In this document: positions 1 to 64,000 of the stretch, piece after piece
Position numbering within the stretch: the first letter of the stretch is position 1
How the letters are laid out: each line of letters begins with the position of its first letter
Assembly: GCA_950295325.1 (NCBI GenBank)
Contig: OX485808.1
Location: 42,428,527 to 42,492,526 of the forward strand
Direction: 5' to 3'
Source of the DNA: Polytrichum commune
Lineage: Eukaryota; Streptophyta; Polytrichopsida; Polytrichales; Polytrichaceae
DNA: 64,000 bases
Position numbers and translations under genes: made by a program
The notes under the pieces: generated by a model
Told to the model about the DNA's origin: nothing
The model's input: the letters and a program-made list of their open reading frames with translations, nothing else
Databases searched by the model: none

Positions 1-342
1 GGGCTATTACCCTATGACAACAATGGATGATGACGTGAATTTGATGGAAACTAGCACATCTATTGTTAATCTTTTCCTTAAACCTTAGAGCCCCCTTTTG
101 TACATCTACCTTTCCTCCAAAATTCTTGATTGCCTCTTTGAATGTACGCCCTAAGGGAAAAAATGATACCTCTCCCTTGTGTATACTATGTACGCTAATG
201 CCTCAAATAACACCCCTTCTTACACTCACGTTAGTTGTACATGGTATGAAGAGTCCATCCCCAAGGTGTTCATGTAAGTTTTATTGGACTCTTAAACCCC
301 TACATAAATTGAAATGTTGGAAGTGTCCACTTTAAACACACA

Positions 343-648
343 TAAGGTAGACAACCCTTATTCGATTATTTTTCTTATTAGGACACTTATATTTGAGTGG
401 TATGTGGTTTGGGTGACTCCAAGAACGGGTACCAAAGAGATGTTATGTGTTTCCAAGAGATTGGAGGGGACCTATATGACCATTTAAGGACCATCTACAT
501 GACCATAAAACCATGAGGAAAGCGGGTACAATTTTGATTTGGGTTTGGTGATATGCATCTTGTACTAATTGCGTGCTTCATTGATCACATCCTAGGTGTA
601 GAAGTGGGTTAGTTAGAAGAAGTAACCATTTAAGACCCATCTACCTTA
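343..648 (+). repeat. dispersed repeat family A, copy 1 (truncated)
   Basis: This copy starts TAAGGTAGAC and ends TCTACCTTA, a short terminal inverted repeat. The best copy is at 17263-17634; others lie near 6.65-7.33 kb, 10.33-10.61 kb, 11.65-11.98 kb, 44.0-44.3 kb and 58.9 kb. It has no coding capacity, so it looks like a non-autonomous DNA element. I could not fix a target duplication. Confidence 0.7.
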
Positions 649-2664
649 CGTACATTGATATGTGCAATTAGGTTGCCCTACGCTAATTTAGCGACACTCC
701 ACACTAAAATTTGAGTATTTATTACCACAATAACAAATCACAAGATCTGTTTTATCGTGGTTGCTATATGGATGGATAAACACACTTACAAGTTTTGGTA
801 ATTTGATTTGACCCGAAATATTTTGCATGGGTAAAGAGGTAAAGGCAATTCGCGAAGGCAACCTAAAGGGGTGTTTTAGATGGAGGGTCCAACAAAACGA
901 AGCAATCCTATTACCCAAGAGGTGGAAATTTCACCGAAGGCCTTCAAACGAGGGTCCAAGACCAACAAGAGAGAGAGAGAGGCAAAGTGAGGTGTCTCCT
1001 ACATGACATCATTTCATAAGGAAACACTTTTTAAATGGTCCAAACCAAGAAACAAAGCTCAAAGGAGAAGCTCGTGTTTTGGAGAACCATCTTGGAAGGT
1101 AGGGGGTCCGGTTCTAGGGTTCAATTTGCCTCAAACTATTGCAAATCTGTCAATGTTAGCCCTATGTTCTTGGACAGTGCACCCCCATCTAAACCGCTCC
1201 CTAACTCCACATATCAGCATAGGCAAGCAGGCGTTTGTGCGTGAGTGGTGTCTTGAGAGGTGTGTTGGGCCAGGGCTAGATGCCCCCACCAGTATTACCA
1301 AGGTAAAGTGGACCCAGTAAAAACACAACTTCATGTATAGATCATCATCTCAAGTGTGTCCCTCTAGACGAATTCGGGGTCGCCGATGTTGATTTTCGAG
1401 TCAAATCTTCCAAAAAAGCAAATCTACATGCCCAAATAGAATTGCGCGCACCTTCACCTCACCTCGCGTAAGGTAATAGTGGGAGGGGTGGGGTTCTATA
1501 AGGCCGGGCCGGCGGGTGTTTTGTTGTTTGTGGCAGCAGGAGAAGGTACTTGCATCCACGAGGGCAGGCTGGGGTGGGCCGCATTCTTCACCCTACACTT
1601 CCAAAACCCACAAACTTTTTACATTCATTCCCCAGCTGGGGAAGCCACAGGTGGCCATTCGGAGTCAATGTTCAGGAAGGATCGATCCCTCGCTCCGCGG
1701 ATTCATGTGGCAATCTTCGGAGTAGGAAGTCCAGGGCCATTACACTTTACTTAATTTAGGCCCACATGACTAACTTCCTGCCTAGTTCCTTTTTGTTGAC
1801 ATTTGGGTCCGCTCTTAACTTAACTGGTGCTAATTTGTATGAATGGGAAGCACTGCAGCAGCCGCTCACAGGAGCTTCTATGGAGCTGCCAAGTGCGTTT
1901 GTGCCCGTGTGGAAAGTGGCCGCAATATTCAACAGGGTGACTAATATCTTGTGGTAGAATTTTTTAGTATCATCCTGGTCCTAAGTTAAACCGTCTGTGT
2001 TGAATCCCTTTTGTAGACCGATTGTGGCTCGGGGACTGGACTCTGGCTCTCAACTCTTGTTGCACATTCCAAAGAGTTGCAAGCGTTGCCACCGTGGATT
2101 GCTTAGCAAGGTGGTGCGGGGCTTTTTGGTGGTTGTGTACTAATTAGTTAACTGTTTTGGGTTGTGACGGTGTTTTTGTAGTGTGTGGTGAAGGGAAATT
2201 AGGAGGAGTGGGTACTCGTGTTGTATGATTGGAGCCTTTTTGGTTGATGAGTGGGTGTGAAAGGGCCAACTTCTTTCAACGATGCCTACTTACATGTAGC
2301 CACACACATCTGCACAGTAGAGGTAATCAGTCAGAACAGGAAGAAAAAGTGCTGTTGAGTAGAAGAAAACTGGCAGTCATCCACATATCTAAGGCTAGGC
2401 GCATACTACAAGCAGTCGTATATTCTAAGTCTGTAACAGGATTCTTGGAGGAAGAGAGGATCATATATTCAAGAGGATCTGCAGCAGCAATGGTAGAACA
2501 ACATTCCGGTGACATCACAGAACATCAGCTGCAACATCAACAAAGTGGAGTGGAAATTTTGGATTTGCTAAGGAGGTCTTGGAGTGCACCACCACAAAGC
2601 TTGCCAGATTGCTGAGGACCGGAGGAGGCCCCAAATAAGTGTAGTAGCGTTTACAAAGCTTGTC
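649..2664. other. intergenic stretch, no gene recognised
   Basis: Short open frames occur on both strands (for example 1479-1754 and 2229-2615), but none matches a family I know and several have no ATG at the 5' end. The 1440-1760 part is GC-richer than its surroundings and could be an eroded gene or a promoter. I see no splice-linked coding series here. Confidence 0.5.
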
Positions 2665-2689
2665 AAATTGCTGAGGAGGCCCAAACATG

Positions 2690-3040
2690 GCTTGGAGTGC
2701 ACCATAAAGCTTGCCAGATTGCTGAGGGAAAGGACGATGAAATTTATGATGGGGTAAAGGGTGAGCAGAAGGGGGTTATAGATTAGATTGATAACTTAGG
2801 CCAAGGGGTTAGTTCATGCATGTGAGTGACCAAACCACTTCGAGAGGTATCATTACCATCCATAGGAGGTCCCGAACATGCGTGGGAGTTCAGAAATCTT
2901 GCCAGATTGCTGAGGAAAAGAAGAAGATTAGATTATGATGGGGTAAAGGATGAGCAGCAGGAGGTTATAGATTAGAGGGGTTTGATGCATGTGAGCAAAC
3001 CACTTGGGAAGTTGTTATTATTGACATTCCATAGGAAATT
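2690..3040. repeat. degenerate tandem duplication, about 190-bp unit
   Basis: Two divergent copies share the blocks GCCAGATTGCTGAGG, GATGGGGTAAAGG, GGTTATAGATTAGA and GCATGTGAG in the same order, near 2709-2870 and 2895-3030. Two further copies of only the first block occur at about 2600 and 2660. It lies directly upstream of the PAN-domain gene, in its presumed promoter or 5' UTR. Confidence 0.7.
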
Positions 3041-3050
3041 TAGCAAAGAA

Positions 3051-3076
3051 GAGGTGAGGTGAGGTGAGGTGAGGTG
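3051..3076 (+). repeat. (GAGGT)5 microsatellite before the start codon
   Basis: Five direct GAGGT units end ten bases before the ATG at 3086. They are probably part of the 5' UTR of the PAN-domain gene. Confidence 0.9.
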
Positions 3077-3085
3077 CCATCAACG

Positions 3086-6041
3086 ATGAGGGAGGCTATG
3101 GCGGTGCAGGGGGGGTTAGCAGGAGGATTAGCAGATCCATCACGAGTTTGTAAGAGAGTGACCGTAGTCTTATGTGCCATAGCCCATGTGGCAGTCACTC
3201 TTTATGTCTTGCGTGCCTTAGTAGGCCATTCTTCTTCGTCATCATCATCCCAACAGAATAGAGCGACATCTTCTTCTTCTTCTTCTCCTTCTTCATCATC
3301 GCCTTATGCAGATTCTGCGAATTGTCTGAGAACCTGGGGTATTAGCAATAGCTATGGCAAGCATATAGAGAACCTCAAGAAACTTCAAGAGGTGAAGCGG
3401 AGGGAGGCTAATGAATTTCGACGCCAATCTGCTCCTCATGAATTGATCCGGAGAGTGAAAGAGATCGAAGCCGAGGTGGCCATCGACTCTCCCAACAAGG
3501 TATGAATACCCTCCACTTAGTGTAACAGCACTTTGTTTCCAATGGGATGGTTGGTGTGGGATTATTCAAGTTCTTACTGCCATTGGTTCCAGAGCTTGAG
3601 AATTTCCTCCTTAGGTTTTCGTATGGTGCACTTCTTTTACCGGAACAAGGTATGTCTAATTTGAATGGCTGTTGTTGTTAGTAGCATAAGGATATGGGTT
3701 GGGTTGGAGACATCATCATGCTGTAGGTAGTTGCACTTCCTCCTCCTCCTCCACTTAGCAGAGCGCCTCTTTTTTGGATGGGTTGGTGGGAATTGGAGGA
3801 GTTTTGCTCTTGTGGTCAACTACAAAACTTTTTTTGCTGCCATTGTTTTCAGAGCTTTAGAAACGAGTCTTTAGGTTTCGTATGTTGGCATACCCTGTTT
3901 TCACCAGATCAAGGTATACCTACATTCAATGCTGCTGTTAGTCGCATAAGGACGGATGAGTTGGAGAACATAATCCTGCAGAGGTGCAAGAATGGAATAA
4001 AGAATAGCGTAATCGAGGTCTAGACAATACTTAGGGATAAAGGTAGCCAGAAAACTACAAAAAAATAAGTCAAGAGAAATAGGTAATCCAATTAGCTTTT
4101 CGTACTTGGTTCAACGCAATCAAAAACTAGACTAAAACATTTGACCAGGGGCCATCATCCCCAACAATCTATCTGCATGGAAGAAGAGATATTTGTCTTT
4201 AGTTTCTGCTACTTACTGTACATCTCCAAAGGTAGTGGGAAGAAAAGGAGGAGATTGCTTTGATGTTGCCACCTGATTGGATTCTGTGAGCTATGGTGCT
4301 GCTTGATTTTGGAGTGTGAGGATGCAGGTAGAAAAGAATCTGCAGATTTTTGTCTGAAATGGAACTTCAGTAGTAGCCATATTAGTTACCCTATTATTAC
4401 AAGATATTTCCTTCTTTCTTGTTTTTCTTCATAACAGAAGAGTAGAATCCTCCGTGAACACAGCTTAAATGGGCCTGTTTACAACCAATTTTTTTTAATC
4501 TATTCAGCATCTCCTAGGTGGGAGAGATAGAGTTATAAAAGTATGCCATAATTTGAGACAAGTTCTTGTTAAGTTTTGCTGCCATTGGTTGGAGGCTCTT
4601 GTTTCTTACTTAGGTTTTGAACGCTGCGCTCCTGTCACCAGATCAAGGTATGCCTACTTTGAATGGCTGTTAGTAGCACAAGGAATCCAGCAATGATTTA
4701 TAGGAAGTGTTTACTTCCTCTAATTTTTGCACAAGTACTTCAACATGGAGTATTTACGTTTAAAATAGGATCACTGATAGGGCTACTTCTGAAGTTCCAT
4801 TCTAGACAGGAAACTGCAGATTCTTGTCTATCTGCATCCTCACTCGTAAAAATGGTGGTGGTATCTGCAAAAGAAACACCCATATTTCACACAGGCGTCA
4901 CCCTCAAAGTTTAAGAGTTGTACTTTAACCATCAACCTCTAGAGGTGCCACCATTTGGCTAATGCTGCATGTGATTTGTTTCAATTTCATTTTAGATTGT
5001 CATTGACTTCTTCCTTTTGATTGCTTTAAAGTGAGAACGTAACTTGAAGCTTTGGATTAGACATCTCTCTTCATTCTTAGTTTGTGGGTTACTAGCTAAA
5101 TTTATCTACAGGTAAGTGTTGTCTGAAGCTTGATATACTTACAAAATGATCATTTTTTTTTTTCTGCCTGCTGATGAGTAGAACCCGTGAACACTGTTCA
5201 ATGGGCTTGTTCACAACTTTTTCCATTTGACATCTCCTCGGCAGGAGAGATCCAAGAGAGGAGTCGGTCCATTATTCTTGCTCCAATGGCTTTTGATTCC
5301 TCATGTAGGGTTTGAATGAAGGACATTCTATAATAGATCATTGAGGGTCAAACCCATTTTGACATGCCAAGAAGTGCTAAAATGAGTGTCGCCCTCAATT
5401 CATTTAAGTTCAAACACTATTGTACCTCCAAGCATGCACCACAAGTGGAATTAAATTATTGAACTTGTAGGCAAAACAATCAATGGAAAATAAAAGGGAT
5501 CAAATTTAGACGAGGATGCCTCTAGTATTTATTCTTATAATTTATATTTTCTATTGCTCATGCGCAGGCGCCTGCGAACCCAATGCAAAAATCGGAGCAA
5601 GAGGAGTTGCAAGAGCAGGTGGAGATCGAAACAGAGCAACAGGGGGTACCCGCAGTTGAGGACGATGAATTAGGGGTGATTGAAAGACAACTACCTCCTC
5701 AATGCCACCCGGAACCTAACACAGATTTTGGTGGAGTGGCTGTCCGGTGGGGTTTAACCTACCACGTAAACTCGGCCGCCGAGTGCTGTAAAGCATGTTT
5801 ATGGCATGCAGCGTATGCGAGGGTAGGCCAGTTAAAATGCAATGTCTGGGTTTTTTGTCCGGAAAAAAACGGATGTCCGTCCCCGGATGGCTATGACCAC
5901 AAGTTTGGCGAGTGCTGGCTAAAACAAGCCAACCAACCGCAAGCGACTGTGCAGAATTATTCGCTTGTGATGCGGAATAAAAATTCGTCTCCGTTGCCAG
6001 TTTTGTGGATTTCTGGGGTCACCAATTCCAATGGCGGATGA
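3086..6041 (+). CDS. membrane-anchored protein with cysteine-rich PAN/Apple-like domain
   Basis: Two exons, 3086-3499 and 5568-6041, join in phase 0 across a 2.07-kb GT-AG intron (donor AAG|GTATGA, acceptor GCGCAG|G) to give 295 residues. Seen directly: a hydrophobic segment near residues 24-46 (one membrane span or signal anchor), a serine tract encoded by TCT/TCA repeats, a charged helical stretch rich in Glu/Lys/Arg (about 95-135), then a C-terminal domain with CHPEP, WGLTYH, ECCKACLWHA, KCNVWVFCP and GECWLK. Its paired cysteines match an uncharacterised plant PAN/Apple-like family that also ends in a W-I/V-SGV tail. Such domains usually bind protein or carbohydrate; the role of this family is not known to me. 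The next upstream in-frame codon that could open the frame is GTG, so ATG 3086 was chosen. Confidence 0.85.
3566..5340 (+). repeat. four divergent copies of a segment inside the PAN-gene intron
   Basis: A segment of about 120-165 bp recurs near 3566-3730, 3820-3985, 4560-4683 and, partly, 5268-5330. Shared blocks are CTGCCATTG, TTAGGTTT, the pairing ACC(A/G)GA(T/A)CAAGGTAT, and GGCTGTTAGTAGCA(T/C)AAGG. Each copy carries an AAGGTAT that resembles a splice donor. This looks like local intron duplication and not coding sequence. Confidence 0.65.
5320..5520 (+). repeat. dispersed repeat family D, copy 1
   Basis: Blocks GACATTCTAT, CATTGAGGGTCAAAC, CATGCCAAGA, TTCAAACACTA, CACAAGTGGAA and CAATGGAAAAT occur here in the same order as at 9405-9640. 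This copy is in the PAN-gene intron; the other is just downstream of the ABC transporter. The element type is not identified. Confidence 0.65.
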
Positions 6042-6649
6042 TATTACGATGGTACCTACTACTACTGCTATGTAGGTTTTTTCTTCTTATTCTTGGGCTT
6101 GCACCCTTTTTTAAACAGATTCGGACCGATTTATGGGCAAGAGTGTATTATAGTTGATAGGAGTGAGTTTGTTTCCTGATGATACTGAAATGACGGAAAA
6201 ACTAGTCTAGGTTCTGCCAATTATTGCATTTGGAAAGCGAATTAAGTAGGTAGCAGCGGAGTTCAGTAGCCTCCAATTTTTCATTTACATGTGTTGTTCT
6301 TTGAAGAAACAGAATCACCAACAGCCAACATGACATGCTGGCGGCTTTTAAATGTCGCTTATCTCGTGTTATGCTTAACCTCTACTAGTATTAACGTTTG
6401 CAAGTAGTATGACCATGGACTGTATGTTTGATTGGTTGTGATTTGCAAATATGGAAGTTGGTGATATAAATTATGCTTCTGTAGTTCATGGATTTCAGGG
6501 TATCCAGGGGAAACGTAATTACTATTACATCATTGCCACACCTTAAGTTAAATCTTAGACCTCATTTACATGCATATTATAAATGTATGATTCTCTGTTT
6601 GATGGTATTATGTAGCTCACATTTATGTGTATAAGGTATGCAAGCCTTA

Positions 6650-7330
6650 AATGGAAACTTCGAGCTCTGCACCTTCTTGCAGGATATGAAACATGCAATT
6701 AGTGATCCAAATAGTACCTGTAGCCATTTTCCTCATAATTTTCAGAACTCATATGAATACCTTATTCATTGTTGAAGTGAGGATTCTCTTTCTTAAATGA
6801 TCATATAGCTCCACACAATTATATTGTCTAGTGAGCCTAGAATGGTTGACAAATTTTGAGTGCAGAATCCAATCTCTTTTAAACATATGTAGTTTTGGTG
6901 TCCTTAGATTCACACCTAAGCACACACCACTTAAATATAAGTCTTTCGATTCCATAGATGAGTAACCAAATTAGGCTTGCTTAAGGTAGATGAGGCTAAA
7001 ATGGGTACTTTCTCCAACCAACCCACTTATCCTAGGATATGAAGCAAGTGATGAGTAGGAGGTGGTTAGCAAATCCAAATCAAGGTTGTCACCACTTTCC
7101 TCAATCTTGAGAGCTCATATGTGTATCTTATTCATTATCAAAGTGAAGATTCTTGTGCTCATTTAATGGTCATGTAGCCCCCCCCCCCCCCTTTCCATTA
7201 TGTTGGTTGTAGAGTCTAGAGTGGTTATCATACATTGAGTATGTAGTCCTATCTCTTTAAAATATTGTATTTTTGGTATCCATTCTTGGAGTCACACCAA
7301 AGCACATACTACTCAAATATAGGTGTCTTG
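6650..7330 (-). repeat. dispersed repeat family A, two abutting copies
   Basis: Two reverse-orientation copies meet at about 6980, where one terminal TAAGGTAGA lies between them. The second copy holds a run of 14 C near 7178-7191. Shared blocks with the 17.3-kb copy include the reverse complements of CATTCTAGGCTC, TATTTGAG and GTGTGGCTCCAAGAA. Independent divergence suggests old insertions. Confidence 0.7.
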
Positions 7331-7409
7331 ATGGGAAAAATAAATGAAATGAGATTGATTTTAAAGTCCAGGAGCTGAAAAGGCTAATGGGATTGAAAAT
7401 ACATTAGGA

Positions 7410-7754
7410 TCATTGCAAACCAGCCAATTCTCTAGAGTGGCGGAGTGTAGTAGCCTCCATGAGATAGAGGCTAATGTTAATTTGTTGGTCTAATTGAAAG
7501 AAAGACTTGAGTTTCCCTAGAACTATGTTCTCAAATAGTGATGGAAACTTATCTTTAATGGGGTTGTATAGGGGACATTCCAACATGAAATATGCCTCAT
7601 TTTCAAATGCAATATAGGAGTAAAAGTGGCATAGTCTAGTATTTCTAGAGATAGGGATAATCATCCATTGTCTAGTTTCAATGGCAATTCTATGGTTAGA
7701 GGTGTGGTAGGCAACAATGAGCTTGCGTTGTGGTGGAGTCAATGGTTGCTTCAA
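7410..7754 (-). pseudogene. LINE-type reverse-transcriptase tail (zf-RVT-like) fragment
   Basis: An open frame of about 114 codons, without an ATG and preceded in frame by a stop, reads SNHRIAIETRQW, then RNTRLCHFY, ENEAYFMLECPLYN and KDKFPSLF. This fits the pattern at the C-terminus of many non-LTR retrotransposon polyproteins: a conserved His, a G/R-R-W, a C-x2-type pair, then E-x-H/Y-F-x-L-x-CP-x-Y. No reverse-transcriptase core is visible upstream, so this is a 3' fragment. Assignment is by pattern only. Confidence 0.55.
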
Positions 7755-8917
7755 TTACAAGTCACATTCATATTAAATAAATAAGGGTTGTCCTACCTTA
7801 CATGATAGAGTAGAGGCGCCCATAACCGATTACTTTAAGAGATTTTATGCCAATTATGGAGAAGTATAAGGCAGTGCAAACTTTTCCCGTGTAGGAAAGG
7901 TAGAAGTCAAAAGAATTGCAAAAAGAATTGGTGATTTTATTCCTTAAATTGAAATTACCTTGAATTTTTGAAGCTAAAAGTTTGCCCGAATACTACCAAT
8001 CTTTAGAGTCTACTATAACCGTTCATTTTAACTGCTCATTCCTCCTCACTTTAACACACAAAACTAGGACATGTGTCATACCACTATTGGTTCTAACCTT
8101 ATCAAAATTTAGTCCCAGCATTATCGAAATACCAATACCCTATACATTGCCAATGGGGTGCTGATCAAGAATAGGCACCTCTACTGTACTTCATTTGGAT
8201 CCTTGGCTGAAGGATGTTGTCAATGTAGGGAACTTAGAAACTAGTCCTAAGAATTCCACTCAAGGGTGCTTCTCAATACTACGAGTGAAAAAATTGTAAC
8301 TCAAGAGTATGCAGACAAAAGAATGGAGACAATAGTGTACTAACTATCCATAGATGTAATCAAAAGGAGAATCATCTTCCAAAAAAATCAAAGACACAGA
8401 TTGGAGGTACATGTATTTCTTGTCATGCAAATGATGAATCAAAAGAAAATGCACAGAATAGTTGCTGTTTTGATTGGGCGCAGAATATATAAATACTTTT
8501 CCACATCCAGTCCGGTACATATTGCCGCGTACAAGTGACAAATGGCACTCAGTTTTTTAATTTTCTGTGTTGAAGCACCAAAGCTGTTTTTGCTAGAAGA
8601 AAAAAACTCATGATCATCCTTTGTTGTTCATAACATCTAATTCTACTAGCAGCTCTGCAAATCTTTGGAGCACAAGGAGAAATTTTAATGAGCTTTTAAA
8701 AACTGGTCTTCCACTCGGTCTGCTTTGGTGCTCCTGGAAGAGTGAAAATATCTTGTTTTGTCTTCGAATTTTTATACCATGTCAGTGTCAAGCCTCTCAT
8801 ACTTCCAACCGTATCCTGAATTGCTGCCATCCAAGTATAAAATAGCCGAGTGATACCTGCAGCAAAAATATGGAAATCAATATATGTCAATTATGACGAT
8901 TACTTGTACTAAGGAGC
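7755..8917. other. intergenic stretch, nothing recognised
   Basis: AT-rich sequence with a few short open frames on both strands (7982-8164, 8344-8541, 8621-8890), none resembling a known family and none linked by splice sites. Probably spacer between the PAN gene and the ABC transporter. Confidence 0.5.
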
Positions 8918-8919
8918 TA

Positions 8920-9209
8920 CACTAAATAGTCCTATTAGTGTGGGTGGAGAATTAGCCTGAAAAGTATTTAATGTAGGCCACTCTTAATTGTCTAGTTGGG
9001 ATGAAAATAAAGTGGGTTGAAAGATCCCGGGTCTTCCATAGAAGTCTCATTCTTTCTTGAGACTTCCGACCAACAGCTTACGTACAAAGAAAGGTCCACA
9101 CTAATTTTAACTAGAGATTTTGGTGAGGGTTGAAAATCAACATGGCTCATGAGAATTAATGTGGGCTCTAGAAAATTACGGTAGCCCACACTAATAGGGC
9201 TCTTTAGTG
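8920..9209. mobile_element. TA-flanked MITE
   Basis: The ends CACTAAATAGTCC... and ...GGGCTCTTTAGTG form a terminal inverted repeat of about 25 bp with two mismatches, flanked by TA on both sides (8918-8919 and 9210-9211). The 290-bp interior has no coding capacity. TA duplication and short inverted repeats suit a Tc1/mariner-type (Stowaway-like) MITE. At least five other copies in the window share the CACTRAAT end. Confidence 0.8.
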
Positions 9210-9404
9210 TACATAGAAAACCTAAGAGAATTATGAGCAAATGATTCATATGCCGGGACACATTTTAGAGGTCATCTTGAGAGCCCAATTTTTCAATTCT
9301 CACAAACAATAGAGTTATCCTATCACTCTTAACATGACTTTTGGTTGGGAGTTGATTATTTTGCGCATGTTTGGTAAGTTTTTGGCGCACATTTGGAATA
9401 AGTG

Positions 9405-9690
9405 TGGAGGTTTGATTGAAGAACATTCTATATCAGTGGTTCATTGAGGGTCAAACTCCGTTTTGGCATGCCAAGAGGTGCTTAAATGAATTTGGCCCTC
9501 AGTGAACCTCACAAAATAGGTTGAGCTTTCTATCAAATTCAAACACCACCTCCATTCATACACAACAAGTGGAAAGAAATAGTTGATATTATATGCAATA
9601 TAACCAATGGAAAATCACAAGAGACCAACTCAAAATGAAAAGTGTCATTGAGTTAACTCTAATGCGTGATTGCTTAAGGAGTATTTAAAA
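9405..9690 (+). repeat. dispersed repeat family D, copy 2
   Basis: Collinear with the copy at 5320-5520 (GAACATTCTAT, TTCATTGAGGGTCAAAC, GGCATGCCAAGAGGTG, CACAACAAGTGGAA, CCAATGGAAAATCA). It lies just 3' of the ABC transporter stop codon. Confidence 0.65.
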
Positions 9691-9767
9691 AGGTGACCAC
9701 AAAACTTAAATATATATGCATGCAGAGGGTCATAGATGAAGTCGTAATCACAGGAATATCATAGAAA

Positions 9768-12700
9768 TTAAGATAAATGTTGAGAACAGTACTTTTTCAA
9801 AGCTGGCCGGTGGGCTATCGACAGCAGCGTGATACCACTCTCATGCAGTCTTTTGTACAAATTCTCTTCTCCATCCGCACTCACTGCTGATGTGCATTCA
9901 TCCAGCACAGCGTACCTGCTCCATAGAGAACAAACTCCTATTAATAAAAACTACACTAAATTTTCCTATTTGTGTGGGCCATAGTTGTTCTCTAAACCGA
10001 TTAATTTCAAACCACGCCAAACCTTCAGTTTTAAATTAGTGTGAGCCCCATTAATAGTTTTTATGAGAAGTTGATGTTTGAGTGGAAGTCTCCAGGAAGA
10101 CTTAGCGGAAGACCCGGGATCTTAGGTCTACAATATTTCCACCATGACCAGACAATTAGAATGGCCCACGTCAATTATTTCCAAATGAATTTCCCACCCA
10201 CACTAACTAGCCTCTAAGCAGGCCTGTAACCCAGCTAAATCAGTCGATGAACGTGTTCAGAAAAATGACTAAGGCATGTGGTCCTATTGTGGGCACTTAC
10301 AACTCCAGATAATTTTGGTCGTTGGATCAGATTGGGAATTGCCTCATCTGGTTAGCATTGGTTACAATAACCGGAACTGAGATGCATAAGTTCTAAGAGG
10401 TCAAAGTGAATAATCTCTCTTTTAAGCGATCATGGAAACCCTCCCAATTAAGTCAACTCTTAAACCTAGAATGGTTAACATAATCTGAGCACACAGTCCA
10501 ATCTTATAGTAACACTAATTATTTTAGTGTCTGTTCATAACTATAAGGCCTTGCGGTGTACACTCAAATACAGGTGTCAGATTAAGACGAGTGACCAAAT
10601 AAGGCCAACATACCTTACTGAGAAAAGAATGTCCTTAAAAGGAAGGCAAACGTACCTGGGGTTCTGATAGAGCACACGAGCAACTGCTAAACGCTGTTTT
10701 TCACCTCCAGACAAAGTCTCTTCCCAGTTCTGCATGATACAGTTCAACAAACAAAATAAGGTACATCCTTATTTGAATTTTAGAAATTTAAGTAGGCAAG
10801 CAAACATCAACCATTACATCCTTCCTGCATCAAGATAGGCTTCACTAATCCGAAGGAACAGCTTATACCCTCGCTTTAACCCCTAAAGCCCCATGAGACG
10901 TTTTAGTCCAATTAGGAAAATTTGGAGGGGTGGATGGGATGCAAATGAAATCATTTTCGCTCAAAATAATGATTGCAAGAGATGGCAAATGTATCTACTT
11001 GGGAGAAAATATAAAATAATCCAGAAGGAGCTATTCTTTTTATCTGCAAATAGCCATAATCAGCTCGCATGCTTTGATAAATCATAAACCTACATGTGCT
11101 TAGAACGCCCCAAAAGTTTTAACCTGAAGCTATTTAGTTAAAATAGAACTAAAAAGTGCTTGCATGGAGTTCATCAAGTTATCTGAAACCACCAACCATA
11201 ATATATGTGACCTTTAGATAAGTATCAACAAGTTTGCTTCAAAATAAAATTTACTTTCTAACCTTCCTGCCTACTTTTTATAGCACATGAACAATATGTG
11301 TTACTATGAACAAAGAGCTTGGAATTTTATGGGTTAAGAACCTCAAAAAGCCACACCTGCATCTGGTCAAGACCATCGCCACGTTGGACAAGATAACCAA
11401 TTTCAGTTGCGTCAAGTGCATCCAACACTCGGTCATCATCATGATGCTTCATGTGCTTCACGGTATTCAATGATGCTGAACTCGACCATTTTTTCCCCCT
11501 TGTAGCTCTTGAAACAGCCAATGGGGGTGATGGATATCGAACTTGATCTCGAAGAGTGCCCCTCACAATGTATGGTCTCTGCAACATCAGTTTGAAAACA
11601 AAGAAAGGTAAGTGGGATTTCAATAGATACTTGTCTCTCTGAACCCACTTCTTGTAGGATATGAAACACACAATTAGTGTGATGATAAGAAAATCCAAAT
11701 CTTTCGTTTTTTTCATCATAATTTTTGGAGCCCTATGAATATCTTTATACATTATCAAAGTGAACATTCTTGTGCTCATTAAATGGTCATCTAGGTCCCC
11801 CACAATATGTTGACTATTGAACCTAGAATGGTTAACAAAGTTTGAGCACACAATCCAATCTTTTATGAACACATGTCTTTTCTGGTGTCCATTCTTAGAT
11901 CCACACCTAACCACACACCACTCAAATATAGGTGTCCAAAGTTCGGGGGTGCTGGATTAACACTGGTCTACCTTAACTTGAGATCAAGCAAGCAAACAAA
12001 CAAAACTACCCTTCCAAATGTTGCCCCATAAGAAAATTCGGGTTACTATAAAGCTTCCCGTGACTTCAAGGAACAGAAAATGATGTTGTACAGGCACTTG
12101 TTTCATATATTTTCTAAGAGCAGATCAAACAACCAATATCTGAAGACATCCTTAAGCCCTTAGTGGTTATAACCCTTATAGGTCCGAGAGGCCCATTCTG
12201 GGCCTGAAGGTACCATGCAGAGGGGTTTTAGATTGTTTCTTGATATTTTTTACTACAAGTGTCAAAAGTGAACCTATCTAAATTAGCTCATTTATCATAC
12301 GCATGATTCTAATGAGAGCATACATGTATGTACAATGAGGTATAGGGAGATTTGAGCTCATATAAATGACCTAGATTCAGATACACACCACATACATCTA
12401 ATCACCATTGTCACATATGACTTTAATTTCCCTTCCTCTTTTTAATAGGTTGTGAAAAAGATTACTTCAATATCATAGACTACATAGAGCATTATTTCAG
12501 TACTTGTTGAGGGTTCGTACAAATTGTTACATATCCCTGCATAAGTCACCCCTGGACTTTTTGAGGGTTAAGGAAATAAGACCTGTGAAAGATAGAAAAT
12601 CTCTCCTCGTGGTGGTCGACTGATTGTTCCGCTCTGAAGTGGCCAAAGTTCAGCAAGAACACGGAACAGTGATGATTTACCACTACATCACAAGTGCAGG

Positions 12701-15700
12701 TAAACATGTTAGTCCTTGCACAAGAAATGAAACATTATGTTGCACGTGAAAAATGTGAGCAAAAACAGCTCTCTGAATCAACATACAACAACATTGTGTA
12801 AATTTGAATATAAATATACTTCATAAATCCTGCAAAATGCTTCTAGCCAGGTATGACAATTAAACTCATATACACGATAGGATTGAAACGATATGACCAT
12901 ACCTTCCATTTGGACCCATAATTATCACCGACTCTCCTGCCAGTACCTCAAAAGATAGCTCTCGAACTAACAGTGTGCCATCTGGAGAGTAAAGAGTCAC
13001 ATTATTGAACCTAAAAACAAAACGTTCAAAAAAACTTGTTAGATAGTTTGGGACTTGGCGGTGCTTCATGACAGGAAAGCAAAAATAAATTAAAATTGGA
13101 GTATGACAACAGTTGAAACATGACTGTAGGAAAGTACTACTTTAGATGAGTAACTACAAAAGGGGGTACTTTGGGTTCAAATAAAGGTGTCTTCTGATAC
13201 TATATGGGTCCACCAAATGTAGTACAAATTATCACTAACTTCACTCATTTCTACATGATTCACATGTTAGAGATCAAGACATACTCAATGGAAGGTCCAT
13301 ATTTGAGGCGTGGTGGAGTATAAATTGCAGACTTGTTGGAATCATTACTCTCCATCATCTTCTGCAAAGTATTGGCACGCTGCTCTCGGCCCTCCTTTGT
13401 GCTCAACTGCTTTACCTGTTACAAAAATGTCACAGCTTAGATTAACAAAAACAGATTATCATTATTTTCTGGATAATCTACTCTCTTGACTAATAATGCC
13501 AATAATGCTGCAAACTCTGCAGCTAAGTTCAGAGTAGAAATTATTGAGCACCAGAGAAAAAAAAGGACACTCACAGATTCGAGAAGTTCTGATACACGGG
13601 AGGTAAAACCAGCGAGTGCAGTCACCCGCTTATAAACTAAGACCAGCTGCCCAATTGCAGACGACGTATTCTGGAGATCAAACAATAGATTCAATTCAGT
13701 ATTTTCAATGATTGCACACATTACAAGATCCACATAACCATACCCATCATAAAACTAACAATGAATTGAGTATAATATGTTTACACATATCCTCAGATTC
13801 ACACTCAAAAGGCATCTCACACTCAAAAGGCACTATTAAAGCTTTTACCATCATAAGACGCATTGAACGAATGTAATCACCAGTCAAATGTTTGCTGTCG
13901 GTTTGCTGTACAGGTAAAACACAGAAAACTGATGTAAGGATACATACAACATGCTGATCAAGCCCTTGATAGAAACTCCAAGTATCGTACAAAACTTCAA
14001 GGATTACATACACCACTCCAATATAGAGCTGGCACCAATATGACGTAGAAGGATAGAACCAATTTTGGACTCCTATAAGGATAAATGCATGGTATTGATA
14101 CACAATATCGATAATTGTATCATAGAACCTACCCGACTGGTATCAAAATTGTGATACCAGTCAAATATTGATACTTGATGGGTATCACAAAATGAGAAAA
14201 TCTTTGTGTGCCCGAGTTATCATTTGGGTCAATACCATCCTAAATACCATATTAATACTAAGGTAACATACCCTGGTTTGAACGTTCTTGAATAATATGT
14301 AGAGCAAATATTATCAAGTAAAAAATTACCCTAGAAAACTAATACCCTACTGGTACCATCTAAAAATGAAAAATCCTCATTAAATATACCCAAGTGGTAT
14401 CAAGAAAAGGCAATACCAGTACAACACTAGTAGAACCATCCTGTTGTCAGAAAAGTCATAAAAAATAGTTCAAGAAAATGCACAGATAGTTCACCTGCTT
14501 GCTATAGTAAAGCGGTGCAGCATAGACACAGAGCCCCACAATAGAGGCAGTATATTTGATTGTGTACCCATCTGCCACCTACAATTGTAGAGACATTCAA
14601 CATAAGAGGATACATTAGCAATCTCCTTCAAAGACCGTTAAGTTTTTGTTTGTCTGAAATTTACACTATGGGGAAAATGATAAGATTTTGCACATGGCTT
14701 CAAGTGACATCAATTCTTATTGGAGCTATGGTTAATATTTGAATGAGCCAACTTTTGAAGTGGTTAATGACGATAAAAACAGATCAACTTATTTCATGCT
14801 TAAGAGTAAGTTATTGAGCTTTTAGCACTTAATGTTCCAGTTTGCAAGAATTCACCTGCTGCACAAATTTCTGGAAGGATGAGAGTCGAGAATGACGCAT
14901 ATATCGATTCAAATGATCATTGAGAATTAAACGCTCGGTATCTCCACCAGGTGGATCATTAAATGCTATCTCTTCTGCATTTGAGACAATCCTGTAGGGC
15001 AGGGCAGAGGATTTAGCTAACTCGAAATAATGGTCAAGATTCAAGAGCAATTGTGAGCTGGTAGATACATTCTGAGTTAGTCAAAGAAGACAACTAGGCA
15101 TTAATAACCCAAGTCAGATTATGGTTTGTGTATTTTACTTTTTTACCTTTGATGAGCATTTCTAAAGTTCCCAGCAAGAGCTGCCTCTTGTGCTGTCATT
15201 AACGCCAGAGGAGGGCTAATAGAACGTAGAAATGCGGAGGTCAATAGAAAATATGCATAAAGAAGAAATTGTCCCTTGTATCTGCAGGACACATATCATA
15301 AAAGTGAAAGGTTTAGCAAAAGATATTATAGTGGAAAAAACACTTGTCGAAAAGTGGCAAGTCAATTTTCTACCTGAATAGAAACTCAATCTCCTCACTT
15401 ATAGTCCCAGTAAAATGGCCTCCTTTTTTACATATCATATATTCAACAATAAATATTTTCTAAGACCAGAGACATGGATGAGAAAACTTTGAGCTATTAA
15501 AACACTAATGAACCAAAGACAACACCATCATTCCAGTAGGCCTAAAACACGGAAACCATTATCACTTTATTGGCTGTCCCCCACCTAAGCAAAACCATAA
15601 GCTCATATTTCTTCTATGTAATGATTCAAATAGCATGTCTGAGAGCCTAAATTGAAAAAATAGTAAGGCGGCACAAAATTAACTTCATGGAGAAAATTAA

Positions 15701-18068
15701 CTGGGAATTTTGGTGGTAGTTAGTCAAAGTTACCCTATAGTCCTGGCAAGAGAGCGTGTAAACAGGATAATATCCAACACAGGCTTGAACGTGTAAGAGA
15801 AAAGCTCGCTGATGGCAGAAGAAAATTTTTGTACATCTTCAGTAATACGCTGCAGCAAATTATAGGTAAATTAATTTGGGCAGTGTGAGATTAAAGCAGA
15901 ACTTAGTTTGAAAGGTCAAATTGAATCAAGCACTAAATAAGCACAACCTAGTTCCCAAACCAACACAATCACACTCTTAAGTTTAAACCTTCAAATAACT
16001 TCATCAAACACAGCCAAGTGCTTTCAAAACAATACTTACTTGATCTGCATTTGAAAGGCCTCGCAAAGTGGATGCAACATAATACACACGGTTCGACAAG
16101 TAGCACTCGTGTAAATTCTCTGTAAGCTTTTGTTGGAAAGCCATACTAATGAGTGCCTGCAAACAGAAAATAAATAGCATAAAATTTACCATATAAAAAA
16201 TGTAATTGAATGGCTGCATTATGAGATCAAAAATCTGTCCATATTAGGGTGATAGATAAGAAAAACAAGGACAGAGAAAGACAAGAAGTTAAGTTCTTTT
16301 TTCTTTCTTTACCTGCATATATTTCAAGCCACTGTTGACTAACGCTGCAGGTACTGCAGCCCATGCAAAAGCTGCAAGATTTGCTGCAAAAAGTGGCCAA
16401 TCCTGTACAATGAAGGCATTATTTCTTGGAATTAGTCACATGCAGGTTGATAAGCTCTAGCAAAGGAATCCCCCCTTAAAAATTCCCAATCAAAATTACC
16501 CTTAGAGTCCCATCAAGATTCAAGACAATCAAAAAAGTCACCTTGTTGATAACTGCCTGGCCTGAAACACCTTCCAGACTTGAAATATGATCTGTTCAAC
16601 CACCAACATGAAGAAAGACCATTTCAAATGATCACGTTGTTGTGTGACTAATGAGCATGTAGTGCTTGTGCAAAAATACTCACTACATATCTAGCCTAGG
16701 TTTTATATTTTAAAATAATTAGTTAATTAGAAGTTTTGGTACAGAATAGTCAGTGAACATACCACTGCAATTAATCTCATTATCATTCTCCGAAAATAGG
16801 ATAACCAAATAACATGTTTTGTAGTAAAGAATATACTAAAAGAAAAAATTAAAGAATAAGTAAGAACTTTGTATTCGTACCTGTCAAGAGTGTCCGGCTA
16901 ACCAATAAGCAAGACTGTGCAATCACAAGCAGGGCCTCCTTCGACATGAGAGATGGAACACATATTTGAAGAATTGCATGTAACCTGTTTGCAAATAGAG
17001 CATCCACTGCTACCTGTTCATTGGAAACAAAGAAGAACTTAAATACAACTGACCTGCTTGAAATAAAGAAATCTTATATGTAAGTGGCCGTTTTGAAGTG
17101 GCAGCAAAAAGCCTGTCTGTTTTCATTGAATTTTAGTAATTTAAAGGTTAACCAATTCTTCATCAAATTGAGTGCTCACTCATAACCACTACTGTAGTAG
17201 CGTTCACTTTAAACTATAAAAGCCATATTTATCAGTTTCCAGTTCCAGTTGCTGGAAATAATAAGGTAGACAGCCCTTATTTGGTTACTTATCTTAATTG
17301 GACACCTATATTTGAGCGGTATGTGGTTAGGTGTGGCTCCAAGAACAGATACCAAAAACAGAGGTTTAAAAGAGATTGGACTACATGCTCAAAATATGAT
17401 AACCATTCTAGGCTCAAAAATAAACATAATTGGGAGGCCCTACATGACCATTTGAAGAGCATGAGAATCTTCACCTTCACAATAAGATATCCATATCAGC
17501 TCCAAAAATAATGAGAAAACAGGCTACAGCCTCGTTTTGGGTTTGCTAACCATCTCATATTATTAGTGTGCTTCATGTCCTAGAAGAGTTGGACTAGTCA
17601 GAAAAAAAGACCATTTTAGACCCATCTACCTTAAATGCTTTAGGTTAGGGTAGCTTCTCCTAAACAAAGTGAGTATTAATATCTGGTCCAATATCAAAAT
17701 TGCCCTTGAACCAATTTATGCTCTTGATAATAAAGATTCTGCTTGAAAATTGCCCTAACCAGAAATGCGCTTGCTCCTTGTGATGCTGGATTGCAGCATG
17801 CCCAAGTAATTGCAATCACATGACAACGACAAGGAACAACATCTGAATTTTTTTTTTTTGATGAGCTCAAAAGTTCATAACCAACCTTAGGCTTTCGAGG
17901 CTGCAAAGATTGTTGAGCAGCTGATCTTGTGTGAGTTTCGCACAACGCATTCTGCTCTTTCTGATAAGATTTAATCCTTAGTTGTAATAATCTGCCGCCC
18001 ACCAAGGCACCTCCCCCCAAAAACACTACCCCTACAACCCTTCGCTGCTGCTTGCTGAGTACCGCCAT
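9768..18068 (-). CDS. peroxisomal half-size ABC transporter, ABCD family (ALDP/PMP70-like)
   Basis: Seventeen exons, all GT-AG and in phase, on the - strand: 17886-18068, 16881-17013, 16542-16591, 16313-16402, 16040-16156, 15734-15849, 15147-15281, 14856-14991, 14495-14578, 13849-13905, 13575-13670, 13285-13415, 12903-13010, 12583-12682, 11357-11578, 10656-10729, 9768-9915. They give 659 residues, about the size of human PMP70. Family marks: N-terminal membrane region with [14 protein letters not shown] and LSNADQRITEDV; EEIAF (EAA-like, about 281-285); [10 protein letters not shown]; Walker A GPNGSGKS (475-482); [14 protein letters not shown]; signature LSGGEKQR (592-599); Walker B YAVLDE (612-617); H-loop His646. 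The family moves acyl-CoAs and related substrates into peroxisomes as dimers. Oddities: an insert of about 25 residues after RDQVRYP, and a C-terminus ending soon after the H-loop without the usual GEGxW tail. A final exon could have been missed. The full-length plant type (CTS/PXA1) is excluded by size. Confidence 0.92.
9954..10220. mobile_element. degenerate TA-type MITE in the last ABCD intron
   Basis: The left end TA|CACTAAATTTTCC...GTGTGGGCC matches the MITE at 8920-9209. The right end CCCACACTAACTAG is recognisable but eroded. It lies between the last two exons of the transporter. Confidence 0.5.
10330..10612 (-). repeat. dispersed repeat family A, copy in ABCD intron
   Basis: Contains the reverse-orientation blocks CCTAGAATGGTTAACA, GAGCACACAGTCCAATC, ACTCAAATACAGGTGTC and GAGTGACCAAATAAGG in the family order, ending ATACCTTA. 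No inverted-repeat terminus is intact at its left side. Confidence 0.6.
11650..11982 (-). repeat. dispersed repeat family A, copy in ABCD intron
   Basis: A nearly full reverse copy between exons 14 and 15: it opens GGATATGAAACACACAATTAG and closes GGTCTACCTTA. It creates a long spurious frame that runs into the real exon at 11357-11578. Confidence 0.7.
14100..14425. repeat. GGTATCA/TGATACC-rich intron sequence
   Basis: Repeated and inverted GGTATC motifs (for example GACTGGTATCAAAATTGTG followed by ATACCAGTC at about 14134-14160) fill part of the ABCD intron between exons 9 and 10. Together they could fold, but no consistent unit length is seen. Confidence 0.5.
17263..17634 (+). repeat. dispersed repeat family A, best-preserved copy (372 bp)
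   Basis: Begins TAAGGTAGACAGCCC and ends ACCCATCTACCTTA. The inverted terminal 9 bases (TAAGGTAGA/TCTACCTTA) suggest a MITE. It sits in the first coding intron of the ABC transporter. Confidence 0.75.
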
Positions 18069-19340
18069 TTTTCAAATTCAACCTTGAATTGAACTTCACT
18101 CCGAAATTCCTGCAGATTAAGAAACAAAAGAATAAAGAAAGTAGATGAAAACACACATGGTGTATTACATCCTAATACATAACATTGCTTGAATTGATCG
18201 AATTGCCTGTTGCAAACAATTCCCTACTTATAGTTTCATTGATAGCACATTCAAAACCTATTAGAGCCTCAGGAAAGAAAAAGAAACCCTCAACTGCTAT
18301 TATGATGCTGCCAACACATACTACTACACATGGAAGAACCATGCTCAGTGATCTGAAAACTTTGGGTTAAAGGAGCTCATCGGAGTGGTGGATAAATGTG
18401 TGCCACATTAATCACACCAAAAGAGACACGTAATACGCAAAAAAGAGAAGAATATTTTTTGTAGACAATTAACATGGAGTTACCAAATTCCTACTAACAG
18501 CTGAAACCGAGCTGCAAGTTCCAATGCATCCTCTGTGTGTCACCTACTTCTTCTGATAACTCCTACAATTCAGTGGTCGCAACAAACTTGGATTTGAGGT
18601 GACATGAGAGGGTTTAAGGGGCCGAGGAATGAACAACCCACAAGAAGAAATTAAAATTGAATGGATCGTTTACGAAAAGGTTAAAAAACAAAAAAACCAA
18701 AAAAACCAAAAAAAAACCAACTGATATACACGCATGAATGATGATATTCAGCCCAAAATAGAAAGAAAAGCAGACTTGCCTGAAAAATCTGTGGCAGCTC
18801 CCACTCCAAATTGCATTCCAGAGAACCGCCGTCTCATTCAATTTTGCACCCTAGATTCTCCCCAAGTTCCCCCAAAACACAACAAAACCCTCCAATTCCG
18901 GCCCACCCCCATCTAAACAAAATTCCCTCCTCCCCCCAGCACCTCCAGAGCCCTAGACTCACAAATCCGAGCTACTTCCACCACCGATCGTCCCCAGAAA
19001 CCCCCACCAAAACTCCAGACCTGCTGTGGTGGTGTATCTGGTTTGGGAACCCACAAAATCCACCGAACGGGAAACCGAAAGTAAAAGCAGGGGCGGCTAC
19101 CCAACAAGGCGAAACAGCGAACCCAAGAACCTCGTCGCAGGGTGTTCCTCCGAGCTACCACGATCCCGGCACCGCACCCGGCGAAGAGAGAGAGGGCGAC
19201 CGAAAGAGAGCGAGAGAGAGAGATGTTGAAGTTGAAATCGGAAGAAGAAGAAGAAGACGAAGAAGAAGTAGCTTTCCTTTCCTTCCTAGTGTTGTTATTG
19301 TTGTTGATCTTGTTGTTGTTGTTGTTTCCTTCCTTCCTTC
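18069..19340 (-). promoter_or_regulatory. 5' UTR, probable 5' UTR intron and promoter of the ABCD gene
   Basis: On the - strand a clear acceptor (TTAATCTGCAG at about 18112) lies 44 bases before the ATG, so a leader intron is likely. A CT-rich tract (CTCTCTCTCTCGCTCTC, reverse of 19198-19228) and a TTC repeat (reverse of 19229-19265) near 19.2 kb are typical of plant leader or core-promoter sequence. A GCAAGT donor at about 18780 could be the leader intron's 5' site. Frames on both strands here look like by-products of the low-complexity sequence. Confidence 0.5.
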
Positions 19341-20091
19341 CTCCCAATTTGTGTTGGCGATGTGTGGAGTGAATGTTTTGTGTTGGAGTTGCAGTTGGCG
19401 CCTCTCCTTGAGCGCAAAATGTTGAGGTGGTCCCCCCACCCTTGCGTTGGGTGCCACGTCACTTGCCTCCATTCCTCCACTTTTGGGTTATTGTGTGGCA
19501 AGGGAGATAAACTTACCATCTTTACCACTTCAAGGGTTAACCTTTTGAGCTACATTGGGTTAAAACCAAATGGTGTGTCTACACTACTAGGCAAAATGGC
19601 AATGCAATAAGAAAATCATCCCTTTTTCTCATTATGAAAAGAACTTGGAAGAAGTGGAGATGTCAAGTTCACATTTTGGGATTTATGTATTCTATTATTG
19701 GCACATACGGCTTGCACAGTAGGTGATGACATGGATTGACTTTATCTTGGCATATTATTTCAAGAGCAACACCCATGTAACTCGTTTGTTGGCTTTGTCC
19801 AGCGGGAAGAGACCCAGGGGTGGTCTTTGAAATGGGCCAAAGTTTGGCAACCAACCATAATCAACCGCATATGGTGTTAGTAACTTGCTCTTCAAGTTGC
19901 AAGTGAATGGTGATGTAAAATGGTCTCTAAAATGAGCCAAAGTGTGGTCTTGGTCGGACGCCCAACCAGAATTGGCTACGTGTGCAAAATGATACTAGGG
20001 CAGAGCACTCATCTAGGTAGTTTTGGGTGTTTTGAATAGGTGCACTTTGAGAGGGTATGTGGACCTTATGTTTAGTCGTCTTAATCAGGCA

Positions 20092-20139
<48 letters not shown>

Positions 20140-20662
20140 ATTGGTAGGTTTATGGCAAGGCTTGTAGTTAAGAAAGATGCTTCAAAAATACATGTGTTGG
20201 GATGAGATTGGACTTTGTGCTCAATAAATAAGTTGGATATAACTTAGATACCCTTCTCAGTTCAAATAGGTAGATGTGAACGTTGATTTCAGGTCGAGCA
20301 AGGATGAATGAAAAGCATCTTCATCTCTAAACTATTGTCCCTTTTCGAAGGTGTTGTGCATGAGGGGTGATCAACTAATCATTTTAACAATGAACTTTTG
20401 TACTTGGTCCTCAACATCACTACCCAAGTTGAAAACCCGATCCATTATACTATATTATAATATAGAATGTACATTTCTTTAAGAAAAAACATTTGACCTT
20501 ATAAATGACATCAGAGGTTCCGAATTGGTCTAGAAGAAGTCACTTCATATGAACTAACCACAAACATATGGGGTGATGTTTTTACAATATCCTCTTTACC
20601 TTGGTAATAGCGGTGGGGCCCAGATCAAAGAGGTGGCGTCTAGGCTTGGCATCGATTCACTA
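19341..20662. other. intergenic stretch with a (GT)n microsatellite
   Basis: No gene recognised. A (TA)n(GT)n microsatellite occupies about 20097-20137. Near 19780-19960 there are two divergent copies of a TTTGAAATGGGCCAAAG / AATGAGCCAAAGTGTGG segment. Confidence 0.5.
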
Positions 20663-20926
20663 CACTGATTATCCCAATTAGTGTGTTTTACTATTTCGGA
20701 GTTACATAGTGCAATATCGTAAAAATCCATAAGGACCAGCGTTTCTTCTCTCTCTGCAATATCGTCTTACTCATAAATTCATTTTTTCCCCTAATGAGTG
20801 TTGCATAGGTTGTTTAGACATTATGAAACATAAATGACTTTGCATGGTAAAAACCACATTCTTGTTAAATAGTTATAGCACTGCGTAACTCCGAATAGTA
20901 ACACACACTAATTGGGATAATCAGTG
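20663..20926. mobile_element. TA-flanked MITE with about 55-bp inverted ends
   Basis: CACTGATTATCCCAATTAG on the left reappears inverted at the right end, and similarity continues through CGGAGTTAC(A/G)(T/C)AGTGC. TA flanks both sides (20661-20662, 20927-20928). The long inverted repeat makes a strong hairpin. No coding capacity. Confidence 0.85.
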
Positions 20927-21044
20927 TAGTGAAGTAAGTTAGAGGTTATTGTATGGTAAGACCCAATATAAAGGGCAATCTTTTGGAGTGCGTAATTATT
21001 GGTTACTACTAGATTTGTACAAGGTGCACATAGAATCACACTTA

Positions 21045-21176
21045 ACAACTAAATATGATACTTAGTGTCATATGGTATTTTATGTCAGTATGGTAACTTC
21101 TCGGATAACACTTCTTATGAATATGTGAACAAATATTGTCATGGATGATGAACGAGTTCATCCATTGGCCAAAACC
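21045..21176 (+). mobile_element. left part of a MITE split by the large transposon
   Basis: The sequence CATATGGTATTTTATG, GAACAAATATTGTCATGG and GTTCATC(C/T)(A/G)TTGGCCAAAACC is collinear with the uninterrupted MITE at 45424-45794 up to the transposon start. The MITE resumes at 39502 (CTACTTTCTCTTGTCA(A/G)CC) and is recognisable to about 39650, after which the right end is lost. Confidence 0.85.
21167..21176. other. target-site duplication, left copy
   Basis: GGCCAAAACC directly before the transposon, repeated at 39492-39501. The related unfilled site in the MITE at 45.5 kb has TTGGCCAAAACCCTAC with one copy. Ten bases is within the 8-11-bp range of Mutator-like elements. Confidence 0.9.
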
Positions 21177-21235
21177 GGGAAACTCAAGTATGTGAGCGTA
21201 GAGCGGAGAGCGGAGAGCGGAGATTGGAGAGCGGA
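21177..21235 (+). repeat. left terminal inverted repeat of the transposon
   Basis: GTATGTGAGCGTAGAGCGGA is followed by GAGCGGA units and then TTGGAGAGCGGA. Relative to the right end it has one extra 7-bp unit before TTGGAG. Further in, CCTATTTCCGTGGAAT (about 21269) matches CCTATTTCCGTGGGAT read inward from the right end, so subterminal sequence is shared too. Confidence 0.85.
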
Positions 21236-22177
21236 AAATTTAGATTTTGTTGGGTAATTTTAGGAGAAGCAGTGCCTATTTCCGTGGAATTAGAGATAGT
21301 TTGAATTCTATATTTGGAAAGGTACCCCCATTCCCGTGGACATAATAACCCAGAATTGTTTGAGAAACCAACGGATCCTATAGGCGTGGAAGATTGCATT
21401 TGTTATCAAACATCTTATAGTATATGTTTTCAAATGTATCATATTAAATTAGGGCTGACGTCACCAAATTGAAATCAAAATACCATACACAAAATATTTT
21501 ATTGGTCAACAAAATGTAGCCAACCTCAAGACTTACAAAAATGGGTAGTTAGTTAAAATAACTATATACTCTAGTTTAGGGCCATCTACACCCTATCTGC
21601 CGGGCATGTCCAATATGGGTAAAATGATCCAAAGAACATGCCATAAAACTCCGTCGCACCATAACAGCCTTCCAATTCAGTCCTTAGCTTAGCCAAAGAC
21701 CTCAAAGACAAATCCCCCAAGTCCAACCTTAGAATCCTCTTGGAAATTTTTGAGGTGACGTGCCGGCTCTTTGAGAACAACATGAATTTCAATTTAAAAA
21801 GTTTGACGAGGTTATGTTCGCGTGCCAAACAAAACTTCCAATTGCTATATAGCAATTGGGATTGGAAGACGGCCAATGTGATTAGTGTGCACAACCATAA
21901 AATAAACCATCCACACTAATAGAAAGTATGGTCCCCCTATAACTAAGATCTCACACTAAGAGCCGAGAGCTAGATTGTTTTGTGACTAGAAGTTAAGAGA
22001 TCCGAACGATGAAGAAAAAATAAAGAATGCAATGCGGGTTGACATATGAATATGAAATAATGGAGAGAAAGAATGAAACTTGCGCCGGATATCAAAAATA
22101 AAACCAACACACAACTTTTATTAAAGCCGGATAACAACAACAAACGGAGTTATAATCTCCAAAACCAAAATGATAAA
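21236..22177. other. left subterminal non-coding region of the transposon
   Basis: Between the inverted repeat and the stop codon of the ParB-methyltransferase gene. It includes the perfect palindrome at 21838-21859 and MITE-like CCACACTAATAG near 21910. I see no gene; 3' UTR and transposase-binding sequence are the likely content. Confidence 0.5.
21838..21859. repeat. perfect 22-bp palindrome
   Basis: CCAATTGCTAT followed by its exact reverse complement, with no spacer. It is unrelated in sequence to the array palindromes. It lies in the left subterminal part of the transposon, and its function is unknown. Confidence 0.8.
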
Positions 22178-25100
22178 CTAAGGGCTTGGAGAACATTCCC
22201 TATCACTCTCCTCACCCTCATTTGCTTCTAACAAGAAAAGATTTCGTGTTCCACGCGAGAAATGACGAACGCGAGGAGGAGATGGGGACTCCGCCTTCGC
22301 AAAACAATCCGCCATTGCACTAGCATACGGGGGAAGCTCAAACGGCTTCGGAGGACTTGAAAACATGTCTCGACGAATGACTGCGACCTCCGCTGGCTCT
22401 CTAAACACCCAAGCAAAAGGATTAGAAACATGATGACACTAGAAAATGAGAATTTGAAATCAAAGCAAACATGGCAAAATATAGAAAGCAAACTTACGCA
22501 CAAAGAAATCCGAATGCCCTCTTGGTCATATTTTGAGGAGGATCAAAGATAGATGTAGACGGTGCGGCAACTGAGCGAGATATACGCGCAGGCTGGGGAT
22601 CGCGCATGGGGAGTAGGAGTGAATTGAAAATGACGGGGTCACTCTCAAGGGCCACAATATGCCGCTCAAGGGAGCGACATGCTGTAATCGAACCACCTAA
22701 AGCAAAGAGAGGTAAAATGTTAGTATGAAAACTAGTCAAGGAAAAATAATGGAAAATTCAAAGTAAGGATGAAGTTGAAAAAGAAGGCGTACCTACACCA
22801 CACTGCCAGTCCATAATAACATCATTCTTGTCGGTGAGAGTAGCGAGAAGGATGGAAAAAAAAACAGGATGCTTCTCACGGGCACCTCGCCAAGGTACCC
22901 CATCACTGCGCATCGTCTGGCTCTTCTCATCGGTGAAGGTATTCAACCATCCATCTCGTTGGAGGTTGTAACCATACTCTTGTATGGCCTCCTCCCGCAC
23001 TCTAAGAACGGAGTTAACACGAACAAGAACTTTGATGTTGAACTTCCGAGTCTGCAACAATGAAAATAAAATTGAATTGAAATGAAATGGAATTGAAATT
23101 GAATTGAAATTGAAATGATAAGCAATACGGAAGGGGAAGAGAGGGAGACTTGCTTACCACTCCAGAGGGAACAACGGGAGATTGGAGGTCTAAATCATTC
23201 ATTCCAAACCAATCTTCCGCGACGTAGAAGTCATAAGTGTGTGCCCAATCGAAAATACTCCTAGAAACACTGGCACTCGCACAATGGGCAAGAACAAGGA
23301 CACCATGATCATAGAGGTTAGATTTCGCAAATGCAAAAAGACACTCATAGTATGATTCATGGAGCTTGTTCCAAGCAGGAACATCGGTGGAGATGTTCGG
23401 CACCGGCAAATTTTCGGGAATGTCGGCGAAGAGCAAATCGAGGCCCTTGTGAGTTGTAGTCGAGGTGTTCACACGGGAATGACCTGCCCCAACCTGCAAT
23501 TGAAACTTCATGAGAAAACAAGAAGGAAAGAAATAAACAAAGCAAAGGAAAAAAAATTGAGAATTGACGAAGGCAAGTATACAAACCTTGGCAATGAACT
23601 CTTGGATGCGGGTATATGCGGGGAGGGGACCTCCGGCAACCTCGGAATCCAGCATTAGTTGAACCATGTCCACATTTTCGATGAGGGTAAGCGTGTTAGT
23701 GGCATCCGAAGAGGTGGCACTGGTATCCAAGAGAGCGGCCTTCCTCTTGCGAGGCAAAGAGAGGAGAGAAGTGCCACTATGAGATGGAGTGGCAAGAGAT
23801 TGTGGATGAAATGCAGATGGAGTAACAGAAGGGGCAAGAGAGGGAGCAACGGAGGGAGCGATAGATGGACTGTGTGGAAGGGTGGGTGGCTCAACCGGGG
23901 TCTTAGAAGCAGACCGAGTGAGAATTTGGGAAGATGCTTGAGTGGCGGTCTTCTTTGCTCTGCCCTTTCTCCTTGGTGCCTTAGGAGGAGGAGGGGGAAG
24001 CTCAACGATGTCAGGGTCCTCCAAGGTAACAATGTTATTATCCAGAGCACTACCCACAAGGCTAGCAAACAAAGCCTTCTCTTCCCCGGGGACAAATCCT
24101 GCAGCACAATCCAAGTACCATCCACCACCCTGCAAGTGCAATTCGGAAAACTTGTTTGTTTGCGCGGTCGTATACACGCAGAGGCTAGAAAAAATATTCA
24201 CCCAGTCCGAGAGGTAGTCCGGCAAGGAAGATGAGGCCAATGCATTCTTCACAACCAATTCTCTCATGATATACCTACATGACAAAACAAGAATGTAAGA
24301 AAACCAACAAAACGAGCAAGAAATGACATTAAGGAGAGGTGCAAAGTGGAGGATAGATGTATTACCGATAGGCTACACGCTTGATAGCGAGAGCCCCCTC
24401 CTCGAACTCCAAGAGATTATCACCTTTGGCAAATGCGATGTCAGGCTTATCGCCGAGATAAGGCTTGAAGGCCTTGTCCCAAAGGACAATCCGCCAATGA
24501 TCAACGTACTCACGAGGGCGCAAGATAGTTTCTGATGCGTCCCAATCAATGTCGACGGAGAGGCTCTCCTCTAAGATCTCAATTTCAACCGCGACTTCTT
24601 TCTCCAACTGCAGAGAAGGAGATGATTAGATATGAGATAAATGGAATAGAGGAAAATGAAAATGAAGAAGGCCGAGGAATGGATTTACTTGAGCCCAGAA
24701 GGACGCCTTGTGTAGCCAGTCGTCCAAAGCCCTCTCCCTCATAGGCTTGTCGACGGGGAACTTGTTATCTAACCTTTCACGAAGGGGGGCGTTCCACCAG
24801 TGAAGCCACTTAGCTTTGAACGAAGCTTCGACCGGGCATGTGATAATTTTTTGCAATTTTTCAATTGTCATGTCCGTCGAAGAGAACTCATTAAAATGAC
24901 GGTCAATCTGTGCACAAAATAAAAATGATTTGAGTTCAAAAGAGTAATAGAATTGAAGAGTGATTTGGATGAATTGCGTTCAAGACTGATTTGAGTTCAA
25001 AAGAGTACCTCATGAAAGAAATCCTCTCCATTGTCAGGGTGTGCAACGGATATGTACTTCTCAAAAGAACGGGCCCGAATACTTTTGATTGTCCTCTCCT

Positions 25101-26378
25101 GGGCCTTGGTCATAACATTCCAAATCTCAGTGGCCGACCTCTCCGCAACGGGTGTGGTCTCACGGTAATGCCTCACTGCAAGGTCTGCTTGAGCCGAAAT
25201 GTCTCTCTGCAAGAAATGACCTTGTGAGTTCATATAATCGGTATGGAAATTATCTATATTGGAAGCTCTAAATGATTGAATGCATAAAACCATACCTTGT
25301 AAAGAAACTTAACGAACACATCCGCGGTCAAGGTGTACCAAGTTGGGCGACTCTCCTTTATCTTCTCGCATGCTTTGTAGTCAGATGGCGATATAAGATC
25401 CTTGAAGGTGGACAACTCTAACCTCCCAAAAGTGCGGATTCGAAGGAGCTTGGCCGGAATGTTTGCCTTGACATAATCATGCTCGGTTGACCTGAGAAAA
25501 AATATGTGAGGAACGTGAGCTGAAAAGAATGGAAAAGAATTGAAACAAAAATGAAAAATAAATGAAAAAAATGAATGAGCTTACCAACTAATGTCGCTCA
25601 TGGCATTGAGGAATATACCTGTGTATCCTCTAGGGTCAACAACAATGCAATCCACCGAGATATGCCAACTCTTGTCATCGGCGTGGTGGTTATTGATGTG
25701 TCTCCACCAAGCGGTGACACGATGATTGCCTTCCCAGACGAAGAACATCTTCCCGGCGAAATGTGCAAGATCCGGATCCTCCTTGAGCTTGGCGTCAAAT
25801 TCTGCGGAGGCCTCTTGCCAGAGAGGGCTCCAAGAGGCCATAATGCCAGGGGGAATGGGGAGGTCCACGGGAACGTCGTTGAAAGAAGACACGTAAAGAA
25901 CCCGATCTCCCTCTCGGTATCCCATTACAAATTCACATTCCAAGCGCTGCACCTCAACCTCACTGATAGGACGGACAAGAGGGAGGGCTCTCAAGCGGCA
26001 TAAAGGAATGGATAAGCGGGACTTACATGTTGGCTTAATCCGAAGGCGTTGGATAACACCAATGGAGTCCTCCTTTTGTGATTTCCGAAGCTCAAGCTCA
26101 CACACCACGGGATCCGTGTCGGCAACTGCTTGAACGGCATCTTCGCTCATTGCGAGAGCCTAACAAAAACACAAACAATAAAACCATGCTTAGAAAGCTA
26201 GAACTCAAAAAACTTGCTTAACAAATTATTCAACAACTATCCAACTCACCTCTACTTGTAATGGGCCCTGCGAATTGAGACTCTCAACCTGCACAGCTTC
26301 AACTTCAACCGCGGGGGCCGCAAGAACAACATCCTCTCCAGATTGGGGTTGCGATTGCGCAACCTGTGAAGAGTCCAT
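22178..26378 (-). CDS. ParB-like domain / DNA methyltransferase fusion protein of the transposon
   Basis: Eleven GT-AG exons on the - strand join without a frame break: 26250-26378, 25585-26159, 25296-25491, 25009-25206, 24689-24907, 24366-24607, 23587-24274, 23158-23493, 22793-23051, 22498-22696, 22178-22400; 1087 residues. Residues about 180-200 read FVWEGNHRVTAWW, the G-x-H-R helix start of ParB/sulfiredoxin-fold domains. A helical middle follows, then a basic PRRKGRAKK stretch and APSVAPS-type linker (about 600-680). Residues 766-1000 have a permuted N6/N4-methyltransferase order: LDLLFADIPEN (773-776, where the family has DPPY), a VLVLAHC strand, then DWQCGVGGSITACRSLERHIVALESDP (942-970), equivalent to DxFxGSGT...GRxxxGxExD. 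The degenerate DIPE motif may mean weak catalysis or DNA binding only. It may have extra 5' exons beyond the array (see findings). Confidence 0.85.
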
Positions 26379-26550
26379 ATCCTAAGAACATGGAGAAAAT
26401 GAGAATTTCACAAAGAAAAGTCAATAACTTCGTAACTATAAAGAAACAAATCCTCACAAAAACAATACAAGGCCGAGAGCAAACTACAAATGGAAATGGC
26501 CGAATGCTAAGTCAAGTGCTCAACTCTAGCACTAACCTACCTACGAATGA

Positions 26551-27208
26551 GAGGCCTCGGATCCGAGGCCTCTTTTCCTACCTCCTCCTTATGCACTACC
26601 CAAAAGAAAAAGGCCGAGAGAAATCTTATGTGAACATAGCAGTTTGACTTTTCAAGCACATACATTGTCTTCAAAATGAGGCCTCGGATCCGAGGCCTCT
26701 TCACAAACCTCCTACTCATGTAGTACCCAAAACAAGAAGGCCGAGAACAATCTTACACGAACATAACATTTTGATTTTTCTAGCATAAAATTGACACAAA
26801 CATGAGGCCTCGGATCCGAGGCCTCTTCCCAAAACACATACTTATTCACTTCCCAAAACAAGAAGGCCGAGAGGATTCGAAAATGAACATAAGATTTTCA
26901 TTTTTCAAGCACATACCTTGACACAAAAATGAGGCCTCGGATCCGAGGCCTCTTCACAAAGTACCTACTTATGCACTACCCAAAACAAGAGGGCCAAGCG
27001 CATTCAAAAATGAACATAACATTTTAACTTTTCATGCACATACCTTGACACAAAAATGAGGCCTCGGATCCGAGGCCTCTTCCGAATGCCCCTCCTTATG
27101 AAATACATACTACAGAAAATGGCCGAGAGAATTAAAAAATGAACCTAACATTTTCATTTTTCAAGCACACAACCTGACTCAAAAATGAGGCCTCGGATCC
27201 GAGGCCTC
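26551..27208. repeat. array block A: six sites at about 127 bp
   Basis: Sites begin at 26551, 26678, 26804, 26931, 27058 and 27187. Spacers share ACAAGAAGGCCGAGAG, CATTTTCATTTTTCAAGC and ACACAAAAATGAG. Block C repeats the same unit. Confidence 0.9.
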
Positions 27209-27264
27209 TTCCAAATGCCCCTCCTTGATGATTTTAAAACCTAACCAATTTACTTGTTACATGG

Positions 27265-27750
27265 CTCACGGGTGTTCACCCGTGAGGTTCACATTTGATG
27301 ATGTTCCAGGGGAGGTCACTCCATTGCCAAGTTGCATCACCAAAATGGGTCAAAATTTTCTCAAATTTTTTTGGGACGTAGATATACATGATATCTATTA
27401 CGGAGTAAAATATCATGACCAAATTTGATGACCATATTTTTCTAGAAAACATACCATTTCTACCTAGAATGACGCAGAATTCAACTAAAACAATTACTAG
27501 AAAAAATGAAGATGACAAAAAATTTCAAAAAAATATACAAAAGATATAATCAATAGTTATGAATATAGAGAAAAAAAATCATAATTTTTAAAAATATTTC
27601 ACATGGAGACATCTCCCCGTGATGATGCTAAATCCTACCCAAGTTACCTGTTACATGGCCCACGGGTGTTCACCCGTGGGGCACACATTTGATGATGTTA
27701 AAACCTAACCAAATTACTTGTTACATGGCCCACGGGTGTTCACCCGTGGG
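27265..27750. repeat. three CACGGGTG hairpin units within the array
   Basis: Inverted repeats with a TT loop lie at 27265-27286, 27659-27680 and 27729-27750, and a fourth at 30846-30867. Each is preceded by TACTTGTTACATGGC. The first has CTC...GAG in place of CCC...GGG, a matched change on both arms. These units replace the usual palindrome in this part of the array. Confidence 0.85.
27306..27621 (-). mobile_element. hAT-type MITE inserted in the array
   Basis: The termini CCAGGGGAGGTCACTCCATTG and ...CATCTCCCCGTG match the MITEs at 41582-41977 and 58216-58626. It is flanked by an 8-bp duplication with one mismatch (ATGATGTT 27298-27305, ATGATGCT 27622-27629). It is inserted in a repeat unit whose intact relative follows at about 27690. 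Confidence 0.85.
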
Positions 27751-27872
27751 GCACAAGGCAGAGAGCAAGGAACCAAAAAAGCAGGAAAGTTGACATTCTA
27801 TTAGTTTGAGAAATCAAGAACCTCACCTCTCTCAAAACCCTACCTTTCACATACTCAAACTTACACAAATAG

Positions 27873-28485
27873 GAGGCTTCGGATCCGAGGCCTCTTCCCC
27901 TAGCTGGTTCTTATGCACTACAGAAAACAAGACAAGACCGAGAGCAATTGATGTGCACATAACATTTTGATTTTTCAAGCACAAACCTACCCGAAATAAG
28001 AGGCCTCGGATCCGAGGCCTCTTCCTATGGCTCCCACTTATGCACTACACAATAGAAGAAATGGCCGATAGCAAGGAATCAAGAAAGCAAGAAAGTTGAC
28101 ATTCCATTAGTTTGAGAAATCAAGAACCTCGCCTCTCTCAAAACCCTACCTCTCACATACTCAAACTTACACAAATATGAGGCCTCGGATCCGAGGCCTC
28201 TTCCCCTAGCTGCTTCTTATGCACTACACAAAACAAGACAAGGCCGAGAGCAATTGATGTGCAAATAACATTTTGATTTTTAAAGCACAAACCTACCCAC
28301 AAATAAGAGGCCTCGGATCCGAGGCCTCTTCCTATGGCTCCCACTTATGCACTACACAATAGAAGAAATGGCCGATAGCAAGGAATCAAGAAAGCAAGAA
28401 AGTTGACATTCCATTAGTTTGAGAAATCAAGAACCTCGCCTCTCTCAAAACCCTACCTCTCACATACTCAAACTTACACAAACAA
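27873..28485. repeat. array block B: two 307-bp higher-order units
   Basis: Sites at 27873, 28000, 28179 and 28307 alternate 127/179/128/179 bp. The long spacer holds AAGAAAGCAAGAAAGTTGAC and CTCTCTCAAAACCCTACC, exactly as in block E. Confidence 0.9.
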
Positions 28486-29270
28486 GAGGCCTCGGATCCG
28501 AGGCCTCTTCACAAACCTCCTACTCATGTAGTACCCAAAACAAGAAGGCCGAGAGTAATCTTACACGAACATAACATTTTGATTTTTCTTAAATAAAATT
28601 GACTCAAACATGAGGCCTGGGATCCGAGGCCTCTTCCCAAAACACATACTTATTCACTACCCAAAACAAGAAGGCCAAGAGCATTCAAAAATGAACATGA
28701 GATTTTCATTTTTCAAGCACATACCTTGACACAAAAATGAGGCCTCGGATCCGAGGCGTCTTCACAAAGTACCTACTTATGCACTACCCAAAACAAGAAG
28801 GCCAAGAGCATTCAAAAATGAACATAAGATTTTCATTTTTCAAGCACATACCTTGACACAAAAATGAGGCCTCGGATCCGAGGCCTCTTCACAAAGTACC
28901 TACTTATGCACTACCCAAAACAAGAAGGCCAAGAGCATTCAAAAATGAACATAAGATTTTCATTTTTCAAGCACATACCTTGACACAAAAATGAGGCCTC
29001 GGATCCGAGGCCTCTTCACAAAGTACCTACTTATGCACTACCCAAAACAAGAAGGCCAAGAGCATTCAAAAATGAACATAAGATTTTCATTTTTCAAGCA
29101 CATACCTTGACACAAAAATGAGGCCTCGGATCCGAGGCCTCTTCCGAATGCCCCTCCTTATGAAATACATACTACAGAAAATGGCCGAGAGAATTCAAAA
29201 ATGAACCTAACATTTTGATTTTTCAAGCACAAACCTTGACACAAAAAAGAGGCCTCGGATCCGAGGCCTC
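28486..29270. repeat. array block C: seven sites at about 127 bp
   Basis: Sites begin at 28486, 28612, 28739, 28866, 28993, 29120 and 29249. The spacers from 28761 to 29119 are almost identical, pointing to recent unit-by-unit duplication. Confidence 0.9.
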
Positions 29271-30765
29271 TTCCCAAAGCTCCTACTTATGCACTTAACA
29301 AAACACATTTCCCCCCCCCCCGCAGCTTCAGACCTCCATATCTTCCACGTGTGGTCTCCAAATCTAACAATCAACCACTCTATCGTCATCTACGTGAAAT
29401 GTAGATGCCGATGGACACCTCACTTGCCCCATTTGGGCAAAAATCAAGGAAGTTATGCCTGTTTAAACATTCGCAGTCCCGGGAGCCACTCCCAGGGGAC
29501 TGCTGATCGAGGGCACTAAAAGGAGGCCTCGGATCCGAGGCCTCATTTTCAAACTAGTGTACATACTCAAAAACAAGCAAAGTGCCTCATTCATACAAGC
29601 TATACGTTGAATCAAAAAACCTCAAGTGGCCTCGGCTGAGAGGCCTCGGATCCGAGGGCTCACACACAAAGTAATTTACGTACTCCAAACCAACCATAGT
29701 GCCTCATCCGTACACTAGTTTTGGAACACATAAAAGAGGCCTCGGATCCGAGGCCTCTTCTCCTAGCTTCTACATATGCACTCAACAAAACACATTTCCC
29801 CCCCCCGGCAGCTTCAGACCTCCATATCTTCCACGTGTGGTCTCCGAATCTAACAATCAACCACTCTATCGTCATCTACGTGAAATGTAGATGCCGATGG
29901 ACACCTCACTTGCCCCATTTGGGCAAAAATCAAGGAAGTTATGCCTGTTTGAACATTCGGAGTCCCGGGAGCCACTCCCTGGGGACTGCTGATCGAGGGC
30001 ACTAAAAGGAGGCCTCGGATCCGAGGCCTCATTTTCAAACTAGTTTACATACTCAAAAACAAGCAAAGTGCCTCATTCATACAAGCTATACGTTGAATCA
30101 AAAAACCTCAAGTGGCCTCGGCCGAGAGGCCTCCGATCCGAGGCCTTACACACAAACTAGTTTACATACTCAAAACCAACCAAAGTGCCTCTTCCGTACA
30201 CTTGTTTTGGAACACATAAGAGAGGCCTCGGATCTGAGGCCTCATTCACAAACTAGTTTACATACTCAAAACAAACCAAAGTGCCTCATCCGTACACATG
30301 TTTTGGAACACATAAAAGAGGCCTCGGATCCGAGGCCTCATTCACAAACTAGTTTACATCCTCAAAAACAAGCAAAGTGCCTCATTCATACAAGTTATAC
30401 TTTGAATCAAAAAACCTCAAGTGGCCTCGGCCGAGAGGCCTCGGATCCGAGGCCTTACACACAAACTAGTTTACATACTCAAAACCAACCAAAGTGCCTC
30501 TTCCGTACACTTGTTTTGGAACACATAAAAGAGGCCTCGGATCCGAGGCCTCATTCACAAACTAGTTTACATACTCAAAACCAACCAAAGTGCCTCTTCT
30601 CTACACTTGTTTTGGAACACATAAAAGAGGCCTCGGATCCGAGGCCTCATTCACAAACTAGTTTACATCCTCAAAAACAAGCAAAGTGCCTCATTCATAC
30701 AAGTTATACTTTGAATCAAAAAACCTCAAGTGGCCTCGGCCGAGAAGCCTCGGATCCGAGGCCTC
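29249..30765. repeat. array block D: 96/117-bp units and a duplicated 487-bp block
   Basis: Spacings 274, 117, 96 recur as 273, 117, 96 (29249-29735 and 29736-30222), so a 487-bp block is duplicated; 96- and 117-bp units follow to 30744. Each 274-bp spacer holds CCACGTGTGG and an inverted repeat (GCAGTCCC 29473-29480 with GGGACTGC 29496-29503). The 117-bp spacers add a second small palindrome, CTCGGCCGAG. The units are multiples of three, which keeps one + frame open from about 30093 to 30905; I do not consider it a gene. Confidence 0.85.
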
Positions 30766-30989
30766 ACACACAAACTAGTTTACATACTCAGAACCAACCA
30801 AAGTGCCTCATAAAGACATGCCTAACCAAGTTACTTGTTACATGGCCCACGGGCGTTCGCCTGTGGGGCACAAGGCAGAGAGCAAGGAATCAAAAATGGA
30901 AGTAAGTTGACATTCCATTAGTTTGAGAAATCAAGAACCTCGCCTCTCTCAAAACCCTACCTCTCACATACTCAAACTTACACAAATAT

Positions 30990-33160
30990 GAGGCCTCGGA
31001 TCCGAGGCCTCTTGCCCTAGCTCGTTCTTGTGCACTACACAAAACAAGACAAGGCCGAGAGCAATTGATGTGCACATAACATTTTGATTTTTCAAGCACA
31101 AACCTACCCACAAATAAGAGGCCTCGGATCCGAGGCCTCTTCCTATGGCTCCCACTTATGCACTACACAATAGAAGAAATGGCCGAGAGCAAGGAATCAA
31201 GAAAGCAAGAAAGTTGACATTCCATTAGTTTGAGAAATCAAGAACCTCGCCTCTCTCAAAACCCTACCTCTCACATACTCAAACTTACACAAATAAGAGG
31301 CCTCGGATCCGAGGCCTCTTCCCCTAGCTCCTTCTTATGCACTACACAAAACGAGACAAGGCCGAGAGCAATCGATGTGGACAAAACATTTTGATTTTTC
31401 AAGCACAAACCTACCCACAAATAAGAGGCCTCGGATCCGAGGCCTCTTCCTATGGCTCCCACTTATGCACTACACAATAGAAGAAATGGCCGAGAGCAAG
31501 GAATCAAGAAAGCAAGAAAGTTGACATTCTATTAGTTTGAGAAATCAAGAACCTCGCCTCTCTCAAAACCCTACCTCTCACATACTCAAACTTACACAAA
31601 TAAGAGGCCTCGGATCCGAGGCCTCTTCCCCTAGCTCCTTCTTATGCACTACACAAAACGAGACAAGGCCGAGAGCAATCGATGTGGACAAAACATTTTG
31701 ATTTTTCAAGCACAAACCTACCCACAAATAAGAGGCCTCGGATCCGAGGCCTCTTCCTATGGCTCCCACTTATGCACTACACAATAGAAGAAATGGCCGA
31801 GAGCAAGGAATCAAGAAAGCAAGAAAGTTGACATTCCATTAGTTTGAGAAATCAAGAACCTCGCCTCTCTCAAAACCCTACCTCTCACATACTCAAACTT
31901 ACACAAATAAGAGGCCTCGGATCCGAGGCCTCTTCCCCTAGCTCCTTCTTATGCACTACACAAAACGAGACAAGGCCGAGAGCAATCGATGTGGACAAAA
32001 CATTTTGATTTTTCAAGCACAAACCTACCCACAAATAAGAGGCCTCGGATCCGAGGCCTCTTCCTATGGCTCCCACTTATGCACTACACAATAGAAGAAA
32101 TGGCCGAGAGCAAGGAATCAAGAAAGCAAGAAAGTTGACATTCCATTAGTTTGAGAAATCAAGAACCTCGCCTCTCTCAAAACCCTACCTCTCACATACT
32201 CAAACTTACACAAATAAGAGGCCTCGGATCCGAGGCCTCTTCCCCTAGCTCCTTCTTATGCACTACACAAAACGAGACAAGGCCGAGAGCAATCGATGTG
32301 GACAAAACATTTTGATTTTTCAAGCACAAACCTACCCACAAATAAGAGGCCTCGGATCTGAGGCCTCTTCCTATGGCTCCCACTTATGCACTACACAATA
32401 GAAGAAATGGCCGAGAGCAAGGAATCAAGAAAGCAAGAAAGTTGACATTCCATTAGTTTGAGAAATCAAGAACCTCACCTCTCTCAAAACCCTACCTCTC
32501 ACATACTCAAACTTACACAAATAAGAGGCCTCGGATCCGAGGCCTCTTCCCCTAGCTCCTTCTTATGCACTACACAAAACAAGACAAGGCCGAGAGCAAT
32601 TGATGTGCACATAACATTTTGATTTTTCAAGCACAAACCTACCCACAAATAAGAGGCCTCGGATCCGAGGCCTCTTCCTATGGCTCCCACTTATGCACTA
32701 CACAATAGAAGAAATGGCCGAGAGCAAGGAATCAAGAAAGCAAGAAAGTTGACATTCCATTAGTTTGAGAAATCAAGAACCTCGCCTCTCTCAAAACCCT
32801 ACCTCTCACATACTCAAACTTACACAAATAAGAGGCCTCGGATCCGAGGCCTCTTCCCCTAGCTCCTTCTTATGCACTACACAAAACGAGACAAGGCCGA
32901 GAGCAATCGATGTGGACAAAACATTTTGATTTTTCAAGCACAAACCTACCCACAAATAAGAGGCCTCGGATCCGAGGCCTCTTCCTATGGCTCCCACTTA
33001 TGCACTACACAATAGAAGAAATGGCCGAGAGCAAGGAATCAAGAAAGCAAGAAAGTTGACATTCTATTAGGTTGAGAAATCAAGAACCTCACCTCCCTCA
33101 AAACCCTACCTCTCACATACTCAAACTTACACAAATATGAGGCCTCGGATCCGAGGCCTC
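30990..33160. repeat. array block E: homogenised 307-bp higher-order repeat
   Basis: Fifteen sites alternate 128 and 179 bp (30990, 31118, 31297, 31425 ... 32960, 33139), giving about seven 307-bp units. Neighbouring units differ at only a few bases, for example the AATCGATGTGGAC / AATTGATGTGCAC variants, and the latter type reappears at 32595 inside the run, as expected from gene conversion or unequal exchange. Confidence 0.95.
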
Positions 33161-33326
33161 TTGCCCTAGCTCGTTCTTGTGCACTACACAAAACGAGACA
33201 AGGCCGAGAGCAACATGATGTGCACATAACCTTTTGATTTTTCAAGCACAAACATACCTTTCCTAACATGTTCCTAAACCCAAATCAAGACAAGGCCGAA
33301 AGCAAGTCAAGCTGATATTCCAAATA

Positions 33327-34347
33327 CTATGAGAAATCAAGGTGATAGAAAGCAAAAACGTTGGCGAACATAGCTTGGCCGAGATCCCGACACCTTACCA
33401 GAATTTGGAGTATGCCCTCCACTGAAGCCCCTATATTGGCGCCACTATCTTCCGAGGTCCCGTCCTCTGTCGGCGATATTGGAGTGCTTCTCGAATCTCC
33501 GAGGTTTACTTGCGCCATTCCTCTCCCGCGGCCACGCCCTCGCCTTGATGTTTGTTGTGTTCCGCCCGCCTTGCTTCGCAGAAATCTTGAAGCAGGGGTC
33601 ACAACATCCACACTTAGGGTTTCTGCGCATGGGTCTCCTCCTTCAGCTCTTTCGCGGCCTCCCAACAAATTTGATTTCAGATCTTCCTTTGCCGCTTTCC
33701 TCTTGGACGCCTTCATTTTTTCTCTTGCTTGAATCGTTGGTTGTCCCGACATCGGTTCTCGCTCTTCTAACGCCTTCTCAATTTGTTGTGCTACCTCCTT
33801 GTTGTCTTCTTCATAGATATTTCCACTATCTCCACTCCCCCCCTCTTCCTATATTTAAGATAAAACAATGTTTATAACAATGATGACAAACCATAATATC
33901 TAAAAGAAAAGTTGTTTCACAGTTGAATATGTTCTACCATTTTCATTATGTGCTCAAACAACTGAATATATGGAGAACCCGAAGAATACGTACGACACTT
34001 GTAGAGTTTGTCTCTTCGCGTGAGTCCTCTTGGATGCTGTCGTTTCCCAACTCCTCCACTTCTGCCATTGGTTGCGCTTTACTTCCGTCCGCCTCTTCTA
34101 CAATCGGTGATAAATGAAAAGGCCGAATCCCACAGTCTAACCTCCACGAAGGTTTCCGCAGGTCCTTAATGCTTTGGCTCAAATCCTCGGGCGTCCCACG
34201 GCCCTCAATTGGCGCTTTCCTTGCCTGTGACTTTTGTGTCCTCACTGTCTTTCTCTTCTTATCAGTGTAATGTGTAGACGATCGCCTCCTCTTCTTTTTC
34301 TTAGATGGTTCCGTTGTCGGAGGTTGTGAATTGCCTATTTCCTTCAT
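33327..34347 (-). CDS. basic, low-complexity transposon protein (or N-terminal exons of ParB-methyltransferase)
   Basis: Exon 33994-34347 (118 codons, ATG at 34347) splices in phase 0 (GTC|GTACGT, ATATAG|GAAGAG) to an exon starting at 33848. If read through, the frame stops at 33327 and gives 291 residues. Visible features: a nuclear-localisation-like SKKKKRRRSS near the N-terminus, a KKRKTVR stretch, acidic segments, and an RRGRGRGRG tract. No domain is recognised. At 33399 a good donor (CTG|GTAAGG) sits in phase 0, so the second exon could instead continue across the palindrome array into the ParB-methyltransferase gene. It is divergently arranged with the transposase gene. Confidence 0.65.
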
Positions 34348-34666
34348 GTGTTCAACCCTCCCGCAATTCAGACCTATTCGCTCTATTTCCTTTCCACAAC
34401 CTCACCACATCAAACTCACACATTGGAAAGAAAGTGAGCAATCGCATTCTTCTCAGTATATAATTGCAATACCTCCCGATGGGAGGCGCGCTTTACTATC
34501 TGACAACCATCTTTGTAATTAGGGGTATCTTTTTTTAGGATGCCTGACAGTTTTGTCTCCTTCCTGATATTCATGCGTATTTGTTTATAACTTCATCGTC
34601 ATCACCATTCTCCTTCTCTATGCATCTTTGCATCTTTGTTCCTTCACGTTTGCTTTCTCTGCCTTC
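34348..34666. promoter_or_regulatory. probable bidirectional promoter of the transposon
   Basis: A 319-bp gap separates the divergent start codons of the basic-protein gene (34347, -) and the transposase (34667, +). It contains AGTATATAATTG (about 34457), which could serve as a TATA box. Assigned by position; no transcription start is known. Confidence 0.5.
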
Positions 34667-37600
34667 ATGGCTTCCACCTCAATTCTTCCTCCCGTCTCTG
34701 AGATGGCCGAACTTCGTTCACATGGCATCGGGGTCCCTATTATATTCCCCATTGGTGCACAAGGTATTGTTGTTGTCTCGGAGCTTCATCTTAGCATTAG
34801 GTTCTCTTTGAAAGCTAGTACAATATGGGTAGAGCGTGAGATCTACCATCCTGATACTGGATTGCTCGTTCATACCTTCCATGAGACCTCCAAGATAACT
34901 GACAATGGCAATGTAGTGTGGGAGCTTGGCGCGGGAAAGTATAGGGTTTGTGGCTGGCCAGATTCTCAGATGGAAGTGTCAACAGAAATCCTTCCTCCTC
35001 TTCGATCATCCACTGTTGCCTTTAGCACACCCCCCGTAATAAGCGTCAAGACCGAGCCTGGTGTAGACAACGTTATAGACTTGTCTGATTCTTCGAGTGA
35101 AGATGTACCAGTGTATAAGGTTGCTGTCCATGATTCCCCTCATTTGTTTCCCTTTGCATCCTACATAACGCCTTCTCCATCTAGCTCTGTCCCTTCAACT
35201 CCTTCGGTCCCTACGTCTAAACCTCCTCAAACTATTGTTCAATGTCTTCGTCGTCTTGGCTCTATGCCCGGTAGTAAGAACGTCCTCAAGAAAATAGATT
35301 ACGATAAAATCAAAATCCAAGAAGTTAATCACCTTCCCCCTCGTTTCGATGGCACCCAGTTATTTGTCCTCCCTGCAGCAGAAGTCTCTTCATCTCAAAC
35401 CAGGGCCAAGTCGTTGGACGGCATGGACAAGCAATATGATGGCCATGTTTGGACTAAGACTCAAACCACCAACATTACAAACGACGTTGGCCTTGCATTT
35501 CGTTCCTCTACCTGTGTTGGCCATCTCCAATGCCAAAACCCGAGTTGTGATTACCTTCAACGCGCCCATCGTACCTCTAAGGTCAATGACACAGAATTTG
35601 AAGGTTTCACTAAAGATCCTTTCCGTCTCTCTGGCATTGTGCCATCCGGATCTACTCTTGTCTGCAGGATCTGTAAAGAGCCTCCCAAATGCATTGCACT
35701 ATGCGAGGCCAAAATCTTCTACGTCCATGGGAAGGAGTCATCCCAAAGAGCCTGCATTCATCTCGGTTCTCATCAACATCCAGTGAAGGTTGGAGACTGC
35801 AGAGACAGTCGGAAGCGTATCAATGCACTTCTTGAGGAGCACGTTGAACGTACGCCTCAAGCCACCCACAGCAAGATCGTCCTTGAAGCTAGCAAGGACA
35901 TTGTTGGTGAGTTTCTCCTTTCTGGCGATAATGACACACACCGTCTCTTCTCTTTAAAAGAGCTTGAACCTGTTTTTGAGAGCTGTAGAGAGTTGAATTC
36001 CCCAAACCTTCGCTCTAAGGTTACCTCTTTCAAATATTTGCGGAGGTTTGGTGTTATGGATGGCATCGCAAAGCTCCGAGGCGTTAGCAATTGGGCCTAC
36101 GTCCAACGGAACCAATTCCCAGGACAAGGTGACGATACAGACAAGGTGTTCGTCTTCAAGATGTCGGAGGTTGGTCCTGGAAGTGGAGTGGATTTGGTTC
36201 GTCGGATGCAACCGGGTGGGGACCTGGAGAGCGCGTGGATGATGTCCGATCACGTGAAGCGGGTCAAAGGGTGGACCACCATGGCCGCTCATGTGTACAA
36301 TGGGACTTATCAACGGGTCATGACCATTTCATGTTGTGATTTCCAATCGGAGGATAAGGATGCCCAAGTTCTCTTCTGGCAGAACCTCAACCACGTCATG
36401 GCCCGACACGGTATCCCACATCCAAACTTTATAGGCTTCATGGCGGACAGTGCCCAAGCCAATTGGAACGCTGTTCGCATTGTATATGGTTCGGGGGATC
36501 CCAAAGTTCCAATGGAGGGTCGTGAGCGCACTTGTTTTTTCCATTGGAAACAATCGCTCGAAAAACATACGAAATCGTATATAAAGCATGAGTTACAAGA
36601 CCAACATAGACATCTTTGCCTTCAATATCGAAATGCGTCATCTATGGAAGAGGCTGAGACTAGGTACCTAGCTATCAAGGCTTGGTGGGCGTCATCGAAT
36701 TGTACAAGTGAGGACGGTCTCAAGCATCTTCAGCTCTGGCTTGCTTTTTGGCACTTCCGCTACCTTCAATGGGGTGGTTTCATGGAACTGGTACATCTCC
36801 TTCATAATTCATTATTGGTTTTTCTTGGATTCGATTTCCTCTCTCTGTACATTTATATTAATACTTGATTTCTCCAATCAGGAAAAGGTTTTAACCCAAG
36901 ACCAATTGGCCGAGATGCCGTCGTGCAATCTTGCGGAGTCCGTCCACAACAAATGGCTTCAAGCCTCCGGCAACAAGGGTGGAGATCTATACGTGGCTAC
37001 GGTTGACGACTACATTCGCGCCTTCTTACAAGTTGTTGCATACTACCAGTTCCTTAAAGGTGGAATTGGCGGAGATGGTCCAAGCAAAGAAGAACTAAAG
37101 CTCAGGGGTGCTCAACGTCGAGCTCAGCGTACTGGCGACCCCACAGTGTTGCAGAAGGTCTTGCTTGACATGTCCGGTGGGGAAGAATTTTGCACTCGCG
37201 ATCCACACCTTGAGGGCGCCGAGGTGTTTGGATCGCAGAAGCGAAGATCAGACACTCCAATTGGTGATGATGGCGAGACCCACCGCCCCGATACCGTGAA
37301 CTTCTCTCGCCCTCCCCCCGGTAAGCGTGTCACTCGATCTCAACCAGAAACACTACCCACTATCATTGAGGAGTCTTCCCCCTCTGTACAAGAGGTTCAA
37401 GTGCCTTCACCTGCAGGACTTGGTTTCCAGCGTGTCACTGCCGTACAAGAAACCAAAGTAGATGTCTCTCTTTGGCATATTGCCCGCATACCCTATACGT
37501 CTGGGAAGTCTTGTTGGGCTAATCATGCGGGCACGAAGAAGAAGTGCACCGCAAGAATCGTCACTAATAATAAGAGCGTCCCTGCGCCGACCTACACCGG

Positions 37601-38339
37601 TATGTGGCATCATTACAAACTCCAATCTATGAAGCGCACGGACTTTGTCTTTTGCCCCGACGACATTGAGCGTTGCGTGAAGGGCCCTCGTCGGAAATGG
37701 GTCATGCCGTTCTCTGCTCATGACCAGAAGCCTCCTATTCCCCCAATCTGGCCCGTGAAGATTGGTACCAACCTCACCCGCTCGGATATCTTCGCCCTTG
37801 AGAACGCAGGTTTTCAACTCCCACCAAAGGAGCGCATCACACCGACTCAACTCTTCACCAACTCTGCTCCCCCGCTGGATATGTCTGGAATCCGTGTTCC
37901 AGAAAACCCCGACATGATCCCTCCGACAAGATTGTCCAAGCTTGTTCGGCGATCCAGTAGCGCACCTTCGGCAAAGCAGAGGCAGATGGTGGCCTCTGCT
38001 GAAGCTATGCATGGTACCGTTATGAAGTTAACTATGATCCCTCAACCGGGATTTGGTTGCATTATCACACTGCAGTCCAAATCAGAACCCCAACCACCGA
38101 TCTACCAAGTGACAGTCAGTTCTCTTCCAGAGTGCAACTGCGCATTTTTCTTGGATATGATTTCCAAGTTCAGCCGCAAACGAAATTCTTATTTGAATTG
38201 TAAGCATTTGTATTACATTTTCATCAAGGTTTCTAATTTGGATGCGGAAGTGAATTTGTTCATTCACGCCCCGACATTTAGCTTCAACGAAGTCAAACTC
38301 ATCCTCGAAGGGGGTCTTTTGACAAAGTCTACTTCTTAG
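34667..38339 (+). CDS. Mutator-like (MULE) DDE transposase
   Basis: Two exons, 34667-36790 and 36882-38339, join in phase 0 over a 91-bp intron (CTG|GTACAT, AATCAG|GAAAAG): 1193 residues. The opening ATG is the first in frame; the extension upstream lacks one. In order: an N-terminal region ending in VKTEP (127-131) and VIDLSDSSSED (136-146), which look like a SUMO-acceptor site next to a SUMO-interacting motif; a Cys/His cluster (C283, C289, C294, C333, C336, C342, C346, C363 and HLGSHQH) resembling WRKY/GCM/FLYWCH-type DNA-binding fingers of MULE proteins; an RNase-H-like core with GFMADSAQANW (Asp593) and the MULE hallmark RTCFFHW (C623-x2-H626); and a C-terminal SWIM-type zinc motif (CNC ... 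CKH, about 1125-1150). First Asp and final Glu of the triad are not fixed with certainty. It would cut and join the element's ends in the nucleus. Confidence 0.88.
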
Positions 38340-38500
38340 GATTTATCTCAGCCTAGCAGTACTTTGGGCTATGATATATGTGTCCATTTCTGGACCTCTT
38401 GTGAAGCAATAATTGATTGATATAATAAAGGTATAATCTCAATGATTATTTTTATTTGCTTCAAAATTTTGTATTACAATGCTTCCTATGTCTATCAACT

Positions 38501-38968
38501 CTATTTCCGTTTTGCATACTTCTTAGATGATTGCGAGGGAGGTGGACCCGGTCGAAGCAAATCCATATAAGAAATTGTCTTATCTCTCTTTCGATCCTTC
38601 AGCGGAAGATGATGCGGCGTCATTCCTCTCATCCGTTCGCGAAATGAAAGAGACTTCGAAGATTCCCCTTCCACCTTCACCTCCTCCTCCGTTTCGTTCG
38701 ATTTGTCTTCATCTAAATCAACATCCTTCTCCGGCACATCTTCCTGCCTTTTTTCCTTTTTCTCATATTGTTTTTGCTCCTCCTGCACCCTCCACCTCCA
38801 TGCTTGTGTAGACTGCGAAAATGGAGTCAGCTCGTAGTCATCACTACTTTGATTTCCAGCAGCAAACTCAAATTCCGGCGATGGATTAAATGGAATATGA
38901 GGATCTCCTAGACTTCTAATTTCCTTCTCCCATCCTAATCCAGCAAACATGTCTCTCTCATCTCCCAT
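38501..38968 (-). CDS. small charged protein of the transposon, function unknown
   Basis: A single open frame of 155 codons starting at an ATG (38968) and converging on the transposase gene, with 161 bp between the two stops. Composition is strongly charged: QEEQKQYEKKEKRQED, DEDKSNETEEEVKVEG, then a basic end SSKKYAKRK that could be a nuclear signal. A coiled coil is likely in the middle. No family is recognised. Its place inside the inverted repeats and its intact frame make an accessory transposition protein plausible, but that is inference. An extension to a TTG at 38989 is possible but less likely. Confidence 0.65.
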   Translation of the reverse strand: MGDERDMFAGLGWEKEIRSLGDPHIPFNPSPEFEFAAGNQSSDDYELTPFSQSTQAWRWRVQEEQKQYEKKEKRQEDVPEKDVDLDEDKSNETEEEVKVEGESSKSLSFRERMRGMTPHHLPLKDRKRDKTISYMDLLRPGPPPSQSSKKYAKRK

Positions 38969-39422
38969 TGTGTGCAACTGTATATACAATTATGTTGGGT
39001 ATGAGTCCAATTTATAATCTATTCGGCCACAAACGATAATTGCTAAAGTCCAAGCTATAGAATAGACTCACATATAAGACAAAGAGAAAAGTGATGAATA
39101 AAAACCAAGCAAGTTTATTATTTTGATTCCTTTGTATATTGATTGACTCATTCTTCAATTATACCAATCTCAAAAAATCCATTTTCATTGATTTTTCTTG
39201 TAGTCATCATTGGTTTTAATAATTCAACCACCTCACGGTTTCCAAACTAAATGAGACCATTTCAAATTCAGGGTTTTTATTTTATTTTATGACCTATACA
39301 TCCCACGGAAATAGGTCCAATTTTTTTACTATTATTGTCAAATTCTGGAATATTCTTGGTATATTCTTGGCTATTTTGGAATATCCTAATTTTAGTCTGA
39401 CAAGTTTACTATTTTTATTTCC
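38969..39422. other. right subterminal non-coding region of the transposon
   Basis: Presumed promoter and leader of the small charged protein, then AT-rich sequence with ATATTCTTGG repeated at about 39350 and 39361. It shares the CCTATTTCCGTGGGAT block (reverse strand, about 39300) with the left end. Confidence 0.5.
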
Positions 39423-39491
39423 TCTACGCTCTCCGCTCTCCGCTCTCCAAATCTCCGCTCTCCGCTCTACGCTCACATACAAGTGTCGTCC
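39423..39491 (-). repeat. right terminal inverted repeat of the transposon
   Basis: Reverse complement of the left end, with GAGCGGA units on both sides of an ATTTGGAG block. The last 12 bases match the left terminus only partly. Confidence 0.85.
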
Positions 39492-39501
39492 GGCCAAAAC
39501 C
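39492..39501. other. target-site duplication, right copy
   Basis: GGCCAAAACC, identical to 21167-21176, after which the interrupted MITE resumes. Confidence 0.9.
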
Positions 39502-39650
39502 CTACTTTCTCTTGTCAACCACTTGTGATGAAATGTTGTCATGGATGATTGAAATTTGGATGAAAAATCACTTGGTAAGTGACAGTAATTGCAACACTGT
39601 AAATCTCTATAATCCCCCCCAAAAAAATTTACAAGGAATGACAAATAATG
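39502..39650 (+). mobile_element. right part of the MITE split by the large transposon
   Basis: CTACTTTCTCTTGTCAACC, GTTGTCATGGATGATTG, GTAAGTGACAGTAAT and ACAAGGAATGACAAATAATG align with 45551-45694 of the intact relative. Beyond about 39650 the sequence diverges. Confidence 0.8.
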
Positions 39651-41573
39651 TCCAAATGTCATTTGCATATAATTTATCAAGTATATGTACATGTACCCTA
39701 AACCTCAGAGAGTGTTAGCTGCAATGTCATACTTCTTTTAAATAGAAATAAATAAATAAAATTGCATGTCAAATGACATGCATAATTCTTTTTATTGTGT
39801 GTATAACAAGCATGTCAAATGCCCATCCAATAGCATGCGATGTGGAAAAAACTTGAAAATAAACAATAAAAAATTCAAGTAGAGTGTGGGAGGAGAGGGG
39901 AGGGAGAGGGTTTAATAATAACAAAAATCAAAAGAAAGAGGACAGGCTATCCTACAATCATATAGATAATAACATCTTCTTTGCCCCTAAGAGGCCCTAT
40001 GAGGATGTAAAATGTCCTTTAAGCACTTTGGAGTTGTACAGAGGTTGTGGGGCTGATCACACCAACCAATTCAAACACCATATGTCGACATCTCAGGTTG
40101 TAATAGAGTGAATAGTGGTGGGCCAACATTTGTTTCTGCACATAACCTCCACCACTTTCCCGGTTGGAACTGGACAGAAAGTTTGGTGCGGTCGGGGCAA
40201 TATGTGTAACAACTACCATCTACCATGAGTGAATTCAATGTTCAACCTTCATATATTTGATTTTGTTACAACACTATAAATCAAAAGATTCAAAAATTCA
40301 TGGATTTTTTTATAAAAAAAAAGTCCATGTAAAAATGCACATGTCAAATGACAAGAAATACAACTTCCTTGATACTTTTGAATTCATGTATTTTTCATTG
40401 AAACAACATGGGTAGGAGAATATAAGGTTTACCAATTAGGTCGGACGTCCAATTAGGGTTTTGTGCAAGCTAGTGTTCAAATGACAATTTAGCGAGTTCT
40501 CCAACCACAAGATCCACATTGGACAATGTTATAAGACCGAGCTACTAGGAGATACAATGGTTATCCCATGCTTCTCACTAGGTCCAACTACGCACCCAAC
40601 CACGCATGCATGTTTTCCTATGGAAGACATTGCTTTGAATGGTTAGACCTCAAAAGAAGTCTCCAAATATTATGTTGGATACGTTGCCCATCGTTGCCCA
40701 TGATTGATCCTTATACCTCCCACCCAACCCCCATAAATAACAATAGAATAATGTTGGTATTAGATAACAATATAATAAAGTTGTCATGTGCCATTAGGAA
40801 GTAGGTGTCTGTCTTTAATGTTGTACTTTTGGTCTTTCAACTCATCTTTATTGTTAGGTTGCACTTGTAATCATGGTCTCTGATAGATAAGCATGTCGGT
40901 CATTGGTTTGTCCGCTAGGATGCTTTAAGTTACTGGACTTTGGTTACCATTACTGCTCGACTTTGATTTTCCTATAAATGTACATGTTCGATTGAGGAAA
41001 GTTGCAAAATACATTTGGATGAAAATGTGATTTGTCATCCAAATATGCAAACAACAAAACTCACACTAATTTCTCACACTAAAATTTACTGTGGGCCACT
41101 TCAAATTATAATAATCATAAAAAATTAGTGTGGGTAATTGAGAATTACTGTGACCCACATTAATTAAACAAAATAGTGTAGTTACATATGAACTGGTTGA
41201 AGTTCAAAACTGTAGAAAAGATACCAATCATTTTAAAGGAATGTATGGAATATACCTCAAATTAGTAAAGAAAGTCCAAAAGATCACAACACATAACCGG
41301 TTGGACTTGGCAACACTCGGATCTTGACTAACTATGCCCAAAAATCTGCCCGATTTTCCAACCGGGCAGCTTTCTGTATGGAACATGTCTTATTACCTAT
41401 GTGCATGCCACTAATGCTTTGCATGCACTTTTTGGATACTAAGTGATGACATGAGTGATGTGAGCCCCGGTAATAGTGTGATCCATGACACATGTAATTT
41501 ATAAACAATATAATTCACCATACACACACATACACTCTAACCTCCGTAATATCAACCCCCTTAATGTCGCTTC
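39651..41573. other. intergenic stretch with a partial MITE
   Basis: No gene recognised. About 41060-41180 looks like a decayed TA-type MITE (CACACTAATTT... and ...AACAAAATAGTG|TA). Confidence 0.5.
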
Positions 41574-41581
41574 TTCTCTTG

Positions 41582-41977
41582 CACGGGGAGGTCACCACGT
41601 GCAGACAACGTTTGTTATCCCTATATTACGTGCCATAAATAATTTTAAATTTTATGATATTTTTCCACATATACATAATCATTGATAGTATATTTGTATA
41701 TTTTTTTGAATTTTTTCGTCATCTTCATTTTTTAGTAAATTTTTTAGTTCAATTTTGCGTCATTCTAGTTAGAAACAATATTTTTATTTTTAAAAATAAT
41801 CAAATTTTGTTTTTATTTGTTATTGTGTAATAGGGACCGTGTATATCTACTCATGGGAAAAAAATTTGATAAAATTTTAACCCATTTTGGTGATGTTTTA
41901 TGTAAAAAGTAGGATTTTTTACATGTAAAGTGTTTGCACGTAGTTGTTCAACTTTACAATGGAGTGACCTCCCCGTG
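41582..41977 (+). mobile_element. hAT-type MITE with perfect 8-bp target duplication
   Basis: Starts CACGGGGAGGTCACC and ends GGAGTGACCTCCCCGTG. It is flanked by TTCTCTTG on both sides (41574-41581, 41978-41985). The AT-rich interior is collinear with 58216-58626. An 8-bp duplication with CA-GGG-like ends points to the hAT superfamily. No coding capacity. Confidence 0.9.
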
Positions 41978-41985
41978 TTCTCTTG

Positions 41986-43239
41986 TTTCTCAAGACCCTC
42001 GGGAACGTATTCTCTCAATTGAAATCTACCTCCTTGTTATCACATTTCCCTCACATGTGTTACGGGTTTTGATATTAAAGTAAACCACCAAAGAATTCAT
42101 ATCACACGCTCGCACACGTCATGTTGTTAGCATAGTATTTATTGTCACTATTGTAATGTTGATTGTGCGTTATTTTTAAATGTCATATGCTAGACTAATT
42201 TTCTTTTAACACACATCCATGTTAACATTGCATAACTCCCTAATATTATGTGCACTTTAGTTGCCACAAACATGATATCACAGAGTTTAGAGTGTACTCA
42301 CATACATATGCACGTAACGTGTTTTTTCGGTGCTTCTTGTCAATCATGTAAGAATGACATGCGGCAACAATTCAAAAGATAGTTAAGTGTTTAAGCCAAA
42401 GTATGAACTCCTTGTACATGTGCATTTTTGTTAAGTGTCTTCTAGATTTTGTCAGTTGAATGTTATGCAATCTTGGGGCATTAAATGGTGGTGGTGGTGG
42501 TGGGGAGGGGGGGGGGGATTATAGATTTTGAAGAAATCAACTACAAACAAGTATTTAGATCATTGCAAAAAAATGGCAAATTTTGGACTTAATTGCTATC
42601 ACACACCTACTTTATTATCTCCACTATTGTGCCAAATGTTTGAGCACATTATGTCCATGGTGTTTGGATACACAATCACTTGCATAATAACTACATGACA
42701 AGAACAAATAATAACATTTGGAACACGAGTGTTCACATTTTCAAAGGATGCTTGCTTGTTTCTAGACTCATCAAAAGTCCAAAATTGTCTAGACCCTGGT
42801 CGGAGATGACCATGAACTACCAGGTGATAGTGGAGAGATACCCATTTTCGAATGGAGTGGTTGATGGTTTGATTCCTGCTATGAAATCTTCTCTTTACTT
42901 GACGGGAATAAAACTAGGTAGGCAGGTAGGAAGCCAAAAGCCCACACACCACAAAGTTGGCGATAAACCCCACCCTGCACCAAGAAGATTCTTAAGCAGG
43001 GTAGGACCAAGAGACTCAAATTCACGTCGGATTGCCCGACATTGGTTATTTATTTATTTGTTTACGCCTAGATACCAATTTACACCATTTGTGATATTTA
43101 ATATCACTTACCATTCAAAGTTGCGCAATGCTATAATTATCTAATGTATATTTATTTATTTATTTGTTGACTTCAAAAGTCGTATTGATTGTTTGGACAC
43201 CATGGAATGTTAGCATCTTTACTTGGTAGAAGCTTACAT
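41986..43239. other. intergenic stretch, nothing recognised
   Basis: It holds a G-rich tract at about 42487-42518 ((GGT)n then a long G run) that could form a quadruplex. The frame at 42680-43144 resembles no family I know and lies in repeat-like sequence. Confidence 0.5.
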
Positions 43240-43301
43240 GGTAGATCTATGTAACTCCATATAGTAAGCGGCACTAATAGTAGGAGTTACATAGATCTAC
43301 C
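43240..43301. repeat. perfect 19-bp inverted repeat with 24-base loop
   Basis: GGTAGATCTATGTAACTCC (43240-43258) and its exact reverse complement (43283-43301). The loop contains AGTAAGCGGCACTAATAGT, similar to the MITE ends, so this is probably a collapsed MITE. Confidence 0.8.
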
Positions 43302-44019
43302 GCTTTCCTACTATCTCGGGTCTACGAATTTGATTTCATAATTATACTTCTGAAAACATAATATTTGGTAAGGGCCTTTACTTCATTCATAGGATGGGGA
43401 AAGACACAATGAATTGTCTCGAGGATTTGCATGGAATTGAGTACATTCTTTTACACATACCCAAGATTTGGCTTTTTTTTTTTTTTTTTTAAATGACTAT
43501 GCAATTTGTCATTTTTTGTACTCAAACCCCTAAAAGATAGTTGTGGGGTTTGAAGATCAACATCCACATTTCCATTATAGTCTCACTCATGTTTTAGACT
43601 TGATCGGTTCATTTCTAGGAGTATGTACATAAAGACTACGTGCTTACATCTATAAAGTTGAATGTAATATTAAGCTCTTGGATGTTCTTTTTTTACACAT
43701 GCTTACAAAGTGGAAGAGTAATTGAAGATCTTTAAAAGGTGTACAAGGGGCTTTCCATCTTGGGGTTTGTGGAGGAAGAGAACATTGCATGGTAAAGAGA
43801 ATGAAAAACAAACAACTTAGAACATGGGCGGGAAATAAAACATGGGAAGAGTGAGGTGCTCAACGACACACAACACGCTTGTACTTTACTAAGTCACAAT
43901 CTATTGTGGTGCATATTGTTGGATTTAGGTTATGTGTGGGTTTTGGGGGATGCTCATTGCCTAAGGCAAACATGTGTTATACGAATACTTCTCTCTCTGC
44001 ACCCCTTTCTCATAAACTA
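43302..44019. other. intergenic stretch, nothing recognised
   Basis: AT-rich, with a run of 19 T near 43472-43490. No coding series seen. Confidence 0.5.
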
Positions 44020-44330
44020 TACGCAGTTCATGTGAGATGATTAGCAAATCCAAATCGTGCCTATAGTCATCTATTTGCCTTGTAATTTGTGGAGCTCATA
44101 CGAATATCTTATTCATTATCGAAGTGAAGATTCTCGTGCTCATATAGGCCCCCTCAATCATGTTGACTATCGGACCAAGGAATAGTCAACATATTTTGAA
44201 CACGTTGTCTAATCCTTTTTAATCACATGTCTTCTCGATCCAAACCCTCTTAGATTTAAACCTAATCAAATGTAGGTGTCCATGTTCTCGCTATGTTGGA
44301 ATTACAAACATCTACCTTTACCACTTCGTC
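44020..44330 (-). repeat. dispersed repeat family A, reverse copy
   Basis: Blocks GATGATTAGCAAATCCAAATC, CTTATTCATTATCGAAGTGAAG and CAAATGTAGGTGTCCA occur in family order, ending ATCTACCTTT. The left terminus is lost. Confidence 0.6.
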
Positions 44331-44514
44331 TCAATTTTAGCTTAATGGAAGCGAAAATGTGTCAAAAGCATCTACCGCATTAAGAGACGAGCATCTTGTA
44401 CTCCGAGGTAACTTAGCGCAACTTTGTCCGGAACGGCTTGATCACCTTTGCTACATGCAAAATTAGAAGTTGGCCAATATATGTGTAATTAAAGTGCATT
44501 GAAGCCCCAAACTA

Positions 44515-44721
44515 CACAAAATATGATATTTAGTGTTTGGAGTTACATGTTCCTATATCTTTTCATTCTTAATGTATTTTTTTACCAAGTAAAGGTGCTA
44601 ATGATCTATAGTCTCCAAACAACCAATTCAACCATGGTTGGTAAAAAATGAGATGCATAGTAGACATTTATAATATTGCGTAATTCCAAATAGTAAGTAA
44701 CACTAAATATCATATTTTGTG
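44515..44721. mobile_element. TA-flanked MITE, 207 bp
   Basis: The ends CACAAAATATGATATTTAGTG and CACTAAATATCATATTTTGTG are inverted repeats flanked by TA. The interior shares GGAGTTAC and TTACCAAGTAAAG with the copies at 50919-51135 and 58080-58710. Confidence 0.85.
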
Positions 44722-45423
44722 TAGTTAGTTAGCCACATCATAAGACACAAAGCGCTTACAAAATTATGATGGTTCTTTTGAAGGCCGCAATCCCACATCC
44801 AATGGACGAGATTTTGAAAAACTCAAGAAGAAGAAGAAGAAGAAGAAAACCCTCTTCTTTGTTACAAATTGCTTGGAGCACATGATTTGATGGGATGAGC
44901 CCAACTACACTCGTGAGAATCTGGGGCCAAAATTGTTGCATGCCTCAACCCTTTTTTTAGGGGCCCATATTCCTTGGGGGGTTCACTGGCGAAAATCGTA
45001 GAACAACGTGCGATAAAAAATAGGGTCTAATATATTAATTGTAGATAAATTTTGTAAAAAACTTACATATAATATAGGGGGTTTTGAAATAATGAAAAAG
45101 GATTACATGTAAAATACCATCACACCTTTATTTTGAAAAATACCATACCTTATAATCTTTTCTGCAAGGTAAATAGCCCCCCAATAAATAGGTCCCGAAC
45201 GCACGTGTATGCAAAATATAAGAGGGAGTGAACCCCCCGAGCCATATTATCATGAAAGTAGTTGGGGTTGTCCCACCAACTACATAAAATAACCGATTTT
45301 TGACCTTGCCGTTGACAACTTTAGGGTCTAGCTACACTTCCCGGTTAAGGCTTCAGTTAGACTAAGTAATCACGCAAAACAAGTTCCATTGTGCTTGCAC
45401 CACCCATTTGAGAGAATTAGCTA

Positions 45424-45794
45424 CACTAAATACAATATTTAGTGTCATATGGTATTTTATGTGGCTATGGTAACTTTTTGGATGACACTTTTTATGAATA
45501 AGTGAACAAATATTGTCATGGATGATAGATGAGTTCATCTGTTGGCCAAAACCCTACCTTCTCTTGTCAGCCACTTGTGATGAAGTATTGTCATGGATGA
45601 TTGAGTTTTGGATGAGAAATGACTTGGTAAGTGACAGTAATGGTGATACTGTAAATCTATAATCCCCCAAACATTTACAAGGAATGACAAATAATGTTGG
45701 GTTAATATTTAGTGTTGGTGACACCATACCGTGGTTTACAATTAGTACTGAGCAAGACAATTAGAATTGGTGGCACTAAATACCATATTTAGTG
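45424..45794. mobile_element. intact TA-flanked MITE, relative of the transposon's insertion target
   Basis: The ends CACTAAATACAATATTTAGTG and CACTAAATACCATATTTAGTG lie between TA dinucleotides. It contains TTGGCCAAAACCCTAC at about 45543-45558, the unfilled counterpart of the large transposon's insertion site. A third, more diverged copy lies at about 51180-51480. Confidence 0.85.
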
Positions 45795-45796
45795 TA

Positions 45797-48700
45797 GTTG
45801 CAAGGGAGCTAACGTATATGAGAGAAAATCAACTTCACGCTTGCACCAGTTAGTTAATATTAAGGTCTAAATAAAAGGGATCAAAGCAGGAGTTAGCTAA
45901 CTTGCTAAACCTTGTTCTAGTGAAGAAATCTTAACTCATCCATATCCCTATTGTTAACTAACTTTTACCACTGATAAGTCCAATTATTTTTCTTGAATGC
46001 TCAACTCTCATTATCCCCATCTCTTGTCCGTTCCGCTATGAGGTGGACCACATTATTTCTTACACCATCCTAAATTAGCATACATTTTTAGATAACAACA
46101 CGTTATTTGAATGACAATGGAATATAATAATGTCAACTTTATATTATTTATATTGTTGATTTATAATTAGAATTAGAATGAAACACTATTGTGTGGGTCA
46201 CAAAATCAAAACGTATCATAATTGATATTATGCTCAAAACTTGAGCAAGTAGAGCGTAACTTCAGTCGGTCAACCTTACCTTCTCTCTTAAATTGGTCCA
46301 CCTTTGGTTAGTCATAATTGGGATGGGCATGCAATTGGTTAGCATAGTGTTAGCTAATTCTCCTAATTGAATGGTATGGCCAATTTGACCATGATTTCAA
46401 TTAGCTAGAATTTTGGTCAACTAATCTTCACTAAACTAGGTGGTGTTGTTGGACCCTTAGATGTTTATGAATGTTACTATCAACATGATAATAGATACAT
46501 ATTTTTTGAGTGGGTAGGAAGCAAAACTGTCCTACAAGATTGTAAGAAAACCTTGCATATCTTCATAAAACGAAGGTCAAAGGTTTTGGTGTTGGGGAAC
46601 TTGTCACCAATTGAAAATGTGTAACGTCAAGGAGAGGTAGGCTAAAGTCGGCTATGATGCTTACATCATAACCCAAACTAGTGGATGGTTTTTCACCCTT
46701 AACTTCTGTGAGCCAGGATCACCCCCACCCTTCAATGCGTCCCAGTCTGAGTGGGGGATTCCCTGTCACATGTCCCTCCCATGTCGAGAGCGCGTAGAAC
46801 CTTAACTCCCTTCAACAATGAGTTAGTGCAATTAGCACCCCTCTTTATTAATCAAATCGTTATTTTATTAGACCTTTAGCATTGATAAATGCTAAGGTTG
46901 TTCACACACATGAAGGAAAACCTCCTTCCATCCTAAATCCTATCTTGCTACAACCTAATTATAACTGGGCCCATCCTAAGCAACCCCCGGTTCAATTGGT
47001 AATTGCTGAATTTAATGTGTACTTCCCTCTGCCCTTCAGACCAGTAGTCTGTAACCGAACCACAACCAGCTCGGGACCTTCGGCTCCCAGGCCCTCACTC
47101 CAACCAGCCACCTTGTAAGTGGACTTGCTTGTCCAGTCACCCTCCCCTGTTTCGATCTACCCTTGGCCGTAGCAGCTGCTGCCGAGGCCCCTGGTTGGTG
47201 TCCCAGTCCCCTCCTCTGCACTCCTCAGCTCGACCTGGATGTTCCCTCCTAACATCCCAGCCTGATTCATTAGCAGTAAACACCCTGCCTAGCTGCCGCT
47301 TGAGTTGGGTGCAGCTCGCCCAACGCTCCTGCTCCCTTTGCGCCTTCCTTCTCTCAACTCCTCCCTCAATCTGAGCTACATTCCCACCTGAAATGTGGAC
47401 TCACAGCAGGTATTCCAGAACCACAGTCACTGCGCCTTAACCACCCACAACCCGAGACCTCGAAGCACCATACCGACCCTCAATCAGCATCCCCTTCAAT
47501 CACAGTCCTTTCATTATTTTCCCACTTACACCCCCCTCGCATCTCAGTCCTTCCTTGGCCATCCGTCTTGGATTCGCTCCTCACACTCTAATTGTTTTGG
47601 TTGGATCCTTCCACCTTCGAGGCTAGGCATTTTCCACTTGAAGTGGCGCTTTCAGTGAACACAAATGCTTGTCAATCTTTACTAGCTGCAATGTCGATCC
47701 TCCCCAGCATCGCCACCCCTTCCAACCACATTAGGCAGCCTTAATCCTCTTCAATGAGCCTGGAGTAAAATTTGCCTTCCAGCCAACCTTCTCCCATCCT
47801 TTCTTTTTTAGTTTTGTTGTGTCTGCTGGTAGATCAGCCAGTGGATAGCCATGTTCACCAATTTCGGCAAGGTCTCCCCATAGCTGCTCGCCGTAGCCTC
47901 CTCCCGGCCGGTCCAGAGAGAGAGCGAGAGCAGGCTCCCAACCGCCGCTCAACCCAATCCAGGACCCCGGAAATTGCTAGGGGTCCAGTGTCCCCCTTCC
48001 CTATTCAAACACTACCGATCCTTATTTGGCTAATTTTAAGCCCAGCTCCTTACTCCTACCCGTAACTTTTACCTTTATTCAAACCCATCTCATCCTAATC
48101 TCACCCCGCCCTCTAACCATCAAAGCCCTAAACACTAGTCTAAATTTTAAAACACACTTCAACCCAACCGCACTCTGTTTATGTTTTCAAAAGTAAGTAA
48201 TGAAAAATCAAATGCTAATTCATGGTTACTGCTAAACTTAAAAACACTTGGGAGCACGATATCGGGCTCACAACTTCCCAAGCTTATGAAAGGGTTGCTT
48301 TGAGTGCAATTCACTCAGTGTTGGTTGTGGAATTTTATGGACAAGTGTTGAGGGTAAAATGGGATTTATCTATAGGATTTTGAAACATGGGAGATGAGAT
48401 ATTTCAAGGGGAAAAGATGAGCATGAATCACCCTTTGGATGCTAAGATTATAGCGATTGAAGGAAGGGATGCACAAGAAAAGGCCATGTTTCATCACCCC
48501 AAAAAGACCTTTGACCAGTCAAAATCACCTAGAACAAATCGAGTTGAATGCTTATGTGATCCACTAGATGGGAACAACTTAATAATTGAGAACCTTTGCA
48601 AAATTTTCATGCCAAACTGTGCAAACCATAATAAGCTAGCCACCTCGCATTTGGAGTATCTCAAACTGTCCCATATTTATAACCAAATGTATGCAAAGAA

Positions 48701-50916
48701 TTCCTTAAAAATTAGAGAGTGAGTCGATGTGAGGACAAATGCCATATTTTACAAGACATCAACAAAATTTCACTTTTTATTAAAGTAAACACCATTGATG
48801 TTCATGCAAAGATTGCATTGAAGTGGCAATAATACATCAGAGTCCAACACCTCACATGAGCTCCCAACACAACAAAAAAATGACCACTTCCCACTTTCAC
48901 AATTTTTTTACACATTCCAATTATCTCCAAATTGCACCACTCATGTGTCTATGGGTACACATCCATGTTGGCTTCATGAATATAATTTTTTTGATTGTGG
49001 ATGAATGAGTTAGGTGGATTAATGTAGGGAAAAAATCTTCCATCAACCCATTAGGGGTTAAATCTCCCGTGCAACATGAACACGTTCAACAACAACTAGG
49101 AAAACACATGCAAACTTCACCACTTTTTTTTGCCTCATGCCCTTTTAATAAGTAGGGCACGCTTGTTCATAATTTGCACTTCAAAAGCGAGAAGCATGAT
49201 TTTCTTCTACATTGCACTATGAATTCAAAGGCTTAACACTACTTAGCTTAGCCATGGCATTCTGTGGGCCATGGCTAAGCTGCGTGATGTTATGGGGACA
49301 TCAAATATTACGTCTCTTTAACTTAGTCCGTCTTTCGAATGGTCAACATTCACAACAATCATCTTAAAAGCCGATATATATATATATATATATATATATT
49401 TCTTTTTTTTGGAGACAAATGAAATCTTATTTCAATGCCAAACAACTGATACATGCCACCGGGACCCATTGACAAGAGTGTGGCGGGCTCTCTTAAAAGC
49501 CAATACCAGTTCCTCTAGTTTCCCATTTACAAGTTATTTGGGTTTCCGTGAGGGAGAGGGCTTCAAGATACCAAGCCAAAGCTCGCAGGTCATGGATTGG
49601 ATAACCAATGAGAGGAGAATGGACGACGAGCAACAAGAGCGACAAGTCTTCAACCTATTCAAGATGGTCATCAATCATAACCGATCAGCTCATAGACATA
49701 AACTGAGATTTTTTTGGCTGATCTCGTACCTCCATGGATGAAAAATTGCAACAAATTTTGAGAACTTTTTGGCTCTTGGATGAGTGATCGCTTATGATAT
49801 CAATTCAATTTCTTTTTGTCATGACACTCGATGAGCCTCATCTCAGAATAGATACCCCACTTGATCTTCGACAAAAGGCCAAGAAATGTACACTTTTGGA
49901 GGAGATCACAAAGACAACGTTGGCATGCGATCTGCCATGGCAGCAATTTCATTGGGATTAAGCTCGGGTTTCCATGGTTGTAAGGACGTGATGTATGTTA
50001 ATCTGGCGAGTTTTTGCAAAATTTTGACTTCGAATATCAAAAAACGAAAGATTTTGTCAAAATATGGGCAGAAAAAAAACCCGCTAGTATTCCCAATACA
50101 AAATTGGATTAATGGATGAAAATAACCCAAAAAAATACTATCATGAGTGAATATTAGGATGGTTGTGGGATTAGATCCAAGTGATTTCATGGAATATTTA
50201 TGTTCCTACAACAAGGAATGCCACTAAGGGCCACTTCACACACGAGACTGAGAGCCCGTGACCATACATGTCAAGCACTCTCATTGGTGGAAAAGGCGGA
50301 GCCGGTCCAAGTTCGCTTCACACTACGCTTGAGGAGTATGTGAATGCAAGATGATGGATGTAAAGTCTACATGGATTCCTACATGGCATCGAATGGATCA
50401 TGTTTCATGGTCACTTGGACTATTTTCAAAAATCTTCTCTTGGAGGTAGGCCTAACACAAAACTGGGAGACCACGGCACTCCAAATGCTCACAACCGTTG
50501 ATTTATTCTATTTTATCATGTGTGAGGACCCACATGAATAGAAATTCATTGAAATAGTGTTTGGTTGAGGGCTCGGGCACATATGACTTCATACTACACT
50601 TGAGGGTCCATGACCACACTAAATGATTTTGGAGGTGTGTTGGGACGGCCTTCGGACGCTTTCTTTTGGGCTCTCACAATCTCATGGTCATGGCTCTTGG
50701 CTCATGTGTGAAGTGGCCCTAAGTTGGCTACTAGAATATTGAAATCAATAAACAAACACTGGAGGGAACTAAAGGGGGGCCAAGATAGTGTGACCGTCCA
50801 TTGTGTGTAGAGCCAAGAGCTTTCCTAGGCTTCATAACAACAATAAGAAGCTTCCGGAAGCCACTAGGCCGATCATGGGTTGCTAATTTGATTATGTCTG
50901 CTTAGCTCAATCTCAG
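45797..50916. other. 5-kb intergenic stretch, no gene supported
   Basis: Frames at 48387-48722 and 49409-49741 start with ATG but match nothing I know and have no splice partners. The tract at 46960-48150 is pyrimidine-rich and GC-richer than its flanks, and could be an old gene leader or retrotransposon remnant. A (TA)n microsatellite lies at 49374-49399. Confidence 0.45.
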
Positions 50917-50918
50917 TA

Positions 50919-51135
50919 CACTAAATATGATATTTAGTGTGACTTACTATTGGGAATTACGCAATGCTATGTCTATTTACTGTACATTTCATATTTTACC
51001 AACAAATGTTAAATTGGTAGTTTGGACATTATAGAACATTGACAACTTTACTTGGTAAAAAAATATTTCAATAGTAAAAAGATATAACACCGTGTATATC
51101 CAAATAGTAAGTCACACTAAATATCATATTTGGTG
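50919..51135. mobile_element. TA-flanked MITE, 217 bp
   Basis: The ends CACTAAATATGATATTTAGTG and CACTAAATATCATATTTGGTG, with inner arms GTGACTTACTATT / AATAGTAAGTCAC, are flanked by TA. Same family as 44515-44721. Confidence 0.85.
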
Positions 51136-51179
51136 TAGGTTAACAGCAACTGCATCATTGGGATTAACAAGAAGCAGTA

Positions 51180-51480
51180 TTAAATAAACTGTATTTAATG
51201 CCACATGGTAACTTATGCCAATGTGGTAACTTTTCTAATGACACTTCTTATGAATAAGTTTACAAATACTATCATGGATGATTGGAATTTGGATGAAAAT
51301 TTTGTTTAGTGAGTGATAGTAATTGCAACATTGTAAATCTATAATGCCCAAAGGTTATTACAAGGAATGACAAATAATGTTGGGTTTACATTTAGTGTTG
51401 GTGGCACTACATGGGCGGTTTACAATTTGTATTGAGCAAGACATATAGAATTGGTGACACTAAATGTCATCTTTAGCGTT
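51180..51480. mobile_element. diverged MITE, third copy of the insertion-target family
   Basis: TATTTAATGCCACATGGTAAC, ACTATCATGGATGATTG, TGTAAATCTATAAT and AAGGAATGACAAATAATGTTGGG are collinear with 45424-45794. A block including the GGCCAAAACC site is deleted here. Confidence 0.7.
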
Positions 51481-54400
51481 GTGTCGCCTTCATCTTCAAT
51501 ATGTGTCTTTGTAGATTCATGTGAAGGAGTGAAAGCAACCTCATGCCCCCTTCCCACCCAACTTTACCAAATAACCAAAGTCTTTCTTAAAAACCGGGTA
51601 AAGTTCTCTCGGTTATAGCGGAGGTATCAAGCAGTCCCAATGCACCTTACAAGAACTTGCTCCCGAGTAGGTTTTAGTTAAGTGGTTTTCACACATGTTC
51701 ATTATTTTATCTACCAAGCAATGACATGGTGGATAGTTTTTGTCCCATCCCCAAATGCCTTACTACTCATCTATCTTACCATCAGTTTTTGTTAATGAAG
51801 CTCTTTGTGCCCTCATAGCTAAGACTAAAAGCAACCAATCACAAGGGTGGGAGGCGACACTTTTAGAGGTCTTACATTCTTGCCTCATGTTTAGGTACCG
51901 ATGGGAGGGTTGGGGCTTGAGGCTTAAAACCTCCACTTTAAAACCATGCCACATCATTTGCCAACTAGGCTTGGGACTAGATAGTATTGACGGTGTGAAG
52001 GCCATGTTTTTAGAACCAACTTTTAGGCTTAGCTAAAGTCAAGTGGGAAGGGATCATCATATTATTAATGGCCATCTTAACGTACACTGATTGTATGAAT
52101 TTGAGAAAGTATGTTTATTATGTTCTAATAAGCCCGTTGCTTGCTCCCGACGTTATTCATGGGTATTGAGTCTCACGCACACTATTGGAGAAATAGTCTA
52201 AACTAGATGCTTAGAGGTCTCAAAGTGTCATGTCTGCTCATTGTCAACATAAGTAACCTTTAGAACTGAAAATTTACTTACATTATGATCTGTAGCGTAG
52301 CACATTGGGATACTTGATAGTTTTGCGTTTTAGGATGCAAGGGGAAGATATTATTGAACATAGTTATGGCTTGCAAGTGTCATGTGTTTACATTTTTGTA
52401 TGCAAGGGGGAAGATATTATTGAGCACACTAATGGAAGGTGCTAGGTGTTTACATTCTAATATGCAACATTGAGATGATATTATTGAGCCACACTAATGG
52501 CAAGTGACATTTGTGGACTCTTTAATCAACTTATAGAACATTGTGTAAGAGAGGCGTGCACGTCACAACATTATTGAGGATACTCATGCTGAGATATTAG
52601 TAAGCGCACTTGAATGTCAAAGTCTCATGAGGTGACACTAATGATGAAGTTGTTGACCATTAGTGTAACCTAGCATACGCCTCAAACTAGGGTGGGTGAC
52701 ACTATTAGTACGCATGTGACACTAAATACCACAAACAACGAACTCGGTTTAATCACAGACAAACTTCGGATGGGCTGAATGTCAGGAGAACATTAAGAAG
52801 ATGTAAGAAATAATAACTGTGAAGTGCTCCCAAAGCTAAACGATTCTTATCTATAGATGCCACGACCTATTCCAGAATGATGACCTGAAGTCGGCCATTC
52901 ATATAAATGCATCGAGGATCATGAATGGATTCATTCAAGGATACATGATAATTCAATGGATTCATACAAGGATCGTTGCCACTTGTTCTTCGTCACAGTG
53001 GGGTAGATTTCAGGTATCCAAATCAAATGGCAACGACCTGTGTTCGTTGTAAATTAGAGCATTTTACATTCTCAATGAGGATTGAACACTAAATGGTGAT
53101 TAACATCCAGGGATAAGAGAAGCACTTTAAGCCATTCTGAATGATGGTGCTCCACCTCGCATGATTTTTCAATGTCCGAATTTAGAGCAGTTGCAGCAAC
53201 ATTCTTCGTGGTGGCAGGTTTTCTGTAGAAAGTTCACCCAGTAATTGTCTCAGCTGTCTTCCCATCATCACTAATTGCACCTGTCTTGAGGTCTATTTCC
53301 AACACAGAATTACGTAGCATTTAATCCAAATCCAAAAGCTTTCGACCCACCTGTTGTTGCGACCAGTTTTTATCTATACATATTTACCCTTTTCCACAAA
53401 GTGCCATGGTCAGAAAAACAAACATCGGCAACAAACTCATAGGATGCACATTACAAAAAATGTTCAGATCCCTGAAACCTATGCATCAGTATTGCAAGAC
53501 ACATATTTCTGCAAAAAACATACGTGACGGCCGGTCTTGATTCTTCATTTCTATGAGTTACTTCAACATGGCCGCCGTGTAGGAGGTAGCAAATATTTCA
53601 GCCTGCACATGATGCATGAGATACTGCACCAATGTGTACCCTGAAAAAATAATTTCCGAAATATAGTGCTCACCCGGCAGCAACATCAAGCCTCCGGAGT
53701 TGTGCACCATCGAGTCCAGAAGTTGCAGTGAACACACTGCTACATCACCCTGCAATTAGCCGTGGCACGGGGTGTCAAGGAGACAAATGAAACATTAATA
53801 CTTCAACTCTCTTCAATTGATTCATCCAAGTCACTGTATGTGACCCTAAGACCCTGTGAGACTGCAGTTCTATGAGCCGCTTCAGAAAGATGTGCATCGA
53901 GTAAATGCAAATTACATAGGATAAGAATTCGACATCCTGTGGAGGATTCATGAAAATACCTGTGTCTAGTCACTACCAACAGTGTTATTTTGGAATGGAA
54001 TACAAGGACACAAATGGACGTCACAGGATTGCTATGTTGATACTCATTCCTCACGGGCAAATTTAACTAAGCCCAAATTGAATCCTGGAGTGGCCTGTAT
54101 AGAGGTTTCCCAAAGAAGAGCCCACAATGCTCCCTTTTGATGAAGGAATTACAAATGCAAATACAAGAATAAGTCATAAATTCTCTACTGACAAAGTCGA
54201 TTGATTGGGATGATCGCAATAGTACCGCTTGCATGCTGATCACTCAGAGTGTAGACAGCAATGTGACCCCAGTCCGAATTACAGGCACAAATGGGGAGAT
54301 GTACAATTATGTTTGAGTGGTAAGTTAATGGCAAGGCTTGCACATAAAGAAAAGACCCCTGCTATGATGAGATTCGACTATGTGCTGGATTTATAGACAC

Positions 54401-55560
54401 CATTCTACGTTCGACACTTAACACAACTGGGAGGGCCTATGTGATCGGGTGAAGAGACAGACAACGTTTTATTATCAACTCCAATTCTGAAACCTGTAAT
54501 GACAATCTTTGTGATTTGCAATTGCTAACGAGATTAGACAATTTCCAATTCTATCTAGTGGGCGAAAATTGTCTCTGGAGTTGGGAGTGTCCACAACAGG
54601 ACCACATACCTTTGTTGTCTTCATTCAGAATGACGAATCAGTTGTGTTTCTAAATATACTCCACGAATGTCATTGACTTGTTTAATAAGTACATGGATCC
54701 GCAACATCAGGAACATCTTTTAACCAATTTCAGCGCTCACTTCACTGCGGCATGCACATACAGTAGCCCAATGATCCTTGTGTGGTCTCTCCCACACCCT
54801 TTCAACTTCCAGGACCTCTGTCTTGGAATGCGGCTGTTACTCAATTGAGTTCCTCTGCAGTTGATGAGCATTGATGAACATGCAGCTGCAATCTTTTCTC
54901 TTGCACTTTGTCCTGCACAGAGTCTATATTGCAGTCCCGAACAGGAAAGTAAAGTCACCATGGCCAACCCACAATGCAAGCGGTGACACCTACTACCTCA
55001 GTCTCCATGTTGTCCTCAAGGAACCCATGGTAATAAACCTCCAGCTGTTCTTTGATATTTCTGAATGAGAAACGCAAATTCTTCAATCGTCATGTTTCCC
55101 ATCGATACCTATGATTTGGGGTCGCTGGTTCTGGAATGAGATTCCAAATTTTTTCCACATCTTGGATTTTAAAACCCTCTCCAACAGGGTGGCCACTCCA
55201 GCAGTGGTGTCCTATCTGTCCTATCTTACACCTTGGTATACTATAAATACACACGATTTAAACCGGAAATTGACGAAGTGCGGATGGGAGGAGAAAGATC
55301 TTCATATTCCTTCATGTCTTCCTCATGTAACTCTACTCCACTGTTGAAGTGCCACAGTATTGAAAATCCCCGCACATCACCAATACCGGCTCCAGTAGCT
55401 GCGATCCCTGAAGCATACGCATGTCTTCCTCATGTAGCTCTACTCCATGTCGCATAGATCTAGCTCCTTCAGGCTTGTGAGCTTATTCATGCTTGAAGTC
55501 AACCGACATAGCGATGCACCTCCACAAATTGAGTTGTTAATTTCAGTGTAGGTAAATTTG
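51481..55560. other. intergenic stretch, possible decayed gene pieces
   Basis: On the - strand 53558-53755 follows an acceptor-like AATTGCAG and stays open for 65 codons; 53803-54060 and 54737-54979 are also open. None is recognisable, and no consistent exon chain emerges. They could be remains of the LRR gene upstream at 55.6-56.6 kb or chance frames. Confidence 0.4.
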
Positions 55561-55626
55561 CCAAGCCTTGCAAACTAGTCAGTTGCCTATTATGAGAAGC
55601 CTTTGATAACTTGTAATTGCTCCAAT

Positions 55627-56560
55627 CTACTGAGGTTTGGTATCCTCTGATATGCCCAACCAAGATATACTCAAGTTACAAAGGCACTGAAGCCCAGTAA
55701 GACTAGGCAGCTTTGAAATTCGTGCGCTCCATTCTAAGCTTAAAAATTTCACACCAACCAAGCTGTCCAATCCTGGAACTTCGTCCATGTCCCGGTGAGA
55801 ACAACGCAGTGTACGAAGACTAATTAGACTACACAGCTTCGAACGTTGCTCATTTCCCTCAAACTTTAATGATTGTATACCAACCAAGCAGTCTAGTCCA
55901 CAAACTTCAATCAAACCTGGGCGCGCGCGCACACAAACACATATATTGAGCGATTGTAGGCTGGACCCTAATTCTACAGCAAACCCCTGCAAAATTTTCA
56001 ATCACTTCACTCCGTAATGCTCCACTTCCTGCAGGGACGTACAATTCCTCAAATCCAGGCATGATGCAAAAAACTTCATAGAGCTTCAATGTTATCAAGT
56101 TTGTGCACAAAGCAAGTACGTCCCGCTCGAACAAAAACAAAATCATAGCGGTGACCAGACACTCGCAGAACTTTAAGTGATGCTGGTAGTTGTCCCACTT
56201 TTGGTAGCTTATTTTCAATACCCTCCCCATCAAAATCTTCACAAGTTATCCTGAAAAAAGTCAGGGATTTCAGCCCTTCCAATCCCTCAATTGACTCCAA
56301 TGCAGAATGTACATCTAAGCTTCTCAAGCGAACGAGGTCATTCAGATTCAAAACTCCAGCTCTTTCAGAGAAAATATGCAGCTCCAAGACCACAAGATTC
56401 GTGCAATATTTCCATTCGATCCTCCCTACATTCATGATGGGTTTTCTGAAATACAAAGCCGTGTCAACCTCTCTCCACAACACCTTGGCTCATCCTCAAG
56501 CTCTTTGGGAAGTGCGTCCTGAGCATAAATCCACCTCCGCTTCTCCATGTCCACGGGCTT
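55627..56560 (-). pseudogene. NB-LRR-type leucine-rich-repeat pseudogene
   Basis: Read on the - strand, LRR sequence passes through at least three frames. One begins near 56550 (DMEKRRWIYAQDALPKELED). A second runs 56460-56140 (NLVVLELHIF, LVRLRSLDV, LEGLKSLTFFRI, LPASLKVLRVSG). A third covers about 56140-56000 (LCTNLITLKLYEV). The last, 55990-55627, reads LVGIQSLKFEG, LISLRTLRCSHRDMDEVPGLDSLVGVKFLSLEW, LPSLTGLQCLCNLSIS. A CG/CA microsatellite (about 55921-55942) lies in the last part. The LxxLxxLxL spacing and the RW-x-AQD-x-LP passage are typical of the ARC-to-LRR part of NLR proteins. Frameshifts at about 56440, 56130 and 55990 argue that it is dead. Confidence 0.65.
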
Positions 56561-56599
56561 TTCATTTCCCTTTCGATTCCAATTCTGCAAATTGACGAT

Positions 56600-58077
56600 A
56601 GAGATCCTGCACGCTAACTCTCCCAGAGCTCATATCTGCATCAACAAGGCACTATCCACCAAATGTTGCAACTGCAATTACATCATGAAACTATCACAAA
56701 GAAATTCAACAAACACATGTTTCACTCTTCACATCAATCTTCCAAATCATTGAATCAACATAAGAACCCCCACGTACTAGTCATGCTTGACCATCATGTA
56801 TACACTTCACCATTCTAGTTCAACCTATCTCCACAAACTTGATTGTGGTATTCTATAGATATAAGCATGTGCATGTCATTTTGTTTGGTCAACCTTGAAG
56901 GAGCTGCAATGTGGGAATTAGGATGTCAATTTGTTCAAGATATAAAACGTTGAGGATATATCAACATCCTATTATGTGAGTATTAAGTTAATTATTCTAG
57001 TATGGTCTTGAGGCATCATAGAGGGAATTGACTTCATACCTAATCTTGAATCACGTCCTCCTCATTGTGAACAAGGCACGACCACTACAATCCATCCAAA
57101 CAATTGAATCCCTACAGCCCTTCCAAAAACATAGTTTAGGGCCCTTCTATAGATTAGGGACATAGTTTTAAAACTATGTTCCTAATTAGGAACATAGTCC
57201 CTAACTAATTCTTGCTCCCATTGAGGCAATTATCAAAATTGCTTCTAAGAATGATGACCAAAGGATTCACCAATTCTCGCAAAATAATTGACTTTTTGTA
57301 AGTCCTTTCATCCAAAATGAAGGCCTTTTATCTCCAAGATATTTTTAGAAAAATATCCAAGGCTTTCAATGATAATGGTTGATAATGTGAACCTTGACTT
57401 TCACCCTTGCCAAAGTATCAACTCATGATACTACATCTTTTGTATTTTCAAACTTCTTTCCTTTTGTAGCATAGTGCAAAAACACATTTTTGGCATCATC
57501 CTTGTCAAGCTTAGGCATCTCAAAAAACATGCATTTTCATCTATGTCAAGACTTATAAGAGTTTTTTAAAATCAGGATGTTACAGTCACCCAACTTCCCT
57601 CAACAAAAGGTGCTTGAAGAAACAAGTTTGCTTGCTCCAAAGAATTGAAATCATCCCAAACATTGTCTATGGTTAGGAAGGTCTTTTACTTCTAAATCTT
57701 ATCAAAACACGAGTAAATAACACACATTCTTTAGGCTTTGGGTCCAACGTTTGTACTATACTATAATGAAATATGTGAACAAGAGAGCCATTAATTGACC
57801 AAAAAAAACATCAAGGAACACATAGAGGCGTAGAGTGAAATTTCTAACACCATGATGAAAATTAACACAACATCTCATTATCTAGTCCTTGACTCCATCC
57901 TATTTAGCATCCTAACTTGCTTATATTGCACATGTCAATGCAGTCAACTCGTTTTTCAAAAACTCGTGAAGTTGAAGGGCTTGAAGTTTCAATTCTAAAA
58001 AGCATGTAAAGTAAGGTATTATTTGGTTCTTTTTTCATGTTCTCCAACTTCTATTGATTAGATTTACACAACGAAAC
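56600..58077. other. intergenic stretch with a perfect 20-bp palindrome
   Basis: No gene recognised. ACATAGTTTTAAAACTATGT at 57160-57179 is a perfect palindrome, and a second, imperfect inverted repeat (GGGACATAG / AACATAGTCCC) surrounds it to about 57203. Confidence 0.55.
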
Positions 58078-58079
58078 TA

Positions 58080-58710
58080 CACCAAATTGTCCTACTAGTG
58101 TGGGTTACCATTTGGAGTTATGCATCGCTATAACATTTTACTAAGCGTAAGTTTTTTATACTCAAGCTACATAAATAGTCAGAATGCACATCGCAGAACA
58201 TGAGATAAATAACTTCACGGGGAGGTCACTTCATTGTCAAGTTGACACCACGTGCGGACAAAGTTTGCTACCCCTATATTACATGCCATATATAATTTTA
58301 AAATTTATGATATTTTTTCTACATATACATAACCATTGATAGTATCTTTTGTATTGTTTTTTGAAATTCTTAGTCATCTTTATTTTTTTTTAGTAATTGT
58401 TTTAGTTCAATTCTGTGTCATTCTAGTTAGAAACGGTATGTTTTATGAAAAAAAAAATCATCAAATTTAGTTACCACTTTTAACCATGTCATAGGTATTG
58501 TGTATATCTACTCATGAAAAAAATTTGATAAAATTTTGACCCATTTTGGTGGTGCAACTTACCAAAAGAAGATTTTTTTTGGTTGCACGTGGTGTTCAAC
58601 TTGACAATGGAGTGATCTCCCCATGGATAACTTATTTGGATAATGTTAGTAAGAAGTTATAGCAACACGTACCTCCAAATGGTAACCCACACTAATAGAA
58701 CAATTTAGTG
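58080..58710. mobile_element. TA-flanked MITE disrupted by a hAT MITE
   Basis: The ends CACCAAATTGTCCTACTAGTG and CACTAATAGAACAATTTAGTG, flanked by TA, with inner arms GGTTACCATTTGGAG / CTCCAAATGGTAACC. After removing the nested insert its length is about 212 bp, matching the 44.5- and 50.9-kb copies. Confidence 0.85.
58216..58626 (+). mobile_element. hAT-type MITE nested in a TA-type MITE
   Basis: CACGGGGAGGTCACTTCATTG ... GGAGTGATCTCCCCATG, with flanking AATAACTT (58208-58215) and GATAACTT right after the final ATG. It is collinear with 41582-41977. It postdates the host MITE. Confidence 0.85.
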
Positions 58711-58859
58711 TAGTGTTGCATCAACACAAATCGGATTGAAATTTGAAGTTCCCTTGATTCAATTACGGTTATCGGAAGTGCATGTTTGTTGACTTCTTAA
58801 TGGAATACATTATAGGTCCTCCTCATTGCATTCCCCAATGAATGCACCACGTATTAATA

Positions 58860-58985
58860 TAATTTGAAGATGTAGTCCAATCTCTCTTAAACATGTGTCT
58901 TTATGGTAATTGTTCTTCAATCCTCATTGAACCACACACCTATGAAATAGGTATAGGGGTCCAATAAAGGAAAGCAACCGAATAA
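58860..58985 (-). repeat. dispersed repeat family A, short remnant
   Basis: GTAGTCCAATCTCTCTTAAAC, CATGTGTCTTTATGG and a decayed terminus are the only parts recognisable. Confidence 0.5.
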
Positions 58986-60981
58986 ATTCCACATTCCTCA
59001 GGGGCTCAATAGACGACATATATGCACAACTTCTATGATCATGGCCACGTCTTGCAATCATTTTCTTTATGTGTTGGGGAGTTTAGAAGTTTATTAGTAC
59101 ATTATCTTATGTCAAGAGCTTTAAACTAAAAACACACTCATATGTGATACACTCTAACCTCCCTTATATCACACATGTGGCAACCAAAGTGCATGTGATA
59201 TTAAGGAGGTATGTAGTGTTAACATGGATGTGTGATATTAGAGAATTAGTGTAGCATGTGACATTATGAAATAACACAAAGTCAACACTGCAATAATGAC
59301 AATTTTTACAATGATGACAACGTGATGCATGTGAGCGTGTGGTTTGAAATCCTTGGTGGATGACTTTATTGTAAGACCCTTGAAATATGGGAGGGAAATG
59401 TGACAACAAGGAGGGATATGTCAACTGAGAACATTTGTTCCCTAGGGTTTCGGGAGAAGCAATGACATTGAGGAGGACAATACTTGGAGGTCAAGGTGTA
59501 TCGATGATCAAAATACAGAGTATGTGTTTGTATCCAAAGACACTCGAGCTAGGTATTGGAACCTAAATCTTCAATAACATCAAGATATTCAAACGATCCA
59601 AAAAGTGCATTTGGAAAATACGTTAATTTCAAATTGAATTGATTTTGACATAATAAGCTAAACATGGAAGTGTGTAGCTTGAATACATGTTTTTGTGCAT
59701 GAAGTGGCCTAATTTGGGCCTCTTGGACGCTCAAGGGTTAAATGTCTTGCAATCATTGGGTGGCAACTAGAGAGGTCGTCATATGGTGCTTGGTGATACA
59801 TGACAAGTCATGAAGACGACTCTCATAAACATGGCGCACCAATAAAATTGTCACTCTAAAACAGATGTTTATTAGAGTGCTTCCATGATGACATCAGAGT
59901 TTACATCCATCAACAATCTATCGTTGTACTCGTGGGATATTCGCATGAGTCACAGGATCTTGAAGCAGTTGTGTGGACGATTTGTTTTTTTGTCTTAATC
60001 CTTCAGAAAATTGGAAAATTGTCTTCTACATCTCAAACAGAACAATTTAAAGAAGGCAATCAATCCAACATTCTCCTCATTTGTTAAAAAAATTCAAATT
60101 CTTCCATCATTGCAAAGTAAGTCATTCAGAAGTGTTTGCCCTGAGTTGATATTGTGTGTTTTTCCCCAAAACAAATTCCAATTCAGGTTGACAGGGTCGG
60201 TGCACTTGAGTAGCAGAACTTTGGGAACACCGTGAAATCATCCAAGGAGTACACATGCAGATCAAGGAGCAGAGCAACAGCTTCTTACTGCTCCTATCAA
60301 TTAGCACAACCTCAACAAATTGTGCAGAGTCTCTTGACAGATAACAAATCTCTCCAAGATGCGCCTTACATTTCTAGTTTGAAGTATCATTACAACGGCA
60401 TTTCTGCATCCTTCTTGAGGAAAGACCTAAGAGAAGACCCCGGCGGAGAATCAACTTCCATCATTTTCCTAATTTTTCTTCCCAGTTGCTGTTTATTGGT
60501 CTAACTTTCTGATAAATAAATGTGAATCTTGTCCAAAATGCCTCAGCGTGCATTAGTCAGCACTTTGTTCTCCGAGTTTCGGCCGCCATTAACCATTAAT
60601 AACAGTATTGCACAGGGCTAATGTAAGGAGTCCGCAGCAGCCAATGACGGAACGAATGATATGCGGAGATGCAAGCTATAAGAAGTATTAACAATCTATA
60701 ATAGTTCACAAAGTGCATCGAAAAAGATGGTGAAAGGCCCCGAAGCCGCCTCGAGAACTAAGGGAAACTTTCTGATCCAACTTGCCGACACAAATTCAAC
60801 TGAGAGATTCAATGCTTGCCCCTCTCACTGGGAAGCCGCTTTTGGACTTCATGTTACAGATGGCGGTCATTACTAGAGACTCCCGGGGCTCCTCTAAAGG
60901 GAGAGATGAATGAAGCTGCCAATAAATTTTGGTGGTGGTAGATGATATGTACGGGAGAAGATAAGTTTTAATTTCTGGCTA
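58986..60981. other. intergenic stretch and 3' flank of the receptor kinase
   Basis: No gene recognised. About 59160-59250 (ATATCACACATGTGG ... GTTAACATGGATGTGTG) is homologous, inverted, to about 42185-42260, an unclassified dispersed repeat. The last few hundred bases before 60982 are probably 3' UTR. Confidence 0.5.
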
Positions 60982-63900
60982 CTACCGTCCGCGCCCTTCG
61001 TGGTCGGAGATGGGGGAGTTGTAAAAATTGCTGAGATCGCTGGGGCAGCTTGACAATGTGTCAGCTTGCAGCATCTGCACCACCTGGTCCATGGTGGGGC
61101 GCTCCTCCGGAGTGGGACAAATGCATTGCAGTGCAATCTGTAGAATGGAGTCGACCCGCTCTTGCGACACCTCCACAAAGCAATGGGGTTCAACGAGCTC
61201 CTCTATCCGACTACTTCTAATGCAAGATGTTGCCTGTAACACCCCAAGCAATGTGATTAGGTTAGCTTTCCAGCCATTCAACATAGAAGGATTGTGGCTG
61301 CATCGTGTCAGATTATGTCTTGCAGCAGGTTCAATCTCCAATTATCTGACCAAGCTGATTGGGACTAATTTTCTAGGGACCTCAAATGACTCGTGATCTC
61401 AGTACCTGCGTGAATGGACAAGTATAGAACTCATCCAAAAGACCAAATTCAACTTTGAAGTCAGGTATTCCAGCCACTCAACATGGGGAGATTTTCATTC
61501 ATCATGTCAGACAAGGTCTATCAGCTGATACTTGCAACAGGTTCAACAGTCCCTAACCATTACCTGAACAAGCTGACCGGGACAAATTTTTTGGCCTACC
61601 TTTTCTGAGCGCTCATAGCCCGGCTGAATGGACTGGTAAATAACTCACCCAAACCAAAAGACCAAACTCAACCCTTCAAAGCAATGTGATTAGATTATGT
61701 TTTCAGCCTTTGAACATAGAAGGATTGTTGCTTCATCATGTCTGTCAGCTGATGCATGCAGCAGGTTCAAGCTGTTCCTTACAAATCTCCAATTCCTGAA
61801 CAAGCTGACGGGGACAAAGTTTCTAGGGACCTCAAATGATTTGGACAGATAGGTATATATGACTCACCCAAGACACCAAATTTAACCCTTTCTTGATGAG
61901 CGAAGGGTCAGTGGGTCGCTTCCCACTAATTAGCTCCAACAGCATCACGCCATAGCTGTAGACATCACCCTTGTCTGTTGCACGCCCACTTTGCATGTAC
62001 TCTGCACAGGGACAATGGATGCATCAGGATTTTTCTTTAACTATCCCCCCCTTTTGATTGTTTCCACAACGCTGTACTGTCATTATATTCATCATCAGCA
62101 GCAGCAAAATAAAACTGAAGATCGGGCCTACTCCTACTCGACCAGTGACTTGTGAAATACACATTTTAGTTTCCGCCTTGTAATACTACCTGGTGCCAAA
62201 TAACCGAATGTTCCAGCCACAATTGTGGTGACATGAGAGGAATCATCCTCCAGTAGCTTTGCCAACCCAAAATCAGACACATGAGGCTCCATATCATCAT
62301 CCAACAGGACATTGCTGGACTTGATGTCCCGGTGAATGATACGGGGGCAACAGTCATGGTGCAAATAAGCCAGTCCTCGGGCTGCACCGATGGCTATCTT
62401 CATCCGTGCATTCCACGTGAGCCGTGGCTCTGTTGGCGACCTCTCTGCAATCAAGCCATAATAACCCTCTCAGTTACACTCTTGGTTCAAGATCTCTGCA
62501 AGCCATGTCTGGATGAGATGAGTCTCTGTCGGTTCTAAGAATACTGCTGACAAATGGAGCACCTTCTGATGTTGTTATTAAAATAAGGATATCACAGACA
62601 ACGAAAATCAGCAAACCCAAGGAAGTTGTTTCATACCATGTAAGTTTTCATCAAGGCTTCCTCCAGGCAAGTAGTCGTATATCAAGAGATTGGCAAGAGG
62701 GGCAGTGCAATAACCACGTAGGTTCACCAGATTCCGGTGCTTAAAGCTTCCCAGAATCTCCAGCTCTCTTTCGAACAATCGTTCAGAGCCCATCCCTTGC
62801 TTCCCAATTCTCTTGACAGCAAACATGCTGCCATCACCCATTACCAACTTATACACAGTCCCAAAGCCACCTGAACCAATGATGTCTGGATCACCCAGAT
62901 TCTCTATCCGTTTCATGACTTCATCCTTCGTGTAAGGCAAGTCACTGTGAAACATCACCAGTCTTGAGCCTGCAATGACAACATGATGAGTTTAGGATCA
63001 TCATCTTCGCATTTGACATACACAAACGATCAATTCCAGGACATTCCATTGCTGTCAGAAGCCTTGTCCCAAAAATACTTAACACCCAAGTAGACTCCAA
63101 GAGATATGGCAGAGGCCGGGCAAATCAAAAGAGAAAGCTCAGGGAAAGAAGAAAGACCATCAATATTGCTGGCTTGGTCGACTTGGTGCAGGTTACTGCA
63201 ACGCTTCTTGTAGATGAAAAACCCTGCGAGGGTTATCACAGCCACCAGAAGAGCAATTCCCACAGTGGACATGGCGCTGATGAGCAGACCATTGGTATAG
63301 CCGGATGATCTCCCAGTTTTTTTGGATCCACTCGGCAATCCTGCAATGTGAATTTGCCTCAAAATCAGTGGTGGATATGACCCTTCCTTCTAGCAGCCAA
63401 ACATGAGTTCCTTCTATAACTAAGACTTCTTCTCGTTACCACACTTCACAAGCATATATGTCGTGAAGGATACCTGATAAAGGCAGTGGCCGACCTGAGG
63501 ATGGGGATGGAGCTGGAGAGAATCGAGGAGCCAACCCTTTCGGGATGGCAACACCGGGAGGGATAGCGGGAGGGATGTTACTCACAGGGATGCTCTCACA
63601 TTCCACATTCACTTGAGGGCCACATAGTCCCGGATTGTGTGCAAAGCTGGAAAATGATTGACAGTTTATATTAGTTCGAAGTTAAGTACAATGCATCCTC
63701 AGGATTAGAAAGAGACAAGAGGCCCAGTCTATGCACATGACTTATCTGGTGATGTAAGGTAGGGTTGGACAACTTACGAGACACTGCTAAAATTCTTCAA
63801 AATTCCAGCTGTAGGAATCCTGCCCACAAGGAAGTTGGCAGAGACGTTTCTGTACACAAGGGGGCACTGTCAGGTTTTGCTTGAAGATGGTTACATGCCA

Positions 63901-64000
63901 AGTTGCTGAATATACTGAATGATACCTAATTATACTGGAAAGAGGAATGAAGAATTGTAAGGAATAGAAAACCGACCAACAAGTTTTCAAGTCCCAGGTA
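60982..64000 (-). CDS. FEI: FEI-like LRR receptor kinase (5' part beyond the window)
   Basis: The - strand exons 63981-64000 (cut by the edge), 63778-63849, 63474-63646, 63197-63340, 62637-62969, 62190-62444, 61868-62001 and 60982-61233 join in phase. In order: the end of the LRRs ([19 protein letters not shown]), the cap [13 protein letters not shown], a Pro/Ser-rich juxtamembrane stretch, a membrane span ([24 protein letters not shown]) followed by YKKRC, then a kinase domain: G-loop [15 protein letters not shown] lysine, [41 protein letters not shown], and a tail with [11 protein letters not shown] ending near [10 protein letters not shown]. All catalytic motifs are present, so it should be active. 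The passages [20 protein letters not shown] and [19 protein letters not shown] are typical of the FEI1/FEI2 clade, which acts at the plasma membrane in cell-wall and growth signalling in Arabidopsis. Exact orthology is not proven. Confidence 0.9.
61240..61890 (-). repeat. three divergent tandem copies (about 210 bp) in the last FEI intron
   Basis: Shared blocks CAACATAGAAGGATTGT, GCAGCAGGTTCAA, CAAGCTGA(C/T)(T/G)GGGAC and ACTCA(C/T)CCAA(A/G) mark copies beginning near 61249, 61460 and 61681. The third runs into the 3' end of the exon at 61868-62001, so each copy includes a version of that exon's end and splice donor. Confidence 0.75.

Follow-up and report, generated by a model that had tools for sequence, protein, structure and literature searches.

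A ParB-like/methyltransferase-like accessory gene in a MULE-like transposon family of Polytrichum commune and the pairing of its N-terminal lineages with four palindromes

Genes for ParB-methyltransferase (ParB-MTase) proteins have already been published as transposon cargo in algae (PMC12477816), and the kind of gene described here is thus known. Sola1-1_Ec32 of Ectocarpus is a DNA transposon of about 20 kb whose accessory gene has a 1104-aa product, and its authors suggest that proteins of the ParB-MTase kind act on the transposon that carries them, by binding and modifying it; the excerpt of the paper available here names no target and mentions no pairing with palindromes (PMC12477816). Another related system is VANC of the VANDAL MULEs, a MULE accessory protein whose function was demonstrated experimentally and for which the excerpted account describes short motifs in tandem array, placed in introns and in upstream sequence, with motif and protein changing jointly among related elements (PMC5735166). 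The ParB-methylase fusions of bacteria and phages, represented here by L036 from contig C12 and the phage records L041 and L042 (PMC5512222), share with our gene an N-terminal ParB or ParB-like part and a permuted C-terminal N6/N4 methyltransferase, as far as the partial source describes them.

The window, which is the whole 64,000-nucleotide stretch of P. commune DNA analysed, contains a transposon of 18.3 kb (21177..39491), delimited by the points where near-identity with other copies stops (at the left end in three of them and at the right end in two) and by a flanking 10-bp target-site duplication, GGCCAAAACC, at 21167..21176 and 39492..39501. The ends form an imperfect terminal inverted repeat of about 22 bp (21177..21198 on the plus strand and 39470..39491 on the minus strand). 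A 10-bp duplication, within the 8-11 bp of MULEs, was found at the window element, the C2 copy and two chimeric elements, X and Y, while a search at the C4 copy found none, and exon 2 of the accessory gene matches at least 150 places in the genome. The ends, the target duplications, the gene structure and the high copy number were all observed directly, and the family is a large, MULE-like family of plant transposons with recent activity. By description, it resembles Sola1-1_Ec32 in element size, in carrying the accessory gene and the transposase on opposite strands, and in a product of about 1100 aa (1087 here) that combines a ParB-like region with an N4/N6 DNA methyltransferase; it differs in the transposase, which belongs to the Sola1 superfamily there and is MULE-like here, and in the host, a brown alga there (PMC12477816, in excerpt). 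The genome here has an Aux/IAA match at one place (two exons, the named controls being prokaryotic); Aux/IAA is a plant-specific family, and the match suggests a land plant or a close relative, perhaps a bryophyte.

The transposase gene (34667..38339, plus strand; exons 34667-36790 and 36882-38339) encodes about 1193 aa. Its residues D, D, CxxH and E, which we take to be those of a MULE-type DDE enzyme, are kept as far as a lineage with 76% identity, and a SWIM-like C-terminal CxC...CxH motif, as in the MULE zinc finger, reads by eye as CNC...CKH in all four aligned copies. The window transposase found no MULE match in Pfam and no useful match in the PDB. The element shares with the Mutator-like elements, as excerpted, the 10-bp duplication, a putative DDE domain with CxxH insertion and the SWIM-like zinc motif, but has short ends of about 22 bp, a length of 18.3 kb and a transposase with no Pfam MULE match (PMC6446971). 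A charged ORF of 162 aa (38504..38989, minus strand) is 88% identical in the two chimeric elements, and two further charged ORFs (33330..34401, minus strand), possible exons of a third gene, gave no tblastn match in X and Y. A search of Rfam returned no match.

The accessory gene lies at 22178..26378 on the minus strand (ATG at 26378, stop at 22178), with exons at 26378-26250, 26159-25585, 25491-25296, 25206-25009, 24907-24689, 24607-24366, 24274-23587, 23493-23158, 23051-22793, 22696-22498 and 22400-22178. The model was built with a splice-site dynamic programme on the minus strand, and one more in-frame intron of 93 nt was then taken out. A sequence-only reading had proposed a product of 1087 aa from eleven exons, and splicing yields exactly this length across 10 GT-AG introns; the introns were said to be all in phase, which is correct in that the frame is open across every join, but their phases are 0,2,0,0,0,2,0,0,1,2 and not a single one. 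The motifs which that reading named, GNHR at residues 187-190, CGVGGS and an acidic ExD downstream of it, are all present in the spliced product, the latter two as CGVGGS at 945 and LESD at 964. Among 13 spliced models (the window and 12 copies, 38-91% identical to the window depending on the region), every intron position except the first, nine of ten in all, recurs to within 3 residues in 11 or more, and a chance gene model is excluded because the positions recur in relatives. Stops and frameshifts are absent from only four of the 13 (window, L012, L021 and L022); two introns of L016 were modelled wrongly, L017 and L024 lack intron 9, and L021, which is truncated at the end of its locus, carries an additional 975-nt insertion. 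Purifying selection acts on the gene between lineages, with a dN/dS between the window and L012 of 0.06 for the ParB-like part and of 0.16 for the methyltransferase part, while the recent pairs L014-L015 (0.33-0.66) and L021-L022 (0.36-0.96) show weaker constraint. The proposal of an intron-rich gene within a MULE-like transposon was borne out, the gene being the accessory gene of the 18.3-kb element; the DDE transposase, described as lying beside it, is in the same element but about 8.3 kb away. The label "domesticated" is misleading for a gene that is transposon cargo; by analogy, its descent from a bacterial or phage gene is plausible.

The two halves of the protein differ in how far they can be assigned. 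Exon 2 (25585..26159, minus strand) holds the ParB-like region, recognised by motifs only: GNHR, invariant in all 13 spliced models, and SDISW from residue 231. We take GNHR to be the ParB/Srx GxxR signature that follows a hydrophobic strand and precedes a helix, a signature weak on its own. Of the ParB domain that had been claimed, the motif stood, while the fold found no profile support: the region matched no Pfam family, just two unnamed PHROGs families (E 0.07 and 0.11, each matched by one member of the window family), a single unrelated protein in the PDB profile search (E 0.7), and none of 12 fetched ParB domains with hhalign or hmmsearch. In the profile ranking against these 12 ParB domains the 25 best stretches were all shuffled or reversed copies, with none of the 13 real proteins among them, and the ParB halves of the bacterial and phage fusions gave no significant profile match to the window family. 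AlphaFold gave a poor model for the exon (pLDDT 42; best Foldseek E 2.9). By eye, ENIHRKDMTWQEQ of L036 resembles NAM[SN]DI[SN]WSTEH of the window family, although L036 has the canonical DPPY, about 440 aa and a single open frame. Going by its motifs, the N-terminal region is possibly ParB-related.

The N6/N4-methyltransferase core in permuted order, also part of the sequence-only reading, is backed by profile matches. It spans exons 8-10 (22498..23493, minus strand), with DIPEN at residue 773 in the motif IV position and the AdoMet-binding motif I, DWQCGVGGS, in the permuted C-terminal place. The PDB profile search matched DpnA (5hfj, E 7e-4), phrog_18293 was matched by 7 of 7 members, and Pfam N6_N4_Mtase by 2 of 7 (best E 1.4e-4; the window's own sequence 0.12), below the curated cut-off. 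Here too the AlphaFold model was poor (pLDDT 39, the region being read contiguously through an in-frame intron); Foldseek with both poor models gave no match at E <0.7, and scanning viral contigs with the two domains turned up no relative.

The 8.3 kb separating the accessory gene from the transposase gene contain 46 sites of a 22-bp palindrome. This A-type array (26551..33160) comprises 46 sites within 3 mismatches of GAGGCCTCGG-NN-CCGAGGCCTC, among which 43 are non-overlapping and 34 are perfect GAGGCCTCGGATCCGAGGCCTC, and is built on repeat units of 127 bp, 307 bp and other lengths. The genome holds 1903 exact sites of this A palindrome, 1998 of the B palindrome ACCCTCTCGGNNCCGAGAGGGT, 84 of the C palindrome AATCCCACGGATCCGTGGGATT and 16 (8 per strand) of the D palindrome GGGTGYCGTTTACGRCACCC, and 0 of each reversed control. 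The four have CG-N4-CG in common, while the central bases vary among lineages. Sites with no matching exon 2 or element nearby numbered 1 of 50, 2 of 50 and 9 of 50 among the sites listed for A, B and C, and 6 of 16 for D.

Four lineages of the N-terminal half pair with these four different palindromes, which lie either next to the gene or within its introns. In the pairing test, for which 27 stretches were fetched (five of them longer cuts of copies already sampled), the A palindrome was present in 13 of 13 A-type copies, five of which match each other's type at 98-99% identity, and the B palindrome in none. The B palindrome was present in 11 of 12 B-type copies and the A palindrome in none, the twelfth having three CTCGGTTCCGAG cores with different arms. 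Both C-type copies in the test carried the C palindrome and neither A nor B; among four further C copies it was perfect upstream in three and altered in the fourth. Both D copies have D palindromes, and none of the compared transposases was found near them.

We judge the chances about even that the accessory protein is a self-recognising, VANC-like one, its binding and effect being read from sequence where VANC function is experimental. The N-terminal half (the ParB-like region and the following part, to about residue 520) would be the sequence-reading module and would bind the element's own palindromes as a dimer; the site arrays, together with a site that C-type copies have about 100 bp ahead of the start codon, would be the private address of the element. 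The bound protein would keep the element expressed or unsilenced, and may aid transposition, as VANC does for the Arabidopsis VANDALs. The methyltransferase-like half would either modify the arrays or, given the altered motif IV, act as an AdoMet-binding or base-contacting scaffold without methylation. The likeness to VANC is one of description and has its limits: the VANC21 motif YAGTATTAY is non-palindromic, and the excerpted account does not mention a methyltransferase core (PMC5735166).

Linkage is the main alternative, since with arrays adjoining the N-terminal exons co-inheritance could give the pairing, and the arrays would then be functionless tandem repeats. The repeats are indeed tandem and vary in number between copies, and 31 of the 43 non-overlapping window sites are on one repeat group with similar flanks. 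Yet both arms change jointly, with symmetry kept across four different sequences, and the palindrome is shared despite nearly unrelated flanks: in the window element it is about 99% intact across two repeat groups whose flanks are just 37-42% alike, and L019 and L020 have the B palindrome in common with flanks 36% alike (random mean 29%, 95th percentile 37%). A single-linkage clustering of flanks was set aside, as it lumped 38 of the 46 sites together and the two small clusters it also gave proved to be overlapping frames. Within the palindromes 89 of 92 CpGs are kept, against a CpG ratio of 0.47 elsewhere in the array, a count inflated by the choice of sites for likeness to a CpG-bearing consensus. 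We consider this alternative unlikely.

Similarly improbable, in our estimate, is a working N6/N4 DNA methyltransferase whose main role is self-methylation of its own palindromes. The AdoMet motif is conserved and under selection, the profile matches are to DpnA-type enzymes, and the algal authors suggest that proteins of this kind bind their own element and modify it (PMC12477816, in excerpt). However, the motif IV place, located by order and context and not by significant alignment, is occupied by D[IVM]P[EDK] across the 13 spliced models (once N for D), departing from (D/N/S)PP(Y/F/W); catalysis is doubtful because this sequence replaces DPPY. Moreover, only CG-N4-CG is common to A-D and a shared central adenine is absent.

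Still less likely is that the transposase binds the palindromes, as it would the subterminal repeats of other transposons, and that the ParB-like/methyltransferase-like gene is unrelated cargo. Arrays of transposase-binding repeats occur in other DNA transposons, and the transposase side of the element adjoins the array too, but the array is internal, more than 5 kb from both ends in the window, and B copies have palindromes within the accessory-gene introns as well. The chimeras X and Y, which have transposed with both ends and 10-bp duplications, also argue against this explanation: their transposase is A-like (77-93% identical; core 92 and 95%), as is their methyltransferase part (82-86%), while their N-terminal half is B-like (63-69%), and their palindrome sites are of B type (19 and 16), with none of A type. 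Exchange between protein halves is confirmed by dS between the window and L024, which is saturated in the N-terminal half and 0.42 in the methyltransferase part. Furthermore, the transposases of five elements with the B palindrome are 92-96% identical to that of the window's A element, and transposase lineage is therefore no predictor of palindrome type. Left out of this argument were L058, L061 and L076 (nearest listed transposase 13-15 kb away) and L077 (about 26 kb); the copy C1a (L008-L009) was rejected as a transposase swap, its 85% transposase being 14 kb away and homology breaking inside its own transposase. Least probable are RNA or DNA hairpins (a small-RNA source or cruciform), for although the 22-bp palindromes are perfect and some arrays are intronic and hence would be transcribed, they have no loop, the A-type array sits between divergent genes, and hairpins do not predict the pairing with a protein half.

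We return to the self-recognition reading, which in its full form we hold more tentatively, at somewhat less than even chances: a transposon-borne system in which a ParB/methyltransferase-derived protein would have diversified its N-terminal half alongside private palindromes, with four or more specificities in a single plant genome and with elements trading their protein halves, arrays and transposases as modules, and in which the array-bound protein would mark the element as its own, block silencing or license transposition without conventional DNA methylation. A private palindrome for each lineage suggests that the transposon recognises its own DNA and marks or protects it. A candidate target of the ParB-MTase cargo is visible here in the sequence, where the algal account, in excerpt, names none (PMC12477816), and its pairing with the protein lineage is directly testable on the four protein halves, the four palindromes and the swaps found in nature. 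If the reading is true, the family would be another case of the VANC principle, a private protein-motif pair that evades silencing, built from quite different protein parts, and would be a source of new sequence-specific DNA-binding modules.

Three near-identical copies were compared with the transposon in the window; every one of them puts its left border at about 21177, and two put its right border at 39491, the third breaking at 35937. The two ends have about 22 bp in common. The window copy is flanked by the target-site duplication GGCCAAAACC and the copy on contig C2 by CCGAGTTTCT, and both thus moved as units, while a flanking duplication was looked for and not found at the copy on contig C4. 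The transposase gene (34667-38339, plus strand) has two exons encoding about 1193 aa, and its product conserves D, D, CxxH and E and a C-terminal CxC...CxH, which we take to be MULE-type transposase motifs and which a lineage with 76% core identity also retains. Because these residues occur together with a 10-bp duplication, the product appears to be a MULE-like transposase; a Pfam search did not recognize it as MULE. The MULE features used for comparison were taken from PMC6446971. Three further minus-strand ORFs are without a convincing database match, two within 33330-34401 that were not found in the chimeric elements X (L017-L018-L026) and Y (L024-L025-L029), and one of 162 aa at 38504-38989 that is 88% identical in them. 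Just left of the element lies a 40-nt inverted repeat (20656-20695 and 20894-20933, 98% complementary, 198 nt between), possibly a small non-autonomous insertion.

Run on the minus strand, a splice-site dynamic programme recovered the accessory gene from the ATG at 26378 to the stop at 22178, and the 1087-aa product proposed by the sequence-only reading was obtained once a further in-frame 93-nt intron was taken out, with GNHR at 187, as proposed, DIPEN at 773, CGVGGS at 945 and LESD at 964. The introns had been described as all in phase, which does not hold, because their phases read 0,2,0,0,0,2,0,0,1,2. Twelve further copies, modelled by protein-guided spliced alignment, have the same architecture as the window gene, and in the resulting 13 models nine of the ten intron positions recur, no more than 3 residues apart, in at least 11, with intron 9 missing in L017 and L024. 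Four of the 13 models (window, L012, L021 and L022) contain neither stops nor frameshifts; the L016 model is wrong at two introns, and L021 carries an additional 975-nt insertion and is truncated by the locus end. A search of the genome (407.8 Mb, 64 contigs) gave copy counts that are lower bounds, namely at least 150 matches for exon 2, which encodes the ParB-like motif region (58 to 100% identity; of 1270 candidates, no more than these were scored), at least 253 for the methyltransferase exons, and at least 141 for the transposase core (of 1676 candidates). The genome also matches Aux/IAA at a single place, which makes a land plant or a close relative of land plants its probable source.

For the METHYLTRANSFERASE half, that is the methyltransferase half, a 7-sequence profile matched DpnA (5hfj, 5hek) with an E value of 7e-4 across the motif X-I region, phrog_18293 (methyltransferase) matched all seven members (best 6e-6), and Pfam N6_N4_Mtase matched two of the seven (best 1.4e-4), the window member scoring 0.12, under the curated cut-off. 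The hhalign comparison with nine phage, viral-contig or bacterial enzymes gave an E value of 2.7e-4 and a probability of 41%, with seven other profile pairs at 5.3% or less. The motif IV position reads D[IVM]P[EDK] in the spliced models, N replacing D once, and the retained AdoMet motif makes it possible that this half binds AdoMet without normal catalysis.

The ParB fold expected for the N-terminal half found no support in profile tests: no family was matched in Pfam, only two unnamed families in PHROGs (E 0.07 to 0.11, one member each) and an unrelated protein as the sole PDB profile match (E 0.7), while hhalign gave a probability of 0.1% and the best 25 stretches in hmmsearch were shuffled or reversed sequences throughout. 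Since the AlphaFold models were also too poor for use, we label this half as ParB-like by motif. GNHR is unchanged in all 13 models, and NAM[SN]DI[SN]WSTEH resembles, by eye only, ENIHRKDMTWQEQ of L036, a true bacterial-type ParB-methylase in a small assembly contig. Bacterial-type ParB genes lie on two small contigs, C12 (L036) and C23 (L037), both probably contaminants, and among these genes is a true ParB-methylase fusion that has DPPY.

The stretch between the accessory and transposase genes contains 46 A sites within 3 mismatches of GAGGCCTCGG-NN-CCGAGGCCTC, 34 of them with a perfect GAGGCCTCGGATCCGAGGCCTC, and the same search found none elsewhere in the 64-kb window. Among 43 non-overlapping sites, about 31 to 32 belong to a main repeat group and 8 to a second group, whose flanks are 37 to 42% like those of the main group (random mean 29%, 95th percentile 37%); the palindromes are 98.5 to 100% intact in both groups, and three degenerate sites deviate. 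CpGs are intact at 89 of 92 positions in the 46 sites, a count inflated by choosing sites for similarity to the consensus, and the CpG ratio in the remaining array is 0.47. The other three N-terminal-half lineages have palindromes of their own, and a CG-N4-CG centre is common to A, B, C and D. B-type copies carry GACCCTCTCGG-NN-CCGAGAGGGTC upstream and within an intron; L019 and L020, whose B-site flanks are 36% alike, have it downstream of the gene as well. In C-type copies AATCCCACGGATCCGTGGGATT sits about 100 bp ahead of the start codon and, at 64-bp spacing, in arrays farther upstream, and in D-type copies, which are 53% identical to C, there are arrays of GGGTGYCGTTTACGRCACCC. Exact genome sites numbered 1903 for A, 1998 for B, 84 for C and 16 for D (8 per strand, because the D palindrome is not fully symmetric) in comparison to 0 for reversed controls, and in a control with one shuffle for each of 15 loci neither A nor B nor core sites occurred. 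In the D-type arrays of L079 (2050-3100), palindromes alternate with copies whose two CpGs both read CA, as if CpGs had been lost in every second unit.

Nine of the 13 models, being frameshift-free, were used for dN/dS. Between the window and L012 the ratio was 0.06 in the ParB-like part, 0.07 in the middle, 0.30 in exon 7 and 0.16 in the methyltransferase part; constraint was laxer in the recent pairs L014-L015 (0.33 to 0.66) and L021-L022 (0.36 to 0.96), as expected of decaying copies. The dS values show that the halves were swapped between lineages, with a breakpoint near residue 520: for window against L012, dS is 0.8-0.9 N-terminally and drops to 0.3-0.4 C-terminally; for window against L024, the N-terminal half is saturated, while exon 7 gives 0.5 and the methyltransferase part 0.4; and for L019 against L024, the N-terminal half gives about 1.3-1.4 and the methyltransferase part is saturated.

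The pairing of palindrome with protein lineage was scored in 27 stretches, each reaching about 1.6 kb upstream (about 3 kb for the two C copies), five of which (L058, L059, L063, L064 and L076) re-sample L012, L013, L022, L021 and L016, respectively, at greater length. A sites were present in 13/13 A-type copies (exon 2 at least 71% identical) and B sites in 0/13, five of these copies being 98 to 99% identical to the window exon and not independent. B sites without A sites were found in 11 of 12 B-type copies (61 to 67%), L065 having just two, and the remaining copy, L071, has cores with different arms; both C-type copies (58%) had the C palindrome and neither had A or B sites. Among the earlier loci, A sites occur in the window, the element copies C1a and C2a, L014 and L015, B sites in L016, L019, L020, L023, X and Y, and neither in the C-type L021 and L022; L012 and L013 had none with about 0.5 kb upstream, A sites appearing in the longer cuts. 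The chimeras, about 16 to 17 kb long with A-type and B-type modules, have their own 10-bp duplications (by eye, X GGTAAGGCGT and Y ATAAAATTAA) and a large accessory-gene intron full of 64-bp repeats. Both combine an A-like transposase and C-terminal half with a B-like N-terminal half and have B sites only, and transposases 92 to 96% identical to that of the window occur in five B-palindrome elements (X, Y, L068, L073 and C1:16461488), the identity being 84 to 89% at other B loci (L067, L071). Because the chimeras and these similar transposases go with B sites, the palindrome type tracks the N-terminal half and not the transposase or the methyltransferase. The main caveat is that the pairing could arise via plain linkage, because the palindrome array adjoins the N-terminal exons.

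The genomic placement was assessed for the first 50 sites listed of each of A, B and C and for the 16 D sites, against the exon 2, transposase and methyltransferase matches listed. There, 49 of 50 A sites had an A-type exon 2 no more than 10 kb away and one was isolated, while 26 of 50 B sites adjoined a B-type exon 2, 22 lay in one locus with transposase and methyltransferase matches and no listed exon 2, and two were isolated. For C, a listed C-type exon 2 lay no more than 10 kb from 41 of 50 sites but not from the other nine, on C4; 10 of the 16 D sites were at two D-type exons and six elsewhere. A C-type array at G000:C4:55128443-55129358, with no C-type exon 2 nearby among the matches listed, may be a remnant or a non-autonomous element.

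A literature search, mostly without subscription journals, found no other account of such a gene type in MULEs or bryophytes. As described in PMC5735166, VANC proteins, the anti-silencing proteins of VANDAL MULEs, have target motifs that stand in tandem within introns and upstream regions and change together with the protein, and by analogy they are the nearest working model for the accessory gene and its palindromes.

Follow-up and report, generated by a model that had tools for sequence, protein, structure and literature searches.

A ParB-fold gene and its palindrome array in a Mutator-type transposon of Polytrichum commune: a candidate transposon-encoded, family-specific array binder

A gene with a ParB-like domain beside a cluster of palindromes, in a 64,000-nucleotide stretch of Polytrichum commune contig OX485808.1 (hereafter the window), raises the question of what such a protein does there and whether the palindromes are its targets. 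The first-pass annotation had proposed a self-recognition system made up of a ParB-methyltransferase and its own palindromic sites. The juxtaposition is real: a ParB-fold gene and 43 palindromes lie together within a Mutator-type transposon of 18315 bp (18.3 kb; 21177..39491), whose ends were set by comparison with a second copy of 12578 bp in which homology ends at the same bases; earlier termini (near 21192, with a 4-bp duplication) were dropped, as the second copy placed the ends elsewhere. The same ten bases, GGCCAAAACC, stand at the left (21167..21176) and right (39492..39501) ends as a target-site duplication, and ACTCACTCCC does so on either side of the second copy. In these two copies, the only two with both ends in hand, the 10-bp duplication is perfect and the 22-bp terminal inverted repeat imperfect. 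GAGCGGA heptads mark the left terminal inverted repeat (21177..21235, plus strand) and CTCTCCG heptads the right one (39422..39491, minus strand). The element thus combines a target-site duplication in the 8-11 bp range with terminal inverted repeats, as expected of the Mutator-like (MULE) superfamily. The portions of the literature covered by our search hold no description of such an element.

Two divergent main genes occupy the transposon, one encoding the transposase and the other a ParB-like/methyltransferase-like protein; a third, charged reading frame of 162 aa (38501..38989, minus strand) is matched at the equivalent position of one related copy (L037) by a frame 85% identical. The transposase gene (34667..38339, plus strand; exons 34667-36790 and 36882-38339) encodes 1193 aa and has 57 public relatives. 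The features sought in it were a DDE triad with CxxH between the second D and E, and a SWIM zinc finger: in an alignment of 18 sequences D528 and D594 are invariant and C623 and H626 nearly so, and visual inspection picked out the E as well as a CxCx(n)CxH finger. Comparison of the transposase with Pfam gave no match, and a scan of viral contigs with it yielded 79 stretches fitting the pattern, with 0 confirmed.

The second gene (22178..26378, minus strand) was modeled with 11 exons encoding 1087 aa, using GT-AG junctions and free of stops, and spliced alignments follow it in seven related copies, over all or almost all of its length in four (L037, L039, L040, L042) and over part of it in three more. 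Two probable 5' exons (33399..34347, minus strand) lie beyond the array, toward the transposase, identified by an in-frame junction and by coding similarity in related copies; the GT donor position is shared in all five loci, counting the window, where the second 5' exon was located. The ~7-kb stretch holding the array is most likely an intron of this gene. The anatomy resembles that of VANDALs, in which tandem-repeat targets lie inside an accessory-gene intron and near the transposase.

One exon (25585..26159, minus strand) encodes a ParB/sulfiredoxin-fold domain with 157 public relatives at E <= 0.001. Its structural model (pLDDT 85.7; 36.6 when folded from a single sequence) matches ParB, Noc, PadC and KorB best, followed by a serine kinase and Srx, at a Foldseek E of 0.037, with none at E <= 0.001. 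Within its EGNHR motif, N142 and H143 are invariant and G141 and R144 nearly invariant among 61 sequences, and the motif resembles the superfamily's GxxR nucleotide motif; the predicted alpha/beta nucleotide-binding fold with a GxxR-type motif places the domain in the ParB/sulfiredoxin fold superfamily. Purifying selection acts on this exon, with dN/dS of 0.07-0.11 in six of ten comparisons, the exceptions being one close pair (F37/F43, 0.84) and three saturated comparisons. The 1087-aa protein matches no Pfam family at E <= 1, and a Pfam search with relatives of the ParB domain led nowhere. Comparing a profile of the middle domain with the PDB gave no credible match (one chance match, E 2.1) and no recognizable DNA-binding (HTH) domain. 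None of the 7991 candidates scored in a search with the full-length protein reached E <= 0.001, probably because intron-less predictions fragment the gene.

The array itself (26551..33160) has commonest spacings of 179, 128, 127, 96 and 117 and the palindrome core CCTCGGATCCGAGG; exact matches to a 22-mer number 1,903 in the 408-Mb genome, against 0 for the reversed control. It is broken by a palindrome-free stretch (27220..27760), perhaps a nested insertion, with related inverted sequence at 41693-41895. A search of phage sequences with part of the array gave 6 records, the best at E 0.2. Further gene clades carry different palindromes, of the CTCTCGGnnCCGAGAG type or CCCACGGATCCGTGGG; all three classes have in common the inner core CGG..CCG (one half is imperfect in L036) and differ in their outer bases, and period, spacer and copy number vary from family to family.

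The association of gene and array, which had been suggested as a check, held throughout. Palindromes adjoin the ParB-like gene, upstream, in all of the best 30 copies of the gene, and the same is true of 13/13 additional chosen loci (two with just 3 and 4 sites); at each of the 43 gene loci examined, the ParB-fold gene is thus accompanied by palindromes of a single class. When palindrome-class and clade labels were assigned by the analyst and then compared, palindrome class matched ParB clade in 14/14 loci but transposase clade in only 9/12; all 150 ParB rows were used in pairing ParB with transposase. The mismatches (F36 and F38/F54) represent two reciprocal swaps, the only independent ones with sequenced arrays, and in both the palindrome accompanies the ParB gene. 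The pairing also brought up, besides L036, 11 pairs with a clade-2-like ParB exon no more than 15 kb away from a clade-1-like transposase, all 12 of which may go back to a single event. Self-recognition predicts that palindromes should follow the ParB clade and not that of the transposase, and this part of the original proposal stands. With the palindromes taken as presumptive targets, all 14 loci show the joint divergence of an accessory protein and its tandem repeats seen in VANC-type systems. The main caveat is physical linkage: an array within or next to the ParB gene could be carried along by that alone.

That caveat is the core of one alternative, in which unequal exchange expands passive tandem repeats that hitch-hike with the neighboring gene and have no dedicated binder, or are bound by a host factor. 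Hitch-hiking is expected of an array so placed, and the variation in period, spacer and copy number fits it as well; however, spacers, periods and outer bases change among genes that differ at up to 44% of residues, yet the inner CGG..CCG core and the twofold symmetry last, and outside CpGs family-1 palindromes vary less (13/3204) than spacers (169/15093), although these comparisons are partly biased, since sites were picked by core match and the copies are related. Another count over these copies, in which one locus seems to have been misoriented, shows little difference (75/3888 vs 376/15468). We consider passive repeats unlikely. It is improbable, in turn, that the transposase binds the palindromes as internal synapsis sites: transposases commonly bind repeated sites, and the distance from the array to the transposase start codon is about 1.5 kb, but palindrome class and transposase clade conflict in 3/12 loci, through two independent swaps in opposite directions, and the termini have their own GAGCGGA heptads, unrelated to the palindromes. 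Because of the swaps the transposase was rejected as array binder. Pairing of the ends for transposition, another of the functions first suggested, is unlikely from the anatomy, since the palindromes lie in the interior and separate repeats mark the ends. A further alternative is a system acting like ParB-parS, with the protein loading at the palindromes as an NTP-gated clamp, spreading, and bridging element copies. The ranking of CTP-binding ParB ahead of Noc, PadC and KorB among structural matches, the EGNHR motif and the clustering of the palindromes all point that way, and yet we regard it as rather doubtful.

The part of the original proposal that failed is modification, in which the methyltransferase would methylate the palindromes (GGATCC/AGGCCT) and so mark the element. 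The methyltransferase-like exons (22498..23493, minus strand) do contain a putative motif I region, DWQCGVG, and an N6/N4 methyltransferase can be recognized by its SAM-loop half, which aligns to DpnA at E 0.0014; PF01555 is matched by 2/5 members (best E 1.6e-4), the window's own member reaching E 0.12 and 12.7 bits vs a cut-off of 26.7. However, motif IV reads D/N-[IV]-P-[ED] in all seven copies readable there (DIPE, as in the window, DVPE, NVPE or DVPD, within ADIPEN, ADVPEN, ANVPEN or VDVPDN), and neither DPPY nor any form of the catalytic [DNS]PP[YFW] occurs in them; nor is there a common target, GGATCC and AGGCCT both being missing from CTCTCGGnnCCGAGAG cores. CpG transitions in family-1 palindromes (15/712) are not fewer than in spacers (9/474) or in exon 2 and elsewhere (82/6458; p 0.08 vs the last) and therefore leave no footprint of lasting hypomethylation; by these counts, palindrome CpGs decay as methylated CpGs do. 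Methylation of the array by the element's own enzyme was rejected for want of the catalytic motif, a true modification system is very improbable, and the domain probably serves as a scaffold devoid of catalysis or binds SAM.

The reading we prefer is that the second gene encodes a family-specific DNA-binding protein that recognizes the palindrome array of its own transposon, which the sequence comparisons make likely. The protein, probably dimeric, would sit on the twofold-symmetric palindrome and would also bind, in trans, the arrays that sister copies carry. More tentatively, and by analogy, such binding may keep the intergenic region of the divergent pair open to transcription despite host silencing, as VANC does on VANDAL elements, for which sequence-specific binding and a trans-acting loss of DNA methylation are the defining traits. 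On balance, we favor the explanation as a whole, a transposon-encoded, family-specific array binder with VANC-like action and an unrelated ParB/pseudo-methyltransferase build. Weighing against it are the linkage of array and gene, the small number of swaps, the failure to recognize an HTH domain, and the CpG counts given above. A bolder version, which we think has little chance of being right, is a parS-like system built by a transposon, in which a nucleotide-gated ParB-fold clamp joined to a dead methyltransferase loads, spreads, and shields or clusters sister copies, protein and sites co-evolving so that each family recognizes only itself. If binding is confirmed, transposon self-recognition through a co-evolving protein and repeat targets would have a second example, one using a fold of bacterial partition type unrelated to the first; and the genome, with its many families and reciprocal transposase/array swaps, holds a natural experiment that makes cognate specificity directly testable.

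Comparison with known systems shows both likeness and difference. Like the beta-class N6/N4 DNA methyltransferases DpnA and CcrM, the element's domain has a motif IV-like stretch N-terminal of the SAM loop, and its SAM-loop half aligns to DpnA; unlike them it has lost DPPY in seven of seven copies read, and has DWQCGxG (NWQCGVG in L037) in place of the canonical DPFxGSGTT. With the ParB-parS systems of ParB, Noc and KorB it shares the predicted fold of the N-terminal nucleotide domain and clustered palindromic sites; it differs in belonging, as a transposon, to a genome whose genes are spliced, in having no HTH identified, and in its far more numerous, family-specific sites. En/Spm TnpA is likewise a transposon-encoded regulator that binds repeated sites of its own element, but it belongs to another superfamily, and its sites are subterminal, near the ends, and non-palindromic. 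From the Arabidopsis Mutator-type VANDALs the present element differs in that its protein combines a ParB/Srx fold with a degenerate methyltransferase and lacks a VANC domain, as follows from the empty Pfam result, which excludes the VANC/DUF1985 family at that threshold (E <= 1), and in that its sites are long palindromes, whereas the VANC21 motif, in the available text, has 9 bases arrayed in a single orientation (PMC5735166). The same text places VANC targets, as tandem repeats, in VANC and VANB introns and upstream of VANA, and has them diverge together with VANC (PMC5735166). As far as the available texts describe it, the likeness extends to an accessory gene next to a Mutator-type transposase, repeats in accessory-gene introns and upstream of the transposase gene, and joint divergence of motifs and protein (PMC5735166; PMC10398659).

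The ends of the transposon were placed at window positions 21177-39491 (18315 bp) by comparison with a second copy of 12578 bp that spans L037 and L051, two of the related genomic stretches compared with the window. Homology between the copies ends at GGGAAACTCAAG on the left and GTCGTCC on the right, GAGCGGA heptads are present in the transposon ends, and a perfect 10-bp duplication brackets each copy (GGCCAAAACC and ACTCACTCCC), a target duplication length usual for Mutator-type elements. The transposase gene model (34667-38339, plus strand) encodes 1193 aa and has 57 public relatives; the residues conserved in it (D, D, C and H) are compatible with a MULE-type transposase. Since no Pfam model matches this protein, inspection and the duplications are the grounds for that name. 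Past this gene lies a third reading frame (38501-38989, minus strand), charged and conserved, of 162 aa, with an 85% identical counterpart in the second copy (L037:7548-8033). The window also holds two MITE-like short stretches (20656-20933 and 44510-44726) with near-perfect inverted repeats of 28-40 bp whose arms lie 161-198 bp apart, and a 152-aa ORF (5583-6041) that we take to resemble a cysteine-rich PAN/Apple-type protein.

The divergent ParB-like/methyltransferase-like gene is modelled as 11 minus-strand exons (26378 to 22178) that are stop-free when joined and encode 1087 aa, for which a Pfam search matched no family; the predicted structure covers the ParB exon alone (25585..26159, minus strand) and not the whole spliced protein. 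Two further minus-strand exons, modelled from sequence rather than transcripts and with many alternative splice choices possible between them, lie across the array from these 11 (34347-33994 and 33848-33399). The donor of the second can be spliced in frame to an acceptor immediately before the ATG at 26378, across a predicted intron of 7017 bp that would hold the entire array; a GT donor is found at the equivalent position in 5 of 5 loci where this exon was found, the window counted. Allowing up to two mismatches to CCTCGGATCCGAGG, the array comprises 43 sites, 38 of them exact, all within 26551-33160 and none in the rest of the window. Inside it, 27220-27760 is without array palindromes, carries three copies of a different palindrome (core ACGGGTGTTCACCCGT) and is partly related, in inverted orientation, to 41693-41895 outside the element; it is probably a nested small element.

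Across the genome searched (407.8 Mb, 64 contigs) there are 1903 exact 22-mers of family 1, the window's palindrome type, and none of the reversed control. Among 50 family-1 places listed on one contig, 49 fall into three clusters and have a scored ParB exon no more than 10 kb away; a solitary exact palindrome at C1:13839475-13839496 has none within that distance. The exon search scored 150 of 1274 candidates, 50 at identities of at least 92%, 18 at 71-91% and 82 at 68% or less. The 30 best copies, the window counted, each have 5 to 8 core sites within 1.5 kb upstream, and 13 of 13 further 10-kb stretches, hand-picked to span the identity bands rather than drawn at random, have upstream sites of a single class (lowest strict counts 3 in L054, 4 in L044 and 7 in L040). 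The co-occurrence of gene and array, which the first-pass annotation had named as a test, is thus seen at 43 of 43 loci examined (30 best and 13 chosen, of the 150 scored).

Three palindrome classes were distinguished: CCTCGGnnCCGAGG in the window, L037, L038, L042, L043 and L054; the CTCTCGGnnCCGAGAG type in L035, L040, L041 and L052, with variants in L036 (one half imperfect) and L053 (outermost position mostly G or other bases); and CCCACGGATCCGTGGG in L039 and L044. Strict matches to a class other than its own number zero in each of the 14 loci, and the commonest array periods vary (64, 85, 118, 127-130, 139, 170 and 201). Exact third-class 22-mers number 84 in the genome and are clustered, against 0 for the reversed control; the class-3 loci also hold two copies each of a second repeated palindrome, TAGTGTTGGAAACACTA (L039:6308 and 7292; L044:6307 and 7292). 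In the comparison of core with flank, core conservation is inflated because sites were preselected by core match.

The ParB clades are window/37/38/42/43/54, 35/36/40/41/52/53 and 39/44, and the transposase clades, for the 12 loci with a transposase start found (41 and 43 from about 120-130 residues), are window/36/37/42/43, 35/38/41/53/54 and 39/44. Locus 36 thus combines a clade-2 ParB gene with a clade-1 transposase, and loci 38 and 54, one subfamily with ParB 99% alike, show the reverse. At all three swapped loci the palindrome matches the ParB gene, and overall its class agrees with the ParB clade in 14/14 and with the transposase clade in 9/12, as a comparison of labels assigned by the analyst. 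FastTree support is 0.996 for ParB class 1, 0.899 for classes 1 and 3 versus class 2, 0.998 for the 38/54 transposases with 35/41/53, and 1.000 for 36 with 37/43; the locus 42 transposase is weakly placed (0.317) and is a mosaic, 70% and then 94% identical to the window. The swap argument is weakened by linkage, because the array sits within or next to the ParB gene. The transposase search gave 63 places once two of its 64 rows, which cover one place, were merged. At 43 of these places a scored ParB exon lies in divergent orientation no farther than 15 kb away, and at 50 no farther than 32 kb; the 20 that lack a partner at the shorter distance may be paired with exons beyond the 150 scored rows, or with none. 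Mixed pairs, with transposase at 87-91% and ParB exon at 62-65%, number 12 within 15 kb and 14 within 32 kb, locus 36 being the one with a sequenced array, and may derive from a single swap. Between families the C-terminal part of transposase exon 1 is far more similar than the N-terminal part (L042:5111-7088, L036, L037), pointing to recombination or gene conversion inside that gene.

The first-pass annotation had also likened the methyltransferase beside its palindromes to a modification system. The SAM-loop stretch does resemble DpnA (profile E 0.0014), CcrM (0.0021) and a PHROG methyltransferase (0.0018), two of five members match PF01555, the better at E 1.6e-4 (the window's member reaches just 0.12), and the domain is 52-87% identical to the window's across four other copies. 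The catalytic motif of active enzymes is DPPY; in the window and six other readable copies (L035 yielded no sequence there) this position reads ADIPEN, ADVPEN, ANVPEN or VDVPDN. With DPPY replaced in all seven, N6/N4 chemistry has probably been lost in the family, and a modification system is not supported.

Non-CpG cells off the majority are rarer in palindromes (13/3204) than in spacers (169/15093; Fisher p 7e-5, 30 best copies, overstated because the copies are related); an earlier count that took in every position, and in which one locus was apparently misoriented, gave little difference (75/3888 versus 376/15468). Palindrome CpGs show transitions at 15/712, compared with 9/2136 at other palindrome C/G (p 1e-4), 9/474 at spacer CpGs and 82/6458 (p 0.08) at CpGs from exon 2 and other places, and therefore decay like methylated CpGs, with no sign in these counts of an array held free of 5mC over the copies' lifetime. 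This speaks against lasting protection but not against transient activation.

We consider it likely that the transposon encodes an array-binding protein with family-specific recognition. That such a protein would act in trans, countering silencing or activating both divergent genes, is a more tentative step, to which we give somewhat less than even chances. The closest described system is the Arabidopsis anti-silencing protein VANC with its VANDAL transposons, of which the element is not a member because its protein has no Pfam match. VANC21 targets are tandem repeats in the VANC21 and VANB21 introns and upstream of VANA21 (PMC5735166), and VANC protein and motif co-diverge (PMC5735166; PMC10398659); the element resembles VANC/VANDAL in both its anatomy and this co-divergence.
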